Below are positions 1-64,000 of a stretch of 64,000 bases of DNA, one piece after another. Position 1 is the stretch's first letter. Each line of letters begins with the position of its first letter. Origin of the DNA: Calothrix sp. PCC 7103 (GTDB lineage: Bacteria > Cyanobacteriota > Cyanobacteriia > Cyanobacteriales > Nostocaceae); assembly GCF_000331305.1 (NCBI RefSeq), contig NZ_KB217473.1, forward strand, positions 1 to 64,000, written 5' to 3'. Position numbers and translations under genes: made by a program. The notes under the pieces were generated by a model. It did not search any database. It was not told the origin of the DNA and saw only the letters and a program-made list of their open reading frames with translations.

Positions 1-90
1 TGCACGGCTCTTAGTTAATTGGGTTTGGGCATTATTTTGATTTTCTGATTGGGCAGTATTCATCTGAATCTGAATTAACGGTTTAAGCAT
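1..90 (-). CDS. partial hypothetical protein, N-terminus only
   Basis: An ATG at 88-90 on the minus strand opens a frame that stays open for 30 codons to the left edge of the window. The visible part is polar and rich in Gln and Asn, and I do not recognise it. It starts 16 bp after the stop of the next minus-strand gene, which suggests that it is the distal member of the same operon. No Shine-Dalgarno-like sequence precedes it, and the start could lie at a second ATG nine codons in. Confidence 0.4.
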   Translation of the reverse strand, partial: MLKPLIQIQMNTAQSENQNNAQTQLTKSRA

Positions 91-106
91 AAATTAATAT
101 TTAGTT

Positions 107-559
107 TTAGGGAAATAGTTTGGCTTTTTCATCTTGCCATTGCTGGTAATTTATCGTTTGGGTGTACAATATCGCTCCTGTGTAATCAGCGCAAGCATAA
201 CTGCGAAACTCTTGATTTTTATATAATTCAGTTTGATTAATCAGCATTTTTACCTTTGGTAAACCGAGAGCATAAGTATCATCTTGCTTGCCGATCAGCA
301 TATAATCTTGAGTATTCAATTTTTTCAAAATCTGCTCCAACCATGCCTGCTGCGGCTCATTTAAGTTCTGGGAAGCAATAAAATCAAAACGCCAATCCGC
401 AAAACACATTTTCAAAGCCGTGCTTTGTAGTAAAAGTTGCCGCTGCCGTTCCAAGTGCTGCAAGTCAGATGTAGTTATTTCGGCAACCGCTAGCTGCGAA
501 AGTAGATTGTCTGGATCGGTATCCCATACCTTTGCGGCAATGTAAAAAGTTTTAGACAT
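107..559 (-). CDS. hypothetical protein, 150 aa
   Basis: Soluble-looking protein of 150 residues that I cannot assign to a family. It is Gln- and Leu-rich with a predicted helical middle part, and has no signal peptide or membrane segment. It begins with Met-Ser preceded by an A/T-rich leader, the same start style as the neighbouring genes at 1234, 1635 and 2020, which supports a common leftward transcription unit. No catalytic motif is evident. Confidence 0.55.
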   Translation of the reverse strand: MSKTFYIAAKVWDTDPDNLLSQLAVAEITTSDLQHLERQRQLLLQSTALKMCFADWRFDFIASQNLNEPQQAWLEQILKKLNTQDYMLIGKQDDTYALGLPKVKMLINQTELYKNQEFRSYACADYTGAILYTQTINYQQWQDEKAKLFP

Positions 560-805
560 AAAAAATAGTATTTAGTGAAAATATAGTAATAAATTAAGGT
601 TTGGTGTGAGAAAAATAGGAGTTTTAATGACGCTTAATACAATCTCTAGCAGCGCTTAGATTAATTAAAGCAGCAACGCTAGAAGATAAAAAGCAGGGTG
701 GGCGGGTGGGTCTTAAATCAGCAACTCGCATGGGTTGCTAACCTTTCCTCAACGAATAAGCTGTTAGGCTAAAAGGGTTTGCGCCTTCTGCTCGCTTGCC
801 TGTTC

Positions 806-1234
806 CTAGTCATCTATTAGCATTGGCATTTTCAGAAGCTGGGAAGAATACAAGTAATAATCGGTTTTAACTCCTCCCTTTCTTTCGGTTAAATGCCAAT
901 CATCTTCTGACGGTTCTTCAATGTATTTTTTTGCTACTTTATGTTTAAAGTGCCTTGTTTCCACTAGGTAAACGCTGGAATTGTGCAAGAATACGTAGTA
1001 TTTTCCTCTACCCGCTTTTGTCTTTAGGGGGTGTAATGTTAGCTCACAGCCTAATCTGGTTTCTATAAATTGGCTCAAGGCATCATCAATCATTTTTAAG
1101 ACTGGTGTGTTGGGAGTAATGATTAAAAAAGTGTGAAAGTCATTATTCATGTGATTTAGACATTCTTGTGACCAAATTACTTTGGAAGCTTGTCGGTCAT
1201 CAGTAGGGCTGTAATGAGTTGGGTTGTAAGACAT
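806..1234 (-). CDS. hypothetical protein, 142 aa
   Basis: Unrecognised protein of 142 residues with mixed alpha/beta character, including the stretch GKYYVFLHNSSVYLVETRHF, which reads like paired beta strands. No signal peptide or membrane helix is seen. It lies in the same leftward series of small accessory genes as its neighbours, with about 75 bp to the next gene and about 245 bp to the following one. The 560-805 gap after it shows no gene. Confidence 0.55.
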   Translation of the reverse strand: MSYNPTHYSPTDDRQASKVIWSQECLNHMNNDFHTFLIITPNTPVLKMIDDALSQFIETRLGCELTLHPLKTKAGRGKYYVFLHNSSVYLVETRHFKHKVAKKYIEEPSEDDWHLTERKGGVKTDYYLYSSQLLKMPMLIDD

Positions 1235-1308
1235 ATAAATTATTGTGTGTTAGGCTTTTAAAGGTTAATTGTTGATTTAATGAAGGGGAACAAGTCCCCT
1301 TCTGGTTG

Positions 1309-1635
1309 TTACTTTTTAGGTGTGGTCTTAGTTTTGTGGTTTGTTTTCCAATATTCAAGTAATAATCCCTTTTCGTTCATGTATTCGGTTTTCCACTCCT
1401 CAAACTGTTGTAAATCTTCTTTATTTTCGACCTGCTCCTGTCTGAGTTGTTCAAGATATTTAATCAGCGGTTTATAATGGGCGGAGGATTGAAATAGTTT
1501 TACAAAATTTTGAAGTTGCAATTTGGTTTTTATATCGCTTATTGCTTGTAGCTCTGTAAATTTGCGCTTGCATTCTTGCAAGTTGTATTCTACGTTTTCC
1601 AAATAATAAATAAGTAATAATAATTCTTCAGACAT
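1309..1635 (-). CDS. hypothetical helical protein, about 108 aa
   Basis: Charged, helix-rich protein with probable coiled-coil character (many Glu, Lys, Leu and Gln) and a basic C-terminus. The frame is open further upstream to 1671, but I place the start at the Met-Ser ATG at 1635 because that avoids overlap with the upstream gene, which ends at 1649, and because all neighbours begin Met-Ser after an A-rich leader. Function unknown. Confidence 0.5.
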   Translation of the reverse strand: MSEELLLLIYYLENVEYNLQECKRKFTELQAISDIKTKLQLQNFVKLFQSSAHYKPLIKYLEQLRQEQVENKEDLQQFEEWKTEYMNEKGLLLEYWKTNHKTKTTPKK

Positions 1636-1648
1636 AAATAAAAAGAGT

Positions 1649-2020
1649 TTATAGTTCATTGATAACTTCAATATTTAGATATAAGATAATTGCCTGTCCA
1701 TGAAAAAGTAAACTTTCGTTTGATAGCAAGGTGCAGGTAATACTTTCAAGCGCATAATCTGCCAGTCCTTTAATAAACGGCACAGACATGCTGTTGGAGT
1801 TTTTTTGGACTTCAGGGTCAGAATTAACTACTGCGTCCACCGCTTTAATAGCGTCTAGTTGGCTTGAAGCTACTACTAGAGCATTAATTTTGCAAGCGCA
1901 GGGATCAAAGGTTTCTAGCGCGTCAAAATGATAAAGATAGGCGGGTAATTTTTTGAGGCGTTTATCACGCAAGGCCATTAGCATACTAATTAGGGCCATT
2001 TGACGTGCAATTTGAGACAT
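1649..2020 (-). CDS. hypothetical protein, 123 aa
   Basis: Unrecognised protein of 123 residues with an N-terminal amphipathic, Met- and Leu-rich helix and a central Cys-x-Cys (DPCACK). There is no clear membrane segment. Its stop is 13 bp before the preferred start of the next gene, so the two are probably co-transcribed. It belongs to the leftward accessory gene series that follows the methyltransferase. Confidence 0.5.
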   Translation of the reverse strand: MSQIARQMALISMLMALRDKRLKKLPAYLYHFDALETFDPCACKINALVVASSQLDAIKAVDAVVNSDPEVQKNSNSMSVPFIKGLADYALESITCTLLSNESLLFHGQAIILYLNIEVINEL

Positions 2021-2155
2021 AAAATAGATTTTGATCGTTAAAGGTTGGTATAAATAAGGTTTGTTGATTCTTCAGAATACTTAAACGTGCGAATTATGAA
2101 ATCTGAATATAGTTACAAACAGTTTCATAATTCGCAGTAATTATTTCAATTGCTA

Positions 2156-2986
2156 CTAGGCTGCCGCTTTTGTAAGCGTTGCAATGTGTGAGCGCTGGTC
2201 GTGTTGTAGTCTTTCATAGCGCTTAATGGTTTCATCGAGATAAGACACCGTTTTATTCGGTTCAGTCTCATCTTGGTCAATGCCGATATACACCCTGCCA
2301 CTGCCGCAAATGGTGGTGGCAATTCCGGTTGTACCCGAACCGTTGAAAGGGTCTAAAATCACGGCGCCGGGTTTAGTGGCCAGCATAATAATTCTAGTGA
2401 GTAGTTCAACGGGTTTGGGGGTTCTGTGCCAGTCAATCTCAGCTTTAGAACATGGTTTTATATCCCAAATTGTCGGCATGGTTAAGCCGTCTTTGTGAAA
2501 CTTGTCTTGACTGCTAAACAGCGTTTTCCAGTTCATGTAAGGGCGCGTATTCTCTTTTTTCTTAGCAAAAATAATCAACTCATGACTAAAAGCTAAATTG
2601 TGTTTGTTGGCGATAAATCGGCGGCTGGGTTTGTACCAGCAAATGTCATTGATTATCTCAAAGCCGTTTTTTTGCAGCGCAAACCCGCATTGATAAATTG
2701 AGTGGTGCGTGCCTGTGATCCAGATTGTGCCGTCTGGCTTCAATAATCTAAAACACTCTTTTATCCAAGTGTCTTGAAACAAAAAATCTTGCTCAAAGCC
2801 TCTGGATATGTCCCACCGTCCTTTGAAGCGCAGGCTTTGCTCGCTGGTAGTAAGAAAATAAGGAGGGTCGGCAAAGATTAAGTCAACGGTGTTTTCTTTA
2901 AGCTCTGGTAGAATTTGCAAGCTGTCGCCTTTGATCAGGTGAAATTTTTTATCTGTACTTGTAAAGTACGGTTGAATTTGGTTCAT
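2156..2986 (-). CDS. orphan site-specific DNA adenine methyltransferase, beta class (DpnA-like)
   Basis: Transfers a methyl group from S-adenosylmethionine to a base in a specific DNA sequence. Motif IV, DPPY, is at residues 40-43 and the SAM-binding motif, DPFNGSGTTG, at about 212-221. The order IV, then target recognition, then I is the beta-class arrangement. The N-terminal part (FADPPYFL, then a KPDGTIWITG segment) resembles the DpnA / M2.DpnII-type adenine methyltransferases, so a GATC-like target is possible but unproven. The length (276 aa) is normal. No restriction endonuclease gene lies beside it, so it looks like an orphan enzyme that would mask the plasmid from host or competitor restriction, or regulate genes. 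A clean ATG start follows a short leader. Confidence 0.88.
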   Translation of the reverse strand: MNQIQPYFTSTDKKFHLIKGDSLQILPELKENTVDLIFADPPYFLTTSEQSLRFKGRWDISRGFEQDFLFQDTWIKECFRLLKPDGTIWITGTHHSIYQCGFALQKNGFEIINDICWYKPSRRFIANKHNLAFSHELIIFAKKKENTRPYMNWKTLFSSQDKFHKDGLTMPTIWDIKPCSKAEIDWHRTPKPVELLTRIIMLATKPGAVILDPFNGSGTTGIATTICGSGRVYIGIDQDETEPNKTVSYLDETIKRYERLQHDQRSHIATLTKAAA

Positions 2987-3076
2987 ACTTGATTTATTAA
3001 TTTGTAAGTAAATGTTTAAGTTAGATTAAAGCCGACTAGAAGCATATAACTTTCTTGGTCGGCTTTTAGATGTTGT

Positions 3077-3574
3077 TTAACTGCTGGTTAATTGCAGGAT
3101 TTTGCTTTTGCTCGTTCTAATCCCGTCAAATTTAGAACTGTATTTCTCGCGTATCTCGTCTAAACTATAATCGCCCCTTGAGTGGCTTTTTTTGTCCTCC
3201 TCGCGGCGATAGTACCAAGCTTCTTTTTTGGGTGCAAATGAAAAGCCGTAACTTTTTAAGTCTTCTTTATGGGCTTTAGTGTTGCCCGTGAGCCATATCC
3301 AAGACCCTAAAATCTCGATTTTTATATCTCGATATTTACTTATCAAATTGACTTTTTCGATTAACTCCCTGTCAATTTCGTCTTGCCTCTCTTTAATTTC
3401 TCCGCTTCTAACTTTATTTAAATGAGTTTGATAAGCTGTATTTAAGTTTTGCATTATCTCACTGTTCCCGCCTTTGTCCGGGTGGTACTGGTGAGCTAGT
3501 TGAATAAATAGTTTTTTGGTTTGTACTTCGTCTAGGGCGTGAAACAAAGCCGTAAAATAATTGTAGTTAAGCAT
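3077..3574 (-). CDS. J-domain protein (DnaJ-like co-chaperone), 165 aa
   Basis: The N-terminus is a compact J domain. The diagnostic HPD sits at residues 31-33, followed by KGG and a helix beginning NTAYQTHLNK. J domains stimulate the ATPase of Hsp70/DnaK and recruit it to substrates. The C-terminal half contains a WIWLTGNTK beta strand followed by LKSYGFSFAPKKEAWYYR, a small domain often seen in plasmid- and phage-encoded J proteins. The Gly/Phe linker and zinc-binding domain of true DnaJ are absent, so this is a specialised J protein. It may recruit host DnaK to a plasmid process such as replication or conjugation (inference). It lies between the methyltransferase and a coiled-coil protein gene on the same strand. 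Confidence 0.82.
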   Translation of the reverse strand: MLNYNYFTALFHALDEVQTKKLFIQLAHQYHPDKGGNSEIMQNLNTAYQTHLNKVRSGEIKERQDEIDRELIEKVNLISKYRDIKIEILGSWIWLTGNTKAHKEDLKSYGFSFAPKKEAWYYRREEDKKSHSRGDYSLDEIREKYSSKFDGIRTSKSKILQLTSS

Positions 3575-3656
3575 AATTTCCGATTGTTAAACTAAAGGGC
3601 TTATTAGTTAAGGGTGCCCTTTTGTGATTAATTAATAATTATTGATTGATAGGTGT

Positions 3657-4349
3657 TTAAGCTTCTAAAGTTTGTTTGATACTTTCCCACTGTTGCGCTT
3701 CGAGTTCGGTTTCTACAACACCATTTAACTCATCGGCCAAACTTGATAACAAATCGCTTTCGGCTTCCATTTTTAAAAGCTCTAGTGTTGGCATCATTGC
3801 GCCGTAAGTAATTTCAATATCACCGTTATTGTTACAAGTTATATTTTCGTAATTTTTATCATACCTGTAATATTGATAGATTAATTCTGGGTTATCATGC
3901 CTTCTAATTTCGTTAAGTTTATTGTTTAAACTTTCCGACATTGCGTAAACTTTATCAGCTAATAGCTGGAAATTATCAAAGCTTAACTGCTGGGTTACTG
4001 TATTAATAAAATCTTGTTGTTTAAAATTTGGTATTAACACTATTTTTTTAGCTATATTTCCCAAAATAGCATAAGCAATTATTAAGTTTTCTGCTTCTTG
4101 TATTTTCTTATTGCAATAAGCTTGTCTCACTTTTTGCCTTTCCTCTTCTTCTCTGGCTTGCTCTGCCTCGCGCTGCGCTTGGAGCTTTGCTTGACGTTGC
4201 TGTTCTATTGCTGCCCATTGCTTTTTTAAAGTATCAATTACCGTTTTTAGGTAATTCTTGGGCTGGTTGTATTGCTCAAGACCCTTGTTAAAGTCTGCAC
4301 TTGACAAGTCTTGATTTTTTGGGTTTAGTGCTATTAGTCTTTTTACCAT
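3657..4349 (-). CDS. hypothetical protein with long coiled coil, 230 aa
   Basis: First gene of the leftward accessory series. Residues about 40-85 form a highly charged Gln/Glu/Arg/Ala-rich segment typical of a coiled coil, and the C-terminal half is helical and acidic. No enzymatic motif is visible. The spacing to the J-domain gene (about 80 bp) suggests one transcription unit, with a promoter in the AT-rich 4350-4650 region. Function unknown; a structural or adaptor partner of the J protein is only a guess. Confidence 0.55.
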   Translation of the reverse strand: MVKRLIALNPKNQDLSSADFNKGLEQYNQPKNYLKTVIDTLKKQWAAIEQQRQAKLQAQREAEQAREEEERQKVRQAYCNKKIQEAENLIIAYAILGNIAKKIVLIPNFKQQDFINTVTQQLSFDNFQLLADKVYAMSESLNNKLNEIRRHDNPELIYQYYRYDKNYENITCNNNGDIEITYGAMMPTLELLKMEAESDLLSSLADELNGVVETELEAQQWESIKQTLEA

Positions 4350-4777
4350 AAAGGCGTTAAAAATAAATCAATAAAGAGGTCACAACTCTTTACTATTAAA
4401 CTTACTTACTAAACATAAGTAAGTTTTTTGTGTTACCTAAAATAAGATTAATTCACAAGTAACCGATGAATCAAAATCTTGATTTTATTAAAAATCATTC
4501 TAAAAATTTATTGCCATTTTCCTAATGTAAACCAGTAAAGTCTTTTAACTTTTACGCTTTAATTATGCAAAATATTTTATTTTTTGTCAACACTTTTTTT
4601 TACTTTCCGCAGCTCAAGTAAAGCATTTACTATACTTTATATGTAAGAAAACTCTAATTATATCTAAGTTAGCTTTGAGCCAATGATGGTGCAATTATTG
4701 CTTATTATTTGCAGCATAAAGCTGTGTTTACGCTGCACTTGCCTTAAAGCGGTAAAGTCTCAAAAAAGGAACCTTTC

Positions 4778-4968
4778 GTTCCCAACCTCCCTCCCACAAG
4801 AAAAAAGATTACAATTTTGTAAAAAAACTTGTCCAATAACCCGAAGGGCTTGCTTTTTCATTGAGCCGCTGTTGGCGAAGATGAAAAAGTTATTGGACAA
4901 GTTTTTAATGGAGCGAAGCGGAATGGTTCAAAATTATAAACTTTTTTATGGGAGGAAGGTGGGGAACC
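4778..4968. repeat. long imperfect palindrome (MITE-like or hairpin element)
   Basis: Perfect 18-bp inverted arms lie at 4823-4840 and 4889-4906 (sequence of the right arm: GTTATTGGACAAGTTTTT). A second pair lies inside them (CTTTTTCAT at 4853-4861 and ATGAAAAAG at 4881-4889). The similarity continues outward with mismatches, from about 4778 on the left to about 4968 on the right: CAACCTCCCTCCCA on one side pairs with TGGGAGGAAGGTGGGG on the other. The whole gene-free stretch 4350-5070 holds little else. It could be a non-autonomous mobile element, a folded RNA leader for the nuclease gene that follows, or a terminator cluster. Confidence 0.6.
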
Positions 4969-5070
4969 AAAGTTTGACTCTGCGAAGCAGTGGCATAACT
5001 TTCCCTTACCGTTCCATAAGCGAAGCATCTTGGATTGACGAGAGGGGAATTTTTGGCAAGATTTACCCAC

Positions 5071-6096
5071 ATGCCCAACCATTTAATATTGCCTGAAGAT
5101 TATAAATTCACATTAGAACAAGTCAAAAGCATAGTTAATCGAGCTAGATACTACTCTCTGCGAGCTATCAACGTTGAAGTAACAAAACAATATTGGGAGG
5201 TTGGCAAAATTTTAGCTGGTAAGAGTGAGAATAGTTGGGGCAATTCGGTGATTGAAAAGTTCTCCAAGGATTTAAACCTTGAGTATCCCGGTGTCAAAGG
5301 TTTTTCAGTTAGTAATCTGCGGTATATGAGACAGTTTTATACCACATACACCGACTGGTTAATTCACCAACAGCTTGTTGGTGGAATTCCTTGGGGACAC
5401 AATATAGTGATTTTTACCAAAGTCAAAGACGAAGTAGAAAGAAGGTACTATCTTGAAAACTGTGTTAAATTTGGTTGGAGCAGGGGAGTGCTGGAGCGCA
5501 AAATAAGGGCAGGAGACTATGCCAGCCGCGCAAAGGCACAAAACAACTTCGCCCAAACCATAGACGAGAGCAAATTAGCTTTAGTGCGTTGGGAGCAGAA
5601 AGACGAGTATAACCTGAGCTTTCTGGAGCTAGAAGCTAGCCACTCGGAACGGGAATTGGAAGACGCGATTGTTGCCAACATCATTAAATTTATGGGCGAA
5701 TTAGGTGGTTATTTCTGCTTTATGGGCAGGCAGTACCGAATCGTCACCGAGAGTGATAAAGAATACTTTATCGATTTGCTGTTTTACCACCGAAAACTTC
5801 GATGCCTAGTGGCTATTGAACTGAAAACGGTGGAGTTTCAATCGGAATTCTCCGGTAAAATGGCTCTATATCTCAATCTCTTAGATGCCCAAGTTCGCGA
5901 AGAAGAGGAAAACCCTTCCATCGGCATTATTATCTGCCAATCAAAAGATAGATTAGACGTGGAGTACGCTATTAAAGATATTAACCGAGCCATTGGAGTC
6001 GCTGCCTATAACTTTGAGAGTTTACCTGATGAAATTAGTCAGTACCTCCCTTCCAGAGCAGATTTGGAGCAAAGTTTTAAACACAATGACAGGTGA
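5071..6096 (+). CDS. PDDEXK nuclease of the YhcG / DUF1016 family
   Basis: About 341 residues. The N-terminal half is the DUF1016 helical domain (start of the region: NRARYYSLRAINVEVTKQYW; later GFSVSNLRYMRQFY and IPWGHN). The C-terminal half carries a PD-(D/E)XK nuclease core, with IDLLFYHRKLRCLVAIELK giving Asp, Glu and Lys of the active site. Members of this family are found in defence islands, often near restriction systems, and are thought to cut DNA. The frame extends upstream to a TTG at 5035, but the ATG at 5071 is preferred because family alignments normally begin near this sequence. The gene follows a large palindrome that may hold its promoter or leader. It has no obvious partner, although the HTH gene downstream is on the same strand. 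Confidence 0.85.
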   Translation: MPNHLILPEDYKFTLEQVKSIVNRARYYSLRAINVEVTKQYWEVGKILAGKSENSWGNSVIEKFSKDLNLEYPGVKGFSVSNLRYMRQFYTTYTDWLIHQQLVGGIPWGHNIVIFTKVKDEVERRYYLENCVKFGWSRGVLERKIRAGDYASRAKAQNNFAQTIDESKLALVRWEQKDEYNLSFLELEASHSERELEDAIVANIIKFMGELGGYFCFMGRQYRIVTESDKEYFIDLLFYHRKLRCLVAIELKTVEFQSEFSGKMALYLNLLDAQVREEEENPSIGIIICQSKDRLDVEYAIKDINRAIGVAAYNFESLPDEISQYLPSRADLEQSFKHNDR

Positions 6097-6248
6097 AATT
6101 CGATACATAAACCACGAAGCATCTTGTAGAGAATTCAAAACTCGCGTCATTGTCGCCAGAATTATCTGGAAGCCATAATTGTAGATTTGTGAGAGGTTAA
6201 CACTTTACTTTGTCTCCAATTTTGTGTTTCTAAATCGAGGTCAGCGCA

Positions 6249-6376
6249 AACCTCGCCAAAACCCGCCACTCAACTGCTACAATACAGGCAAAGAAGGTGG
6301 CGACATTAGGCGAGGTTTGTCGCACTTTGGCGACCCTTTCGAGTTTTGACGATATTAGGCGACATTAGGCGAGGTT
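6249..6376. promoter_or_regulatory. cluster of GGCGAGGTT operator-like boxes upstream of the HTH gene
   Basis: A 19-bp sequence, GGCGACATTAGGCGAGGTT, occurs exactly twice, at 6299-6317 and 6358-6376, ending three bases before the ATG at 6380. An inverted half copy (AACCTCGCCA) lies at 6249-6258 and a related TTTGGCGACC at about 6327. The inverted form recurs just after the gene at 6943-6952. Multiple direct and inverted copies around a two-HTH gene suggest autoregulation, with the last box overlapping the ribosome binding region. Confidence 0.6.
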
Positions 6377-6379
6377 ACT

Positions 6380-6943
6380 ATGAACAAGCAGGAAGCGGCA
6401 GAATTTTTACAAGTCAGCGTTCGCGCTCTGGAACGTTACGTACAGCAAGGTAAAATTAGTGTTAAGTACGAAAAGGGTAAAACTCGCTCCACCGCCAACT
6501 TCGACCAATCGGAGCTAGAGGCATTTAAGCAGGAGTTAAACCAGCCTAGCTATAAGCCTGCCCTGGAATCTCGCCAAAATGCGCCAACTGCGACAAATAC
6601 CGAATCTGGCCAAAATGCGACAGAGGCAAATCCAGATATAGATACACTAACCCTGCACGAGTTTGATCAGGTGGAACCCTTTGGCGAGATTAGTCCTATT
6701 GATGGAATGGCGATCATTGAGAAGCTGGTAAATATGCTCGCTGGGCACAACCATAGTCAGGCAAGTGTACCGATAGCGGACAAAGTACTTCTAACTCTTG
6801 CCGAGGCTCAAGCTTTAACGGGATTATCTAGGGAGTTTCTACGCACTGCTATTACTGAGGGAGGGCTTAAAGCCAAACTCATCGGCAGGACATGGCGCCT
6901 GAAACGCAGCGATGTTGATGAGTACGTAAACAACTTGTTTTGA
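6380..6943 (+). CDS. DNA-binding protein with two excisionase/MerR-type HTH domains
   Basis: 187 residues with one winged-HTH of the HTH_17 / excisionase type at each end. The N-terminal one begins MNKQEAAEFLQVSVRALERY (residues 1-50). The C-terminal one (about 135-187) has TLAEAQALTGLSREFLR and ends with the wing RTWRLKRSDVDEY. The middle is a Thr/Asn/Glu-rich linker. Such tandem arrangement allows binding to paired repeats, which fits the GGCGAGGTT boxes directly upstream. The likely role is a regulator of itself or neighbouring genes; an excisionase role is possible, but no integrase is seen nearby. Confidence 0.78.
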   Translation: MNKQEAAEFLQVSVRALERYVQQGKISVKYEKGKTRSTANFDQSELEAFKQELNQPSYKPALESRQNAPTATNTESGQNATEANPDIDTLTLHEFDQVEPFGEISPIDGMAIIEKLVNMLAGHNHSQASVPIADKVLLTLAEAQALTGLSREFLRTAITEGGLKAKLIGRTWRLKRSDVDEYVNNLF

Positions 6944-7107
6944 ACCTCGCCAGAACTCGCCAAAGCTAGTAAGTTGAGACAAAAGTTCTGTTACACAATC
7001 TAAATTGTAAATGGCTTGACAATAATGGCTTTAGCGATGGTTCTACCCAAGACATCTAGCACTACCTCGCGGCTAGGTGTCAGCAAAACATTTTGTGGGT
7101 ACAAACC

Positions 7108-7581
7108 ATGAGCGATTCACATTTTTCTTCTAGTTTTGACCAATCTCCTGACTCGCGCTGGCAGCAGTTGGTTATTGATATTTCTCAAACCAGTACAAGC
7201 ATTTCCCTCAACCAGCTTATTTGCCACCTTGACTACGCGGTACATGGCGATGAACTAACACCGCAGCAAGCATTAGAAGTGATGATGGGTGAAAGACTGT
7301 GGTTGCTGAACATTGAACAGGAGCAATACCGCGAGCTTGCCTTAATCGCTTTTGAGGAGGTAGCCAAACTCAAAGAGTCTGTGGCGTATGTAACCCGTGA
7401 GTTCGTGCGCCGCGACTGCGGGATTAACGGCGCCGTCTTCAGCGACGGGGATTGCGATGTGGTAATTGCCCAAGTGCAGAGATTGGCGATTGAAGGGAAG
7501 TTTAAACACTGCGGGATTTATTGGATCGCCAATGCTCTGGCTGGAGAAGGTAAAATTCAGCCGATACTGCCTGAACGCTAG
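7108..7581 (+). CDS. hypothetical protein, 157 aa
   Basis: Unrecognised soluble protein. Residues about 20-90 read as helices of an adaptor-like domain (LDYAVHGDELTPQQALEVMM), and the C-terminal part contains RRDCGINGAVFSDGDCDVV. The start is taken at the ATG at 7108; a TTG at 7093 in the same frame is less likely. It lies downstream of the two-HTH gene with 165 bp between them. Confidence 0.5.
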   Translation: MSDSHFSSSFDQSPDSRWQQLVIDISQTSTSISLNQLICHLDYAVHGDELTPQQALEVMMGERLWLLNIEQEQYRELALIAFEEVAKLKESVAYVTREFVRRDCGINGAVFSDGDCDVVIAQVQRLAIEGKFKHCGIYWIANALAGEGKIQPILPER

Positions 7582-7725
7582 CGCCGATATTAACCAATAC
7601 CAATGAAACCATTAATCCGAGTTGAGTTATTTTCTTGGCTCGGACAAATTTTACTTGAACCTTCAGCTTAGGAGAGTGCAAAGGTATAATGTAATCGCGG
7701 CTTGCTTTTGTTCGTCAAAAATTAC

Positions 7726-8355
7726 TTACTGTATTGGTTGTAAGAGTGCCGTTTTAGAAACTTTAAAGAAATCAACCAGCTTTACTTTCAATTCTCTCCA
7801 AGTATTCTCTTCCTCACTCATCTCCTCTGGAGTCAAATCAAAAAACATCTTTTGCCTGTTGGGTAAGTACCATAAAGCCAATAAATAAGCCCCGAACTTT
7901 ATCCTTCCATCCCAAACTTCTACAATCTGCCCTGTGGGACTTTGCAGTTCAGTTGTAAATAATTCCTCGCCATTTTTATAAATAGCAAATGCCTCGTTGA
8001 ACCAAATACGCCTGTCTTGCTTGCCCTGCATTAATTCCAAAATTTTATTTACACGATCTGCATCAGTTTTATTCTCACCAGCGAATCTTTTAGTATATAA
8101 AGGATTCCAAACTTCTTTTAAAGCGGGTATTTCTGCCCCACCATCAGTTGCAATAACATAGCCGTTATAGCTATTTGATAATTCTTTGGCTTTGATTTTT
8201 GCATTTTCCAAAAATGAATCTCCATTTTCTTCAACGTCAATGTGAGCGCTATAAGTAAGCAAATTTTCAATTAAGCTAAATTTATCTTGTAAAATTTCTG
8301 TTAATTTCTGAATCTTATGCTTATTTTTAGAAGCAATCAAAATTTTAGTCATCAT
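7726..8355 (-). CDS. non-canonical purine NTP pyrophosphatase, Ham1/RdgB family
   Basis: Expected to hydrolyse ITP, dITP or XTP (or another unusual NTP) to the monophosphate and pyrophosphate. The N-terminus has the family signature ILIASKNKHKIQKLTEIL, then SFLENAKIKAKEL and ATDGGAEIPAL, where most homologues have ADDSGL, then RFAGE. The first Met-Met gives two adjacent start options (8355 or 8352). The start codon directly abuts the stop of the upstream kinase gene, so the pair is translationally coupled. The altered metal-binding loop (TDGG in place of DDSG) suggests a divergent substrate. Confidence 0.85.
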   Translation of the reverse strand: MMTKILIASKNKHKIQKLTEILQDKFSLIENLLTYSAHIDVEENGDSFLENAKIKAKELSNSYNGYVIATDGGAEIPALKEVWNPLYTKRFAGENKTDADRVNKILELMQGKQDRRIWFNEAFAIYKNGEELFTTELQSPTGQIVEVWDGRIKFGAYLLALWYLPNRQKMFFDLTPEEMSEEENTWRELKVKLVDFFKVSKTALLQPIQ

Positions 8356-8931
8356 TTAAATTTGGTTTAAATAGTCAATATTATCCTTCAAATTATTGCT
8401 TGAGTTTTCTAAAATGGTCAATTCAGAGTTTAAAGCGGTAGCAATTGCAGAGACAATTGAAACAATTAATTTTTGTTCTAAATCGACTTGTTCAGGTGAT
8501 TGTTTGGCACGATTTCTACTTGTATCTTGCTCACGCCATTTAATAATTTGCTCTGGGTCAGCAGTTATAATAACGTATTTTTGAGGATTGATTTCCTTCT
8601 CAATTTCTGGATTAAACTTTAGAAAATCACCGCTTTTGGTTACAATATGACCATTAAAAATATATCTTTTTTGTGAATCCAGAGAGCTAACTATTTCTCT
8701 AATATAACTTTGGAGATTCTCATCTTTGATAATATTTTTCAATTCATCTCTACTTGTAGTAGTAGTAATTAAACCTTTTCTTTCTAATAACTTCAATAAT
8801 TGACTACCAGCGTTTACAATTTCAATTTTTGATTCTTCATTTTGAGTATCTTGAGTCTTTTTTAGTAAAAAATCCTTTCCCGCTCCTGATACTCCAGTTA
8901 CTGATATAATATTTCTTTTTGATTCAGACAT
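8356..8931 (-). CDS. P-loop nucleotide/nucleoside kinase-like ATP-binding protein
   Basis: 191 residues. A Walker A loop lies near the N-terminus (GVSGAGKDFLLKK, about residues 13-25). A segment VIITADPEQIIKWREQDTSR near residue 125 resembles the lid/Walker B and arginine-rich region of adenylate-kinase-like NMP kinases. It probably phosphorylates a small molecule or nucleotide. It sits between an unknown gene (2 bp upstream) and the Ham1-like pyrophosphatase (no gap), so the three products likely act together on a nucleotide. The exact substrate cannot be read from the sequence. Confidence 0.65.
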   Translation of the reverse strand: MSESKRNIISVTGVSGAGKDFLLKKTQDTQNEESKIEIVNAGSQLLKLLERKGLITTTTSRDELKNIIKDENLQSYIREIVSSLDSQKRYIFNGHIVTKSGDFLKFNPEIEKEINPQKYVIITADPEQIIKWREQDTSRNRAKQSPEQVDLEQKLIVSIVSAIATALNSELTILENSSNNLKDNIDYLNQI

Positions 8932-8933
8932 AT

Positions 8934-9428
8934 TTAATTTTCTTTTACCAACATTTCTTTTCCTAAATTAATTAGCGGTTGATATCTTGTATTCTTATTA
9001 AATACAGCCATTACTTCAACGACTGGCAAAAGCCTCATTTGATTTGTAATGATATTTGATGAAGCTACTTTTTCAGCTCTCCTATTAGTTAAATGTTCAT
9101 ATACCTTGCTATTCTTGTTATCGTTACTTGGAGATGATTGGAATTTATGAGTATTTCTTTTAATTAGAAAAGAAGTATCAAGTCCACACGCTAGCATAGA
9201 ATTTCCATTTGCATAAGTTGGCATAAAAGTTGATACTGCACCTTGATAAGTAGGGTCTTCTTTTAAAAGGTAAGATTTAATGCTGCTCGATATTGCACTC
9301 GAAGCGTTTTTTGGGACTCCAGGGATGCTATATAATCTTGTAAAATCAAAAAATTTATCAGGGTCAAAACCGTAAATTAATAAAGCGTTTTTTTTATACT
9401 CTCTATCGACTGGCTCAATTCCACCCAC
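8934..9428 (-). CDS. hypothetical protein in nucleotide-metabolism operon, 164 aa
   Basis: I do not recognise this protein. It is mixed alpha/beta with a conserved-looking centre (PTYANGNSMLACGLDTSFLI). It starts with GTG at 9426-9428 without a good ribosome binding site, and an earlier start cannot be excluded. It is the first gene of a tight three-gene operon with a kinase-like and a Ham1-like protein, so a role in handling a modified nucleotide is the contextual guess. Confidence 0.5.
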   Translation of the reverse strand: MGGIEPVDREYKKNALLIYGFDPDKFFDFTRLYSIPGVPKNASSAISSSIKSYLLKEDPTYQGAVSTFMPTYANGNSMLACGLDTSFLIKRNTHKFQSSPSNDNKNSKVYEHLTNRRAEKVASSNIITNQMRLLPVVEVMAVFNKNTRYQPLINLGKEMLVKEN

Positions 9429-9470
9429 AGTAATTATATTATTAAGTAGTTTATTATTTCGTACAAATTA

Positions 9471-9878
9471 CTAATAATTATTAGGTAACAGGTATAATAC
9501 TGACCAACAATCCAACCCTTTTGTTTTGCTCGAAAATGTTTTGAAGCAAAAGTGCCTGAAATGAAACAGCATTAGTTGGGTGCAATTAGTTAGGGTCTGC
9601 CGTAAGCTATATTGCTTTTTCTGTTCGTCCTGAAACAATCTCACCAGTAGCGCGTATTCTTGCTCGGCTAGCAATAAACCCAGAGCCAACTTAGTTGGTA
9701 TATAGTAGCTGTGGTTCAAGTTATGTTGCCGCAGCAGCCGAATCACTCCGCGCATGGAGCATTGATGCCAGCCTTCCTTCAACACCTTTTCTCTGGTTAA
9801 GGTGAGAATGGTTTTCAATTTGCGTTCGCGCTCTTGTAATAAGTCCTTGCGTCCTCGCCAGTATCTTTTTGTATTCAT
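9471..9878 (-). CDS. hypothetical protein, 135 aa
   Basis: Basic protein of 135 residues with an Arg/Lys-rich N-terminal helix (RGRKDLLQERERKLKTILTL) and a Leu-rich second helix. The last 35 residues look less protein-like (KTFSSKTKGLDCWSVLYLL), so the C-terminus may be frameshifted or read-through. Its ATG overlaps the stop of the upstream gene by four bases (ATGA), indicating translational coupling. Function unknown. Confidence 0.45.
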   Translation of the reverse strand: MNTKRYWRGRKDLLQERERKLKTILTLTREKVLKEGWHQCSMRGVIRLLRQHNLNHSYYIPTKLALGLLLAEQEYALLVRLFQDEQKKQYSLRQTLTNCTQLMLFHFRHFCFKTFSSKTKGLDCWSVLYLLPNNY

Positions 9879-10396
9879 GCGGCAATGAGATTCGCTGTTT
9901 GATAATTTTGCTTGCCATTTGGTTGCGTCTGAGTATCGAGAAAATCATTTTTTATTAGCTGCTTGCCGCGCTCCAGAATAGCGAAGGTTGCCAAATCAAT
10001 CATGTATAGTTCCTGCAATTTTCCGCACTCGCAGTCTCGGCACCAAGTGAAGTTATCGTACTCTACCGAAAGGGCAATAAACTGCTCTGGCTGTATTTCA
10101 ATAATTGCAAGGTGTTCGTCTTCACGTGTCTCCATTCCCGTTTTGGTTAAATCAAAATAGTTTAAATCATAACTATCAGTACTTAAACCTAGTTTTTGTT
10201 GAATAACGGTTTCTAAACTGAACGTAGAACCATGACTCTCTACACAAAGCGCTTGGGGCAAGCTCCAAATAAAGCCGTCAGGATAAGGTGGTTTAAAGGC
10301 AGCTAGCAGAAATAGATAACGGTCAGTATCCAGCTTAGTGTAGGCAAGCAGGTTGGTTTTATAAAGTTTGGGATTAGTGGCGAAATGAGGGGACAT
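9875..10396 (-). CDS. hypothetical protein, 173 aa
   Basis: Unrecognised soluble protein of 173 residues. The middle contains a Cys-x-x-Cys-x-Cys cluster (TWCRDCECGKL, about residues 118-128) that might bind a metal, and the N-terminal half has alternating hydrophobic strands. It is followed by the 135-aa gene with a 4-bp overlap, so the two form an operon. No known fold is assigned with confidence. Confidence 0.5.
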   Translation of the reverse strand: MSPHFATNPKLYKTNLLAYTKLDTDRYLFLLAAFKPPYPDGFIWSLPQALCVESHGSTFSLETVIQQKLGLSTDSYDLNYFDLTKTGMETREDEHLAIIEIQPEQFIALSVEYDNFTWCRDCECGKLQELYMIDLATFAILERGKQLIKNDFLDTQTQPNGKQNYQTANLIAA

Positions 10397-10796
10397 GAGG
10401 CAATACAGAAATTAGATTAATAGCGCAGAGGACAAAATTTAGTTAGCACAACTTCTACCTTTACCTATCAGTAAAAGTTTAGAATTATTGAGCTAAAACC
10501 AACCATGCCTTTCCCAAAGCAAGCATACTAAGAAAGGCTTGATACTGGACAAGACAAGCAAAATATGTTTTAGAGTATAAATGGAAATTTACTCAAACCA
10601 TTAAGTTGTCATTAGTGTTGGTTGGTATAGGATTTTGTCCGTTAATGTTGTAATCCAAGAACCGAATAATGTCAACTTTTTGGCTTAAATATCAGCTTTA
10701 AGCTTGAATTATTTTTTTTAATCAAACCTGAATTTAGCTTGCACAAACTAAACACTTACTTATTGATATAAAATGTTAAACTAATTTGTTGAACCT
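10397..10796. other. 400-bp intergenic region between divergent genes
   Basis: No gene is seen. The region separates the leftward 9.5-10.4 kb pair from the rightward methyltransferase and must hold promoters for both. Small inverted repeats are present (GCCTTTC and GAAAGGC at about 10507-10544; GCTTAAA and TTTAAGC near 10683-10702). AT content rises just before 10797. Confidence 0.4.
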
Positions 10797-11954
10797 ATGA
10801 TGACACTCGTGAATAGTCAAATTGCCAAAAAGTTAGGACTAAATAAAGCTACTATAGGCAATTACATTCAAGATGCCATAGAGGGAAAAAATAGTCTACA
10901 GACTATTAAGGTAAACGAAAAAGTAAAACTTGTTGACTCTCCTCATAATTGGCTGGAATTGGGACGGCTGGCTGAAGTAGGCAAGAAATATCGACCTAGT
11001 TCGGCGCAAAAGTCCGTGACAGTACCAGAAAAGTTTTATACTCTTTTTGACGATGAAAGTCAGTTTGAGATTATCCGCGACCTTGAGATTGAAAAGCAAA
11101 TTGATTTGAAATATTACTACTATAAAGAGGGAGCAGCAGTTTGGAATCAAGCCATTGACAGTAAAGTTAGTTTCATCACTTTAGAAGTAGAAGAGTTGCT
11201 GAGGAAGTCTCTGGGATTAATTTGTGGGCATTTTAACAATCACAAGTACAATTTGATTGACATTGGCTGCGGCAACGGTCAACCAGCCGATTTAATTATT
11301 GAACAGAAGCAGGTTGCCTCCTACATTGCCTGCGATATTAGCCCAGATATTTTACAGAACTGCAAGCAATTTATTCACTCCAAGTTTCCAAACCAGCAAA
11401 TTGAAACCTCCCACTTCGACTTTCAAAAAGTCAGCCTGGAGACTCACTTCAAATCATGGACTAACAAAAATCCCAATCTGTTCATGTTTGCAGGTAACAC
11501 CATTTGCAACCATACGAAACACGACAGATACTATCTGCTCAATTCCATCACTAGGGCGATGGATAAACACGACTTGTTTTTAATTACCTATACTTTAGAC
11601 ACCGATAAAAATAAATCTAGTCTCAGTTACGTGCGAAACATGCTCAACTATTGGCTACCTTCTCTGCTTGGAATCGACACGGAAAAAGTGGAAACCGAAG
11701 TGCGCTACAACCACGAAACCAAATGCAAGGAATTAAATATACTGCTGGATAAAGCCTACGTCATGAATTTTCAGGTGCAAAATCAAGATAAGGTAATCAA
11801 GCTAGACCAGAGTGAGAAAATTAATCTGTGGAAACACTACGTTTTTTCCCTCAACGAAATAATAGATGAGTTGAAAGATGCTGGATTGCAATTAAGCTTT
11901 TCTGTAGCTACCAACGACAACGTGTTGATTGGCTGTCGTTTGGCTTTGAAGTAA
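10797..11954 (+). CDS. HTH-fused SAM methyltransferase of the EgtD-like (histidine N-methyltransferase) fold
   Basis: 385 residues. Residues about 130-385 resemble the Methyltransf_33 / EgtD family: SAM motif I is LIDIGCGNGQPADLI, followed by YIACDISPDIL and by FAGNTICN, which corresponds to the F-x-G-S-T-I-G-N loop of EgtD. Catalysis would be methyl transfer to an amino or imidazole nitrogen. The first 40 residues (NSQIAKKLGLNKATIGNYIQ) read as a helix-turn-helix, which is unusual for this family. Two adjacent ATG codons can serve as start. It has no ergothioneine partner genes (EgtB) nearby, so the histidine-betaine role is doubtful. The gene stands alone, with 186 bp to the next. Confidence 0.72.
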   Translation: MMTLVNSQIAKKLGLNKATIGNYIQDAIEGKNSLQTIKVNEKVKLVDSPHNWLELGRLAEVGKKYRPSSAQKSVTVPEKFYTLFDDESQFEIIRDLEIEKQIDLKYYYYKEGAAVWNQAIDSKVSFITLEVEELLRKSLGLICGHFNNHKYNLIDIGCGNGQPADLIIEQKQVASYIACDISPDILQNCKQFIHSKFPNQQIETSHFDFQKVSLETHFKSWTNKNPNLFMFAGNTICNHTKHDRYYLLNSITRAMDKHDLFLITYTLDTDKNKSSLSYVRNMLNYWLPSLLGIDTEKVETEVRYNHETKCKELNILLDKAYVMNFQVQNQDKVIKLDQSEKINLWKHYVFSLNEIIDELKDAGLQLSFSVATNDNVLIGCRLALK

Positions 11955-12140
11955 AATAAAATTTTGGTTTTATGCTCGCTTCGTAGCATATTAATCTAGG
12001 GCTTATTAAAGGGTAAAAGCGAGCGAGCCTAAGAATTAACTTGACAATTACTACTTTTTAATCCATTTAATTCTTAATTGATCTTTTTTAAGTCAATTCT
12101 GTTCACAACTGTCTTTTCTGTTATTTGGAGATAAAATAAA

Positions 12141-12746
12141 ATGGAAAATATCACTGACCCATTTAGTTTTCTAATTGGCTTAATTGCGCTTTTCTATCAA
12201 AGACTGCCGCAAATACTACATCCAGAAATAATTAGATATCATATGCCAATTTATAGTGCAGCTATAGCGGGTATTATCTTTAATATAGATGCATTTTTTA
12301 GACCTAAGAATTATAAATCAAAACTGCCATATTGGATTAGTGACAGAATGGCTAAACTAAATATTATTTATTGGTCAATACTGCTTGCTTGTACCTTTGG
12401 GGTTCTTTTTTTATATTTGCTAAGTCTATTGACAGGTAGTTCATTTGCTTCTTTTTTGGATAGTCCAATTACTAAGCTATTTGTAATACAACAAAGTTTG
12501 TGGTTGCTGATACAATGCCTTGCAGCTTATTGGATTTGCCGCTGGGCTTTCGTATACATGTTTGCGATTGTATTTGTACCTTGGTGCATGTGGGAAACTC
12601 ATAGTATTTTTATTACCGCTACACTAGGTTTAGCAACCTTAGCTGCGGTTGTGCTGTTGGTAGGCTCACCCTTTTTGATTTACTGGCTTTGGCAGAGAAT
12701 TTACCGTTCATATATTCCCAAATCTAAAGATCGAGACAAGCTTTAA
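12141..12746 (+). CDS. multi-pass membrane protein, 201 aa
   Basis: At least four hydrophobic segments are visible: about residues 8-20, 32-46, 68-95 (IYWSILLACTFGVLFLYLL) and a long pair at about 110-180. The tail is short, charged and probably cytoplasmic. A GGAG-type ribosome binding site precedes the ATG. It is the first of three consecutive small membrane protein genes (12141, 12768, 13363) that end at a terminator just before the toxin gene. I do not recognise a family; a role in toxin export or in the conjugation machinery is inference only. Confidence 0.6.
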   Translation: MENITDPFSFLIGLIALFYQRLPQILHPEIIRYHMPIYSAAIAGIIFNIDAFFRPKNYKSKLPYWISDRMAKLNIIYWSILLACTFGVLFLYLLSLLTGSSFASFLDSPITKLFVIQQSLWLLIQCLAAYWICRWAFVYMFAIVFVPWCMWETHSIFITATLGLATLAAVVLLVGSPFLIYWLWQRIYRSYIPKSKDRDKL

Positions 12747-12767
12747 AACAAATTACCGGAGATTACC

Positions 12768-13358
12768 ATGCTTAACATAGTGCAGACCTTCTGCCCTAAC
12801 TATAGTTATCCGCTGTACAACATCCTTGTACCTGCCATTCTCACCTTTATTATTGGTTTGTATGTCAGAAGTACAAATCGCGGCTTTGGATGGAGTAAAT
12901 TACAACCCTATAGTAAATCTCTAATTGCCATTACTCTGGGCTACGGTTTTATCTATCCAGTTTACAATCTTTTGCTGTGTCCGGTTTTGGTGGGAAATAA
13001 TTTAATCAATATTTTATTCTTCACCCAGCCTTTGACCCTGGCGCTAGGATTTATTTTGGCTCCCGGTCTAAATAGCTTTTTCAACTTGCTGGCTTCTATC
13101 TCAACTATTAAGAGTGGCGATAAGTCAGACGATGAAAAATTTGATCGACTGATTTCCTGGCTAATTGCTGCTTTTTGCTTGCTGGGTCTGTACTTTCTAT
13201 CTAATGCTTTGGAGGTGATTATATCTTTTATAACCAATCTTGAAGCATTTTGGTTGATAGTGTTAACTTCAAGTGTTAAATTCGCGATGGGATTAGTAGG
13301 TTTGAAGCTTTGGACTTGGCTACTTAGAAACATTTTGAATTTGCTTAGTGGCAGATAA
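12768..13358 (+). CDS. multi-pass membrane protein, 196 aa
   Basis: Hydrophobic protein with about five predicted membrane segments (for example ILVPAILTFIIGLYV, GFIYPVYNLLLCPVLV and LIAAFCLLGLYFL). A hydrophilic loop around residue 120 carries DKSDDEKFDR. It begins 21 bp after the previous membrane protein and ends 4 bp before the preferred start of the next, so the three form an operon. It also shares the N-terminal logic of the third protein (hydrophobic segment followed by a Trp/Arg loop), so 12768 and 13363 may be distant paralogues. Confidence 0.6.
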   Translation: MLNIVQTFCPNYSYPLYNILVPAILTFIIGLYVRSTNRGFGWSKLQPYSKSLIAITLGYGFIYPVYNLLLCPVLVGNNLINILFFTQPLTLALGFILAPGLNSFFNLLASISTIKSGDKSDDEKFDRLISWLIAAFCLLGLYFLSNALEVIISFITNLEAFWLIVLTSSVKFAMGLVGLKLWTWLLRNILNLLSGR

Positions 13359-13362
13359 TTCC

Positions 13363-13863
13363 ATGTTTACCAAACTAATCTGTGATCTTCAGTCCGATTA
13401 CGACTTCAGTTTGCGCTTCTATGCACTTATACCAGCTGTGGTTAGCTTCATCGCTGGTATGTGGGCTTGGAGGTGCAACCCGCGAGGTCGATGGCAATCT
13501 TTCAACTTTGACGGATTTGTATTGAGCTTGATAGTTATTCTATCCCTAGCTCTGGCAATCTTTCTAAATTGGAATATATGCAACCAACCTCGTGCGAGCA
13601 TAGAACTATATCTGCGCTTGCAGCCTTTGTGGTTTATGCTGGGTTTTACTGTCAGAGTTCTTTGGTATAGCCTCAAAAAGTCACCTTCCTATCCAACAAT
13701 GCAATCATTGTTTTGGCGGATTGGTTTCCTGCTTCTGCTAATGCTGATTATTAAAGCAATTTATGATTTATATACCCCAACGGCTGTAAACTTCACCTTG
13801 TTTCTGGTAATAAGTTATGGATTGAATTTTTGGGCAATTATTAAGCTATTCAGTAAAAGGTAA
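13363..13863 (+). CDS. multi-pass membrane protein, about 166 aa
   Basis: Third of three small membrane proteins. Four hydrophobic segments are seen (start of the first: FYALIPAVVSFIAGMW). The ATG at 13363 lies just after the upstream stop; a GTG at 13348 in the same frame would overlap the upstream gene and is less likely. The pattern of a membrane segment followed by a short basic loop (WRCNPRGRW) resembles the corresponding part of the preceding protein (RSTNRGFGW). A strong hairpin terminator follows at 13890. Function unknown. Confidence 0.58.
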   Translation: MFTKLICDLQSDYDFSLRFYALIPAVVSFIAGMWAWRCNPRGRWQSFNFDGFVLSLIVILSLALAIFLNWNICNQPRASIELYLRLQPLWFMLGFTVRVLWYSLKKSPSYPTMQSLFWRIGFLLLLMLIIKAIYDLYTPTAVNFTLFLVISYGLNFWAIIKLFSKR

Positions 13864-13889
13864 GGAAAAGACAGATGCAACAACCCGTT

Positions 13890-13918
13890 CCCCTTTAGCA
13901 ATAAAGGGGTAATTTTAG
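13890..13918 (+). terminator. rho-independent-like terminator after membrane protein operon
   Basis: A perfect 8-bp stem (CCCCTTTA / TAAAGGGG) with a GCAA tetraloop is followed by a short T-rich stretch. It separates the three membrane genes from the toxin gene. Confidence 0.65.
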
Positions 13919-13982
13919 GCTCAATTGATATTTAAATCGCCACTTATTCTAAACTAACCAATCTTTTTCAATCTATTGCTTT

Positions 13983-16900
13983 ATGTCCTCCAATCCCAGA
14001 AATGAACAAGCTCCTAATTTTTTCAACAAACCTGAAGTGCGGGCAGGAATTGCCGTTACTTTAATTGGCGCAATCGCCACACCCCTAATTATGCAATTGA
14101 AGGATGGAATCGACAGCCGCATGGGAAAACAGCTTAATGTGCCGGAGTATTGCCAAAACCCTAATTTGCAAGCTGACAAACCAGTTGCTAATGAAAACCT
14201 TAATCAAAATCTTAAGCTGGAGCAAGCTTTAAAGGAAGCTAAAACCTGCGCCGAAATAGCTTTAAAGTGGGAATTTGGCAAACACGTAACCGAGAAAATC
14301 TTGAATCCCAAGATTACCACCATTGAGCAACTTGATGAAACTGTGGTCAATATCTTTCAAGGCTGGACGAAGAACAACAATAAATTCTATCCGTCTTTAA
14401 GTGAGCGAAATAGAGGTGGTTTGCTTTTTTCCGCCAAAGCCCAAGAGGTTAAGAGCGTCTCTGATGTAATTCAAAACTATCTAGCAACCCCTGCCCACGA
14501 AGCCTCTTCCAATTCCAACATGGACAATCCGCTTTTCTACTATCTCAGCGCCAAACTAGACGCTGCTGAAGTCAGTGCCAACCCTGGCGCCCAGCAGGCC
14601 CTTAATCAAGCGCTGAAGGAGTTGAATTATACTCGTCAAAGTCTCATGCAGAGTTTTCAGACCCAGTACTCAATCCGCGTAGCTAAAATGCTGGTGAACG
14701 GTCAAAGCGAGCAGTTGAAGAAAGAATACAATTTAATTGACCGCATCGTTGATGAAGCCGACCTCGAATCGCTAGTAGAATCTTTGGATAAAGAAAAATT
14801 GGATTTCGGTATAAAAGAAAAAACTACAGGTACGGTTAATGACGTTTTGGGATACAACCCTAAAGATAAGCCAGAACTAGCCAAGCGTCTCAAAACTCAC
14901 TTACAGATACTGATTGCCACCAATAAGAATATTAGATTTCGCTTAATGCAAATGCTGACTGAGAACAATCAGCTTACTCACCAAACTCCCCAAACTAAAG
15001 ACAGGGATAAAAAGCAGGTACAGTCGAAAGCTAAGAAGTTTCTAAGCCTGGAAGAGCAACTGAAACAAGGCGCAACCCTGGTCAATCAAAACCAATCCCA
15101 GCAGCTTAATCCTGTAACTAGAACAGTCACCAAGGGACTCGGTGTTGACCGTATACTAGAGTGTCCGCAAGAGCCGAAGTGCGAAAAAACTATTTCCTCC
15201 GTTTGGAATAAGGAAGCTCTGCGCTTGATGGCCATTAGCAGTTACACATACATGCAAAAAGACCATTTTCTGCGCTTTTTGGTTGAGAATAACAGTTCCA
15301 CTGAAGCTAGTATGAAATTAAACCCTCATTTAATGGCTAGATTCAACACCAAAGAAGGAATGGGCGATCAAGGCAATTGGTTTTCTCAAGTTAAGGGCGA
15401 AATGGGTAAAAACAAAGGTCAGTTAAGCGAAATACTTGAGCAGCCTGAAAAACCCCTCAGTGAGTGCGCTATCGGCTGCGTGCGTCCCCTTCACGACCCT
15501 CTGATCCGCAGATACGTAGAAGATATGAATCTGGGCTTGCCTTCTCTGGAAAGTCTCAATAAAGAGCTGGCAGAAATAGGGCTAGGGCGCATCGAAACTG
15601 TGTATTTATATTACCTGCAAGACATCGACAATGTAATCAAACCCGTTTACACCTTTGTCTATGAAGCCGTAAAATTCAGTGTTTGGCTGGCGGCCGAGAC
15701 GATTACGACTGTGGCTACCATTAGTGCAGGTTTTACAGTTTTTGTTATTGGGCCAGTGGTGGCAGACCTCATTACTCCATCTCTCCTTGATGGGTTTATG
15801 AGCGTAGAAATGGCTCTCAACGGCGGCTTTATAGCCAAAAGCACCGACTTGGTTGACGCGGCCAAACTTGCCAACATATCTGATGATTTGGTCGTCATAG
15901 AACTAGGCCCAAACCATGTGGGCAGAAAAATCTCTTCTGGCGAACCAGGTCTTGGACCAAAGGTTGAAAGCAGCAAATTAACCAAAGAGGCTCAAGACCA
16001 AATTTCAGATTACGAAATGAAACACGGTGTCCAGGTAGAAGTATTCGAGGTTGAAAATCTAGGCTCCTTCAAGACGGGACGCAAAGACATCAGTGTCTTG
16101 GACTTTAAGGGCAAACTGAATCTTGTTGCCGAAGACACAGGTAAAAGCATATTGCAAGTTGATAAAACCCGTTACAACTACACCAAAATACGAGAAAAAG
16201 AACTAGCCCAAATTATCTCCGACAATCCAGAAATAGCCGAAAGTTTTGGGTTCAGAAAGGGTACATTTGACAAGCCTGATGAAAAAGCTCCAAAAGTAGC
16301 TGACGATGAGACTGAGGGCGCAGGCGTAAGTGGTAGCAAAGCTGGGAAAAGACCGACTGATAGGCCTGATGATTTGCCATCTAATACTAACAATAAATCT
16401 AAGCGAGTCGAATGTACTCCAAAGGTAGCCAGTTTGCCAAAAACTTCAGATGGCTTCTTGCTTGCGGTTAAAGATAGGGTGATGCGGTTGGTTATTGAGC
16501 CTGTGGAGGCTAAAACTGCCCCTTGTCAAATTAGCGACTTCAATATAAAAAATGAGCAGGACTTCGAGTTTGATAAAAAGAGCGGGTATATTGTACCTGA
16601 TGATCGCAGCGCCCCTCCTTCAAAAATTAATAATAGATTACCCCAGAATTTTGCTTGGGCTGACAAAGAGTACCCACTAGATGTACTAGAAGCCAATATG
16701 CAGCTAAAGACACATTACCGTATAGAAAGTTTGGATAGGGTTAGTGAGCTAAAGAAAGTTAGTAACTTAGATGACTTGCTGGATACTGCGAACTTGGATA
16801 AGTTCAAAGCTCAGAATGCTGGTAACAAAAGACTAAAAGATTTAACTGTTGAAGAAATAGAACTACTAAAAGAGTATCGACAGACAGGAAGTGCAGTTGA

Positions 16901-17228
16901 ACTAACTAAGGCAGATGAAGACTTGTTTGCCGAAGCTCAAAAGCTTCCTATTGATGGAGTTAAGTATGATTCAAATGGATTTATTGAGTTTGACAGCCAA
17001 ATCATTGAAGAAAAATACACTTTGCCTGGTGGTCATACCAAAGAAAAAGCCGACATAGATGCAGCTAACAAATGGTATGAAACTAATGTCGATCCAAATG
17101 GTATTCCTGATGGCTATACTTGGCATCATGGAAAGAATGACGGAGATATGGAATTGGTACCAACCGCTTTACATAAACTTTATCGCCATACAGGAGGCAA
17201 CGCTTTAAATAATGTTCCCAATCCTTAA
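13983..17228 (+). CDS. polymorphic toxin with C-terminal WHH-type HNH nuclease domain
   Basis: 1081 residues. An N-terminal membrane segment (about 18-38, AGIAVTLIGAIATPLIM) is followed by a long helical body to about residue 550, a second hydrophobic region at about 556-600, a variable linker rich in Asp, Pro and Lys at about 750-830, and the toxin tip. The tip ends with Trp-His-His at about 1047-1049 (DGYTWHHGKNDGDMELVP) and then ALHKLYRHTGG, the signature of HNH/Endonuclease VII nucleases of the WHH group, which damage DNA in rival cells. Two SUKH immunity genes follow immediately, which is the classic partner family for such nucleases. Secretion route: no Sec signal or Rhs repeats are seen, so delivery by the plasmid T4SS or contact is inference. 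The linker is repeated as an orphan fragment at 18.6 kb. Confidence 0.88.
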   Translation: MSSNPRNEQAPNFFNKPEVRAGIAVTLIGAIATPLIMQLKDGIDSRMGKQLNVPEYCQNPNLQADKPVANENLNQNLKLEQALKEAKTCAEIALKWEFGKHVTEKILNPKITTIEQLDETVVNIFQGWTKNNNKFYPSLSERNRGGLLFSAKAQEVKSVSDVIQNYLATPAHEASSNSNMDNPLFYYLSAKLDAAEVSANPGAQQALNQALKELNYTRQSLMQSFQTQYSIRVAKMLVNGQSEQLKKEYNLIDRIVDEADLESLVESLDKEKLDFGIKEKTTGTVNDVLGYNPKDKPELAKRLKTHLQILIATNKNIRFRLMQMLTENNQLTHQTPQTKDRDKKQVQSKAKKFLSLEEQLKQGATLVNQNQSQQLNPVTRTVTKGLGVDRILECPQEPKCEKTISSVWNKEALRLMAISSYTYMQKDHFLRFLVENNSSTEASMKLNPHLMARFNTKEGMGDQGNWFSQVKGEMGKNKGQLSEILEQPEKPLSECAIGCVRPLHDPLIRRYVEDMNLGLPSLESLNKELAEIGLGRIETVYLYYLQDIDNVIKPVYTFVYEAVKFSVWLAAETITTVATISAGFTVFVIGPVVADLITPSLLDGFMSVEMALNGGFIAKSTDLVDAAKLANISDDLVVIELGPNHVGRKISSGEPGLGPKVESSKLTKEAQDQISDYEMKHGVQVEVFEVENLGSFKTGRKDISVLDFKGKLNLVAEDTGKSILQVDKTRYNYTKIREKELAQIISDNPEIAESFGFRKGTFDKPDEKAPKVADDETEGAGVSGSKAGKRPTDRPDDLPSNTNNKSKRVECTPKVASLPKTSDGFLLAVKDRVMRLVIEPVEAKTAPCQISDFNIKNEQDFEFDKKSGYIVPDDRSAPPSKINNRLPQNFAWADKEYPLDVLEANMQLKTHYRIESLDRVSELKKVSNLDDLLDTANLDKFKAQNAGNKRLKDLTVEEIELLKEYRQTGSAVELTKADEDLFAEAQKLPIDGVKYDSNGFIEFDSQIIEEKYTLPGGHTKEKADIDAANKWYETNVDPNGIPDGYTWHHGKNDGDMELVPTALHKLYRHTGGNALNNVPNP

Positions 17229-17273
17229 AGTTTACATTTTTATCAAACTAATTAATTATTAAATATAAAATAT

Positions 17274-17912
17274 ATGTCAGAAATGCCAAGCAACAAAGAA
17301 AACAGCATCGAACTTAAACACGTAAAACTCCCTCCAGTCCTCAAGGATATTAAATCAGAAGTAGTTTTAACAGAAGCTCAGTTACAGGAATTAGAAAATA
17401 AAGCCACATTTAAATTAAAACCTGATTTAAGAGAGTTTCTAAAATATTATAGCGGGGTTTACTTTCAACGTCGCATGAACAAACATCTTCCTTATCTTGA
17501 TTTTGTTATCCCCAATAGGCATGGAATGAAGATTATTAGAGGCGGGTTAGCTGGTGTCAATAAAATAGATGAAAGTGGTGATTTTCATCTAGGCTTGTTT
17601 GACTATGATTTAGCAGGCACAAGAAAACCTATATTAACTTTTGGTTCGCACGCTGCCTTACACTATCTCTTCGTCTCTGAAAGTGGAGATATTTGGTACG
17701 CCTATGTCCGAGAATTTGATGAAGACGGTAAAAAGTACATAAAAGTGGCTAATTCTTTCAATGACTTTTTAACCATCCTTCAAATTCGTAAAGACTTTAT
17801 TGATAGTTTCCTTAAAGAATATCCAGAGCGACAAGCTGATATTCAATGGATGATTGATGAAGAGAATGGGATTTTTAATGATGAGGAGGAAGATGAGGAT
17901 GAAGATTACTAG
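17274..17912 (+). CDS. SUKH (SMI1/KNR4) family immunity protein, copy 1
   Basis: 212 residues. The SUKH features are visible: a short helix with LKPDLREFLKYYSG, a central beta sheet segment (FGSHAALHYLFVSESGDIWY), and a C-terminal SFNDFLTIL helix followed by an acidic tail. Members of this family bind and neutralise the nuclease of the adjacent toxin gene, here the WHH nuclease 45 bp upstream. The N-terminal half is nearly identical to that of the next gene, and the C-terminal half diverges, so the two are recent duplicates. Expression is likely from the toxin promoter. Confidence 0.85.
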   Translation: MSEMPSNKENSIELKHVKLPPVLKDIKSEVVLTEAQLQELENKATFKLKPDLREFLKYYSGVYFQRRMNKHLPYLDFVIPNRHGMKIIRGGLAGVNKIDESGDFHLGLFDYDLAGTRKPILTFGSHAALHYLFVSESGDIWYAYVREFDEDGKKYIKVANSFNDFLTILQIRKDFIDSFLKEYPERQADIQWMIDEENGIFNDEEEDEDEDY

Positions 17913-17939
17913 TTTGCATTTTCACTCAAATATAAATTT

Positions 17940-18575
17940 ATGTCAGAAATGCCAATCAATAAAGAAAACAGCATCGAGCTTAAACATGTAAAACTGCCTC
18001 CAGTGCTTAAAGATATTAAGTCAGAAGTAGTTTTAACTGAGCAACAGCTTCAAGAATTAGAGAAAATAGCCACATTTAAATTAAAACCTGATTTAAGAGA
18101 GTTTCTAAAATATTATAGCGGGGTTTATTTTCAACGTCGCATGAACAAACATCTTCCTTATCTTGATTTTGTTATCCCCAATAGGCATGGAATGAAGATT
18201 ATTCGAGGTGGATTAGCGGGTATTGGAGAAATAGAAAAAAAGGATGATGGATTTTGGCTAGATACTACAAACAACTTAGATGGTAGTAAAAAACCTCCTA
18301 TGTTTAAATTTGCATCTCATGCAGGTTTATACTATATTTACGTTTCACCAGATGGAGCCATTTTCTATGCTTATTCCTGGGAATATGACAGAGACAACCA
18401 AAAGTTTATAAAAGTAGCCGACACGTTCAATGACTTTCTTGGTATCCTTCAAACTCAAAAAAACTTTATTGATAGCTTCCTCAAGGAATACCCAGGACGA
18501 CAGGCAGATATTCAATGGAAAATTGATGAAGAGAATGGGATTTTTGATGATGAGGAGGAAGATGAGGATTACTAA
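17940..18575 (+). CDS. SUKH (SMI1/KNR4) family immunity protein, copy 2
   Basis: 211 residues, a paralogue of the preceding gene. Identity is very high in residues 1-98 and falls in the middle sheet region (for example FKFASHAGLYYIYVSPDGAI), which contacts the toxin in this family. The divergence suggests specificity for a different toxin tip, either one that was displaced from this locus or one carried by competitors. The start codon is preceded by the same leader as copy 1 (AATATAAA-type sequence). Confidence 0.84.
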   Translation: MSEMPINKENSIELKHVKLPPVLKDIKSEVVLTEQQLQELEKIATFKLKPDLREFLKYYSGVYFQRRMNKHLPYLDFVIPNRHGMKIIRGGLAGIGEIEKKDDGFWLDTTNNLDGSKKPPMFKFASHAGLYYIYVSPDGAIFYAYSWEYDRDNQKFIKVADTFNDFLGILQTQKNFIDSFLKEYPGRQADIQWKIDEENGIFDDEEEDEDY

Positions 18576-18602
18576 TAAATGTAAACCAGTACTGTTCACT
18601 GA

Positions 18603-18844
18603 ATAACTACATCGAAGTCAGAGAACAGGAACTAGCCCAAATTATCTCCGACAATCCAGAAATAGCCGAAAGTTTTGGTTTCAGAAAGGGAGTGTTCGAT
18701 AAGCCCAGTGTGAAGGTTGCTGATGGTGTTGACTGTGTTGGTAGCGGTAATAGTGGCAAAAAACCAACCGATGGGACAAATACAGAAATTGTCTCAAACA
18801 ATGAATCTGCGCCTTATCGCCCAGCAGTTAAACCTAGACTATGA
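18603..18844 (+). pseudogene. displaced toxin C-terminal linker fragment
   Basis: About 80 codons, without any start codon, match the toxin linker at about 16185-16275 closely: ELAQIISDNPEIAESFGFRK is encoded by both. After FDKPS the frame continues with a divergent tail (KVADGVDCVGSGNSGKKPTD) and stops at 18842-18844 before any nuclease domain. This is the standard footprint of cassette exchange in polymorphic toxin loci, where an older toxin tip has been pushed downstream and later truncated. Confidence 0.8.
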
Positions 18845-19061
18845 TTCAATTCGCAGGTGGCTGAAGAAGAATCGGATTGTGGTACACAAACCCAATCAAC
18901 GTCCACTGTTACTTTCAAGGCAAACCCAAATTCAAGCTCGCATCCAAAGCGGGGAAAGCGCGGAGAGTATTGCCAAGGATTTGCAAGTTAACTTATCAAG
19001 CTTAACTAAATTTCTACGTGAAAAGGGAATTAGGTATGGAATTTGGCTCAAACTTGATTAG
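18801..19061 (+). CDS. small HTH protein, about 86 aa
   Basis: Two helix-turn-helix-like segments are visible: residues 3-24 (RLIAQQLNLDYDSIRRWLKK) and about 49-75 (ESAESIAKDLQVNLSSLTKF). The frame opens further upstream at 18717, but the ATG at 18801 is preferred because the upstream part reads through the displaced toxin fragment in another frame. It overlaps the end of that fragment. A role as a DNA-binding regulator is likely; its target is unknown. Confidence 0.5.
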   Translation: MNLRLIAQQLNLDYDSIRRWLKKNRIVVHKPNQRPLLLSRQTQIQARIQSGESAESIAKDLQVNLSSLTKFLREKGIRYGIWLKLD

Positions 19062-19130
19062 TAGTTGATTTCGATTTTTCAATGCCTTCCGGCGCCGCAG
19101 TGCCTAACTCGCGCCTGTGCCATACAAAAA

Positions 19131-19589
19131 TCAACACTCTGTAATCGCTTGTTTTTTTAACTCGTACCTATCTTTGTGATACCAAGTGTAGGCTTGTAAA
19201 TAAAAAGTCTGAAGGGTGTGGTTTCTATCGCGCTTATCAGGATCGGAGGCAAAGAAGGCAAGGCAATACTGGAGCGGCACGTCCAGCTTCAAACAGAGGT
19301 TGTAGGAAAGGAGACGGGCGGCGTACTCGCAGACGTACTTTTGATCCACTCCCTTGAGATAAGCCGTCAGCTTGGCGCGATGTTCTTTGGGCACGGAAAA
19401 GAGATGCCCTAGCTCGTGCAATATCAAGGATACAGCCATTTCATCACTCCAATCCACACACTGGTCAATAATGAAACTGCCTTTATGTATCTTGCACAAG
19501 CGGGGCATAAACCCGTCTTCTACAGGTGCAAACTTAACTTCAATCCCGTTTTGGGTGCAGTAATTAACGAGCTTGTCTTTAATGGTCAT
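19131..19589 (-). CDS. zinc metallopeptidase-like protein (ImmA/IrrE-type)
   Basis: 152 residues. HELGH at about residues 57-61 gives a zinc-binding HExxH motif, and a downstream E-Y-A-A-R-L-L segment supplies the third ligand position typical of IrrE-like domains. In ImmA-type proteins such enzymes cleave a partner repressor under stress. A GTG start at 19616 is possible, but the ATG at 19589 gives a better N-terminus. The small HTH gene at 18801, which converges on it, is a candidate partner by position only, since ImmA partners are normally in the same operon. Confidence 0.62.
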   Translation of the reverse strand: MTIKDKLVNYCTQNGIEVKFAPVEDGFMPRLCKIHKGSFIIDQCVDWSDEMAVSLILHELGHLFSVPKEHRAKLTAYLKGVDQKYVCEYAARLLSYNLCLKLDVPLQYCLAFFASDPDKRDRNHTLQTFYLQAYTWYHKDRYELKKQAITEC

Positions 19590-19788
19590 GTGGAAGTTGA
19601 AGTGCCAGCCGCGCACGTTTTACCAATGTGCTGGCTGCTGATTAATGCCAAAGAATAGGCAATGTTTCACCTTTTGGCAAGTGAAAAAGCGGTGCTAATT
19701 CTAGGCACAATTAAGCACAATTCTGGCGCGCGCTTTAATACCCTTCTCTTGGCTTGACGGAATTCAAAACATATACCCAATTACTACC

Positions 19789-20148
19789 ATGATTTTGCGT
19801 AATTTCTCTCTGGATACTGACAGCGCCAAGGAACTGGTAAAAAATCCCGCCGCCACTACTCAGGCAATTATCGAGGCGGCAGTGCAAAAAGCTGTCTATC
19901 TGAACGGGGAAATTACCATCGCCCGAAAAGACGGAGAGCTGCGAGAGTTTGAAAAAGAGTTGATAGTGGAAGCCTGTAAGTTGCTGATGAATGAAAGTAC
20001 TCTGGTTTTAGCGCTGTATTTACAATTTAACAATCTCCAGAATCAGTGGCACAAATTGACAGCAAAGGTAAAAGAAGATCGGCAGGCTTTGGGGGCGGCG
20101 AATGTGGAAAAATTTGCCGCTCTGCTCCAAACGGATATCCTACTTTAA
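19789..20148 (+). CDS. hypothetical protein, 119 aa
   Basis: Helical, charged protein with no recognised domain. Residues about 65-90 are hydrophobic helix (ELIVEACKLLMNESTLVLAL) but too charged for a membrane span. It stands alone, with no close partner on either side (228 bp to the next gene), and has a clear ATG. Function unknown. Confidence 0.5.
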   Translation: MILRNFSLDTDSAKELVKNPAATTQAIIEAAVQKAVYLNGEITIARKDGELREFEKELIVEACKLLMNESTLVLALYLQFNNLQNQWHKLTAKVKEDRQALGAANVEKFAALLQTDILL

Positions 20149-20341
20149 TAGTTGGAACCAATTTCAACAATGTTGCTAATTTTACCTTCTACTTTTACAA
20201 TCGCGCTTTTGTTTAAATCCACCCACTTTTTGGCTAGATCGTAAACTCTGATAGTGTAGAGGTTCACTGTTTTATAATTTTTTGTATATCTAAAGTTGTC
20301 GTGTTTTAAATCAAAAAAATAAGGTTACTCAAATTCAAAAC

Positions 20342-20369
20342 TTGACATCATTTACAAATAGGTAAATTA
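20342..20369 (+). promoter_or_regulatory. candidate sigma-70-type promoter for the 20-25 kb operon
   Basis: A consensus TTGACA (20342-20347) is followed, after about 17 bp, by AATTAT and, slightly further on, TATATT, 7-15 bases before the ATG at 20377. The -10 element is ambiguous, but the -35 match is exact and its position is right for the first gene of the operon. Confidence 0.45.
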
Positions 20370-20376
20370 TATTAGC

Positions 20377-20631
20377 ATGGCACAAAAAATAAGCCCTGCT
20401 AAATTAGCCCTTTTTTACGGTACTAAGCCAACTTGGTACAAGATTAATCTTCTATCTGAATACCAAACTCAATTACTTGAAATTGAGGAAGAGCTTGCTC
20501 AAAAATATAAACAGCTTTATACAGATTACATCTTGAAGTACGCAAGGGGAGGCAGAAGGCTGAAGATAAAAGCTAAGAAAAATTCTAAAGCAATTCAAAA
20601 ATTAGTATATGCAGATAATAATTCCCATTGA
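20377..20631 (+). CDS. hypothetical basic protein, 84 aa
   Basis: First gene of a rightward operon. 84 residues, helical in the middle (LLEIEEELAQKYKQLYTDY) and strongly basic in the last third (GGRRLKIKAKKNSKAIQK), suggesting nucleic-acid contact. It overlaps the following TPR gene by 23 bp, so translation is coupled. Unrecognised. Confidence 0.5.
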   Translation: MAQKISPAKLALFYGTKPTWYKINLLSEYQTQLLEIEEELAQKYKQLYTDYILKYARGGRRLKIKAKKNSKAIQKLVYADNNSH

Positions 20632-21373
20632 ATCACTTAACCGGGATTACCAGTTCGAGGGAGGTTTAGATGCAGCTGTGGAATACATTAAATCTATCTA
20701 CGGCTACCCCCTTTTAAATCAGGTTTCTTTGGATAGAGAGCAAGAATTAATTTCAGTCACTTTCTACGACCAAGAAATTGATTACGAGCAATCCCAGCAA
20801 AAACTCAACGAAGCTATTAAGGTAATTGGTGAAGGCAAGCCCAGAATCGCCCTATCTCTGTTTGAAGAAGCAGTGAAACTAGACCCTTTCAACGATTTAA
20901 CCAGACGCAATTTAGGCTCTTGCCTTCTGGAGTTAGAAGAACTTGATCTGGCCAAGCAAGTCTTTGAATCCTGTCTCTACATTAACGATAAGGATGCCTA
21001 TTCTTGGATTGGTTTAGGCAATAGCTTTGCCAAAAGACCCGCAAATAATCTTGAGAATATTTACAAAGGTATATTTTATTTTGAAAAGGCTATTGAGAAA
21101 AACCCGGAATCCTTTTTGGCAATCAATAATCTTGCGGCAACTTATTCCCGAATTGGAAACCAACAGAAAGCTATAGAACTGTTTAACCAAGCTATTGAAT
21201 TAAGTCCCAAAGACCAGCGCCCGCTCTTGGGTAGAGCTTTCACCTACCTGGAGTTGAACCATTTATCTAAAGCTAAAGCTGATTTTCAAGCTTGTTACGA
21301 ATTGTCAGGTAGCACCGAGCAAGGCAAGATGGCAGGTCAATATCTAAATGAACTAAGTAAAATTATTAAATAG
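20609..21373 (+). CDS. TPR repeat protein, 254 aa
   Basis: At least four tetratricopeptide repeats are visible from about residue 70 to 245, with the typical G-x-x-x-x-A-L-x-x-F-x-x-A pattern (for example LSLFEEAVKLDPFNDLTRRN and IELFNQAIELSPKDQRPLL). TPR domains mediate protein-protein contacts. The N-terminal 60 residues are a separate strand-rich part. The gene overlaps its upstream neighbour and ends two bases before the next start, so it is part of a compact operon with MazG- and DUF2075-type genes. A scaffold role is inference. Confidence 0.8.
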   Translation: MQIIIPIESLNRDYQFEGGLDAAVEYIKSIYGYPLLNQVSLDREQELISVTFYDQEIDYEQSQQKLNEAIKVIGEGKPRIALSLFEEAVKLDPFNDLTRRNLGSCLLELEELDLAKQVFESCLYINDKDAYSWIGLGNSFAKRPANNLENIYKGIFYFEKAIEKNPESFLAINNLAATYSRIGNQQKAIELFNQAIELSPKDQRPLLGRAFTYLELNHLSKAKADFQACYELSGSTEQGKMAGQYLNELSKIIK

Positions 21374-21374
21374 T

Positions 21375-22160
21375 ATGAGCAAAGCAAAAAAAGAATTAAA
21401 AACACCTATCTATCAAAATCTAATTGAGCAAATTCAAGCTAAAGGTTTAAAAGTTAAAATTGTGGAAGAAGTTATTCCAATCGGTTACGCTGCAATTCGT
21501 TTATATGGAGCGGATACCAGTAAAGAAATTCTCTTAAGAGTCAACCCCAAGTATAAAGTCATCGCCGACCACGCGATAACCCAGCAATTGCTTCGCGCTG
21601 TGCGCTTCTTAGACCTACCAGAACAAGACCGTCAATTTCCCGGTATGACTCCTGATGCCTTTCGAGTGGCAATGACTGATGTCTCAGAGGATATGGCAGA
21701 ACTTCTTAACACTAAGCGAATTCCTCTAGAGCGATACGCTCCGATGATTCGCCATTTATACGATGGAGTCGTAACTCAAGTTACTTCCATGCCTGCTGAC
21801 CTTAGAATTGAGAAATACATTAAGGAAAATATGCCGCAGCTCGAAGCTTTGCAGAAAAAATCCCTTTTCAAGCAAATTCAAGACGGAGCTAAAGGTTTAT
21901 CTTTAGAGATTTTATCTTTAACTCCAAAAAAACTGTATACCTGCAACGCTTTGATGAACTACGCCTATTTTAAAATGATTGACCAATATATTTTCCCAGT
22001 AGAAGCTAAGTATTTCGAGGTGTTTGAGGGAATTATTGATAAAGAAATGGGTGATACACTTTTCCAAGCCGCTCTTAATCCCGAACTCAACGATTTTCAG
22101 TTAACAAAGGTGTGGGTCGAAAAATTAGGAATAGAGGATTGGTTCAAGTGGATCAAATAA
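21375..22160 (+). CDS. hypothetical protein in TPR-MazG-DUF2075 operon, 261 aa
   Basis: Unrecognised protein of 261 residues. The N-terminal third reads as mixed alpha/beta (KVKIVEEVIPIGYAAIRLYG) and the rest as helices. No active-site motif is apparent. Start and stop sit within 1-4 bp of the neighbouring genes, so it must work with the TPR and MazG products. Homology search would be required to place it. Confidence 0.55.
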   Translation: MSKAKKELKTPIYQNLIEQIQAKGLKVKIVEEVIPIGYAAIRLYGADTSKEILLRVNPKYKVIADHAITQQLLRAVRFLDLPEQDRQFPGMTPDAFRVAMTDVSEDMAELLNTKRIPLERYAPMIRHLYDGVVTQVTSMPADLRIEKYIKENMPQLEALQKKSLFKQIQDGAKGLSLEILSLTPKKLYTCNALMNYAYFKMIDQYIFPVEAKYFEVFEGIIDKEMGDTLFQAALNPELNDFQLTKVWVEKLGIEDWFKWIK

Positions 22161-22164
22161 ATGT

Positions 22165-22509
22165 ATGCAAACATCAGAAATTCAAAAAATAGTAGAAGAA
22201 TTAAAGAAATTCAACAGCGAGCGCGGCTGGGAGAAGTTTCATAATCCTAAAAATTTAGCGATTTCTATTTCTTTGGAAGCTAACGAATTACTTGAGATAT
22301 TTCAATGGCTAACAATGGATGAAGCCACACAAGCCCTACAAACCAAAAAAACTGAGCTATCGGAAGAAATAGCCGATGTAGCAATTTATTTACTATTACT
22401 GGCAGAGAAAGCCGAAATCAATTTAATCGAGGCAATCAAAGATAAGATTGCAAAAAATCGCGTCAAACACAATACTAATAAAGAGTATGATTATCTATCA
22501 AGCCAATAA
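22165..22509 (+). CDS. MazG-like nucleotide pyrophosphohydrolase
   Basis: 114 residues, an all-alpha NTP-PPase of the MazG / dCTPase (RS21-C6) group. Metal-binding glutamates are in SLEANELLEIFQW (the E-x-x-E motif near residue 40) and EEIADVAIYLLLLAE (E-x-x-D near residue 70). It hydrolyses NTPs or dNTPs to the monophosphate and pyrophosphate. It overlaps the start of the DUF2075 gene by 23 bp. Nucleotide hydrolases beside NTPase/helicase-like proteins recur in defence-type clusters, which is the contextual reading here. Confidence 0.85.
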   Translation: MQTSEIQKIVEELKKFNSERGWEKFHNPKNLAISISLEANELLEIFQWLTMDEATQALQTKKTELSEEIADVAIYLLLLAEKAEINLIEAIKDKIAKNRVKHNTNKEYDYLSSQ

Positions 22510-24337
22510 AAATCAATTTTGCAACGATATTCTTAACAACTCAATTGTTGAAAATTTAAAGCATAAATTTCACGAAAATCTAAACTATGTGCCTGGTGAG
22601 AGTGAGGTCAGATCGTGGCAAAATTCGCTTATGTACATGGACAAGGTACTTGGTGATTCATCGATTCCTCAAGACGCGGGAATTGCCATTGAATACAACA
22701 TTCCTCAAACTTCTAAGCGTATCGACTTTATTATTACGGGCTTGAATCAAGAGGATAAAAGTGTAGCCATTTTGATAGAGCTAAAACAGTGGTCGCAGAT
22801 TGAGCTAACTGAGAAAGATGCCACAGTTATTACTATCCTTGGCAAGGGAAAAAGGGAAACTAATCACCCTTCCTACCAAGTCTGGTCTTACGCCGCGTAT
22901 TTAGAAAGCTTTAATGAGGCAATATACAATCAAGGAATTGAACTCAAGCCTTGCGCTTATCTTCACAATTATAAAGAAGACGGAATTATTAACCACCCTT
23001 TCTATGCCTTTCATATTGAAAAAGCTCCTATATTCTTACAAACTGACGCTCAAAAGTTAAGAGAATTTATCAAGGAGCATGTCAAGTATGGAGACAAAAA
23101 AAATATTATGTATCAAATTGAAAATGGTCGTATAAGACCATCTAAAAGCTTGGCAGACTCTCTAGGTAAAATGGTACAGGGAAATCAAGAGTTTATCATG
23201 CTGGATGAGCAGAAGACGGTCTATGAATCAGCAATGTTTCTTGTTAAAAATTCTTCTCCAGAGCGAAAGAATGTGTTGATTGTTGAAGGGGGGCCTGGGA
23301 CTGGTAAATCGGTAGTTGCTGTCAACTTGCTAGTAGATATTATCAAAGGCCGTAGAACTGCTAAGTATGTATCTAAAAACGAAGCCCCGCGAAGAGTCTA
23401 CGAAGCCAAGTTAACTGGTATTCTACGTAAAACTGAAATTAGTAACCTATTTTGCGGTTCAGCCGCGTTTACCAATACCCTAGCTAACACATTTGACGCT
23501 CTAATTGTAGATGAAGCTCACCGCCTTATCGAGAAAACTAGATTCACTCCAAAGGGAGAAAATCAAATCAAGGAAATAATTAATGCCTCCAAATGCAGTA
23601 TCTTCTTTATCGATGAAGACCAAAAAGTTCATTGGCAGGATATTGGGGAAAAGGAAGAGATTGCAAGATGGGCTGAGAAACTGGGGGCTAACGTGCAATA
23701 TTTGGAATTAAGCTCGCAATTCCGTTGCGCTGGCTCAGATGGATATATGAATTGGCTGGATAACGTTTTAGGTATTCGCCAGACCGCTAATTATAATTTG
23801 CAAGGTCTAAACTACGATTTCAAAATTTTCAGCACCCCTGATGAACTTCGAGATGCCATTTACGAGAAAAATGCTATTAACAATAAAGCCCGCATGGTAG
23901 CTGGATACTGCTGGGACTGGATTAGCAAGTACAATAAAGAAGCTTATGATTTCAACTTCTCACCCACCTTCAAAGCTAAGTGGAATCTCTCAACTGACGG
24001 AATGCTGTGGATAATGGCGCCTGATTCAGTTAAACAAATTGGCTGTATTCATACCTGCCAAGGTCTAGAAGTGGATTACATCGGTGTAATCATTGGCGAG
24101 GATTTTGTGGTAAGAAGCGGTGAGGTTATGGTTAATCCTAGTAAGCACCCTATCAGAGATACTACTTTACACGGCTTTAAGGAAATGGCAAGAAAAGAGC
24201 CTGAAGCCGCTAAAGACAAAGCCAAGAGAATTATTAAAAATACCTACCGCACGTTAATGACCAGAGGTATGAAAGGTTGCTACATTTACTGCGTGGACAA
24301 AGAGACTGAGCAATATTTTAGGGAAATGCTCAATTAA
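22487..24337 (+). CDS. DUF2075 P-loop NTPase (helicase-like, nuclease-like N-terminus)
   Basis: About 616 residues. The N-terminal 200 residues contain a restriction-like segment (RIDFIITG, then AILIELKQWS) with an E-x-K that could be a PD-(D/E)XK active site. The C-terminal part is the DUF2075 / Schlafen-like NTPase: Walker A GGPGTGKS at about 268-275, Walker B ALIVDEAHRL, a Q-F-R arginine motif (LSSQFRCAGSDGYMNW) and a late helicase-type motif with HTCQGLEVDYIGVIIG. I chose the ATG at 22487 over an earlier TTG at 22448 because it has an A/G-rich ribosome binding site; it overlaps the MazG gene. It is likely a DNA- or RNA-acting defence or regulatory ATPase. Confidence 0.85.
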   Translation: MIIYQANKNQFCNDILNNSIVENLKHKFHENLNYVPGESEVRSWQNSLMYMDKVLGDSSIPQDAGIAIEYNIPQTSKRIDFIITGLNQEDKSVAILIELKQWSQIELTEKDATVITILGKGKRETNHPSYQVWSYAAYLESFNEAIYNQGIELKPCAYLHNYKEDGIINHPFYAFHIEKAPIFLQTDAQKLREFIKEHVKYGDKKNIMYQIENGRIRPSKSLADSLGKMVQGNQEFIMLDEQKTVYESAMFLVKNSSPERKNVLIVEGGPGTGKSVVAVNLLVDIIKGRRTAKYVSKNEAPRRVYEAKLTGILRKTEISNLFCGSAAFTNTLANTFDALIVDEAHRLIEKTRFTPKGENQIKEIINASKCSIFFIDEDQKVHWQDIGEKEEIARWAEKLGANVQYLELSSQFRCAGSDGYMNWLDNVLGIRQTANYNLQGLNYDFKIFSTPDELRDAIYEKNAINNKARMVAGYCWDWISKYNKEAYDFNFSPTFKAKWNLSTDGMLWIMAPDSVKQIGCIHTCQGLEVDYIGVIIGEDFVVRSGEVMVNPSKHPIRDTTLHGFKEMARKEPEAAKDKAKRIIKNTYRTLMTRGMKGCYIYCVDKETEQYFREMLN

Positions 24338-24411
24338 AAACTCTTGCACAAATTTTTAATTTACCAGAAATTTAATCTAATTTATATATTCAAAATATTT
24401 TCAACCAATGT

Positions 24412-25005
24412 ATGAATACCAAGTTAAAGGAAATAATATTTCAAAACCGAGAGGAGGCATTAGATTTTATTGAAAAAGAAAATCAAATACTTGAAAGCAT
24501 TCAAAATGGAGAAACAAATTCCAACGCGCGCAAATTTATCGCCCATAAAAGCGAGTATAAAGGATTTGAATACTATATTGTGCGCCATACCAATGCTTAC
24601 AACTCAAATGCATTTTACCTTTGCGGTTACGTAGTCCTAGATGAAGTCACAGATAATCTCTTCCAATCGTTATTTAAACTGCTAAATAAAGATTACAAAG
24701 ATATCATCTCTTGCCACGGGGGTCTTACTTACGAAGGCAATAACTTTATAGATATTCAAAGCAAAGAGTTAATGATTGGTTTTGACTGTAGTCACGCTGG
24801 AGATATTATCTCTATGGACAAGGCTGAAATAACTAGAATCAAGTCAACTAGCGCAAACTATAGCTACAAAACTTTTTATTTTGTAGAAGATAATTGCCGT
24901 TCAATCATTGACCAGCTGATTGAAATATCTACACAATATAAAGATTGTAAAAATGGTAGAGAAGGCGCCTTACAGGAAATCAATGATTTATTTACTAATT
25001 TGTAG
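24412..25005 (+). CDS. hypothetical protein with CHGGLTY / FDCSHAGD motifs, 197 aa
   Basis: 197 residues with two conserved-looking motifs, SCHGGLTYEGNN (about residue 101) and IGFDCSHAGDI (about 122). I recall this pair of histidine/cysteine motifs from uncharacterised phage and plasmid proteins, suggesting a small enzymatic or metal-binding domain, but I cannot name the family. It lies 75 bp after DUF2075 in the same direction. Confidence 0.6.
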   Translation: MNTKLKEIIFQNREEALDFIEKENQILESIQNGETNSNARKFIAHKSEYKGFEYYIVRHTNAYNSNAFYLCGYVVLDEVTDNLFQSLFKLLNKDYKDIISCHGGLTYEGNNFIDIQSKELMIGFDCSHAGDIISMDKAEITRIKSTSANYSYKTFYFVEDNCRSIIDQLIEISTQYKDCKNGREGALQEINDLFTNL

Positions 25006-25046
25006 CAAACTCTTTAACCTGTTAGCTTCAATCATAAATTATTTAT

Positions 25047-25562
25047 ATGTCAATGATAATAGAACCAGTATATACTAATAACGAGCTATTTAATCAAATT
25101 CAGGAATTATTTAAGTCCTTGAATAGAGAAGTACTAAAAGAAGGGAAACTTGTTATTGACCCGTCTCAAAAAATACTTGCTAAGAATGAGCAGGATATAA
25201 ATGTATTGATTTCACTTCAAAAATCTGAGGCTACATCTTCTATCTTGAGTATTGAATTTATAGAAAAGCAAGACGGCAGTCTCTACAATGAAGGATTGAA
25301 TAAAGAGTATCCTGAACTAAAAACTAGTGAATTTAAGTTAAACTTTAAATCTGACAAACAATTTCTTGTTTACCTAAATCATCGACGGTCGGAAGCCCAG
25401 ACTATAGCCTATATAAATTTGTTAGACGAAGAAGACTGGATAGAAATACCAATTTACCACGAAGATTACAAGTTATATAAAGAGCTAAATCTATTATTGG
25501 TAAGTGCCATCGACACTTATCTTGGAAAGGTAGCTAAAGCGGTTGCAAGTATTAAAGGGTAA
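25047..25562 (+). CDS. hypothetical protein, 171 aa
   Basis: Last gene of the 20.4-25.6 kb operon. 171 residues, acidic, alternating strands and helices (LSIEFIEKQDGSLYNEG, then a KQFLVYLNHRRSEAQTIAYI strand pair). No known domain recognised. It lies 41 bp after the previous gene, with a strong terminator about 150 bp downstream at 25709. Confidence 0.5.
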   Translation: MSMIIEPVYTNNELFNQIQELFKSLNREVLKEGKLVIDPSQKILAKNEQDINVLISLQKSEATSSILSIEFIEKQDGSLYNEGLNKEYPELKTSEFKLNFKSDKQFLVYLNHRRSEAQTIAYINLLDEEDWIEIPIYHEDYKLYKELNLLLVSAIDTYLGKVAKAVASIKG

Positions 25563-25708
25563 AAGCTACATTACCTACAGCTTTACCTATCCAAAGAGTA
25601 CCAGCAATTAGCTGCAAATTATGATTCTTTGTTTAGCAAGTTAACCTAAGCACTGGAGATAAGTTACAAAGAGTTGGCTCTTTGAACCAACTAAACTAAT
25701 ATTTTTAT

Positions 25709-25750
25709 AAATGCTATAGATTTTCCACTATAGCATTTTTTTTATTTTTT
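25709..25750 (+). terminator. strong rho-independent terminator ending the MazG-DUF2075 operon
   Basis: An 11-bp perfect stem (AAATGCTATAG at 25709-25719 and CTATAGCATTT at 25728-25738) with an 8-base loop is followed by a long T-rich tract. It lies just outside the left end of the IS1595-type element. Confidence 0.8.
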
Positions 25751-25806
25751 ATTTTTATGGGTAATTATCCCTTGACAACACTTAAAAAAATAATCATTAT
25801 TTAAAT

Positions 25807-26703
25807 ATGATTTTCACTAGAAAAAAGTTTGTTAAATATACAATCCAAGACTTGAGAAAAGATTTTCCTGATAATGAATCTTGTCTTAAGTATTTATTCA
25901 AACTTTTTTATGGGCATATACCTGATTTTGATAAGTATTATTTAATCAAAGGACGTAAGGAGTTTGTTCATTCTATCACTGGTGAGCATATCTCACCCCT
26001 TGCAAATACTATATTTCATAAATCTTCTACGGATTTGACTAATTGGTTTGAGGCAATCTATAAATTTGCAAACAGCAGAAATGGAGTATCAGCAATGGAA
26101 TTGATGAGAGATTTCGGAGTCACTTATAAGACAGCTTGGAGAATGGCAAAGCAAATCAGAACTTTGTTTGAGGACAGCCCTGCAATTGGAGGTGAAGATA
26201 AAACTGTAGAAATTGATGAGATGTATATTGGTGGTAGTGAAAGTAATAAACACCAATCTAAAAAAACTGGCAATCTGGCAACGCAAGGTAAAACTACTGT
26301 AATTGGAGCGGTAGAAAGAGAAAATAAAGTAATTACCAGAGTAATTGACGATACAACTAGTTCAAATATCAAACCATTTATAAGAGGGAAAGTTGATATA
26401 AAGTCTCGTGTTATTACTGATGAATACAAAGGTTATAAAGATTTAAAGTATCAAGGCTATTCCCACCGCACAATAAATCACTCACAAGGGGAATATGTAA
26501 ATGGCTCAATTCATACTAATACTATTGAAGGGTTTTGGTCTTTAGTAAAAAATGGCATTGCCGGAACATACAGAATGGTGAGTCCAAAATATTTACAAAC
26601 TTATTTAAATGAGTTTACTTTTAGGTATAATCACCAGCATTCCAAATCTCACCTATTTGATTTTATTTTGAATAATAGAATTAAGAATAATTTAGTTTTT
26701 TAA
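25807..26703 (+). CDS. IS1595 family (ISXO2-like) transposase
   Basis: 298 residues. The DDE core is clear: EIDEMYIGG (first Asp), VITDEYKGY (second Asp) and NTIEGFWSLVKNG (Glu), with AGTYRMVSPKYLQTY typical of this family. The N-terminal zinc ribbon normal for IS1595 transposases is degenerate: the expected two Cys-x-x-Cys pairs are missing, although the following TIFHKSSTDLTNWFEA helix region is kept. Catalyses cut-and-paste transposition of the element. All catalytic residues are present, so it may be active. Confidence 0.9.
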   Translation: MIFTRKKFVKYTIQDLRKDFPDNESCLKYLFKLFYGHIPDFDKYYLIKGRKEFVHSITGEHISPLANTIFHKSSTDLTNWFEAIYKFANSRNGVSAMELMRDFGVTYKTAWRMAKQIRTLFEDSPAIGGEDKTVEIDEMYIGGSESNKHQSKKTGNLATQGKTTVIGAVERENKVITRVIDDTTSSNIKPFIRGKVDIKSRVITDEYKGYKDLKYQGYSHRTINHSQGEYVNGSIHTNTIEGFWSLVKNGIAGTYRMVSPKYLQTYLNEFTFRYNHQHSKSHLFDFILNNRIKNNLVF

Positions 26704-27662
26704 AGTAATTTCTCTGGATAGCCATACCTAGGAAAAGCCTCATACAAGTTATCTTCAAAATCAGACCAGTTTTTTGAGATTCGCATTAATACGATTATTT
26801 GAGCTAAGTGTTTTTCAAGGTTTGGATTGCCTATATCAAGTGATAGAAATTGGTGGAATTTATGTACTCTATTACCGCTTTCATTGGGAGGATTTAATCT
26901 TCTTAGTTCATCTAAGACTCCATCAGGTAGTAATTCGTAGACAATTTGATTTGTAATTTTACCAATTATTTGAGGCCTTTTGTGGGATAAAGGGTCAAAG
27001 TTCCAATTCCTAAGTTTTGCTATTTGCTCATAGTATTCATTTGGAAATCTCTTTTGCCAAGGTAATAATTCAGATGAAATGTAAGCACTAAGAATTTTCT
27101 GAAGCTCATCTTTTTGTCTATCACCTTGATAACCAGTTGCTTCATCTACCAGTGCAATAATACCAAGTTTAGCTAAACTTCTTATTATTATTTCAGCCAT
27201 TTTTGCAAGAGGCTCTTGCCTTGTTGTTAGAACCCCGTCTTGCCTAGCTTCTAAATATATATCGCACACAACAGGTAAAATTTCCGCTTTATACCCCTTA
27301 GTGATATTTCCATATATGTTTATATATTCAAAAACTGCAAGAAGATCAGCCCTGTTTTCCTTATTAACATAGGGTAAAAGACCCTTTGAGTCTAAAAAAA
27401 CAGGCATATTGATCACTCTAGCATTTCCCCTTGCTGGTCTTTTGAAGGCCTTAAAAATGGACGTTTGTGTAATGATTCTTGTCCCGTCTTCCAGCACGGC
27501 ACAAGGCAGTGTTATATCTCCAACACTAATTTTGCCTTGATGTGTTGCTTTTAATAATTTAGAATTTTTAGCAATTTTAGATTTTTTGATTATATTTTTA
27601 AACTCTTTTTTCTCCTCCTCCACTTCTGATTTTATTTTATTTACCACATTTGACATATACAA
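26700..27662 (-). CDS. P63C domain protein, IS passenger gene
   Basis: 320 residues. The C-terminal part (about 180-300, with AYISSELLPWQKRFPNEYYE and ending near RVHKFHQFLSLDIGNP) matches the P63C domain found in phage and mobile-element proteins. The N-terminal region (about 40-110) has a KilA-N/Bro-like beta-strand pattern (ISVGDITLPCAVLEDGTRII). It is entirely inside the inverted repeats and converges with the transposase, so it is a passenger. The start could be the first Met (27662) or the third residue Met. Its function for the IS is unknown; regulation of transposition or DNA binding is inference. Confidence 0.8.
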   Translation of the reverse strand: MYMSNVVNKIKSEVEEEKKEFKNIIKKSKIAKNSKLLKATHQGKISVGDITLPCAVLEDGTRIITQTSIFKAFKRPARGNARVINMPVFLDSKGLLPYVNKENRADLLAVFEYINIYGNITKGYKAEILPVVCDIYLEARQDGVLTTRQEPLAKMAEIIIRSLAKLGIIALVDEATGYQGDRQKDELQKILSAYISSELLPWQKRFPNEYYEQIAKLRNWNFDPLSHKRPQIIGKITNQIVYELLPDGVLDELRRLNPPNESGNRVHKFHQFLSLDIGNPNLEKHLAQIIVLMRISKNWSDFEDNLYEAFPRYGYPEKLL

Positions 27663-27959
27663 AGACTTAAAAAATGGAATAAATTATGTCAAAGTGTTGT
27701 CAGGGGATAATTACCTACATAATCCTTTACTGATTATGCCGCTGCGTCACCATGCCAAATTTCAAGGTAGATGCTAGCCATTTAATCAAGAATGGCTTTA
27801 AAGCGTTATTACAGCGCTTTCTAAAATTTGAAATAAATGATATATAGTCCTAAAGTACTAAGAGTAATCAATGATACTGTAGATTTCTGCACCCGATACT
27901 TAAGTATACTACAAAAAAAATATGTATATTTTTTGCCAAGATAAAAAATAACTTTCGTC

Positions 27960-28640
27960 AGCCAAAACCACCCCGTCGCCAAAATTTCTCCCGTCCCCAA
28001 CCTTTGCTAGTCCCCCACCACCCATATTCTCTATTCTCCAAACTACCATTTTTGCACTATTGGAAAGTTATGTCATTGCTGACGCAATGCCAAACTTTGG
28101 GCTAAAGCCTATTCCCCAATTCCACCTAACACCGCCAATCCATCCACCTATCTAACCCTAACGCGCATACTTCCTAACATCTACTTTCCCAATTATCAAT
28201 TATCCAAAATTCCACTCTCTCCCTAGATTATACGCAGCAAGAGCAATCCCCAACTTACAATTCCCAACCATCAACCACCACTACCTGCTACTAACTGACT
28301 ATTCCTTTAACTACTGACTAACTACCACTACACTCACTACCACTTTCACTTTTCATCACTACTTCCAAAACTGACTTCAAAAGTAACTATCAAAATTTCC
28401 AAAATTTCCAACAATCAAAAACTACAAACCACAAATCACAAAACAGAAAAAATCATCAAACAATAACCACTACTCAATAACTTAATTTTAACCTACTCAA
28501 ATTATTTCAACTTGAGCCATTTTCTAAAAATTCCCAAATTTACTTATCGATTACTCTCAAAACTGTAAATTTCAACTCTAAATAGTACTTAAAATGCCCA
28601 ACTACTGACTCTCCAACTACCCATAAGTCCCTTTCTAATC
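27960..28640. other. G-depleted, C/A/T-rich tract with G4-prone minus strand
   Basis: No open frame of note. By direct reading, the 360 bp 28141-28500 contain only 13 G on the plus strand, and 28321-28500 only three, while C is common. The left part (about 27968-28023) carries runs CCCC, CCC, CCCC, CCCCC, CCC that make the minus strand G-rich with possible quadruplex formation. Transcribed rightward it would yield an unusually unstructured RNA. It begins about 245 bp right of the IS element. Confidence 0.7.
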
Positions 28641-30968
28641 GTATTCTTCAGTTTCAAACCTCAAACAAGCCGTATAACACATATTATACGAGTAGGTAAA
28701 ATTACAACCACTTACTAGAGACTAGTAGCACAAACAGTAACCCGAACTTACGTTTTCTTTTTAAGGTGGTTTTTATCTGCTTAGGTGGTAAGTAGAAAGT
28801 TTCTTCCCGGAAGCAGGAGGGGAGGCAAAACATCCCCGTATGGTTTGGATAAATATTATTTGCCTTTTTTGAGGTTTAGCTTTTCCGCTTTTAGCCGTTT
28901 GCTAATTTTATTAAGACCCTTGAAGAAAGTTTTAGTATAAAATTTCATGTCCTGCGGGTAAAGCCAAAGAAAAGCTCTAACAATATTTTTTACCCTGTTG
29001 ATGTTGTTTAGTTCTCTTTCAATTCTGCCTATGGAGTTAGTTGGTGGTTGCATGAGTCTTAGAATAGACTATTAAAAGCTAATTGTAAATTTGAAGGGTG
29101 GCGCTCTAAGTATTTAAGGCAACTTCCTCCCCTTCCGGAAACTCCAATCTTGGAGAATCACGGGTGCTTATTGAATAAATCGCAATTATAACTATTAATC
29201 ATAACTGGCTTCTTGAGCTTAATTCGGTTGGAACATGCGGATGAATTGTGTGTGTTGAGATGTTTATTATTTTGGAGCTAAGGGCGTTAAACGCCTTTTA
29301 CTCCCTTCCCGTATAGCTGTCGGCTATGGCTTTGTTTATTCAGTGGTATAAATTAGTTTTAGGTATATCTAATTTAGCTAGTAAACTGGTGAACTTTACT
29401 AGAGAGTGTTTCCCTGCGTTCTGTGCCACTTTAATTACTGGTGGACTAGTTTATCATTTCCCTCGCAATTCGTCTCTTACAACGCAATTGTGAAGGTGTT
29501 TTATAAATTAGGTTTTATTATTTATTCTCCTAATGGTGATACTGCTAGTTTAATAGTAATTACAAAGTGATACTTGAATACTTAGGGTCTTGCGGACTCA
29601 TCTATCCTCCTCTTTACGCGCTGCATCCCCGTTATGTTGCGAACATTATCAGTTTCAATACTTGATTAACAAATTTCCTGTATTGAACTTACGGTGTTTT
29701 GGAACCGTCCAGTTTAGAGAGACCGTCGTCTCGCACCGCTCGTCTTGCGTTGTTTTACTGATTTTAAGTGTTGCTGCTTTAACCAACCGTTTTCAGGTAT
29801 TGGCTAACAGCTTTTGCAGGACTTGAGCCTTAGAACAATTTTCTAAATGGCTCTTGAAGCGGGTTAGATAGCCAACATCTAACTTGTCTTACTTACAATG
29901 GGTGGGTATTTTTGGCTACTGCCACTGTAAATTCCTGTTTGCGGCTACTGGCAGAAAGTCACTTCTGCCCTTGCCTAGTATCAGTATATCCCCCGTTGCA
30001 CTCACCTCCTTTCGGTGGTGGCTGGGTATCCCCGATTTGTGTTTAGCCCATTACTGTAAAGCAACATGACTAAACTCTCGGTCTTATTCCTGAGCGTGCC
30101 CCGCTCTCGTTTCCTAATGCGGGCTTTTCCCTCTTCTTGGGAGCTACCCAAGATTTTCTGTTTAAAGAGTACTGATTTGAGTTTTCTAAGGCGACAGATT
30201 AGTACAAAGCTGTAAGTAGCAGAGTTTGGCTCTGCATTCAAGTAGTAATTAATAATGTGTTTAGTAGGTAAATAATTAGCGCCAAGCGCGGGTTTTTTCT
30301 ACCATTATAAATTAGTTAATTAGCACTCAAAGACCGTCCTTACTAGCCTTTACTGGGGATTGCTTTCCCTCCTGCCTTCGACTCGCTCGGCGTGTTTTCG
30401 CGCTGTTCCAACTGTGAAGCTTGGCTGGTTAGGTATGCCATTACCGTGTAGCCGTTCCCTGCCGGAAGTGGTGGGAAGTGGGGGTTGTGTGTTATTTCGT
30501 AGTTCGTATAATCTTGTGGATTAGTAGGAACTAATGGTTGTTTTGGCTTAGATAAGGGATTTACCTATAAGAAATTAAGCTAAACTTGACAGTATCCTTT
30601 TTTAAGGGAATAATTTAATTGAAAGTTTTCTTTAGCCTCTTTTAAAAGCTTATTTTAGAATTAGAATGCAACACTAATTCTCCGGTCAAATTTTGACTAA
30701 ATCACTTCATCAAAAGAGGTGTTTTATTTTGCCAAAAAATAACCGTACTTAAAGTAAAAATTAGTTTTACCGTTGCGTCAAGGTTTTATATAATGATTAT
30801 ATACACGATTATATAAGGCTTATATAATTAATTATATACTTGTTATATAACGATTATATATTTACCGTTTTTATTGATTATTAAGCACTTTATCGTAATT
30901 TCACTGAATTAAAATTTATCTAGTAAGTTGTTATTGAATCAAATATCAAATTAATTTGTGAAAAAAAG
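28641..30968. other. 2.3-kb gene-free region with many short hairpins
   Basis: No convincing protein gene: open frames are short and of odd composition (for example 28856-29053 minus and 29590-29826 plus). Several small inverted repeats are visible, such as GGGGA-N9-TCCCC at about 28822, the CTCCAATCTTGGAG hairpin at about 29141, GGCGTTAAACGCC at about 29283, and GCAGAGTTTGGCTCTGC near 30219. CTTCCGGAA-like palindromes recur at about 28806, 29134 and 30466. This could be a long structured RNA, a replication or transfer origin, or decayed sequence. The first of three TATATA arrays begins at 30787. Confidence 0.45.
30787..30860. repeat. TATATA iteron array 1 (7 boxes)
   Basis: TATATA occurs at 30787, 30798, 30810, 30821, 30833, 30844 and 30855, i.e. 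at steps of 11, 12, 11, 12, 11 and 11 bp with 5-6 bp variable spacers. The boxes are therefore on one face of the helix. It lies beyond the terminator of the par operon. Confidence 0.85.
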
Positions 30969-30998
30969 TAAAAAAAAAAAATCTCTCCGGATGGAGAG
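30969..30998 (-). terminator. rho-independent terminator of the par operon
   Basis: Read leftward, CTCTCC-ATCC-GGAGAG is followed by a run of at least ten T (plus strand poly-A 30970-30981). It lies about 28 bp after the stop of the third par-operon gene. Confidence 0.8.
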
Positions 30999-31025
30999 GG
31001 TGTATAAACTTACAGAACCTAAATA

Positions 31026-31337
31026 CTAAATGGTCGCGGCTTCAGACTGACGCTTTAAACCATTACTAATTCTTACCATTACACCTCGCATACCTGCAAT
31101 TCTATTTTCTTCTGCTACATACTCAAGATGCTTTTTATAAGTTTCAATTAATCCTTGAGTTGATAAATTAGTTTGAACATAAATTCCTCGTTGAGTTTCA
31201 TGAACTATTTTAAAGAGTTTGGCGAACTGAGGTCTTTTTACTATGCGCCTCCAAGTTAAAATTCTCCCAACCCCTGCTTTTTTGGAAAGGGTCGAAAGGG
31301 AATAGACATTATTTTCTTCAAATTGTTTTGAGGGCAT
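31026..31337 (-). CDS. hypothetical small DNA-binding-like protein in par operon, 103 aa
   Basis: Third gene of the parA operon. 103 residues, basic, with a possible HTH near the N-terminus (SLSTLSKKAGVGRILTWRR) and a helix-rich C-terminus. It is separated by 90 bp from the 111-aa gene and followed by a terminator. Its position suggests a partition or copy-control accessory, but no family is recognised. Confidence 0.55.
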   Translation of the reverse strand: MPSKQFEENNVYSLSTLSKKAGVGRILTWRRIVKRPQFAKLFKIVHETQRGIYVQTNLSTQGLIETYKKHLEYVAEENRIAGMRGVMVRISNGLKRQSEAATI

Positions 31338-31427
31338 TGTATTAAGTTCAGTTTAATTATAATAGGATTGTTCAAAGTTATCAATTATAATCTTTAATAA
31401 AGAAATCGGCTTTGTAAAGGAATTATT

Positions 31428-31763
31428 TTAACCAAACATCGACCTAAGAGTGCGCTCCTTAGAAAATTGTTCAAGTTCTCTCATTAGTTCTTCTTCATTT
31501 TTAGACTGACAGACCTTTACCATATAATCAAGAAGCATACTTTTGGAAATCATCACCCCTGTTTTACGACTAAATTTCTGACTAAGATTGTTTAAATATA
31601 AATCACTTTCGTTTAGTATGTTGAACAATACTTTTTTAAAATTAGCTCCCTTTACTCCCTGTGGTGCAGCAACAACTTTCATATCTTCCTGCGTCTGTTC
31701 CTGGTTTTCCTTAATTGCTTCGTGTTGAATTCTCCTTAAGGATAAAATATCTTTTTTTGGCAT
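31428..31763 (-). CDS. candidate centromere-binding partition partner of ParA, 111 aa
   Basis: 111 residues, located directly downstream of parA, the usual position of ParB or ParR-like adaptors. The N-terminal 35 residues are charged and probably flexible, where ParA-activating tails usually lie. The C-terminal part (SRKTGVMISKSMLLDYMV) could be a ribbon-helix-helix or HTH, but the match is weak. Array 2 of TATATA boxes lies between it and parA, an obvious binding target. Role inferred from position. Confidence 0.55.
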   Translation of the reverse strand: MPKKDILSLRRIQHEAIKENQEQTQEDMKVVAAPQGVKGANFKKVLFNILNESDLYLNNLSQKFSRKTGVMISKSMLLDYMVKVCQSKNEEELMRELEQFSKERTLRSMFG

Positions 31764-31785
31764 ATTTATGGTTTATTTATCGTGT

Positions 31786-31881
31786 TATATAACGATTATA
31801 TAATTAGGTATATATTAAGTATATAACTGTTATATAATGAGTATATAATCAATTATATACATGGTATATAACTGTTATATA
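31786..31881. repeat. TATATA iteron array 2 (9 boxes)
   Basis: TATATA starts at 31786, 31797, 31809, 31820, 31831, 31842, 31854, 31865 and 31876, steps 11, 12, 11, 11, 11, 12, 11 and 11 bp. The last box forms the stop codon region of parA. It fills the gap between parA and its downstream partner. Confidence 0.87.
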
Positions 31882-32615
31882 ATGCTGTCAACTTCTTTAA
31901 ATAAAGTTCTGTAAGCTTTGAGGCTTTCTGAGTTTTTATCGTACTCATCCACCATAATACATCCAATGTTAGAGTTGTCTATGGCGGCATCAATAGGAAT
32001 TTGAGTTTTGGAAACTTTATCTAGCAGATTAAAAGCAGTTAAATCTTCCTGAATAGCTTTTGAGGCATTACTTTTACGCTTATCAACTTTAGTTAGAACC
32101 AGCTTAAATTTTGGTTCACTATCAATCAATAATTCTTTGGCTAGATGTACAAAATCTAAAAGACCCTCAGTGCTTCCCGCTTCGTGAGAAACTGGGATTA
32201 CAATTAAGTCGGCTGCAATAATCGCATTTTTAACAGTTGAACCCAGACTTGGAGGGGTATCAATTATTATATAATCGTACTTATCAAGAATAGGGTAAAG
32301 CCCTTTTTTCAGAATATATTCCCTGTGGTTTCGGGAGATAATATCTTGACTAATTTTTTCCATCTTTAAATTTCCTCCAATTATATCAAGATTTTCTCTT
32401 AATGAAGTTATTGTGTTTTGGATTGGCTCTCCTTCGTAAAAGTTAGCAATGGTTTTATAAACTTTAGCACCTACCCACCTCGTAAGACTGTATTGCGGGT
32501 CTAAATCGATAATAAGTGTTTTGCCTACTTCACTTGCTGCTAGAGCTAGATTCTTTACTGTACTTGTTTTTGCCTGCCCTCCTTTGTGCGTTGCAACTGC
32601 TATTACTTTTGCCAT
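31875..32615 (-). CDS. parA: ParA-type partition ATPase
   Basis: 246 residues, a small (type Ib-like) ParA lacking an N-terminal HTH. It uses ATP-dependent DNA binding to move plasmid copies apart. The deviant Walker A loop is KGGQAKT at residues 11-17: both lysines are present, but the usual Gly before the second Lys is Ala. Walker A-prime LIIDLDPQYSLTRW and Walker B YIIIDTPPSLG are normal. It is the first gene of a leftward operon with two small partners, with TATATA arrays on both sides (32637 upstream, 31786 downstream), fitting autoregulation by the centromere-binding partner. Confidence 0.9.
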   Translation of the reverse strand: MAKVIAVATHKGGQAKTSTVKNLALAASEVGKTLIIDLDPQYSLTRWVGAKVYKTIANFYEGEPIQNTITSLRENLDIIGGNLKMEKISQDIISRNHREYILKKGLYPILDKYDYIIIDTPPSLGSTVKNAIIAADLIVIPVSHEAGSTEGLLDFVHLAKELLIDSEPKFKLVLTKVDKRKSNASKAIQEDLTAFNLLDKVSKTQIPIDAAIDNSNIGCIMVDEYDKNSESLKAYRTLFKEVDSII

Positions 32616-32636
32616 ATTTATAGATAAATTTACTGA

Positions 32637-32731
32637 TATATAATTATTATATAATGGATATATAATACGTATATAACAGCTATATAAGGGTTTATATAAT
32701 TGTTATATATTGATTATATACTCATTATATA
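32637..32731. repeat. TATATA iteron array 3 (9 boxes), parA promoter region
   Basis: TATATA begins at 32637, 32648, 32659, 32670, 32681, 32693, 32704, 32715 and 32726 (steps of 11 with a single 12). It lies 22 bp upstream of the parA start, so it doubles as promoter and likely operator or centromere. Confidence 0.87.
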
Positions 32732-33011
32732 ACGTCAATTATTTTCATTATTTGTACTTAAGAAAGTTTAATAAGTACAACATTTATTGTCAACGGTTGC
32801 GTCAAGATTTTCTGATTATTCCAACCATTATCAAATAAACTATGTTGCAATAAAACACAGATATTTGAGTTTAGAGAAGATAACAGTCAAGAGGAATAAA
32901 TCAATGTTGAGAACATAAATACTCACTGCGCGCGCAAGCTCCTGACTCTCATTTTTTCGGCAGCACAATTTGCTTGGCGCCACGCCAAAGCGACTGATTT
33001 TTAGTCAAACA

Positions 33012-33020
33012 TGTTATAAT
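33012..33020 (+). promoter_or_regulatory. extended -10 promoter-like site
   Basis: TGTTATAAT gives an exact TATAAT with an upstream TG (extended -10). No good -35 is visible. It is placed to drive a transcript beginning near 33027, directly into the palindrome at 33032. Confidence 0.4.
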
Positions 33021-33031
33021 GCCATATATCA

Positions 33032-33116
33032 GAGTACCAAGTCAAAAAAGTGATACAAAAAATTACTTAGACTGACCCAAGTAAGAAAAAAGTTAAGTAA
33101 TGAAAACTTGGTACTC
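33032..33116. repeat. compound palindrome with GAGTACCAAGT arms
   Basis: Outer 11-bp arms GAGTACCAAGT (33032-33042) and ACTTGGTACTC (33106-33116) enclose a second pair, ATTACTTA (33062-33069) and TAAGTAAT (33094-33101). As RNA it would fold into a two-tier hairpin. Confidence 0.65.
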
Positions 33117-33423
33117 GTTGAAACCATTATCCAAGGCGGACTTTAGCAGCCTCAACTGTGCAGCCACAATTGCGCGCAAGAGGCTTATCGGTCATTGGCA
33201 TCATAGGCAGATTGTCAAGTAACTTTAAACAACTTAACTATTCGCATTCAAAAAGTTTCATTAAGTAGTATTGACATTGCACCAAAAATATAGATAAGCA
33301 TTTCAGTTGTATTCTTAATTCACTGCTATTTTCTTTGAGAAAAGTAAAAATACATCCTGACGATTTAAGTGAAATTGCGTAATAATCATCTTGACAGCAT
33401 ATAAAAAATTCAAAATCAACCGT

Positions 33424-33807
33424 ATGATTAACGAATCTACAATAAAACTTAAAATTTCTCTGACTGACCCTGAATTAGATGAGGAAGAATTAGATGAACT
33501 GACGCGGTATGTGCTGAGGGATATAAAAGACTTGGTGGAAGATGCCAGCATGGCTGAAGATGAAGAAACTTTAGACGGCGTACACAGAGGCGGGCTTGCA
33601 ACAACCCTTTTGGGAGTGCTTAACGCAGAGGTTAGTATTGCAAACTTGAAAAAGTTTCTAGGATTTTTAGGCGAGAGGCTTGGCAATAAACCAATCAAAA
33701 TATCTGGTAAAAAACCTGACGGGACAGAATTTAGTCTTGAAGCAAGCAGCCGAGAGGAGCTTCAACAAGCGGCACAAGAGTTAATAGATTTGATGAAAAA
33801 AATATAA
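33424..33807 (+). CDS. EACC1 family conflict-system component
   Basis: About 127 residues. The early ISLTDPELDEEELDELTRYV segment, the middle block HRGGLATTLLGVLNAEVSIA and the C-terminal KISGKKPDGTEFSLEASSRE followed by a helix match effector-associated constant component 1 (EACC1), a small partner of caspases and other effectors in NTP-dependent conflict systems of multicellular bacteria. The caspase gene follows by about 250 bp on the same strand, the expected pairing. Start: the ATG at 33424 is preferred over a TTG at 33391. Confidence 0.8.
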   Translation: MINESTIKLKISLTDPELDEEELDELTRYVLRDIKDLVEDASMAEDEETLDGVHRGGLATTLLGVLNAEVSIANLKKFLGFLGERLGNKPIKISGKKPDGTEFSLEASSREELQQAAQELIDLMKKI

Positions 33808-34055
33808 AACTAGTGTACCAGTAATCTGACTTTTGGCAGTAATTGGAAAACTTCCTCTGAGTTTGCCCGAACTTTTCTTTCACAGCCTTTCTCATTAACT
33901 AGAGGCTGTTGAGAATCGCTTGCGACAAAAACCATTCACAGGATTTAGGCAGAGCTTGAAAAATCAGTTCTAAGAATTGGTATTGCTTAGGCATTACCGC
34001 AATTTAGCTGTTATTCAGATGATGAAACAACTCAAGACAACGGCAGGAACTAAAC

Positions 34056-36974
34056 ATGACTATAGATAAATTTGCACTATTGATTGGCGTCAGTGAGTAC
34101 GAGTCTTCAAAATTAAGCGAACTTCCAGCCGTTGAAGAGGACGTAGAGAAAATGGAGAGAGTTCTACTAAATCCTGAAATGTGTGGATTTAAGCAAGAAA
34201 ATCTGCAACGCCTGATAAATCCCGACATGGAAACCATGCGAAGAGCTATTAGTTGGCTTTTTAATCTGCGTAAAAAAGATGATTTGGTATTACTCTATCT
34301 GGCTTGTCACGGGATACATCACAGAGACAGTGGGCGCCTGTACTTCGCAGCCAGCACAACTAGAGAAGATGACTTGATAGCAACCGGAGTGGAGGCTAGG
34401 TATGTACATGATGTCATGGCTGATAGCCGTTCAAGGCGTCAGGTAATTATTCTTGACTGTTGTTATAGTGGCGCTTTCTCCAACGGTATGTTAGCCAGAA
34501 GCCCGGAAGATATTAATGTCAAAGTTGATATTCAACAACACCTTGGCGGAGAAGGAAGGGCAGTTCTGACTTCTTCAACCTCTTTGCAGCCCACACTTGA
34601 CGGGGTTTACACTACGTACCTTGTTCAAGGCATAGAAACGGGAGCGGCTGATGAAGATGGCAATGGTCGCATTTCCATACGTGAGTTACATAACTACACC
34701 AAAAATCAAGTTCAGATATACGCTCCAAGCATGGAGCCAGAAATTTACACCACCAAAGAAGGCTATGAAATTATATTTTCGCAAGCTCCAATAGGCGACC
34801 CAAGGCTGGAATATCGCAAAAAGCTTAATGAGTTAGTACATATTACAAACGGCGAAATCTCAGACCGTGTACGCAGAACTTTAGACCAATTTAAAAGAAG
34901 ACTAGGTTTAACAGACGAGGAGGCTAAGAATATTGAGGATAGTTTTTTTGAGCCTTTTAGACAACGCCAAGACAATTTAAACAGCTATGAGGAAGAGTTT
35001 AGGCAGGCGGTTCAAAATCAGTATCCCCTGAGTGATTCAGATTGCAAGTTAATTAAAATGTTTCAACAGTCTTTAGGACTGAGAGATGAAGATGTTCAAG
35101 CGATTGAAGAGAGAATAGTCGGGCAGTATACACAAAATTTACAGAATTATGAACAAAATTTCCGTCAATTGCTCCAAAATGGACACCCGTTACATAAAAT
35201 TCGCCACGAGCAATTACAACAAGCATCAGCATTAAGAGAAGAGAAATTACATGAAATAGAGCATCGAGTACTTGAGGAGCGTCAACAACAACAGCGGCAG
35301 TATGAACAGGCTTTGCGCCAAGCAATACAGCGTGGATTTATAATTTTTAATCTATTTAAATCCAGTCCAAATTTGCGAGACATCGCTCCATCATCAATTT
35401 TGAGCGATAATGATATACAAACAATCTATAATCATCTAAAAAGACAATTTTTAAGCAGATATTTACCTATAGCCATACTACCTGCTCTTGCTTTAGGCAT
35501 TTTTTTAGGTTTAAATTCTGATAAAATAGATCAGCCACAACCAAACCCAACTCCATCAAACCCAAAACAACAATCTAATTCAGATGTCGGTAGTAAAATA
35601 AGTTTGGGAGAAAAAAGTTTATTTCCAGATGAGTTTTACTTTAACGAAGAAAATGAGAAAAGAATAAAAAAAGCAGGCATCGATAAATTCAAATCAACTC
35701 AAATCAAAGCAGTTCAAAATAAAAGAGATTATGAACAAGCATCAGAAATTTTTAAAGATTACTTAGATAAATTCCGCAACGATGCCGAGGCACTAATCTT
35801 TAAGAATAACGCAATGGCTCTCGCACAAGGCAATCCACTTAAAATCGCTGTAAGCGTCCCCATTAGTGCTAGCTTAAATGTTGCAATGGAAATTTTAAGA
35901 GGTGTGGCTCAGGCTCAGGAAGAGTTTAATTCCAATACTTCTGGCAAAAAGTTGTTAGTAATAATTGGAGATGACGGTAACGATAAGACAGTGGCAGGAA
36001 TTACTGCTAAAGAGTTTTTGAAACACGATATTTTAGCAGTAATCGGCAGCAATAATATTAATGCATCAATGGGGGCAGCAGAAGCTTATCAGTTAGAAAA
36101 TCAACGTATTGTCATGATTTCCCCTACTGCATTTGGTGAAGGTCTTGGGAATTTTACTAATGCGAAGCAAATGATAGGGTCGAATTACATCAAGAAAGTT
36201 GCAACAGTTTTAGGTAATGAAATAGAAACATTACAAACACCGTCTGGGAAAATCAATCTACTGATTTGCAGTCATGAAGGTTCGCAGGATAATAATAAGT
36301 TTATTAGCGAATTTGAGAAAATTAACTTTCAACGTATTAAGATTAATAAAAAGTGTAGTCTTAATGATGCAAATCTAAATATAAGTAACATTCTTGAGAG
36401 TGCTGTCAATAAACCTAATGCTATATTGCTTGCTCCCCATATAAACGAAGAAGAGTTTCAAAAAGCAATAGAAGTAGCAACGCAGGTAGCACAAGCCAAT
36501 CAAAATTTACCTCCAAACGAACGCCTTAAATTGTTTGGCTCGCCTACGATGAATGCTGCCTATATTGGTAAACAAGGGGCAGAGGCACATAGAGCTTTTG
36601 GCGGAATGAAGGTAGCTGTACCTTGGAATCCATATAATGGAGAAGGGCAAAAATTTCTTAATTATGCTAACTGCCGCCTTTGGAAAGGTCATGTAAACTG
36701 GCGTACTGCGATGGCATATACTGCTACTAAGGCAATTACCACAATTTTGAAGTCTAATCCAAATCCAAGCGAAGATACAATATTGAATGAAATTACAAAA
36801 CCAGAATTTAATTTTAACGGTGCAACTGGAAATGTTAATTTCTCACAAAATCAAGAATTTCCGGTAAGTATAGTTGAGTTTGAATACAAACAGGGAAACT
36901 CTGGATTTACACCAAGAGAAATATGCAGAGAACAAAATACAACCTTAAAGCGTAGTGAATCTCCATTTGGTTAG
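34056..36974 (+). CDS. caspase-like protease fused to TM segment and periplasmic-binding-protein domain (EACC1-associated)
   Basis: 972 residues. Residues 1-235 form a caspase/metacaspase-like peptidase: the catalytic His is in LACHGIHH (H85) and the Cys in LDCCYSGAF (C136). About 250-430 is a set of three to four helical repeats (for example YEEEFRQAVQNQYPLSDSDC, with LGL-x-x-E-x-x-x-IE). A single membrane segment follows (about 469-488, AILPALALGIFLGL), then a type 1 periplasmic-binding fold of the amino-acid ABC family (about 594-960, from LKIAVSVPISASLN). The predicted topology is protease inside and ligand-binding domain outside, i.e. a receptor that could trigger suicidal proteolysis. 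EACC1 is encoded immediately upstream. Confidence 0.86.
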   Translation: MTIDKFALLIGVSEYESSKLSELPAVEEDVEKMERVLLNPEMCGFKQENLQRLINPDMETMRRAISWLFNLRKKDDLVLLYLACHGIHHRDSGRLYFAASTTREDDLIATGVEARYVHDVMADSRSRRQVIILDCCYSGAFSNGMLARSPEDINVKVDIQQHLGGEGRAVLTSSTSLQPTLDGVYTTYLVQGIETGAADEDGNGRISIRELHNYTKNQVQIYAPSMEPEIYTTKEGYEIIFSQAPIGDPRLEYRKKLNELVHITNGEISDRVRRTLDQFKRRLGLTDEEAKNIEDSFFEPFRQRQDNLNSYEEEFRQAVQNQYPLSDSDCKLIKMFQQSLGLRDEDVQAIEERIVGQYTQNLQNYEQNFRQLLQNGHPLHKIRHEQLQQASALREEKLHEIEHRVLEERQQQQRQYEQALRQAIQRGFIIFNLFKSSPNLRDIAPSSILSDNDIQTIYNHLKRQFLSRYLPIAILPALALGIFLGLNSDKIDQPQPNPTPSNPKQQSNSDVGSKISLGEKSLFPDEFYFNEENEKRIKKAGIDKFKSTQIKAVQNKRDYEQASEIFKDYLDKFRNDAEALIFKNNAMALAQGNPLKIAVSVPISASLNVAMEILRGVAQAQEEFNSNTSGKKLLVIIGDDGNDKTVAGITAKEFLKHDILAVIGSNNINASMGAAEAYQLENQRIVMISPTAFGEGLGNFTNAKQMIGSNYIKKVATVLGNEIETLQTPSGKINLLICSHEGSQDNNKFISEFEKINFQRIKINKKCSLNDANLNISNILESAVNKPNAILLAPHINEEEFQKAIEVATQVAQANQNLPPNERLKLFGSPTMNAAYIGKQGAEAHRAFGGMKVAVPWNPYNGEGQKFLNYANCRLWKGHVNWRTAMAYTATKAITTILKSNPNPSEDTILNEITKPEFNFNGATGNVNFSQNQEFPVSIVEFEYKQGNSGFTPREICREQNTTLKRSESPFG

Positions 36975-37298
36975 CTTTAGAGAAGTGCAAGTACTACCCT
37001 TTAGGAACGCCAAATGCCGCCACATACATAACTACTGCTTTTAGTACAAAAGTTTTGTCAAAACTTCTACTTAGGCACGTCGAAAATTTCACATATATTG
37101 CAATGTTTGTACCACTCAAATACTCTTGACCTACCTAAAATCTTTGGTTAAAATGCATGAGTGAGTGAAGTTGGCACGCTTGTTGTTTATCAGGTCTTGA
37201 CGTGAAACCTAGATAAATAACATGCAGTAAATCGAGTATGAAAGATCGTGTCGTTCATAAAATTGATTAGTTGAAAATTATATAGAATTGAACAGCTT

Positions 37299-37344
37299 GG
37301 TACAAATACCAAAAATTCAGGAATGGAGCTTTGGTATTTGTACC
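37299..37344. repeat. perfect 15-bp palindrome between convergent genes
   Basis: GGTACAAATACCAAA (37299-37313) pairs with TTTGGTATTTGTACC (37330-37344) over a 16-base loop. It lies between the caspase gene and the convergent 119-aa gene and could act as a bidirectional terminator. The rest of the 36975-37361 gap contains no gene. Confidence 0.75.
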
Positions 37345-37361
37345 ACCATGCTTAAAAATTT

Positions 37362-37721
37362 TTAGATAAGAGTATTCAACTCTGCCCAAGACTCATTAAC
37401 ATACGCACAAAGCTGTTCGTAATTTTTGCGCTTGAGGTTGGGCAAGTTGTTAGGACTAACTCCCTGACTCTTTGCATGTTCTAAAATAATGGCAATAAGC
37501 CGATTACAAGATTTTGCTTCGACTTCAGCTAAAGCTTGGCGATGAGCTAACTCCGCCTCTGCTTGTTCTTGCCGCATCTGACGATTAATGTACAGCGCTT
37601 CAACATATTTAGTTAGAAAAGCTGTAGGATCAGGTAAGTTGAGCAAGCTAGACATGAATAGCATGGCTTCAGGTTGTAACTGAAGTCCGTTTGGGCTATA
37701 ATCATGCTTGGGAAATTGCAT
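37362..37721 (-). CDS. hypothetical protein, 119 aa
   Basis: Mostly helical protein with a charged, Glu/Ala/Arg-rich central coiled-coil-like stretch (RQMRQEQAEAELAHRQALAE). Unrecognised. It converges with the caspase gene and is divergent from the HsdS-like gene at 37939, with a 217-bp gap for promoters. The hairpin at 37299 probably terminates it. A regulatory role is only a guess. Confidence 0.5.
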   Translation of the reverse strand: MQFPKHDYSPNGLQLQPEAMLFMSSLLNLPDPTAFLTKYVEALYINRQMRQEQAEAELAHRQALAEVEAKSCNRLIAIILEHAKSQGVSPNNLPNLKRKNYEQLCAYVNESWAELNTLI

Positions 37722-37938
37722 ATTTTTTTCCTCAAACGATAAATTAATTAGAAGTAGATAAATAAAATTGCAAAATTTTAAAAATTTAGAGTACTACCTG
37801 GAGTTCCAGTCCAGGTAGTATTTTTCATTGTTTTGCAACCCATCTTTCTTTCGTACTGACATCGTACCAATCTCTTATCTTATTTGTCAATTGAACTCTG
37901 TTAATATTGTAGCTGTTGAACTCTAAGAATACTGCAAG

Positions 37939-38520
37939 ATGCTTAATCCAGTTCTGCCCTTAGAGCAGTTAGCACTTATATTCCAAGGAATCACCCTCAG
38001 TCGTTACCAAGACGAGGAGGGTTCGCAAGAACAGGTCGTTAATGCTCGCAACCTTGAGCATCTATATATAGAGGATGAGTTGAGTGTTGTTAAACTTAAA
38101 GCATCTAATCTTGCTCAGTACCGATTATGCCCTTGTGATGTAGTTGTCACTATTCGAGGGACTTCTTTAAAAGCATCGGTGGTGACGCAAGAAATTGCAG
38201 GAAGCTTACCTGGTCAAAACTTAGCCGTTTTACGTCTATCTACGGATATTGATCCCTTATATTTAGCTGTGGTGATGCGTTCCAAATGGCTTGAGCAGCA
38301 ACTTGCTAGGTTGTACAGTCAGTCTAGTGCAACTCAGTTGCTAAGAATCTCTCAATTGCGTGACCTGAAGATACCTTTACCTGATTTAGACACGCAAAGA
38401 AAACTGGCTCAGTTATTTATGGCAACTGAGCGTTATACCCGAAGTACCCTAGAGGTAGTGGTAATGAGGAATAATTTAACCGAATTTGCTCTGTCTCAAA
38501 TTTTAGAAGGAAGGCAATGA
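37939..38520 (+). CDS. single-TRD HsdS-like specificity subunit
   Basis: 193 residues, about half the size of a normal HsdS. It contains one target recognition domain with the typical end motif RISQLRDLKIPLPDLDTQRK and a conserved region helix. Such half-subunits dimerise to give a palindromic recognition site, or partner with another half. Its stop overlaps the start of the HsdM-like gene (ATGA at 38517), so the two products form one complex. No HsdR follows. It lies right of the caspase module. Confidence 0.82.
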   Translation: MLNPVLPLEQLALIFQGITLSRYQDEEGSQEQVVNARNLEHLYIEDELSVVKLKASNLAQYRLCPCDVVVTIRGTSLKASVVTQEIAGSLPGQNLAVLRLSTDIDPLYLAVVMRSKWLEQQLARLYSQSSATQLLRISQLRDLKIPLPDLDTQRKLAQLFMATERYTRSTLEVVVMRNNLTEFALSQILEGRQ

Positions 38521-39992
38521 TTACTTTACAATATTTGGAAGAACGTTTTTGGACTATCACTGACATTTTACGTGATGAATTGCTCCTAAATCAGTCTATT
38601 GATTATTTGCTTCGACTTCTACTTTTCAAACGCTTATGCGATGTTTTTGAAGAAGAAAAAACTTCTATCGAGAAGAGGACAGGTAATCATGACCTAATAT
38701 ATTCTGTACAAAGCTCACACCAATTTTTTATCCCTGAATACGCACTCTGGAAAAACTTACATACTTATCCAAATATTGGGAAAGCACTCGATATAGTTAC
38801 TAGAGAGGTTGAAGCTCATAATCCAATACTTCAAGGAATTTTTACTAGCATTGACTTTAATCGTTTTGATGACAGTGGTAGATTACTAAATCTGGTTGCT
38901 GAGTTTTCTCATCTTAATTTACAAAATAGTAACCTTGCTGAACCAGGCTTATTAGGCAGAGCTTATGATTCGATTATTGAGAAGTTTTCTACTAAAGCTG
39001 GAAAAGCGAGCGAAACTTTTTTTATCCCACAAAACGTCACAGAATTATTAGTTCGCTTACTTGATATACAACAAGAAATGAGTATTTGTGACCCTACTTG
39101 CGGAACAGGTAGTTTCTTAGTAGCGTGTGCAAATTACATCAAAAATGAGATAGGAGGATTAAATAATGTGCTTCTCTACGGAGAGGAAAAAAGCAATCAT
39201 AATTTGGTCATTGCCAAAATAAACCTTTTATTACACGACATCTTTGATTTTGATATTCGGCAGGGAAATATTATTCGTGACCCTCAACTAGTCAAAGATA
39301 ACAAGTTAATGCGGTTTGACCGAGTTATAGCCAGTCCACCATTTAACCTCAGTTGGAGTTATGAAAATGCCGACTTTAATTATTACTCACGGTTCCGCTA
39401 TGGAATACCACCTAAAAATAATGCCAACTTTATTTTTATTCAGCATATATTAGCTGCGTTAAAAGAGGATGGGAAAGCTGGAGTTATTGTTCCACTTGGA
39501 GTTTTATTCCGTAGTGGGAAAGAAGGTTTAATCCGTAAAAGAATAGTCGAAGATGATTTAATTGAAGCAGTTATTGGTCTCCCAGCTAATCTATTGATAG
39601 GGACAACCCTACCTATCGCTATTTTGATTCTTACTCACAATAAGGTTGAAAAACGTAAAAATAAAATTTTGTTTATTGATGCTACTAATCAATACCAAAA
39701 AATCCGTAATCAAAATTATTTACCTTCAGATGCCATAAACCGCATTATTACTGTTTATCAAAGTTTTTCTAATAAAGAAGGTTATGCAAGGGTTGTTACT
39801 CTTAAAGAGTTGGCTGAAAATGACTATATGCTTAATATTAATCGATACGTTTTACCATCCAATTTGGAAGATGAGGAGATTAATATTGACACAAAACTCA
39901 TTAAGTTGCGTGAATTAGAAACTAAACGTACTCTTGCTGAGAATGATATGAACAAATATTTACGTGAACTAGGGGTAAATATTGAAGTCTGA
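38517..39992 (+). CDS. HsdM-like N6-adenine DNA methyltransferase
   Basis: 491 residues, the N-6 methylase domain of type I systems. The SAM motif DPTCGTGSFLVA is at about 192-203. Motif IV is SPPF (273-276), where Asn/Asp of NPPF/DPPF is replaced by Ser; this Asn is normally essential for adenine methylation, so activity may be reduced or changed. The N-terminal helical region (LLRLLLFKRLCDVFEEE) is normal for HsdM. It is translationally coupled to the upstream half-HsdS. Without HsdR next to it, it could be a modification-only or regulatory unit, or borrow the HsdR at 41.4 kb. Confidence 0.85.
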   Translation: MITLQYLEERFWTITDILRDELLLNQSIDYLLRLLLFKRLCDVFEEEKTSIEKRTGNHDLIYSVQSSHQFFIPEYALWKNLHTYPNIGKALDIVTREVEAHNPILQGIFTSIDFNRFDDSGRLLNLVAEFSHLNLQNSNLAEPGLLGRAYDSIIEKFSTKAGKASETFFIPQNVTELLVRLLDIQQEMSICDPTCGTGSFLVACANYIKNEIGGLNNVLLYGEEKSNHNLVIAKINLLLHDIFDFDIRQGNIIRDPQLVKDNKLMRFDRVIASPPFNLSWSYENADFNYYSRFRYGIPPKNNANFIFIQHILAALKEDGKAGVIVPLGVLFRSGKEGLIRKRIVEDDLIEAVIGLPANLLIGTTLPIAILILTHNKVEKRKNKILFIDATNQYQKIRNQNYLPSDAINRIITVYQSFSNKEGYARVVTLKELAENDYMLNINRYVLPSNLEDEEINIDTKLIKLRELETKRTLAENDMNKYLRELGVNIEV

Positions 39993-40224
39993 GTTTAAAT
40001 TGCAAAATTTTATCATGAAAGTTTAACAATATTACTCAATCGTAAGTATAGTTGCCACAACCGATTAATAGGTAAGATTTTTTTCTGCTCAGAAAATATA
40101 CTTAAATGTGGCTGGTTACATTTAATTTCAAACAAAATAAAGGGTCAAAGCCAAAAAATGCCTCAACCCGTTCGTTCATGTATTTAATTGTTTAAACACT
40201 TACAGAGTGAAGCCAGCCATATTC

Positions 40225-40455
40225 TTAACTCCCCTCACTGGCGCCGTCATTATCACTATCGCCACCATTCTCACCAGAGCCGTCCCCATCACCACTGTTT
40301 TCACGAGCCGAATCATCGGAGTTATTGTAATCCAGCCCATCGCCTTGATAATCTTTATCGGCTCCGTCCGCTTGAGCGTCCCTTTCAGCTAAGGAACGGT
40401 TATCGCTGGTGCTGGAAGTAGATACGTTATCAAGCCAATCCCAATTTAATGTCAT
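40225..40455 (-). CDS. small acidic Asp/Ser/Gly-rich protein, 76 aa
   Basis: 76 residues, starting MTLNWDWLDNVSTSSTSDNR and ending in a very acidic, low-complexity Gly/Asp/Asn/Ser stretch. A GAGG-type ribosome binding site lies 8 bases before the ATG, which makes it more credible than the overlapping frames. Unrecognised. It may be a nucleic-acid mimic (acidic anti-restriction-like protein) or a peptide precursor; both are speculation. Confidence 0.4.
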   Translation of the reverse strand: MTLNWDWLDNVSTSSTSDNRSLAERDAQADGADKDYQGDGLDYNNSDDSARENSGDGDGSGENGGDSDNDGASEGS

Positions 40456-40999
40456 TGTTTTTACCTCATTTACAACAATCTAATGAAGGTTTGACATCTT
40501 CTCTCATACCGCCGCCAGAAAGTTTTCGCTCACTACTGGCGCCTGTTTAAGAGAAGATGCGCTTAAGCTTCGCGTTGCCAGTCCGAACAGGGCACTAATT
40601 AAAGCAACCCCTTTAACTGGCAATACAGAAGCATAGCGGTTCCACCCAAGAGAAAGCACCTAGCCGTTAGGGTAGGTGTAGAGCGCGATACGGCAAAGTT
40701 TGAAAGTTAGTTGATTGTCCCTAGAAGCCAAGCTGTGATTAACCTTTGCTAGAGGATAATCACTTCTGACTCAGATATGTTAACTTTGCTTGTATCCGAT
40801 TTGTTTGTGCTGGCTTGCGCCAACAGCTTTAATATAACACTCTTGATGAGCAAAATTAACATATTTGCTCATCACAAAAACTTATGCTGCAAATAAATTG
40901 TCATCATTTGCATTAGCAAAGTTCACATACTTGCCTTTGGTCAGAGAAAAAGCACCATGTAAATCGGAGGAGAAGTCAATATATATAATTTTTATATAA
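40456..40999. other. 540-bp region with nested hairpin at 40495-40559
   Basis: No gene found. A nested structure has outer arms CATCTTCTCT (40495-40504) and AGAGAAGATG (40550-40559) and an inner CGCCAG / CTGGCG pair (about 40513-40541). A second short hairpin, CACCTA / TAGGTG, lies near 40659-40680. AT-rich sequence with two TATATA boxes 11 bp apart (40982 and 40993) precedes the RHH gene. Confidence 0.5.
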
Positions 41000-41212
41000 A
41001 TGCAGGATAAAAAACGGCGTACCACCAGTATCACCATTGACGGTCGCATACTAGATAAAATTAAACTGATTGCCGACGGTAGAGGCATTACCGTCAGTCG
41101 GTATATTGAAGAGCATTTTTTTAATGAGTTTAAGCGTACTGGGATTATTCCACCCGATATGGAACCGTTCAAGGAAACGAGGGGAGGAGATCGAACCAAG
41201 CCCAGTGAGTGA
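41000..41212 (+). CDS. ribbon-helix-helix regulator, 70 aa
   Basis: 70 residues with an RHH (MetJ/Arc/CopG-like) core: strand RTTSITIDGRILDKIKLIAD followed by a second helix (GITVSRYIEEHFFNEF). RHH proteins bind short repeated operators as dimers. Two TATATA boxes, 11 bp apart, lie immediately before the ATG, like those of the par locus, and repeated TAACCAGT boxes lie downstream before hsdR. It is therefore a candidate autoregulator and possibly a regulator of the restriction operon. Confidence 0.72.
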   Translation: MQDKKRRTTSITIDGRILDKIKLIADGRGITVSRYIEEHFFNEFKRTGIIPPDMEPFKETRGGDRTKPSE

Positions 41213-41345
41213 AATAAATTGTGTGCATCGAAGTTTAAATTGCCCATTGAGAGCTACGCACCAATGAAGATAATCAAGCTTAACCTAATAAAACACGTAA
41301 CTCAGACCCTAAAAAGTAGCCAGTGGTAATGACTTACAGGAATTT

Positions 41346-41384
41346 ACTGGTTAAGTTATAAATGTAACCAGTATAGTAACCAGT
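41346..41384. promoter_or_regulatory. TAACCAGT operator-like repeats before hsdR
   Basis: TAACCAGT occurs at 41365-41372 and 41377-41384 (12-bp step) and inverted as ACTGGTTA at 41346-41353. The last copy ends directly before the hsdR ATG at 41386, so binding would block translation or transcription of the restriction operon. Confidence 0.55.
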
Positions 41385-41385
41385 C

Positions 41386-43761
41386 ATGAGTAATGAAGCC
41401 AATACCTGCCGCAAGTACGTCGAACCAAAACTGAAAGATGCTGGGTGGGAGCAGGAGCCACACAACTATGAGGAGCAATATTATTTTACTGATGGTAAAA
41501 TCCGCCCCAAGGACAAACTTAGACCCCGTGCTAAACGCAATTTTGCCGATTACCTGCTACTTTACAACGGCACTTACCCTCTAGCGGTTGTTGAAGCCAA
41601 GCGCAACTATAAGACGGCGGATGAAGGATTGGAACAAGCCATAAAATACGCTCAAACTCTAGACGTTAAATTCGCTTACTCAACCAACGGTAAGGGGATT
41701 GTTGAATACGACTTTACCACAGGTCAACAATCCGATGAATTGGAGTCTTTTCCTACTCCTAGCCAATTGTGGCAGCGCTTAACTGGAGAAGGTGCGGAAC
41801 AAATCCGACCGGACATTGCCGAGAAATTACTGACCCCATTTTATCTGCTACCAGGTAGGCAACTGCGTTACTACCAGCGCAACGCCATCAACGCTGTTAT
41901 TACCGCTACTCTTAAAAATCAAAGCCGCTTGCTTTTAACAATGGCTACTGGAACAGGTAAAACCACAACCGCTTTTCAAATTTGCTGGAAACTGTCTCAA
42001 TTGGAGTGGAACAAGTCGGGGGAAAATCGCCCACCTAGAATACTATTTTTAGCCGACCGCAACATCTTAGTTGATGACCCGATGAATAAGGAATTTTCAG
42101 CTTTCAATGGAGAGAAAATCTATAAGATACAAGGAGAAGCAAAGAAGGGACGGGACATTTACTTTGCCATTTATCATGCCATCGCTGAGGATAAAGCTCG
42201 CCCTGGATTGTATAAAGAATACAACCCTGATTATTTCGACTTAATTATAGTTGATGAGTGCCATCGTGGAAGTGCTAATGATGAGGGTAACTGGCGCCAG
42301 ATTTTAGAGTATTTTAAGTCCGCTTACCAACTGGGTCTAACTGCCACGCCTCTGCGAGATGACAACAAAGATACTTACCGCTACTTTGGCAACCCTCTTT
42401 ACACTTATTCACTTAAACAAGGGATTGAAGACGGGTTTTTGGCTCCCTACCGAGTTTACCGTGTAACCACCCGTTCGGACAGAGATGGTTGGCGAGCTAA
42501 TAATGGAGAAGTGGATCGTTACGGTCGGGAAATACCCAGTGAAATGTATCAAACTCCCGATTTTGAACGCAAGCTGGTGCGAAAGGCTCGAACTAAAGCC
42601 ATAGCCCAGCACATCACTGATTTTCTTAAAAGTACTGACCGCCAAGCTAAAACCATTGTGTTTTGCGTGGACGACGAACACGTCAAGGCAATGGTTAAGG
42701 AGTTGCGTAATCTCAACACCGATATCACCAAAGATAACCCCAACTATATTTCCCGTATCACCTCCAATGCTGGGGATACAGGCAAGGGGGATTTATACAA
42801 ATTTAAAGATGTTTTGAATCAGACCCACATAATTGCCGTGACGGCAAGATTATTGACCACTGGGGTGGATGTCCCAACCTGTAAAAATATAGTCTTGGCT
42901 CGTGTGATTCGCTCCATGACGGATTTTAAACAGATTATTGGCAGGGGAACCCGTGTGCGAGAAGAACAAGGAAAATTATCTTTTAGTATCGTGGACTACA
43001 CTAAAAGTACGGTCTTGTTTCAGGACAAAGATTTTGACGGAACGCCAGCTTTAATTAACGAGTCGGAAATGGATGATACTGGACGCATTATTGAGCAGCA
43101 TGAGCAAGATTTAGAGACTGAGGAAACAGAAGAGTACGAGGATAAAAAGGCAGGTTTCTGGGGCGTACCCCAAGAAGAGAACACCCTGCCTCGTAAATAT
43201 TACGTAGATGGAGGGACGGAAGAAATAGTTGAAGAAAAGATTTACGATTTAGATGCTAACAATGATTTAACTTTATCTCAAATTATTGAGCGCACAAAAC
43301 AGCAGGTTCGCACTCTCTACCGTTCCACCTTAGAGGTGCAGCAACGCTGGATTAACCCTGAAGGTAGGAAAGAAATTATTGAATTACTAACCGAGAAAAA
43401 TATTGATTTTGAGGACTTAAAAAAACTTAGCAATCAACCAGATGCTGACCCCTTTGACCTGTTATGTCACATTGCCTTTGATGCCCCAGTGCTAACCTGT
43501 AAGCAACGAGCCGAGCGGTTAAAAAGCCACAAACCTGATTTTTTTGAGCAGTACGGAGAAGATGCCAGGGCAATACTGGGAATTATTTTAGACAAGTATG
43601 CCCAGAAGGGTGTGGGAGAGTTTAATATTCCTACAACTTTCAAGGCAAACCGTGAGTTTGATAAGTATGGTAATGTAGTTGAAATTGCTCAACTTTTTGG
43701 TGGCACTCAAAAACTTAAAGATGCCGTCCTAGAGCTGCAAAACTTACTATACTCGGCGTAA
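41386..43761 (+). CDS. hsdR: type I restriction endonuclease subunit R
   Basis: 791 residues, EcoEI-like HsdR. The N-terminal nuclease domain has AVVEAKRNYKTADEGLEQA (PD-(D/E)XK active site Glu/Lys). The translocase follows: Walker A ATGTGKTT (about 187-194), DECH box at about 290-293 and motif VI IIGRGTRVREE. The C-terminal part binds the methylase complex. It cuts unmodified DNA after ATP-driven translocation. HsdM follows by 8 bp and HsdS thereafter, giving a full operon. The size is normal for the EcoEI group. Confidence 0.93.
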   Translation: MSNEANTCRKYVEPKLKDAGWEQEPHNYEEQYYFTDGKIRPKDKLRPRAKRNFADYLLLYNGTYPLAVVEAKRNYKTADEGLEQAIKYAQTLDVKFAYSTNGKGIVEYDFTTGQQSDELESFPTPSQLWQRLTGEGAEQIRPDIAEKLLTPFYLLPGRQLRYYQRNAINAVITATLKNQSRLLLTMATGTGKTTTAFQICWKLSQLEWNKSGENRPPRILFLADRNILVDDPMNKEFSAFNGEKIYKIQGEAKKGRDIYFAIYHAIAEDKARPGLYKEYNPDYFDLIIVDECHRGSANDEGNWRQILEYFKSAYQLGLTATPLRDDNKDTYRYFGNPLYTYSLKQGIEDGFLAPYRVYRVTTRSDRDGWRANNGEVDRYGREIPSEMYQTPDFERKLVRKARTKAIAQHITDFLKSTDRQAKTIVFCVDDEHVKAMVKELRNLNTDITKDNPNYISRITSNAGDTGKGDLYKFKDVLNQTHIIAVTARLLTTGVDVPTCKNIVLARVIRSMTDFKQIIGRGTRVREEQGKLSFSIVDYTKSTVLFQDKDFDGTPALINESEMDDTGRIIEQHEQDLETEETEEYEDKKAGFWGVPQEENTLPRKYYVDGGTEEIVEEKIYDLDANNDLTLSQIIERTKQQVRTLYRSTLEVQQRWINPEGRKEIIELLTEKNIDFEDLKKLSNQPDADPFDLLCHIAFDAPVLTCKQRAERLKSHKPDFFEQYGEDARAILGIILDKYAQKGVGEFNIPTTFKANREFDKYGNVVEIAQLFGGTQKLKDAVLELQNLLYSA

Positions 43762-43769
43762 CTGGACGA

Positions 43770-45557
43770 ATGGCAAAGCGCAGCAAAGAAGATGCTAAAC
43801 CCGTGAATACGGCTCAAAAACTGAGCAGTATCATCAAGTCTTCACGGGACATTATGCGAAAGGATAAAGGTCTAAACGGAGAGTTAGACCGCCTGCCGCA
43901 ATTAACCTGGATTTTGTTTCTAAAACTATTAGACGATTCAGAGAAGCTGCACGAAGTTGAAGCCGAACTTGAGGAAATGGCGTATAAATCCACTATTCAA
44001 GCACCCTATCGTTGGCGAGATTGGGCTGCTAACGAAAATTTTACTGGAGATCGTTTAAAAAATTTCATTAACAACGATGAAGCGACGCTACCTAACGGCG
44101 AAAAGGGCTTAGGTTTACTAGCTTACTTGCGAAACCTGAAAACTAAAACAGGCAATAAACGAGCCGATGTCATTGCCAAAGTATTTAAAGATGTCTCTAA
44201 CCGCATGACTAGCGGAACGTTGCTGTACGATATTTTAGCTAAAGTCAGCGACCTTCACTTCGATAAATCTGAAGAAGTTAATATTCTCAGCACCCTCTAT
44301 GAGTCCATGCTCAAAGAAATGCGCGATGCGGCTGGGGATTCGGGAGAGTTTTACACTCCCCGTCCAGTAGTGCGCTTTATGGTGCAGGCAATGGAGCCGA
44401 AACTAGGGGAAAGCATACTCGACCCAGCCTGTGGAACCGCAGGGTTTCTAGTAGAAACTTATGAGTATTTAAAAAAACAATCTAACTCTAAAAACTGGCA
44501 GATTTTACAACAAAGTATTTTTGGTGCCGAACCCAAATCTCTGCCTCTCATGTTAGCACATATGAATTTGCTGCTACACGGGTTTGAATACCCAGATATC
44601 GATGACGGTAACAGCCTGCGTTTTACCCTTAGCGAGATGGGGGAGAAGGATTGGGTGGATGTAATTTTAACTAATCCACCGTTTGGAGGGGAGGAGGAAG
44701 ATAGAATTCAGAAAAACTTTCCTCCTGATAGAAAAACTAAAGAAACGGCTCTGTTGTTTTTACAGTTAATTACGCGGCGCCTTAAACGAAAGCCCACCCC
44801 AGGACGAGCAGCAGTAGTCTTTCCTAATGGGCTACTATTTGGAGATGGGATTTGTGCCAAGCTAAAGGAAGATTTGCTCAAAGATTTCAATTTACATACA
44901 ATTGTGCGACTGCCAAACGGAGTTTTTGCACCCTACACCACTATCCCTACCAATTTACTGTTTTTTGACCATTCAAAGCAAACGGACGAGATTTGGTACT
45001 ACGAATTACCTTTACCAGAAGGACGCAAAACTTACACTAAAACTAAGCCCATACAAGATGAAGATTTTGCTCAGTGTCTAGGTTGGTTGAAAGATAGAGA
45101 GGAGAATGAACAGGCGTGGAAATATAATTTTAGAGAAGCTTATATTAAGGCGATAGAAGAGGCAACGCCTCATTGGGAAGCAGCCAAAAAAGCAGAAGAA
45201 GCCGCTAATCAATATGCTAAAACCGCTAAAGAACTAATTGATAAGATTAATTACAAGAGCAAGTTTAGCGAATTACCTTTATTACAAAAAACAGAAGATA
45301 AAAACAAAATTCAGGAATTAAAAGACACACTAATTGCTGTTCAAAAAGAGGAATTGGAACAGCGGGAAATTGCTAGGAATGAGCAAAGTAGAGGAGATGC
45401 TATTTACTGGGCAATTTACAACCTTGACCGCAAGAATCCAAACGGTCAGCAAAACCTTGAACATTTACCTCCCGAAAAATTAGTTGCCAGTATTTTGAAC
45501 AAAGATAGGCAAATAGCAGAAATTATGAAGGAGATTAAGAGTATTTTAGGAAGTTAA
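43770..45557 (+). CDS. hsdM: type I restriction-modification methyltransferase subunit M
   Basis: 595 residues. SAM-binding DPACGTAGFLVETYEYL is at about 218-234 and the catalytic NPPF at about 302-305 (LTNPPFGGEEED). An N-terminal four-helix region and a C-terminal coiled coil that contacts HsdS are visible. It methylates adenine in the host sequence and is also the structural core of the restriction complex. It lies between hsdR and hsdS, and unlike the copy at 38.5 kb, motif IV is intact. Confidence 0.93.
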   Translation: MAKRSKEDAKPVNTAQKLSSIIKSSRDIMRKDKGLNGELDRLPQLTWILFLKLLDDSEKLHEVEAELEEMAYKSTIQAPYRWRDWAANENFTGDRLKNFINNDEATLPNGEKGLGLLAYLRNLKTKTGNKRADVIAKVFKDVSNRMTSGTLLYDILAKVSDLHFDKSEEVNILSTLYESMLKEMRDAAGDSGEFYTPRPVVRFMVQAMEPKLGESILDPACGTAGFLVETYEYLKKQSNSKNWQILQQSIFGAEPKSLPLMLAHMNLLLHGFEYPDIDDGNSLRFTLSEMGEKDWVDVILTNPPFGGEEEDRIQKNFPPDRKTKETALLFLQLITRRLKRKPTPGRAAVVFPNGLLFGDGICAKLKEDLLKDFNLHTIVRLPNGVFAPYTTIPTNLLFFDHSKQTDEIWYYELPLPEGRKTYTKTKPIQDEDFAQCLGWLKDREENEQAWKYNFREAYIKAIEEATPHWEAAKKAEEAANQYAKTAKELIDKINYKSKFSELPLLQKTEDKNKIQELKDTLIAVQKEELEQREIARNEQSRGDAIYWAIYNLDRKNPNGQQNLEHLPPEKLVASILNKDRQIAEIMKEIKSILGS

Positions 45558-45590
45558 TATTGTATTGTTTGAAAAGGTTTTTTAAAACTA

Positions 45591-46772
45591 ATGAATAGAA
45601 GTTATCCATTATCAACTTTGAGTAAGGTTATTAGCTATAGAAAAGAATTTATAGAAATAGACGATTCTCAAACATATAAGAGATGTCGTGTAAAACTTCA
45701 CGCTCAAGGGGTTGTTCTAAGAGATATTGTTAAAGGTATTGAAATTAAAACAAAGAAACAACAGTTTTGTAGGGAAGGAGAATTTTTAGTTGCTGAAATA
45801 GATGCAAAAGTAGGAGGATTTGGTATTGTACATGAAAATTTAGATAAAGCAATCGTTAGCAGTCATTATTTTTTATTTGACATTAATGAGTCACTGCTAG
45901 ATAAACGTTTTTTGGATTTTTATATTCGCACTCCTGCATTCCGCAACCAAGTTTCCCCTCAAGGCTCTACTAATTACGCTGCAATACGTCCAAATGATGT
46001 ACTAAAATATATAATTCCTTTGCCGCCACTTGAGGAGCAACAACGAATTGTAGTGCGAATTGAGGAACTAGCAGATAAGATAGAGCAGGTGAGATTGCTT
46101 CGTCGGAAAGCAGTAGAGGAAACAGAAAGTTTAATAACTTCGGCTTTAAACTCCGTTTTTGAAAAAAATATTAATCAGAAAGGGTGGGAGCTTAAACCTT
46201 TGAGACAAGCAGCAGAAGTGGCAAGAGGTAAATTTACACATCGTCCTCGTAATGAGCCGAGATTTTATGGCGGAAACATACCCTTTATTCAAATAGGTGA
46301 TATATCCAACTCTAATCTCTATATTAAACAATACTCGCAAACCCTTAATCAAGATGGATTACGTATTAGTAGAATGTTTCCTAAAGGTAGTATCGTCATA
46401 GCTATAACAGGTGCCACTATAGGTGTTACTGGAATTCTCACCTTTAATTCTTGTTTTCCAGATAGTATCGTAGGTATTATTCCTAATCAAAATATTGTTA
46501 CTTCAGAGTTTATCTATTGGTCTTTAGAGTATGTTAAAAAAATTGCCCTTGCAGAAGCTACTCAAACCACTCAGCCTAATATAAATCTTCAAATTTTAGA
46601 TAAGCTAAATATTCCAATCCCACCCATAATTGAACAATATTGTATTGTTACTTACCTTGATAATTTACAAACCAAAGTGGATACAATGAAACAACTCAGA
46701 GAAGAGACGATAAAAGAACTTGATGCTTTACTACCATCAATCTTGGACAAAGCTTTCAGAGGTGAATTATAG
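45591..46772 (+). CDS. hsdS: type I restriction specificity subunit S, two TRDs
   Basis: 393 residues with the usual two target recognition domains. The first half (about 1-150) ends at IIPLPPLEEQQRIVVRIEEL and is followed by a coiled-coil spacer. The second TRD (about 205-345) contains IPFIQIGDISNSNLYIKQ and ends with LNIPIPPIIEQ and a second coil. It gives the bipartite DNA sequence specificity. 33 bp separate it from hsdM. The two TRDs determine the target and are prone to exchange between systems. Confidence 0.92.
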   Translation: MNRSYPLSTLSKVISYRKEFIEIDDSQTYKRCRVKLHAQGVVLRDIVKGIEIKTKKQQFCREGEFLVAEIDAKVGGFGIVHENLDKAIVSSHYFLFDINESLLDKRFLDFYIRTPAFRNQVSPQGSTNYAAIRPNDVLKYIIPLPPLEEQQRIVVRIEELADKIEQVRLLRRKAVEETESLITSALNSVFEKNINQKGWELKPLRQAAEVARGKFTHRPRNEPRFYGGNIPFIQIGDISNSNLYIKQYSQTLNQDGLRISRMFPKGSIVIAITGATIGVTGILTFNSCFPDSIVGIIPNQNIVTSEFIYWSLEYVKKIALAEATQTTQPNINLQILDKLNIPIPPIIEQYCIVTYLDNLQTKVDTMKQLREETIKELDALLPSILDKAFRGEL

Positions 46773-47120
46773 GAAGTGGGTAAATACCTAGACTGCATGG
46801 TGCTACGGTGCTACCTCCTGTCTTTGACCTACCGATAGGGAGTGTCGGCAATAGGTTATCAATGTAATAAGATCAATTTTGAACAGCACTTAACCAATAT
46901 TTTAAAAATTTATACACAAAGCGGAAGTATTCTGGTCGGGTCAGATTATACTTTTTCAGTATTAATCAGTTTAAAAAGTTACACAATATAACTTCTTGTC
47001 TACTGATAAGGCGAAATTAAATAATATCTTTAGATTTCACTGGTATTTTAGCACTAGTGTAAACTGTCCCAATATGTTATCTTGCCAACTTATACCTACT
47101 TGAGGAAAGTATAGTTGGCT
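46773..47120. other. 350-bp intergenic region upstream of CBASS operon
   Basis: Contains no gene. A short tandem GTGCTAC is seen at about 46799-46813. A TGAGGAAAG ribosome-binding-like sequence lies before the CBASS start. The promoter cannot be pinned down by eye. Confidence 0.4.
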
Positions 47121-48032
47121 ATGGCATTCAAAATTTTAGCAATTGATGGAGGAGGTATCCGAGGTTTATACGCGGCATACATCTTAAAGAGAATACACGA
47201 GGAGCTAAAGATAGGTTTTTCTGAGTATTTTGACTTAATTATTGGCACCAGCACAGGTTCAATAATTGCTGGGGCACTGGCTGTAGATTATCCCATTGAA
47301 AAGGTGGTTCTGCTTTATGAGGTGGAAGGCAGGAAGATTTTTACCCCAACTGCTTTGAATTTCAAAGGTTTTTACAAAAGTAAATATTCAAAAAAACATC
47401 TGGAGAGTGTTCTCAACAAAGCACTTGGGAATAAAACTCTTTCCGAAGTCACTAAAACTCGATTGGTTATACCAGCTACAGACATTGCCAATGGACAAGT
47501 TTTTGTCTTTAAGTCTTCCTATCTGGAGGAATTTGTAAGGGATAAAAATACAAAAATCGTTGATGCCATTATCTCCTCATGCTCCGCACCAACTTATTTT
47601 GAACCGAACAGAGCTGGCAATTACTTACTGGCAGACGGCGGACTGTGGGCAAATAATCCAGCTATGGTTGGACTGACCGAAGCTATTGGAAAGCTAAAAA
47701 TCAATAAAGATGAAGTCAGAATGCTTTCAATTGGCACAGGCATAGGGCATCAATACTACGAAATTGACGGCGCCGAGAACAAAAATTGGGGCTTAGTCAG
47801 TGGCTGGCAGGGAAGTAAGCTGGTGGACACCATTCTGAATTTACAATCTGTGTCTTGCGAAAACATGATCAAGTTAATGCTGAGTGAAAGTCAGTATTTA
47901 AGATTGAACTTTAGCAGCGACACTAAACTGGCTTTAGATAATTTAGAAACCATCGAATCGCTCAAAAGTCGAGCCGACCATACAGTAACTTACGAAATCA
48001 ATAAAATTAAAAGTTTTTTCTCTGAAAATTAA
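47121..48032 (+). CDS. capV: CBASS effector, patatin-like phospholipase (CapV type)
   Basis: 303 residues. The oxyanion loop is AIDGGGIRGLYA (about 7-18), the nucleophile elbow GTSTG (42-46) and the catalytic Asp in LADGGLWANNP (D172). The enzyme degrades membrane phospholipids once activated by the cyclic nucleotide made by its neighbour, killing the infected cell before phage release. The CD-NTase gene follows by 35 bp. A TTG two codons upstream could also initiate, but the ATG with GAGGAAAG upstream is preferred. Confidence 0.92.
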   Translation: MAFKILAIDGGGIRGLYAAYILKRIHEELKIGFSEYFDLIIGTSTGSIIAGALAVDYPIEKVVLLYEVEGRKIFTPTALNFKGFYKSKYSKKHLESVLNKALGNKTLSEVTKTRLVIPATDIANGQVFVFKSSYLEEFVRDKNTKIVDAIISSCSAPTYFEPNRAGNYLLADGGLWANNPAMVGLTEAIGKLKINKDEVRMLSIGTGIGHQYYEIDGAENKNWGLVSGWQGSKLVDTILNLQSVSCENMIKLMLSESQYLRLNFSSDTKLALDNLETIESLKSRADHTVTYEINKIKSFFSEN

Positions 48033-48067
48033 TTTTTTAATCATACAAACAATATTCCTAGCAGACT

Positions 48068-49414
48068 ATGAAAACGATAGCCACTTTTTTTAACGACTTT
48101 CTAAAAGACGAAGTAAATTTAAACCCAACTAGGCTCAAAGTAGCTAAAAAGGGCATAAAAACTATGGAAAAGTTCTTAAAGAACAACGAGTTGTTTAAAG
48201 ACCATATTATTGACATTACTCCGCAAGGGTCTTACAAGCAGGGAACAATAAACAAGCCATCTGGTGAAGCAGATTTTGATGTGGATTTATTAGTCCTGCT
48301 AAAAGAATTTCCGGGCTGGGAGCCGAAAGATTATTTACATAAACTCCATCAGGAATTTGAGAATACCGGAAGGTACAAAGATATTGCAGACAGGAAGGGT
48401 AAATCCAGATGCGTCACCATCGACTACGCTAGTGATTTTCATATTGACTTAGTGCCTGCTATTAAAAAAAACGGCGGATACAAAATTATGAATAAAAACA
48501 GCAATCAATTTGAAGATACCGATGGAGAGGGGTACGCCAATTGGTTTATAGTTAAAAATGAGATTACAACCAATAAGTTTCTCACCAAAACAGTTAGGTT
48601 AGTAAAGTATTTGAGAGACTACAAGAAAACTTTTTCCATTAAATCTGTTGTATTAACAAGTTTACTAGGAAAGCAAGTTTACGAACTTGATAAATATAAT
48701 CAAAATGAATACTACAAAGATTTACCAACTACACTAAAAACTTTATTCAATAGATTGAATGATTATTTGCAAAGCCTACCTGACCTGACGGATGAAATTA
48801 TTACCAATCCTGTTCTGCCAACCGAAAAATATAGTCGGCACTGGAATCAGGACAATTACTCAACTTTTAGACAGAAAGTTTATGACTATAATATTTGGAT
48901 TAACGAAGCTTACGCAGAAAGTGACGTTAACAAGGCAGTAAAAAAGTGGCAGCGATTATTTGGAGACGAATTTGGAGAAATCCAAGAAACAACTGCTAAA
49001 TTTAGTGATTCTAATAGAGATTTAGTAGGTTCAATAGTACAGAAAGAAGACTTTATATTTGGTTCATGCACTGAAAATTTAGACAATAATTACAAACTGA
49101 TTCTTTCTGTTTATCCTCGTCAGTCTAACGGTTTTCGCTCTCAGCATTATAAGAAAGATGAAAAATTGTTTTTCTCGATCAATAAGAGTCAAAGTTCATT
49201 ACCATCTGGTGTCACTTTCAAGTGGAAAGTGAAGAATAGTGGACTTGAAGCCAAGTTAGCTAATCAGTTAAGAGGAAACATAGAAGATGATATTGACAGC
49301 AAGGGAGAAAAGACAGAAACCACCGCTTACAAAGGGAAACACTATGTTGATTGCTATGCACTTTTAGGAAATACAGTAGTAGCCACTGACACTGTTAATG
49401 TCATTGTGGTTTAA
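48068..49414 (+). CDS. CBASS CD-NTase, cGAS/DncV-like cyclic oligonucleotide synthase with C-terminal AGS-C-like domain
   Basis: 448 residues. The nucleotidyltransferase core has TPQGSYKQGT (about 51-60), the metal-binding D-x-D in ADFDVDLL (D71, D73) and a third carboxylate in HIDLVPA. The C-terminal 110 residues (from about FIFGSCTENLDNNYKLI) match the AGS-C type sensor region found in some of these enzymes. It makes a cyclic di- or trinucleotide upon phage infection, and the adjacent patatin responds. Two genes and no accessory genes: a type I CBASS. Confidence 0.9.
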   Translation: MKTIATFFNDFLKDEVNLNPTRLKVAKKGIKTMEKFLKNNELFKDHIIDITPQGSYKQGTINKPSGEADFDVDLLVLLKEFPGWEPKDYLHKLHQEFENTGRYKDIADRKGKSRCVTIDYASDFHIDLVPAIKKNGGYKIMNKNSNQFEDTDGEGYANWFIVKNEITTNKFLTKTVRLVKYLRDYKKTFSIKSVVLTSLLGKQVYELDKYNQNEYYKDLPTTLKTLFNRLNDYLQSLPDLTDEIITNPVLPTEKYSRHWNQDNYSTFRQKVYDYNIWINEAYAESDVNKAVKKWQRLFGDEFGEIQETTAKFSDSNRDLVGSIVQKEDFIFGSCTENLDNNYKLILSVYPRQSNGFRSQHYKKDEKLFFSINKSQSSLPSGVTFKWKVKNSGLEAKLANQLRGNIEDDIDSKGEKTETTAYKGKHYVDCYALLGNTVVATDTVNVIVV

Positions 49415-49464
49415 TAATTGTTTGAAGCTTTGTTTGATTAAGATAAGTTTTTAGAGTTCTTCAA

Positions 49465-49519
49465 AGGGTAGCGATTAGTTTTACATAAGCAGCACTGGAA
49501 TATTCATAATCGCTACCCT
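49465..49519. repeat. 13-bp inverted repeat after the CBASS operon
   Basis: AGGGTAGCGATTA (49465-49477) and TAATCGCTACCCT (49507-49519) enclose 29 bases. It is probably a transcription terminator for the CBASS operon or a recombination boundary; there is no long T-run after it. Confidence 0.6.
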
Positions 49520-49621
49520 ACTGCCTAAGCTTGACAGGTGATACAGATTTTCTCGCCACGATTAGGCATCACCCTTGTCCTGCGCCTCCTGCATAATTTG
49601 CAAGTACTGTTTAGCCACCTC

Positions 49622-49846
49622 TTATGGATTTCGGTTTTGCTCCCTAGCTATCATTCCAATCAAGGTGAAGCGAACCGTTCGTTCATTTTCGGGCGTGTCC
49701 TCGATGCTCGCTAGGATTTGCTCTGCCTCTTCTGACTCTCCAGCTTTCAGGCACGAGTAAAATTGGCGAATTTTGTATTGCAATGCAGCTTCTTCAAAAC
49801 TGACGGGGTAGTAGGCATCGTCCTCATCGAGCATGGGTCGGGACAT
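49622..49846 (-). CDS. hypothetical protein, about 74 aa
   Basis: Small acidic helical protein with a TPR-like half (QFYSCLKAGESEEAEQILAS). The frame could extend to 49879, but the Met-Ser at 49846 is preferred. It runs opposite to the CBASS genes. The sequence composition is protein-like, yet the gene is not recognised. Confidence 0.42.
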   Translation of the reverse strand: MSRPMLDEDDAYYPVSFEEAALQYKIRQFYSCLKAGESEEAEQILASIEDTPENERTVRFTLIGMIAREQNRNP

Positions 49847-49879
49847 AGAAAGAAAGATAATCAAAACGGCATCTTTCAC

Positions 49880-50340
49880 TATACATATAAGACAGAGAAG
49901 CAGTCCCTACTGGTTTGTGAAAATTTACTTTCTAGAGAGGAAAATAAATGACTGGGAAAAGAGTGTTTGCAATACAAGATTACTAAACTGCGCGCGTCCA
50001 GTACTCGGTGATATTTTTAGCTTAAGAATTGTATCAAAACCCTTGACATATCGCACGGCGTGCGAGTTCCTACATTTTATTTACAAGCAAGAGGGGCGGC
50101 AAGTCGAATCTGAACCAATTGAGGTTTTTAAAAGTGCTGGCGCTTACAAAACATGCGCTTCACTGGATGCAATCAGGAATTTCTAGAATTTTACCCTTAT
50201 AAAAGCAGGCGCCACCGTTTACTATCCCAATTATTGGAATTTTTAGAACAGTAAAGTGCTTTGGGCTAAAAGAAGTACGAACACGGGCAAGCTACAATAC
50301 AATACTTGTATTACAGCCATTCCATAGGGCGTTAGGGACT
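49880..50340. other. 460-bp region with no convincing gene
   Basis: Holds a GC-rich palindrome CGCACGGCGTGCG (50052-50064) next to a TTGACA (50043-50048), a plausible promoter with operator. Close to 50300 an AATAC-TT-GTATT inverted pair precedes the next gene. An open frame at 49833-50186 is present, but its composition is poor. Confidence 0.4.
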
Positions 50341-50694
50341 ATGAATAAAGCAGTAGGGAAGAAAAAACTGGCTAAAGTGAGGCTGGATAACGTCCCAGTC
50401 AGATTCTGGACTGCATTGTGTAACTTGGACAGCATGGCAAGCCTTTTGTATTTACAACTGCCTGCAAACCCTTTACTGGCAGAAGGAGAGGGAAGCAGTG
50501 TAATTGTGAACGTGGAAGGTGCAGTAAAAGAGACTTTCCGCAAAGCAGACCAAAGGTATTTTCAAAAGCACCCCGACAAAAAGAGCTATGTGCGCTATCC
50601 TTTCCCCGATGAAGAGTTCCCCAACCCCCAACCCAGAAAGGTGAGGGTAATTCAAGTAGCTAAGGGAACTCGAATCAGAGAGCCGATTTGGTAG
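50341..50694 (+). CDS. hypothetical protein, 117 aa
   Basis: Basic protein of 117 residues, rich in Lys/Arg at the N-terminus (NKAVGKKKLAKVRLDN) and C-terminus (PRKVRVIQVAKGTRIREP). Unrecognised; nucleic-acid binding is possible. It stands just left of the replication region, and a hairpin at 50780-50814 follows. The 46 bases before the ATG contain an inverted repeat (AATAC / GTATT). Confidence 0.5.
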   Translation: MNKAVGKKKLAKVRLDNVPVRFWTALCNLDSMASLLYLQLPANPLLAEGEGSSVIVNVEGAVKETFRKADQRYFQKHPDKKSYVRYPFPDEEFPNPQPRKVRVIQVAKGTRIREPIW

Positions 50695-50779
50695 ATTAAA
50701 GCGGTAGCCCAAAAATAATTAAGAAGAGGTAAAATCCCACCCAAGACAGATTTTTAGAAATTGTTACCCAAATAACACA

Positions 50780-50814
50780 ATACCCCGCAAGAAAAAGTAC
50801 TTCCTGCGGGGTAT
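50780..50814. terminator. hairpin between small gene and rep region
   Basis: A 10-bp stem (ATACCCCGCA at 50780-50789 and TGCGGGGTAT at 50805-50814) with a 15-base loop follows the 117-aa gene. It is likely a terminator, although the T-run afterwards is weak. Confidence 0.6.
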
Positions 50815-50945
50815 TATGTTAAACACGGTTGAATGTGCTTAATCGATATTCAATTGTAGAAATTGTTCACGGGCAGTGGATTTTATGAGTTTGGCGACCG
50901 TCAAATCCAAGTGCCGTAATCAGAAAAAGGAGAATGCAAAAGCAC

Positions 50946-51042
50946 TAAATAGGCATAACCACCACCGCAAGCAGTGATAGAAAAGTAGCTTAAATAGGCA
51001 TTTAGACCACTCGTAGTGAGTTTTAGACCACACAGTAGTGAG
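50946..51042. repeat. direct repeats (iteron-like) upstream of rep
   Basis: TAAATAGGCAT occurs at 50946 and about 50991. A second unit, TTTAGACCAC followed by GTAGTGAG, occurs at 51001-51020 and 51021-51042. These 45-bp and 21-bp spaced repeats lie 170-270 bp before the Rep start, a good position for iterons or operators of copy control. The surrounding 50815-51211 shows no gene. Confidence 0.62.
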
Positions 51043-51211
51043 CTTGAGGTAACGATAACAGGCGAAAGGTAAAACCTAATCGTCCGGTTCTCATTGCATT
51101 CAAGTTTATCACACAAGTTTGGTCACTGTCTCGCTTGCCAAAAAATATTTGTTCCAAAATCGATCCATTTTTGATCCCCAAGCAGACCCTTGAGTATATA
51201 AGGTAAACTTT

Positions 51212-53737
51212 ATGACCAGTAGTGCATCTTTTAACTATTCTGACGACTCTTCCATCAGAAGCTTAAAACCTCAAGCTTGGGAAGCGCAGCGCTTTCTGTT
51301 CTGGTTCAGCCACTATTGGAACTATATATTGTCGCTAACTCCAGAGGCAGGAGAGCGACCAGGGTGGCAAATGTACACTAAATACCCGATAGAGCCACGA
51401 GACTTTTGGGAGTTATTTATAGATGAAGAAGTTTTGGTGGGAGTGAACTTTGGAAAATTTACGAAATATATAATGTCGGACATAGACATTAAGAGCAAAA
51501 ACCACCCAGACAACGACAGAGAGCGCTATGACGGTGTTTTAAAAGCAATGGAGGGTATCGGGCTGTCTCGCCCAATAGTTACACGCTCTTCAGATAGTGG
51601 GGGACTGCACGTATATTGGTTCTTGGCTGAAGAAGTACATTCTTATACATTAGCTATCACTGCCAAACGAGCGCTAAATAAAGCCGAACAAAAGTACCAA
51701 TTGCGGGACGGACAGTTGGAACTGTTCCCTAATCCTAAAGACTACGATGTGGAGCGGGTAACGAGCCATAAACCGCACCGCGTACCGTTGCAACAAGGCT
51801 CGTATATATTAGATTGGGATTTAATGCCGATTTCTAGCAGTATCAGCACTTTTCTGGATTGGGCGGACTGGTCAAGCGCTGGTCAGGATATGACGCTTCT
51901 TGAAGAGTCGATGCAGCGGGCACAGGAGATAGAATTACAAGAGCGTACTTACTACCGCAAAAGAACCTCGATTGAGCAGTTTCACAATGATTTATTGAAA
52001 CAGCAACAAATCGGGTGGACAAGCTACGGGCAAACCAACTTTTTACTGTTAAAGTTTGCGATGTACGGGATTATCTTTGAGGGTTTGCAAGGTAAAGAAC
52101 TAGTGCAGTGGATGGTCAACGTGTGCCTGAATGCTCCGGGCTACCAGCGTTTCTGTCGGCATACACACGAAATTGAAAAGCGGTGCAAACACTGGGCAAA
52201 GTGCGCTCAAAAAAAGTATTACCCCTATCCGGGCAAACCACCACGAGATAAAACATTTAAAGAATCATTTGGAGGGGAGTTAGGGGAGAACAACATAATT
52301 CCGTTTGCCAAAGCTAAACAGTTGCGCCAAGACAATATTCGGCGCTTGTGGGCAGTAGTACAGGAACTGAAAGGACAAGGAGCTTATCCCCAAGACGTAA
52401 ACAGAAGAATGGAGGCGATAAGAAAGGAAGCGCAAGCAAAACACCGTAAGGGTTTCAGCCCGACGACACTGTATCGTAAAGAGTATATATACTTATGGCA
52501 CCCGCGCTTTGATGCTTTGGGGATAGAATTTATAGATGGTGTAAACCCTGATTTTTACGTGAGTTTGTACCCGCAAATGCCTGATCCGTGGTTGGAAGTA
52601 CAAAAATATTCACCAAAGGAAGAAACTAAGCAGAGTAAGGGTTTACACCACTTTGGCTATACTGAAGGTTTGTTGATGCTGGCGCCAGCCAAGGAGCTTG
52701 AGGAAACGGTAATTACAGCAGTAGTGGGAATCGAGACCGAGCGATGCGAAGCGAGCGGGGAAGCAACGAGACCAGAGGCGCCAGCCGAGGGTGAGCTAGG
52801 ACTTGAACTACCTTTAGACGGGGAAGAGAACGTAAATACTCCAATAGCTCCCAAACTCAATTTAATTCTAACTATTTCCATCCTCTTTCAAATAGTTAGT
52901 AGTCTAATTAATTCAATTACCAGTCACTTAAATTCTTTACCCAAAACAATTAATTCAAATACTCAAGAGTTAATTAGTGAGAGTGTAAACAATTTAATAA
53001 GTGAATTAATTAGTTTCAATAACTTCACCAGTTTCCATAACTCTAATTCTTCTAACTTTTCTAATTCCGTAATTGAAGGTAATTTAGTAATTCAAATTAA
53101 TGCGCGCCTAGATAGTACAAATAGATTAGTATTTTGGCACCTGTTGAGTAGACATGTACTAGTGCGACCAAGCTTACTAATTCAAACCCAAATACTTGAG
53201 TGTTTATTTAGCTTGTCTGGGGACGGTGGCAGCCTTTCCACCCCCAAATCGAGTTATATACCATCCAAGCGGTTAGAGAGCGCTTTAGACGCTTCCATCG
53301 GTCAAGGGGAGAATAATTTAAAACTAGATGAAGCAGCAGATATTATTAGCGGCACTGGGCAAGAATTTAGTAAAACTGAATCAAACCAAGCTGAAGGGCA
53401 ATTACCAGATATTGAAACTGTCATCTCTCCAGAGACAGAAGTTTCACTATTGCAGTTCAAAGCCCAATTAGAGAAAATGCAGCAGGAAGCTAAGGCGCGC
53501 CAGCTTTTGAAAGGTTATTGTCAGCAATTGAACCAAAAGCCCACACTGGATCAGCAACTATGTTTGAAAAACATCTTGCATCACTGCTTACTGCTGAAAT
53601 CCTCCTACCAATCCCTGCGGCAAGAAGCTCAAGAGTGGATGTTTGTCGCTAGTGATGAAATTGTTACTCAGCTTGGGGGACTAGTAAATTCATTCTGGAG
53701 CTATTTAGAAAGTTTGAATTTAGAAATACCCTTCTAG
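51212..53737 (+). CDS. plasmid replication initiator with AEP-primase-like domain
   Basis: 841 residues. The N-terminal 200 residues contain primase-polymerase motifs: IMSDIDIKSK (D-x-D at 90-92, metal binding) and SDSGGLHVYWFL (residues 127-138, with the S-x-H type His133), features of archaeo-eukaryotic-type primases in plasmid Rep proteins. The middle (about 250-370) is helical, with HTHEIEKRCKHWAKCAQ. The segment at about 545-650 is unusual: Asn/Ser/Ile-rich and low in complexity, encoded by an AT-rich block. It is the best candidate for initiation of replication, with upstream iterons. The C-terminus is helical (about 750-841). Confidence 0.8.
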   Translation: MTSSASFNYSDDSSIRSLKPQAWEAQRFLFWFSHYWNYILSLTPEAGERPGWQMYTKYPIEPRDFWELFIDEEVLVGVNFGKFTKYIMSDIDIKSKNHPDNDRERYDGVLKAMEGIGLSRPIVTRSSDSGGLHVYWFLAEEVHSYTLAITAKRALNKAEQKYQLRDGQLELFPNPKDYDVERVTSHKPHRVPLQQGSYILDWDLMPISSSISTFLDWADWSSAGQDMTLLEESMQRAQEIELQERTYYRKRTSIEQFHNDLLKQQQIGWTSYGQTNFLLLKFAMYGIIFEGLQGKELVQWMVNVCLNAPGYQRFCRHTHEIEKRCKHWAKCAQKKYYPYPGKPPRDKTFKESFGGELGENNIIPFAKAKQLRQDNIRRLWAVVQELKGQGAYPQDVNRRMEAIRKEAQAKHRKGFSPTTLYRKEYIYLWHPRFDALGIEFIDGVNPDFYVSLYPQMPDPWLEVQKYSPKEETKQSKGLHHFGYTEGLLMLAPAKELEETVITAVVGIETERCEASGEATRPEAPAEGELGLELPLDGEENVNTPIAPKLNLILTISILFQIVSSLINSITSHLNSLPKTINSNTQELISESVNNLISELISFNNFTSFHNSNSSNFSNSVIEGNLVIQINARLDSTNRLVFWHLLSRHVLVRPSLLIQTQILECLFSLSGDGGSLSTPKSSYIPSKRLESALDASIGQGENNLKLDEAADIISGTGQEFSKTESNQAEGQLPDIETVISPETEVSLLQFKAQLEKMQQEAKARQLLKGYCQQLNQKPTLDQQLCLKNILHHCLLLKSSYQSLRQEAQEWMFVASDEIVTQLGGLVNSFWSYLESLNLEIPF
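52850..53110. repeat. AT-rich TTAATT-repeat block inside rep
   Basis: About 260 bp of the rep gene repeat short TTAATT/AATTAATT units (for example AATTAATTCA at about 52907 and about 52949, TTAATTAG at about 52970 and 53007), and the plus strand is poor in G. The encoded protein is low in complexity. The block would melt easily and could be the origin's DNA-unwinding element. Confidence 0.5.
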
Positions 53738-54005
53738 GTCTTCAAGGGTTTTGGTACTGGCGCCATCAGGTTTCAGCACTTAAACACCCAGCTTACGTTT
53801 TGCATCCAGACCCGGACGATGTTTGAGGCTGGTAATACATCGCGGCGCTTGAAAAATATTGCCGGGGCCTGCTTTGCGCTGGCTTAGAATTGTAGCTATG
53901 TAATGAAAGCGTAGTAAGCGGACGGGCATATATACAAAATTTATTTTCCCCTTGTACCTAATGGTTCACAATTGTAGGCAGTGCATTACAGAGGGGACGG
54001 GTTCA

Positions 54006-54806
54006 ATGGCACGCAAAAACAACGCTCTACGGGAAATCAAGGGTTTTGGTGGTACGAGTACTAAAGTTCACCAACCCGTAAAATCAAAACAACAAGCAAA
54101 AACCATACCAATCACTAAAGGAAAATGGGAAGCTTGGCACTGCATGGGAGAAATGGATAACCCTACCCATTGGAGCCTGATGGGAGAAGGAAGCCTGGAA
54201 GATTGTTTTGAAGAACTGGACGAGGAGATTCGCTGCCAGTTGCAGGAACCGATGGTGCAGGACGGCACAGTTGCCAAGTTGGACGCGAAGTACTCGCACG
54301 AACCGGAAGTCATCGTTGAGATACTGGAGAGATTCACGGCGCCCAAGATTAACACATTAAAACAGCAGTGCCTTGAACAAAGAGAAGTACAAGGGGATAA
54401 TTGGCTGATTGCTGCTTCTCCGTCCAAGTTCAAACGGCAAGCAGCGCAAAATTACCCCTTTGCTTACAGCGATTACTGGGAAGTGTGGGAAGTCAACGGC
54501 GCACAAGGCTTTTTTATAGCGGACGGAACTTTGAGTGAGTGCCTTGAAGAAGTAAGGCTTTCTCTTACCCTAGAGATTGATATGCAGCTTGACCCTTCCT
54601 CAGTTGATGATGACATGAGCGAGGAAGCGGAAATCGAGCAGTTTTTTGAGCATCAGGGAGTTACACTTCGCAAGCGGCTCTTGGAAATTAAATCTAATTG
54701 TTTAACCAAGGGAGAATGTAAACACAACAATTGGGTCATTCGCTCCCAGCGCACTCGTGAGCAATGCCAGTGGATGGCACAGCATGAGTATCCGATTTTT
54801 ATGTAG
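54006..54806 (+). CDS. hypothetical protein, 266 aa
   Basis: Unrecognised protein. Two similar halves are visible: WEAWHCMGEMDNPTHWSLMG with GSLEDCFEELDEEIRCQLQ, and YWEVWEVNGAQGFFIADG with TLSECLEEVRLSLTLEIDMQ, so it is probably an internal duplication. A third, weaker copy may end the protein. The start is taken at the ATG with GAGGGGAC upstream (54006) rather than the upstream ATG. It lies downstream of rep and may belong to the replication/transfer region. Confidence 0.55.
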   Translation: MARKNNALREIKGFGGTSTKVHQPVKSKQQAKTIPITKGKWEAWHCMGEMDNPTHWSLMGEGSLEDCFEELDEEIRCQLQEPMVQDGTVAKLDAKYSHEPEVIVEILERFTAPKINTLKQQCLEQREVQGDNWLIAASPSKFKRQAAQNYPFAYSDYWEVWEVNGAQGFFIADGTLSECLEEVRLSLTLEIDMQLDPSSVDDDMSEEAEIEQFFEHQGVTLRKRLLEIKSNCLTKGECKHNNWVIRSQRTREQCQWMAQHEYPIFM

Positions 54807-55032
54807 ATATTGTTAGTTTAAGCTAGCGATAAACTTGAGTGTGGAGGCAGGGTGCTTTTAGATTGTCTTCTAAGTGCAGACTTTTCGGCGTGGCTTCAAA
54901 TATTACTCCAACTTTGGTTGCTAACCGATAGCCAAAAGTGGCAGCGGAAGAAAATTACTCAATATTGGGGTGCTTAGATTTACAAAGCTTGGGGACAACA
55001 GAGGTTGTAACTGTGTTTGAGTCATCATTATT

Positions 55033-55335
55033 CTAATTAAATCGCGACTCAATAAAAGCTTCTTGCTCATCAGCACTCAAGTTTTGAAAAGATTGGGGAG
55101 TTTTAACTTGCCCTACTAATTCCAAAAGGTCTCGACCAGCTTGTTGTTGCTCAATCCTCATTTCTTCGGTTACTTTTTCACCTAAGAGAATTTTTACAAT
55201 ATCAGCATCTGCCAGCATGGCATTTTTGCTTTTACGGCTATCAATCACGCTTTGCAAATACTCATCAATGACAATTCTCACTGTTTTGCGGTCTGATTTT
55301 TTGGTGCGAGATTTGAGTTTAGTAGCTTCACTCAT
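55033..55335 (-). CDS. small RHH-like / antitoxin-like protein, 100 aa
   Basis: The N-terminal third is basic and includes SDRKTVRIVIDEYLQSVIDSRK, similar to a strand-helix of RHH or ParD-like antitoxins. The C-terminus is acidic and helical. No toxin gene is adjacent, so an orphan regulator is equally possible. It runs left, opposite to its neighbours. The 54807-55032 gap to the left shows no gene. Confidence 0.5.
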   Translation of the reverse strand: MSEATKLKSRTKKSDRKTVRIVIDEYLQSVIDSRKSKNAMLADADIVKILLGEKVTEEMRIEQQQAGRDLLELVGQVKTPQSFQNLSADEQEAFIESRFN

Positions 55336-55917
55336 ACATAGTTGGTTTAATAAACTAATTATGGTTAAGTGAACCAGTTATGTCAAACTTGACAAGAATG
55401 GCTAATAATAACTCTTTTGCAATGTTGATTTTCAGGATACTTGTAAATACCATTGATGCTAATTAGCGTTGATCAAATCATTCAAAATATTTTGTTCGGT
55501 TCGGGAGGATGCTTTCTCAACCTTTTATGCCATTAGGCGTTTAATACAGAAATCAACTTAAACTTATTCTTGCTCAATTGTCTTCTACGATTGGGCATCT
55601 TTTTTTAACCAAAAATTTTCACCCTTCAGATTTTGATTATCAATAATTTCAAGTAATTACTTTACAAATTTGAAACCCAGTTGTGCATAGGTGTTCAGCC
55701 TTATGCGCCACCTTTTTAATGCAGATAAAAGGCAGTCAGTTTTAACTTTCAAATTAACACCAAAGGGCGTGAATAACGGTGCAGAAGAAGTAATTTGACA
55801 AGAACAAAAATCTTTATCAAATATTTATTACTTAGTTTGTTTTTTTACAAAACAGACCATAGGTTTACATTTTACAGTTCAAACCACCAACCACAATTAT
55901 TTTCTAGGAGAAAACTC
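55336..55917. other. 580-bp leader region before second toxin-like gene, with terminator
   Basis: No gene. A hairpin GCTCAATTG / CGATTGGGC with a T-run (55572-55607) looks like a terminator or attenuator. Further along, TTGACA (55795) and A/T-rich sequence may be a promoter for the gene at 55918. Confidence 0.45.
55572..55607 (+). terminator. hairpin with T-run upstream of secreted toxin gene
   Basis: A 9-bp stem with two or three wobble pairs (GCTCAATTG and CGATTGGGC), 7-base loop, then a run of eight T. Confidence 0.6.
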
Positions 55918-57774
55918 GTGAAAACATCTATTCACAACTCAATCGCTCGCCGCATTGCCTCAGTTTTTGTATTTGGCGCAATGGTTACGACTCAAGTTGT
56001 AGCTCCAATAACTGGAGTTGCCAACCAAGAGCAAACAATTGCCAATGCCCAAACTAAAACTACAACCAGTGCAACCAGCAAAACCACTTCCGCCCAAGCT
56101 GCCATTAACATGGTCAACTACTGCTGGAACAATTTCTATGTCAAGCGTCCCCAAGTTTATTCTCTTGGAATGCAGGACAAGCAGACGGAACAACTTAACA
56201 GTTTAATCAACGGTTTAAGGGTTGTCAGCACAAGCTATTACTACGGTCATTGCGGTATCAACGGTCAAGGTCAAGGTGAGGAATTTGCGCGCGCTGCAAG
56301 AAGCAGAATTGAATTTCTCTTCGACAAGTACGCTGCCAACCCTCTTTACAAAGCCACGTTTAAAGTCTATCAAAACGAAACAGTCGCTAAACAAATGGTG
56401 ACAGTTTGGAGAAAGAGTTTAAGCGTCAATGCCTATGTGCCGCCAACCGTTACCTACGATACAGGAAAAGCCAACATTGCCAAAGCTGAAAAAGCTTACT
56501 CCCTGATTGTAGATTTACATAAATCTAATTTGCAATTACAAGCTCTAGTATATAAAGCCAATCTCAAGTACTACGAAAAGTACGCCAACGAGAATGGTTT
56601 AAACAATCTTTACTACGCTGGAGAAGCCCTTTATCGAGATTACAACGCCAGAAACAACACACAACTTTTTCTACCAACTGAAAACATTGGCGGAGCTGGG
56701 TCTTTCCCTAATCCTTCAATTCAGTTTGAAGCCTCGCCAATAGATTTTCTGCCCGTAGTTGGTAATGACCACCGAAAGGGCTACAAAGCCAGACTGGACA
56801 GAGACCTGAAAAACTACAAGTACAAAACTATCGTTCCAGACCTGTTTGAGCAAGTCAACAAAAGTATCTTGTATTTGGAACAAGTCAAAGGACTAAGCCG
56901 ACTAAACAGTTTCAACTATCTAATGGCCGAACTGGGCCTTGATTTATTGCTTGGAGTAACTGACGTGCCAATGGGTAAAACCAGAAGCTACCTGTCAGCT
57001 ATTCCCGACAATCAGCTACGAAGCGCTGCCGCCAGAACCAGCAATCCCAAGCGTGCTAACGCTCTTGTCGATGACATCAAAAAGACTAGTCGTACAAGCA
57101 GCAGAAGCGGTTCAGGTTCAGTTGCTGATGATGCTAAAAAGCCGAGTCGCAACAATCCAAGTGACGACACCAACAAACGTCCAAGTTTGGAGTGTGTAGC
57201 TTATAGTCCGGATACTGACACTGACAAAGGTGAGTTTAGTCTTGCCCTTGCTAAAAGTGTCAACAAGTCGAAGTCATTGATTGCTAAAGCGCTAGAAGAT
57301 ACTGGCGCAAAAGTGGTTAGTGATGCTCCTGTGGCTGCTAATTCGGAGTTTGCTCCTGAGTTTAGTGGGCAATTGGAGTTTGTAGCCAGTAAATGTCTTC
57401 CTCGTAGATTTACGGATGGGGATTTCGACAAAACAGGCTACAAAAATGCGGACGATTTTTACAATAAACTTATTGAAGGTGGAGAGAATTCTACCAAAGA
57501 GTTTATACGTAAAAATTGGGACGAAGGAACATTCAATAATTCTTACAAAAGTGCTGAATACCATTTAAGAAAACATGGGCGCGGTAAGACCTTGAGACGA
57601 TATACTGCTGAAGCAAATTACAACTTCAAAAAGTATAACAGCCTAAAAGTTGAGGTCAATATTTACCCACAGTTATCGGAAGGTTTTGGTGATTTTGGAT
57701 GGAAGATTGACTCCCCTTACGGTCGCGGTGTATACACAAAATCAGGAAAAATTTTGACATTTAGCAAGAAATAG
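55918..57774 (+). CDS. secreted toxin-like protein with Sec signal peptide and BECR-RNase-like C-terminus
   Basis: 618 residues from a GTG with an excellent AGGAGA ribosome binding site; the frame opens further upstream to 55795, but that part lacks coding character. Residues 1-35 are a Sec signal peptide (basic start, hydrophobic ASVFVFGAMVTTQVVAPI, Ala-containing end). A helical middle with YYYGHC repeats follows. The linker (about 420-480) is rich in Ser/Arg/Asp. The last 90 residues (from SAEYHLRKHGRGKTLRRYT) resemble BECR-fold RNase toxins: an early His, a basic middle and a final Tyr-Thr-Lys-Ser-Gly strand. Two small genes that follow are candidate immunity proteins. Confidence 0.68.
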   Translation: MKTSIHNSIARRIASVFVFGAMVTTQVVAPITGVANQEQTIANAQTKTTTSATSKTTSAQAAINMVNYCWNNFYVKRPQVYSLGMQDKQTEQLNSLINGLRVVSTSYYYGHCGINGQGQGEEFARAARSRIEFLFDKYAANPLYKATFKVYQNETVAKQMVTVWRKSLSVNAYVPPTVTYDTGKANIAKAEKAYSLIVDLHKSNLQLQALVYKANLKYYEKYANENGLNNLYYAGEALYRDYNARNNTQLFLPTENIGGAGSFPNPSIQFEASPIDFLPVVGNDHRKGYKARLDRDLKNYKYKTIVPDLFEQVNKSILYLEQVKGLSRLNSFNYLMAELGLDLLLGVTDVPMGKTRSYLSAIPDNQLRSAAARTSNPKRANALVDDIKKTSRTSSRSGSGSVADDAKKPSRNNPSDDTNKRPSLECVAYSPDTDTDKGEFSLALAKSVNKSKSLIAKALEDTGAKVVSDAPVAANSEFAPEFSGQLEFVASKCLPRRFTDGDFDKTGYKNADDFYNKLIEGGENSTKEFIRKNWDEGTFNNSYKSAEYHLRKHGRGKTLRRYTAEANYNFKKYNSLKVEVNIYPQLSEGFGDFGWKIDSPYGRGVYTKSGKILTFSKK

Positions 57775-57788
57775 AGCTTAATTTCTGC

Positions 57789-58181
57789 ATGAAGTTTGCT
57801 CTTTTTACTATCTTAATTCCAGATTTACCTATTTCTGACAAGCCAACTGATCGATGTGAAGTATTGCTGGAACAGCTTGAGTTACTTGAGTTTCAACTTG
57901 TTGGACATATTAGCAGCTTGGAAGATGGAAATGATTGTACTGAGCTAATTAAATTGTTGATTGAGCATACTTTAGGCAATATTGAACAAGCTTTAAAAAA
58001 GCTTACTTCACCATCACCTATTGAAGGGCTATATATAGACAAAGTAATAAGCTACTTGCAACTTTCTGTATTGGCGGTAAATTTATATTCTCAGACAAAT
58101 CTAAATATATGGATTTTGAATGAGAGTTTAGTAAAAAGAGCTTTCCGACTACAAAATTGCTTGAAAAATGCTAATCCGTAG
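57789..58181 (+). CDS. candidate immunity protein, 130 aa
   Basis: 130 residues, fully helical, acidic and Leu-rich (KCEVLLEQLELL-type heptads and LLIEHTLGNIEQALKKL). It starts 14 bp after the toxin-like gene, the classical place for an immunity gene. No recognised family. The basis is position alone. Confidence 0.5.
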   Translation: MKFALFTILIPDLPISDKPTDRCEVLLEQLELLEFQLVGHISSLEDGNDCTELIKLLIEHTLGNIEQALKKLTSPSPIEGLYIDKVISYLQLSVLAVNLYSQTNLNIWILNESLVKRAFRLQNCLKNANP

Positions 58182-58223
58182 TAATCGACTCAGAAAGTAG
58201 ATTTGATTGTAAACAATGTTATT

Positions 58224-58281
58224 GACTACTAGTTTGAAGAAAACAATTTTTTTCTTCATTATAAACTAGTAGTCTTTTTTT
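58224..58281 (+). terminator. terminator between candidate immunity gene and downstream gene
   Basis: 12-bp arms GACTACTAGTTT (58224-58235) and AAACTAGTAGTC (58263-58274) contain a second inner stem (GAAGAAAA / TTTTCTTC). A T-run of seven follows directly. Confidence 0.85.
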
Positions 58282-58293
58282 ATGTAAAAATTT

Positions 58294-59037
58294 ATGAAAT
58301 CGAAAGCAATCAACCCAACAACTGAACCAAATAACCCTAAAGATAAAATCAAACGCTTTTGTGAAATATGCCTGCTAAGAGAAGATGGCAAGCAACTAGA
58401 GAGGAACGAAGCCGATATAGCCATTGATTATCTATATTCCCCTTTTTCGGACGATGATTTGTGCAGTCAGCTAATTTATTTGCTTACTAAAGGTAGAAAA
58501 TTCAGTAATTGGGCACTAACAGCCAGTCAAGAAAAAAAGATTTTGAAGTTGGTTGAAAATGCCGATAAGCAATTTGAGCATTGCCTTTGGATTGAATATA
58601 TTTTTTTCTATCTATACGGAAATTACGCACCTTCAGAAGAGGATAAAGATGAACTATGGTACAGATTGCCGATTATTGCAACACACTTTAAATCCTTATT
58701 TATAACAGAATTAACTTATGATAAAGCGCTAGACATAATTATCTCTACCTTACAGGTTAAATCCAAGCTAAAATATAAATCTTTTGATGTAGTCGCAAGC
58801 TATAAACAACAATTAAAGTCTATTTTTGATAGTCATGTATTTTATCAAACTACTAATGACTACTTTACAAATGAGAAAATTTTCTCTGGAGTTAAAAAGA
58901 TTATCGAATTTACACTTAAATTAGACTCCAAATCAGCAACCGATTTAACAAATAAGCTAGTTTGGAAGTTATTGGAAAAACCGCAGATCGAAAAAATGTG
59001 CAATGAAATAAATTTGTGTTTAGAGAAGTATAAGTAA
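58294..59037 (+). CDS. hypothetical protein, 247 aa
   Basis: Helical, charged protein, unrecognised. It follows the terminator of the toxin/immunity unit by 12 bp, so it has its own promoter or depends on read-through. It could be a second immunity protein: it is near the toxin, and such loci often carry several. No motif supports this directly. Confidence 0.5.
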   Translation: MKSKAINPTTEPNNPKDKIKRFCEICLLREDGKQLERNEADIAIDYLYSPFSDDDLCSQLIYLLTKGRKFSNWALTASQEKKILKLVENADKQFEHCLWIEYIFFYLYGNYAPSEEDKDELWYRLPIIATHFKSLFITELTYDKALDIIISTLQVKSKLKYKSFDVVASYKQQLKSIFDSHVFYQTTNDYFTNEKIFSGVKKIIEFTLKLDSKSATDLTNKLVWKLLEKPQIEKMCNEINLCLEKYK

Positions 59038-59156
59038 ATTGTATTATATTATCAACCTTACGACTTTCAAGCATTAGTACCATGAACAATTTTAGACCCC
59101 TATCATTCCGACAAGGGTCTACTTCTTTATCTAAATTTCAACTCATCAACCACTTC

Positions 59157-60164
59157 CTACCAATATTTCCGACCCCAGTAAAATCCGTAGGTAGCGTACA
59201 GACGAGGATTAGGCAGTTCTAGTTTATAACTGCCAGATTCGGCATCTAAGAACACATCAGCCGATTCGGTGATTTGCTCAATTCCCCAAGGACAGCCTTT
59301 GTTTATGTGTACGTGATATTTAGCTTGGCGGTTATTTTCAGGCTCTGGGGGAACAACTTCCAATCTTAGTAAATCAATAGGCTGCAAAATCCAGGTATAG
59401 TGAAACTCTATATCCCGGTCAATCACCTCACTGCAAAAATAGTTGAGAGTAAATTCTACCTCTTGACCCTGCTCTAGGGGAGTGTCAAAAATAATGCTGA
59501 CTACGTTATCATCCGAATCCAGGGCTTGCTCTCTTCTAATTTTAAGCGGCTCACCTGAGTAGCTAATATCTACATCGGGTTTATCTCTGACGCACTTATA
59601 GTAATCAAATTTTTCTAGAACTTTTAGGTAATTTTTCAAGGATTTTAATCTAAAAGTTTTACTCCATCTTAAAGTGTTGGGATTTCCTTTAACGTAGGTT
59701 GCTTTAATGTTAACTTGCAAAAGTTTGTAATCCAATTCCGGAAGTTGATTAATTTCTTCTGCGTCAGTTGGAATATTTTCCTGAGTAGGTAGCTCCAGCA
59801 GTTTAATTGGGTTATTGCCTTGAGCATCATGGTTTGCGCTGAAAGCGTAATAGTTGGGATAGAAGATTTCGGCCAACTCCTCCAAATCACAATCGATGGC
59901 TCGACTCATCAGCAGCAGCATTTCGATTTCTGGTTTACTGCTTCCGGCTAGATATTTTGATAAATAGCCTTCGTAGTATTTAGCTCGCGCTTTGAACTCC
60001 TTTTTGTACTCTAGCTCTAGACAATTTTTTTGTGTACCCGCTTCTAGACTAAAGCTAATCTCAGCCATCTTTCTGCCGATGTCGGCTCTGGTTCTATTTT
60101 GACCATACCGTTGTATCAACCTCTCTAATGGATGCACTAATTTCTCTAAGGGTTGCAGCGTCAT
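59157..60164 (-). CDS. hypothetical protein with helical N-terminal region, 335 aa
   Basis: 335 residues. Residues 1-105 are helical, with a possible HTH (YLSKYLAGSSKPEIEMLLLM then AIDCDLEELAEIF). The rest is beta-rich with many aromatic residues (for example VIDRDIEFHYTWILQPIDLL, later PRLYATYGFYWGRKYW). A sensor or regulator is possible. It runs left, opposite to the toxin and transfer genes, with an AAAGG ribosome site before its ATG. Function unknown. Confidence 0.55.
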   Translation of the reverse strand: MTLQPLEKLVHPLERLIQRYGQNRTRADIGRKMAEISFSLEAGTQKNCLELEYKKEFKARAKYYEGYLSKYLAGSSKPEIEMLLLMSRAIDCDLEELAEIFYPNYYAFSANHDAQGNNPIKLLELPTQENIPTDAEEINQLPELDYKLLQVNIKATYVKGNPNTLRWSKTFRLKSLKNYLKVLEKFDYYKCVRDKPDVDISYSGEPLKIRREQALDSDDNVVSIIFDTPLEQGQEVEFTLNYFCSEVIDRDIEFHYTWILQPIDLLRLEVVPPEPENNRQAKYHVHINKGCPWGIEQITESADVFLDAESGSYKLELPNPRLYATYGFYWGRKYW

Positions 60165-61177
60165 ATTCGTACCTTTCGTAGAAAAACTACTATTGAAACG
60201 GAAAAAAGGCTAAAATATAGGTTTAAACTCGTCCTCAAAACGGCTCTGTATCCAAAACTACCTGAGAACAGAGGCTGCTAGGTAAATGCATCATGGTATT
60301 AAGTCTTGTGTGAGTGTGTAATTTGCTATTGTAACAGAGCTTGAGATACACAAAACCTATCTTTATAGGTATTTTCACAAAATATAAGTAGATTTTGTTC
60401 TCTGATACGTTTCTTGGCTTTTAAGAATTGTTTTTTCAGTTTCCGGTATTTTTCTTACTCAGTGTAGTTGCCTTTAATGCCAAGTTGATGTATACGGTTG
60501 CTTGAAGACAACTATTAACTTTCACGCTTAAACTTGTGATTACCAGAAACAAGTTAGAAATTGTTTAAAAACCTTTTTTGAAAGAAAAAATCTGATGCAG
60601 TTTCGCCTCAATTTCTTCAAGCCAAGTGTTGATACTTGCGTATCAGCCAAAAGCCTGAAACACTGACTAATGCTGCTAATTGAAGATTTGGCGCCAATTT
60701 TTCAAGAATAGTCTTCAAGGAGTTGCTACAAAACAACCCACCTTTTTTAAATGCAGATTTTAGTTGCTTGAAAAACAACTTGCACAGATTTGTAAACAAC
60801 CTTCTTTGGCTTAAAAAAATCTTGAAACAACCTATTTTCTTTTCCCAAAAAGCATGTAATAGTTAATTTCAAGTTGAAAGACGCAACCAAACATTTTAGC
60901 TTTCTCAACTTATAGACGATAACCACTTTATTAGTAAATCAAAGGAGGTTTAAGACTATTAGGTAGTATTAGTTATAAATTTTCTCCACTGCTCTCAGGC
61001 ACTGCAACTATTAGCTCTTGGAACTAGGGCTTGCTATCCGAGTGCGTCCATTTACAGCTAAAAAATTGCTGTGCCAAAAGCAGTTTTATTGCCCCGCACA
61101 AGCATCTCCTAATCAAGGCTCTAGCTTGAATTCAAATACTTTTACCTCGCACTAAACGTAATTATGAGAGCTAATTC
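60165..61177. other. 1-kb gene-free region before the VirB-like operon
   Basis: No protein gene with good composition. A short minus-strand frame (60617-60799) is Leu/Lys-rich and without support. The stretch contains A/T-rich sequence, a TTTATAGG area and, just before the operon, GGAGGT (60951-60956) far upstream of the start. It may be the transfer operon's promoter region or an oriT; I see no unambiguous nic site. Confidence 0.4.
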
Positions 61178-61573
61178 ATGCGTACAAAATTTTTCTCTAT
61201 CAGAAGCTTGCCAAAACGATTCCAAACATTCGTTCTTACCCTACTAACTACCAGTCTGCTGACCACTTTACCCTCGCGTGCTAAAGCGGGCGGCATATTC
61301 TCAGCAGCGCAGAACGCCATGACCTGTATTATCAATAGCGCTGGAAGCGGTGGAGCAGGCAACGCGATCATCACAAGTCTGCCAACGGTTATATTCACTG
61401 CAATTGGTTTGTTTCTGTTTGCATATTTTCTTGGCTCAACCTTTCAGTTGGTGCAAGCAGTGCGTGCAGGCGAGGAAGTATCCCAACTGGTGATTCCAAT
61501 TTTGGCAGCAATTATCGGTGTGATTATCATAACCATCTTTCAAAACGTATTATTTGGCACTGGGGGTTGCTAA
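61178..61573 (+). CDS. VirB2-like T4SS pilin precursor
   Basis: 131 residues. A long signal peptide (residues 1-37, ending RAKAG) is followed by a small Ala/Gly-rich mature protein with two hydrophobic segments, about 67-90 (LPTVIFTAIGLFLFAYFLG) and 103-124 (VIPILAAIIGVIIITIFQN). This size, order and polarity match VirB2/TrbC pilins that assemble the conjugative pilus. VirB3- and VirB4-like genes follow with overlapping stops and starts, confirming a transfer operon. Confidence 0.78.
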   Translation: MRTKFFSIRSLPKRFQTFVLTLLTTSLLTTLPSRAKAGGIFSAAQNAMTCIINSAGSGGAGNAIITSLPTVIFTAIGLFLFAYFLGSTFQLVQAVRAGEEVSQLVIPILAAIIGVIIITIFQNVLFGTGGC

Positions 61574-61893
61574 TGAAGAAGCAGTTTAAGCAAGTCAGCC
61601 ACAGTTTAGGTAAAAACCTTAATTTTGGCTCGTTCTCTGGCAAACAAGCCATCGTGCTTGCGGGCGTATTTTCGTTTACCTTCTTGTTCACCTACATTAT
61701 TTTGGGTCTGTCTATATATATCGGTCTGGGTGCCAGTACATGGAGCGGACTGACTTGTGCTTTTCTATCAGGATCAAAACCACACAAGTTTTGGTCAAGA
61801 ATTTATCCTCCAGTACCTAACTGGGTACGTGGACAAGCTCGGTATGTCTCGCCAATTTATAAAACTCTTTTAGGTTCAAAAAGGGCAAAATGA
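61573..61893 (+). CDS. VirB3-like inner-membrane T4SS component
   Basis: 106 residues with a single long hydrophobic region at about 27-60 (IVLAGVFSFTFLFTYIILGL) and a basic C-terminal tail, in the size and position range of VirB3. Start and stop overlap its neighbours (TAATG on the left, ATGA on the right), so the three genes form one operon. VirB3 sits next to VirB4 in the membrane complex. The assignment rests on size, topology and gene order. Confidence 0.66.
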   Translation: MKKQFKQVSHSLGKNLNFGSFSGKQAIVLAGVFSFTFLFTYIILGLSIYIGLGASTWSGLTCAFLSGSKPHKFWSRIYPPVPNWVRGQARYVSPIYKTLLGSKRAK

Positions 61894-64000
61894 CACCAAG
61901 TAAAAGCAGGAAATTGCACCCGATAGAGGACAAGTTTGAACTGGCAACCTTCTGTCGTATAGTGCGTGAGGGACGCACTGTTGGCTGTTACATACTAGGA
62001 GCAAATAACAAGAAAATTGACCCATCAAAACTGCTAATTAAGTTTGGGTTTACCTGCCAAGGTATTCATCCAACGCAATTAGAAGAGCAGTTTGAAAACA
62101 TAAATCAGACCCTTGGAAGTGGATTTAAGGAAATTAATTCAACTTTCACCTTTCGCCATAGCTGCTTTTGTGGCTTCACTGATGCTCGCACTCACTTAAA
62201 GAATAGACTCGAAAATCCGGGAAGTCCAGAATGCCAATATTTGGATAGTGCCCAACTTGCCAGAAAGCAGGAGCTAGCTAAAGCCAAGAAGCGAAAACAG
62301 GTTATGCTTACAGTTGAAACCACCTTTAAGCCAATTTTTGATAAAGAACAGAAAAAAGACCTGCTGGATCGAGTAATTGAGAGCGCGGACACTTTTTGGC
62401 AGCGCAAAATCCTAAATAAAGCCAAACAACTGGATCAGCAGCAATTAACTGAAATCCTAAATCAAGCCTATAACACGGCTATGCGCCATTTGCAGATATT
62501 GGAAGGCATGGGGCTAAAGCCTGTTGTGCAGACTGATGAGGAGTTATGGGAAACTTTAAAAAGTCGAATCGGAACAGAAAATGTAAGTCTGCCGCATTTA
62601 CTGGTTCTGGACGATACAGGACTGCACGAAGAGTTCAAAGCTGGGCAAAGTTTCAAAAAATATACCAAAACCATCTCCCCCGTTATCGGACACGAAATTC
62701 ATGCCACTTCCCAGCTTTTACAAAATGGCGTTCCTTTCGCCGACAGACGCTTTGTATGTATACCTAGTAAAAGTGGTAAAAAGCAGTACGTAGGGGCGCT
62801 GGTGCTTGAGGATAAACCAGAGGGTTTTTGGGGAGATAAAGGGCAAATTTTATACCTATGGAGTGTACTAGGCAAAAATTACATCTTCGATTTTGAGGTA
62901 ATTACTGAAATCACTCCTGCCGATGTAGGACTGATTCGCCTCGCCCAACAACTTTTGACCAGAAACTCCGTATCAAGAGATTTACAGGCTCAGGAGCGCG
63001 GAACGGTCGAAGTATCGGCACAGGTAAATCTTGAAAGTTCGGTTGAGGCTCAAAGGCAACTCTACACAGGGGATGTGCCATTTCACACTTCAGTTGTGAT
63101 ATTGGTGTATCGCAACAGCTCGCAAGAACTCGATGAAGCTTGTCGCCTTATCTCTGGGCTAGTTAAACCACCCGCTAAACTGGGACGCGAACTTGAGTAT
63201 GCTTGGCTCATATGGTTGCAAACCTTGGGCGTGCGCCGCGAGGCACTACTGTCAACTCCCTACTATCGGCGTCTGCAATTCTTTGCGTCCGAGTTATCAG
63301 GTGTTTCTAATCTTGTGCAAGTGGCAGAAGCGGACAAGCAAGGTTTTGAATTAATCGCCAACGAGGGCAATTCTCCAGTTTTTATTGATTTATCCAAGCC
63401 CAAAAATGTCTTAGTTTTAGGAACAACAGGCAGCGGTAAATCAGTTCTAGTAGCTTCAATTATTGCTGAGTGTTTAGCGCTCGGTATGTCGTTTTTAATA
63501 ATAGATTTACCCAACGCTGACGGAAGCGGAACATTTGGTGATTTTACCAATTACTTCGCAGGAATTTATTTTGATATTTCTCGCGAATCTAACAATTTAA
63601 TGCAACCACTAAATTTAAATTGTGTTACAAGTGAGGAAGATAAAAAAGAGCGAATAAAAGCGCACAGAAACGATGTAATCTTAATAGTCAGTCAACTGGT
63701 TCTTGGCTCCAACTCTCTTGATGGCTTTCTAGTACAAACCATTGAATCTTTAATTCCACTGGGAATAAAAACCTTCTATGAAAACCCAAGTATTAAAGCG
63801 CGATTTGTTGAGGCCGCGCAGGAAGGTTTGGGTTCAAAAGCTTGGGACAACACCCCAACCTTAGCCGATGTAATTGAGTTTTTTTCCACCAAACACATTA
63901 ATTTAGGTTATGATGATAGCAATGTTGAACAAGCCTTAAATCATATTCGCCTGCGTCTCCAATTTTGGCTGGCTTCCTCCATCGGGTATGCTATTGGAAA
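61890..64000 (+). CDS. VirB4-like T4SS ATPase (C-terminus beyond the window)
   Basis: 703 codons are visible, and the frame stays open at the right edge. The Walker A loop GTTGSGKS lies at about residues 511-518 (LVLGTTGSGKSVLVA), followed by a strand with FLIIDLPNADGSG. The long N-terminal region with polar helices and LEGM-type segments is normal for VirB4. The ATPase powers pilus assembly and substrate transport across the membrane. Its start overlaps the stop of the VirB3-like gene by four bases (ATGA). Confidence 0.85.
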   Translation, partial: MTPSKSRKLHPIEDKFELATFCRIVREGRTVGCYILGANNKKIDPSKLLIKFGFTCQGIHPTQLEEQFENINQTLGSGFKEINSTFTFRHSCFCGFTDARTHLKNRLENPGSPECQYLDSAQLARKQELAKAKKRKQVMLTVETTFKPIFDKEQKKDLLDRVIESADTFWQRKILNKAKQLDQQQLTEILNQAYNTAMRHLQILEGMGLKPVVQTDEELWETLKSRIGTENVSLPHLLVLDDTGLHEEFKAGQSFKKYTKTISPVIGHEIHATSQLLQNGVPFADRRFVCIPSKSGKKQYVGALVLEDKPEGFWGDKGQILYLWSVLGKNYIFDFEVITEITPADVGLIRLAQQLLTRNSVSRDLQAQERGTVEVSAQVNLESSVEAQRQLYTGDVPFHTSVVILVYRNSSQELDEACRLISGLVKPPAKLGRELEYAWLIWLQTLGVRREALLSTPYYRRLQFFASELSGVSNLVQVAEADKQGFELIANEGNSPVFIDLSKPKNVLVLGTTGSGKSVLVASIIAECLALGMSFLIIDLPNADGSGTFGDFTNYFAGIYFDISRESNNLMQPLNLNCVTSEEDKKERIKAHRNDVILIVSQLVLGSNSLDGFLVQTIESLIPLGIKTFYENPSIKARFVEAAQEGLGSKAWDNTPTLADVIEFFSTKHINLGYDDSNVEQALNHIRLRLQFWLASSIGYAIG

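Follow-up and report, generated by a model that had tools for sequence, protein, structure and literature searches.

A protein of 972 residues encoded in the window analyzed here, a stretch of 64,000 nucleotides from Calothrix sp. PCC 7103, is, according to profile matches, alignments, structure models and a PBP tree, composed of an EACC1-type caspase with an intact dyad, a repeat region, one membrane segment and a periplasmic-binding (PBP) domain of the Venus-flytrap fold, in this order, and it has kin in which such fusions have at least two origins. The reading that this chain is a single-pass receptor-protease, which would kill or arrest its cell by proteolysis as a form of immunity or kin protection, seems to us about evenly poised between true and false. 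The original prediction, made from the sequence alone, had placed both ORFs of the locus correctly (33424-33807 and 34056-36974, both on the plus strand; Table 1), and its chain of protease, repeats, membrane segment and binding domain on one polypeptide was recovered as well, with the helicity of the repeats judged by eye.

Table 1. Features of the two-gene locus, in positions of the window.
Feature	Position	Strand	Basis
EACC1-like gene, 127 aa, predicted soluble alpha/beta protein	33424..33807	+	ORF list; Pfam EACC1 17.0 bits; model pLDDT 70.7
Intergenic gap, 248 bp	33808..34055	.	sequence; own-genome DNA search
Receptor-like caspase gene, complete, 972 aa	34056..36974	+	ORF list
Caspase domain, ~residues 1-245; dyad His85 and Cys136; EF-hand-like loop 199-210	34056..34790	+	profile matches, alignment
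Repeat region, ~residues 246-465	34791..35450	+	EACC1-caspase-like up to 353; EAD1-receptor-like from 321
Membrane segment, single, ~residues 466-488	35451..35519	+	hydrophobicity
TPR-like helical unit, ~residues 513-591, family motif with NNA end	35592..35828	+	conserved columns; helices in model
Type I periplasmic-binding (Venus-flytrap) domain, ~residues 594-972	35835..36971	+	Pfam, AlphaFold model, fold matches
Diverged motif GSNNI, residues 664-668, in place of GHxxS	36045..36059	+	alignment of 39 rows

The smaller ORF was taken from 33424, the longer mechanical ORF beginning at 33391. The TPR-like unit, the gap, the EF-hand-like loop and the loss of GHxxS are additions to what had been predicted. 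A search of the own genome with the DNA of the gap found no second copy, and the idea that the gap is a repeat element was rejected on this ground.

The N-terminal domain was matched by Pfam Peptidase_C14 (4.4e-16) and by the NCBIfam model caspase_w_EACC1 (NF047832; 156.8 bits at a cut-off of 140). The intact His and Cys expected from the sequence were found in the dyad columns, which hold H and C in 64/66 aligned EACC1-type caspases each (L086, with its broken frame, was left out of the dyad count and of the rate estimates). The chain hence shares with orthocaspases, the bacterial C14 proteases, a C14 domain with a His-Cys dyad; enzymes of this type are described as cutting after positively charged residues (PMC6426788). 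Only one hydrophobic peak was present in the chain (mean 1.81-1.91 over 19 residues), in agreement with the single membrane segment that had been postulated, and the hydrophobicity scan revealed no segment N-terminal of the caspase. The charge bias at the segment is weak, with three K/R versus two; of the chains whose membrane segment is clear (35, counting near copies), 29 show an excess of K/R on the N-terminal side, three equal numbers and three fewer. The caspase is predicted to lie probably in the cytoplasm and the PBP domain outside. The segment falls under the threshold in 7/42 chains, and L104 and L113 have no clear segment before the PBP domain, so that some of the chains may be something other than membrane receptors. 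For the window, the domain order, the one membrane segment, the absence of another before the caspase and the many related chains support the receptor-like build proposed originally.

The C-terminal domain was recognized by Pfam Peripla_BP_6 (33.1 bits, cut-off 31.7) and, when its structure was predicted, gave a well-modelled Venus-flytrap fold (pLDDT 87.1, pTM 0.88), with LivK, LivJ and mGluR among the nearest solved folds. As model input, a full-chain alignment (A3) was dropped, its PBP tails showing 14-21% identity to the window versus 25-43% in A4; the latter leaves out L079 (same as L043), L081, the second L109 copy, L116, L118 and the partial L105 frame. The two-lobed type I fold, which is that of the HAAT class and is common to the LivJ/LivK and mGluR ectodomains, is complete, whereas the GHxxS motif of this class is missing and the domain, unlike LivJ/LivK and mGluR, follows a membrane segment and a TPR-like unit. 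Among 39 aligned rows including the window, H and S of this motif are each present in 36. The decayed L095 was left out of the ectodomain alignment. The serine is presumably the ligand contact Ser79 of LivJ. Of the “amino-acid-type” domain of the original prediction the fold thus stands, but an amino-acid ligand is not supported because the window’s head has lost GHxxS, and for the same reason this head may bind nothing.

Rather improbable in our view is that the chain is a sensor of nutrients, amino acids or metabolic state that tunes metabolism or development by limited proteolysis and has no role in death or defense. Such a function would agree with the fold, shared with the binding proteins for branched-chain amino acids, with the GHxxS kept in chains from Microcystis, with the occurrence of the same head on kinases, which suggests ordinary signaling (PMC1262709, in part), and with one CHAT-PBP relative that is weakly HetF-like (27.7 bits, far under the cut-off), but it is difficult to reconcile with the diverged motif in the window’s own head and with the surroundings of the locus, an 88-kb plasmid-like contig carrying ParA and conjugation genes, on which type I restriction genes and a CBASS-type pair are the neighbors.

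Comparison with related proteins suggests that the chain is a chimera. Residues 3-353 resemble EACC1-caspases and residues 321-943 resemble a receptor encoded in the same genome and built as EAD1-repeat-membrane-PBP (L048), the closest relative found for the C-terminal two thirds (39% over 657 columns), with the junction of the two halves falling inside the repeat region. The gene of this receptor lies tail-to-tail with an EAD1-CHAT gene, which is a single case, and a second EAD1-PBP chain was not found among the listed matches of the receptor in 148 genomes of the order, where its EAD1 part was reached only at its own locus. The same kind of head may accordingly be linked to a caspase-superfamily protease through a common adaptor in L048 and by fusion in the window. 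The block of membrane segment, TPR-like unit and PBP domain is common to the window and to related chains with other signaling parts: in a selection of 29 PBP chains, Pfam assigned CHAT to 10, Pkinase to seven, AAA/STAND-TPR to five, caspase to three (the window, L031 and L113), nSTAND1-WD40 and EAD1 to one each, and nothing to two. Judged by these domain assignments, chains of several kinds have the PBP head in common as a module, and the kinase-bearing relatives have a receptor-kinase layout. EACC1-caspase tails occupy two places in the PBP tree and a single clade was rejected (p-AU 2e-6), which suggests that an EACC1-caspase was fused to a PBP head at least twice. Three labels in this tree were assigned by hand, namely “unk” for L111 and L124, which lie outside the set compared with Pfam, and “CHAT-like N” for L126 (=L006), for which only the PBP family was matched.

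The pairing with EACC1 that had been proposed agrees with place and relatives, but the score of the 127-residue protein against Pfam EACC1 (PF19953) is below the cut-off of 23.6 bits. At E<=0.01 this model matches 7/46 cyanobacterial EACC1-like proteins, the window’s included, and the label is supported by the position upstream of the caspase and by 18-48% identity to the other 45. With profiles built from relatives that were found with the window’s own proteins, an EACC1-like ORF was detected upstream in 30/42 loci with a strong EACC1-type caspase on genome contigs and was missing in 12/42, one of which (L089) offers only ~350 bp of upstream DNA. The model of the window’s EACC1 combines mixed strands and helices at moderate confidence, and its assignment to a known fold was rejected: Foldseek gave no match at E<=0.001, and among PDB sequences searched with a profile a designed protein came out best, at E 0.0035.

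In the view of Kaur et al. (2020, eLife 9:e52696), the probable membrane sensor is EACC1 and not the PBP domain. Transferred to the window, EACC1 would be both sensor and trigger, with the membrane-PBP part anchoring the caspase or representing cargo freed by autoproteolysis, a reading that we regard as rather improbable. It gains from the recurrence of EACC1 in relatives whose caspase chains carry variable C-terminal parts (PBP_6 in the window, a PstS-like binding domain in L014, TPR in L015 and, judged by eye, an FGE-sulfatase-like part in L025), from the up to 50 variable domains that Kaur et al. (2020) give for such chains, and from the tight constraint on EACC1 in Microcystis (dN/dS 0 to 0.45, 10 pairs), which the chain does not share. 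It loses, however, from the EACC1 model, a soluble alpha/beta protein with no membrane helix, albeit at a pLDDT of only 70.7, and from the hydrophobicity on a simple scale, which peaks at 1.25 in the window’s EACC1 and reaches 1.6 in only 2/46 EACC1-like proteins; the protein looks unlike the membrane helix described by Kaur et al. In addition, a periplasmic PBP domain would be odd cargo, and the same head is found on kinases and CHAT proteases.

A domain located in the periplasm would be unlikely to act as an effector in the cytosol, and the PBP domain is hence more likely trigger than payload. For the preferred receptor-protease reading we infer orientation in the membrane, direction of signaling, control by a ligand, role of EACC1 and outcome as follows. 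The EACC1-type caspase and the repeats would be cytoplasmic and the Venus-flytrap domain periplasmic; the latter, on capturing a small molecule, a partner protein or debris of the envelope, would change its shape or pairing; TPR-like unit, membrane helix and repeats would relay this change so that caspase domains meet with EACC1, the putative adaptor of the original prediction, and cutting begins; and proteolysis would likely kill or arrest the cell, as immunity or kin protection. The setting on a plasmid-like contig beside restriction and CBASS-type genes counts in favor of this reading, in addition to the domain matches and the kin; the weak charge bias, the lost GHxxS, the residues LAC before His85, the Microcystis copy with a broken caspase frame, the single occurrence of the EAD1 receptor beside EAD1-CHAT, the view of Kaur et al. 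and the loci in which no EACC1-like ORF was detected upstream count against it. Should the protease be under the control of the outer domain, bacteria would possess a switch that leads directly from receptor to caspase, and the ligand becomes a tractable question, namely which outside cue makes a cyanobacterium that lives in colonies or filaments cut its own proteins. One head on caspase-fold proteases, kinases and STAND proteins also provides several natural pairs for comparison, and the EAD1 receptor beside the EAD1-CHAT gene is a direct test case for the proposed adaptor principle. Going further, PBP head and TPR-like neck might form an exchangeable receptor with which cyanobacteria sense danger outside the cell, joined by shuffling at the repeats to death and signaling modules (EACC1-caspase on two or more occasions, C14-nSTAND, CHAT, kinase, STAND, EAD1 adaptor) and thus a prokaryotic counterpart of the death receptors of animals, with the Microcystis ectodomain diversified by phage or competitor ligands and EACC1 constant; we hold this wider scheme to be possible, but on balance doubtful.

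The EACC1-caspase-PBP fusion was found in 7/12 Microcystis species genomes. Across 15 Microcystis pairs, dN/dS ranged from 0.47 to 1.26 for the PBP domain and from 0.17 to 1.21 for the caspase. Pooling of two non-overlapping pairs, which were picked after other pairs had been seen, gave an ectodomain dN/dS of 1.27 with a bootstrap interval of 0.85-2.02; positive selection was not accepted, and relaxed constraint remains compatible with this value. This bears on the idea that the window’s chain, as two halves joined by domain shuffling under weak selection, is a chimera in decay or out of use, which appears very unlikely to us: the junction within repeats, the lost GHxxS, a gap of 248 bp where the genes nearly touch in many relatives (L014, L021 and L026 also exceed 100 bp), the Microcystis ectodomain dN/dS near 1 and the one of seven Microcystis copies that lacks an intact caspase frame would all be expected of such a chain, yet the 972-codon frame is open, dyad and EF-hand-like loop are intact, the ectodomain models well, and 6/7 Microcystis copies are matched along the full length of the chain with no stop.

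The novelty claimed for the architecture in the original prediction did not survive comparison with the literature, and the layout was dismissed as a new type in view of published EACC1-caspases and orthocaspases. In their account of the EACC1-caspase system (System 4), Kaur et al. (2020, eLife 9:e52696) name chains in which a membrane helix precedes an extracellular PBP domain, and outside-in activation of membrane orthocaspases has already been proposed in print. Like the two-gene conflict system of Kaur et al., the window has a 5′ putative EACC1 gene and a 3′ gene with an N-terminal EACC1-associated caspase and a variable C-terminal part; unlike in that system, its EACC1 scores below the Pfam cut-off and has no predicted membrane helix, and the C-terminal two thirds of the chain resemble the EAD1 receptor of the same genome. 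The combination of a caspase with ANF_receptor or Peripla_BP_6, the extracellular domain family also seen in the window, is described for one protein of Cyanothece PCC 7424 and for eight entries of 473 putative orthocaspases, in accounts (PMC3501461, PMC8283722, PMC7475262) of which the available parts contain neither EACC1 nor a chimeric origin nor a binding-domain tree. A Nostoc Ser/Thr kinase with an ANF_receptor domain, described in 2005 (PMC1262709, in part), has the same class of binding domain on a kinase instead of a caspase. A search covering few subscription journals found no publication on one PBP head shared by CHAT, STAND, EAD1 and caspase proteins beyond these kinase and caspase forms. 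The comparisons suggest as new the EACC1-caspase/EAD1-receptor chimera, the shared PBP head and the at least two fusion origins in the PBP tree. As to the caspase domain itself, a single-sequence query with caspase and repeats had no match among PDB sequences at E<=0.01, and PADLOC returned one generic caspase model (33.1 bits) and nothing for EACC1. The three residues just before His85 read LAC, compared with FSG in at least 95% of the aligned rows, and viral contigs contributed two relatives, both caspase-only.

The receptor-like caspase locus is real and well-formed. Both open reading frames, the EACC1-like one and the 972-aa one downstream of it, lie where the original prediction placed them, and the 972-aa product matches the C14 caspase family (Pfam, 4.4e-16), Peripla_BP_6 (33.1 bits; cut-off 31.7) and, below the cut-off of 25.4, ANF_receptor (21.2 bits). 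Its score also exceeds the NCBIfam cut-off for EACC1-associated caspases (156.8 vs. 140 bits), and the single membrane segment that had been predicted is found as one membrane-like peak at approximately residues 466-488. The catalytic residues, likewise described as intact, sit in the dyad columns (His85/Cys136); across the aligned EACC1-type caspases, the window counted in, His and Cys are each present in 64/66. Directly before His85 the window's caspase carries LAC, and at least 95% of the 66 aligned rows carry FSG. The caspase domain furthermore contains an EF-hand-like loop at residues 199-210 (DEDGNGRISIRE). The strict pattern of this loop occurs in 53/66 EACC1-type caspases, with D199 kept in 65/66 and E210 in 64/66, and Pfam EF-hand reaches only 13 bits on the window's chain. 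The loop would bind Ca2+, and the protease may be under Ca2+ control.

The 127-aa upstream product scores 17.0 bits against Pfam EACC1, below the cut-off of 23.6. An EACC1-like ORF is located upstream of a strong EACC1-type caspase at 30 of 42 loci (47 loci were found in genome contigs). PF19953 is matched at E<=0.01 by 7 of 46 EACC1-like proteins, which therefore form a divergent branch. According to Kaur et al. (2020, eLife 9:e52696), EACC1 is one conserved TM helix, whereas the window's protein is modelled as a mixture of strands and helices (strand-helix-strand-strand-helix-strand-strand-helix, pLDDT 70.7) with a peak 19-residue hydrophobicity of 1.25; values of at least 1.6 are found in 2/46 EACC1-like proteins. 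We read the cyanobacterial EACC1 as a soluble adaptor, on a model of moderate quality.

The AlphaFold model of the ectodomain (39 sequences; pLDDT 87.1, pTM 0.88) consists of a TPR-like helical unit followed by a full two-lobed fold. Solved structures among its best fold matches are LivK (3td9, E 1.9e-14), LivJ (4gnr), the GABA receptor protein 3ip5 and mGlu8; sequence-profile matches are 4mlc, 3td9 and LivJ. In 39 aligned rows of the periplasmic-binding (PBP) domain, the His and the Ser of the family motif GHxxS are each present in 36. The corresponding place reads GSNNI in the window, GHNTD in an EAD1 relative and GHY[TP]S in Microcystis chains. Hence, of the predicted full amino-acid-type domain, the complete fold stands, but an amino-acid ligand is unsupported for the window, where GSNNI replaces GHxxS.

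BLASTP matched residues 321-943 of the window's chain to an EAD1-repeat-membrane-PBP receptor (L048; EAD1 91.7 bits) encoded in the same genome (39% over 657 columns), and residues 3-353 to another EACC1-caspase (L015, 49%), the two matches overlapping within the repeats. The L048 receptor gene and an EAD1-CHAT gene are convergent (tail-to-tail) and 20 bp apart. In 148 genomes of the order, only the receptor's own locus extends into EAD1 among the listed matches, and the EAD1 receptor beside EAD1-CHAT is a single unreplicated case among them. In a tree of 39 PBP tails, the window and the EAD1 receptor fall together (100/99) within a CHAT-rich part, four Microcystis EACC1-caspase tails group with two kinase chains (100/100), and a C14-nSTAND1-WD40 chain (L113) lies at another place. 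Forcing the five EACC1-caspase tails together was rejected (p-AU 2e-6), although the long branch of the Microcystis tails (1.42) weakens tests of this kind. The separate placements and the rejected single clade suggest, on this evidence, that EACC1-caspases joined this type of PBP head at least twice.

PBP chains given to Pfam (n=29, the window's included) carried CHAT (10), Pkinase (7), AAA/STAND with TPR (5), EACC1-caspase (2), caspase-nSTAND1-WD40 (1), nSTAND1-WD40 (1), EAD1 (1) or no other family (2); since they were chosen as long-frame matches to the window, these counts are not frequencies. A segment with hydrophobicity of at least 1.6 precedes the PBP domain in 35/42 chains (near copies counted), and its N-terminal side is richer in K/R in 29/35, equal in 3/35 and poorer in 3/35. 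In L104 and L113 such a segment is missing ahead of the domain. Relatives also occur on plasmids. In a lichen Nostoc, the conjugative plasmid pNLP1 has a "caspase family protein" gene of 9.2 kb with this PBP domain at its end, and on a Gloeothece verrucosa plasmid a PBP gene is overlapped, in a different frame, by a caspase gene with parts classed by eye as ATPase-like and membrane. Parts of these arrangements are in print. The TM-PBP form of EACC1-caspase is named by Kaur et al. (2020, eLife 9:e52696), and caspases with ANF_receptor or Peripla_BP_6 are listed in PMC3501461, PMC8283722 and PMC7475262, the last of which suggests outside-in activation of membrane orthocaspases. The kinase form of the head has been in print since 2005 (PMC1262709). 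Added interest comes from a sensor head used in common, from its recurrent coupling to caspase-fold proteases and from how fast the Microcystis ectodomain changes.

Seven of 12 Microcystis genomes carry an EACC1-caspase with a PBP head, one of the seven with an interrupted caspase. Their dN/dS values were 0 to 0.45 for the EACC1 gene directly upstream (10 pairs), 0 to 0.38 for neighbouring mechanical ORFs (33 comparisons, one without synonymous change), 0.48-0.88 for the fused chain and 0.47-1.26 for its PBP part (15 pairs). The PBP part of a Microcystis CHAT-PBP gene gave 0.35. For two non-overlapping pairs, picked afterwards at the high side, pooled values were 1.27 for TPR plus PBP (bootstrap 0.85-2.02), 2.68 for TPR alone (1.07 upward; 2 synonymous changes) and 0.79 for the caspase. 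One pair, compared for ectodomain vs. EACC1 plus neighbours, gave p 2e-13 (rounded counts). Both diversifying selection and relaxed constraint fit the ectodomain rates. At L079, L080, L081, L082, L091 and L136, ectodomain dN/dS is near 1, whereas the upstream EACC1 gene is tightly constrained. Between allele types, dS is 0.4-1.1 in the repeat block vs. 0.03-0.07 in the PBP parts, a pattern that hints at recombination-like exchange there; the block seems to have been swapped between alleles.

Coordinates of features in the window and in related loci
Sequence	Positions	Strand	Feature
Window	13983-18575		1081-aa protein with WHH/colicin-type nuclease domain at end, then two near-alike 211-212-aa genes
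Window	22448-24337		629-aa protein matching PDC-S41, AbiO and Nhi defence models
Window	33424-33807	plus	EACC1-like gene
Window	34056-36974	plus	Receptor-like caspase gene
Window	34650-34685		EF-hand-like loop
Window	37939-49414		Short type I S gene and M gene, complete type I set (R, M, S), patatin-like phospholipase and CD-NTase
L048	1985-4426	plus	EAD1-CHAT gene (EAD1 102.8 bits, CHAT 38.1 bits)
L048	4447-6681	minus	Receptor gene
L048	1985-6681		Convergent gene pair
L014	1480-4299		EACC1-caspase with repeats, membrane segment and PstS-like binding domain replacing type I domain
L086 (Microcystis wesenbergii)	4968-7857		Caspase frame interrupted
L095 (Nostoc sp. NMS7)	4920-6009		Caspase and PBP present as pieces only

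The contig, part of an 11.6-Mb genome, measures 88,063 bp, and the window takes up its first 64 kb. ParA, TrbL/VirB6 and a coupling protein mark the contig as a probable conjugative plasmid. Type I restriction genes and a CBASS-type patatin/CD-NTase pair lie at most 16 kb away from the caspase pair. The two similar genes behind the nuclease protein may be tandem immunity genes.
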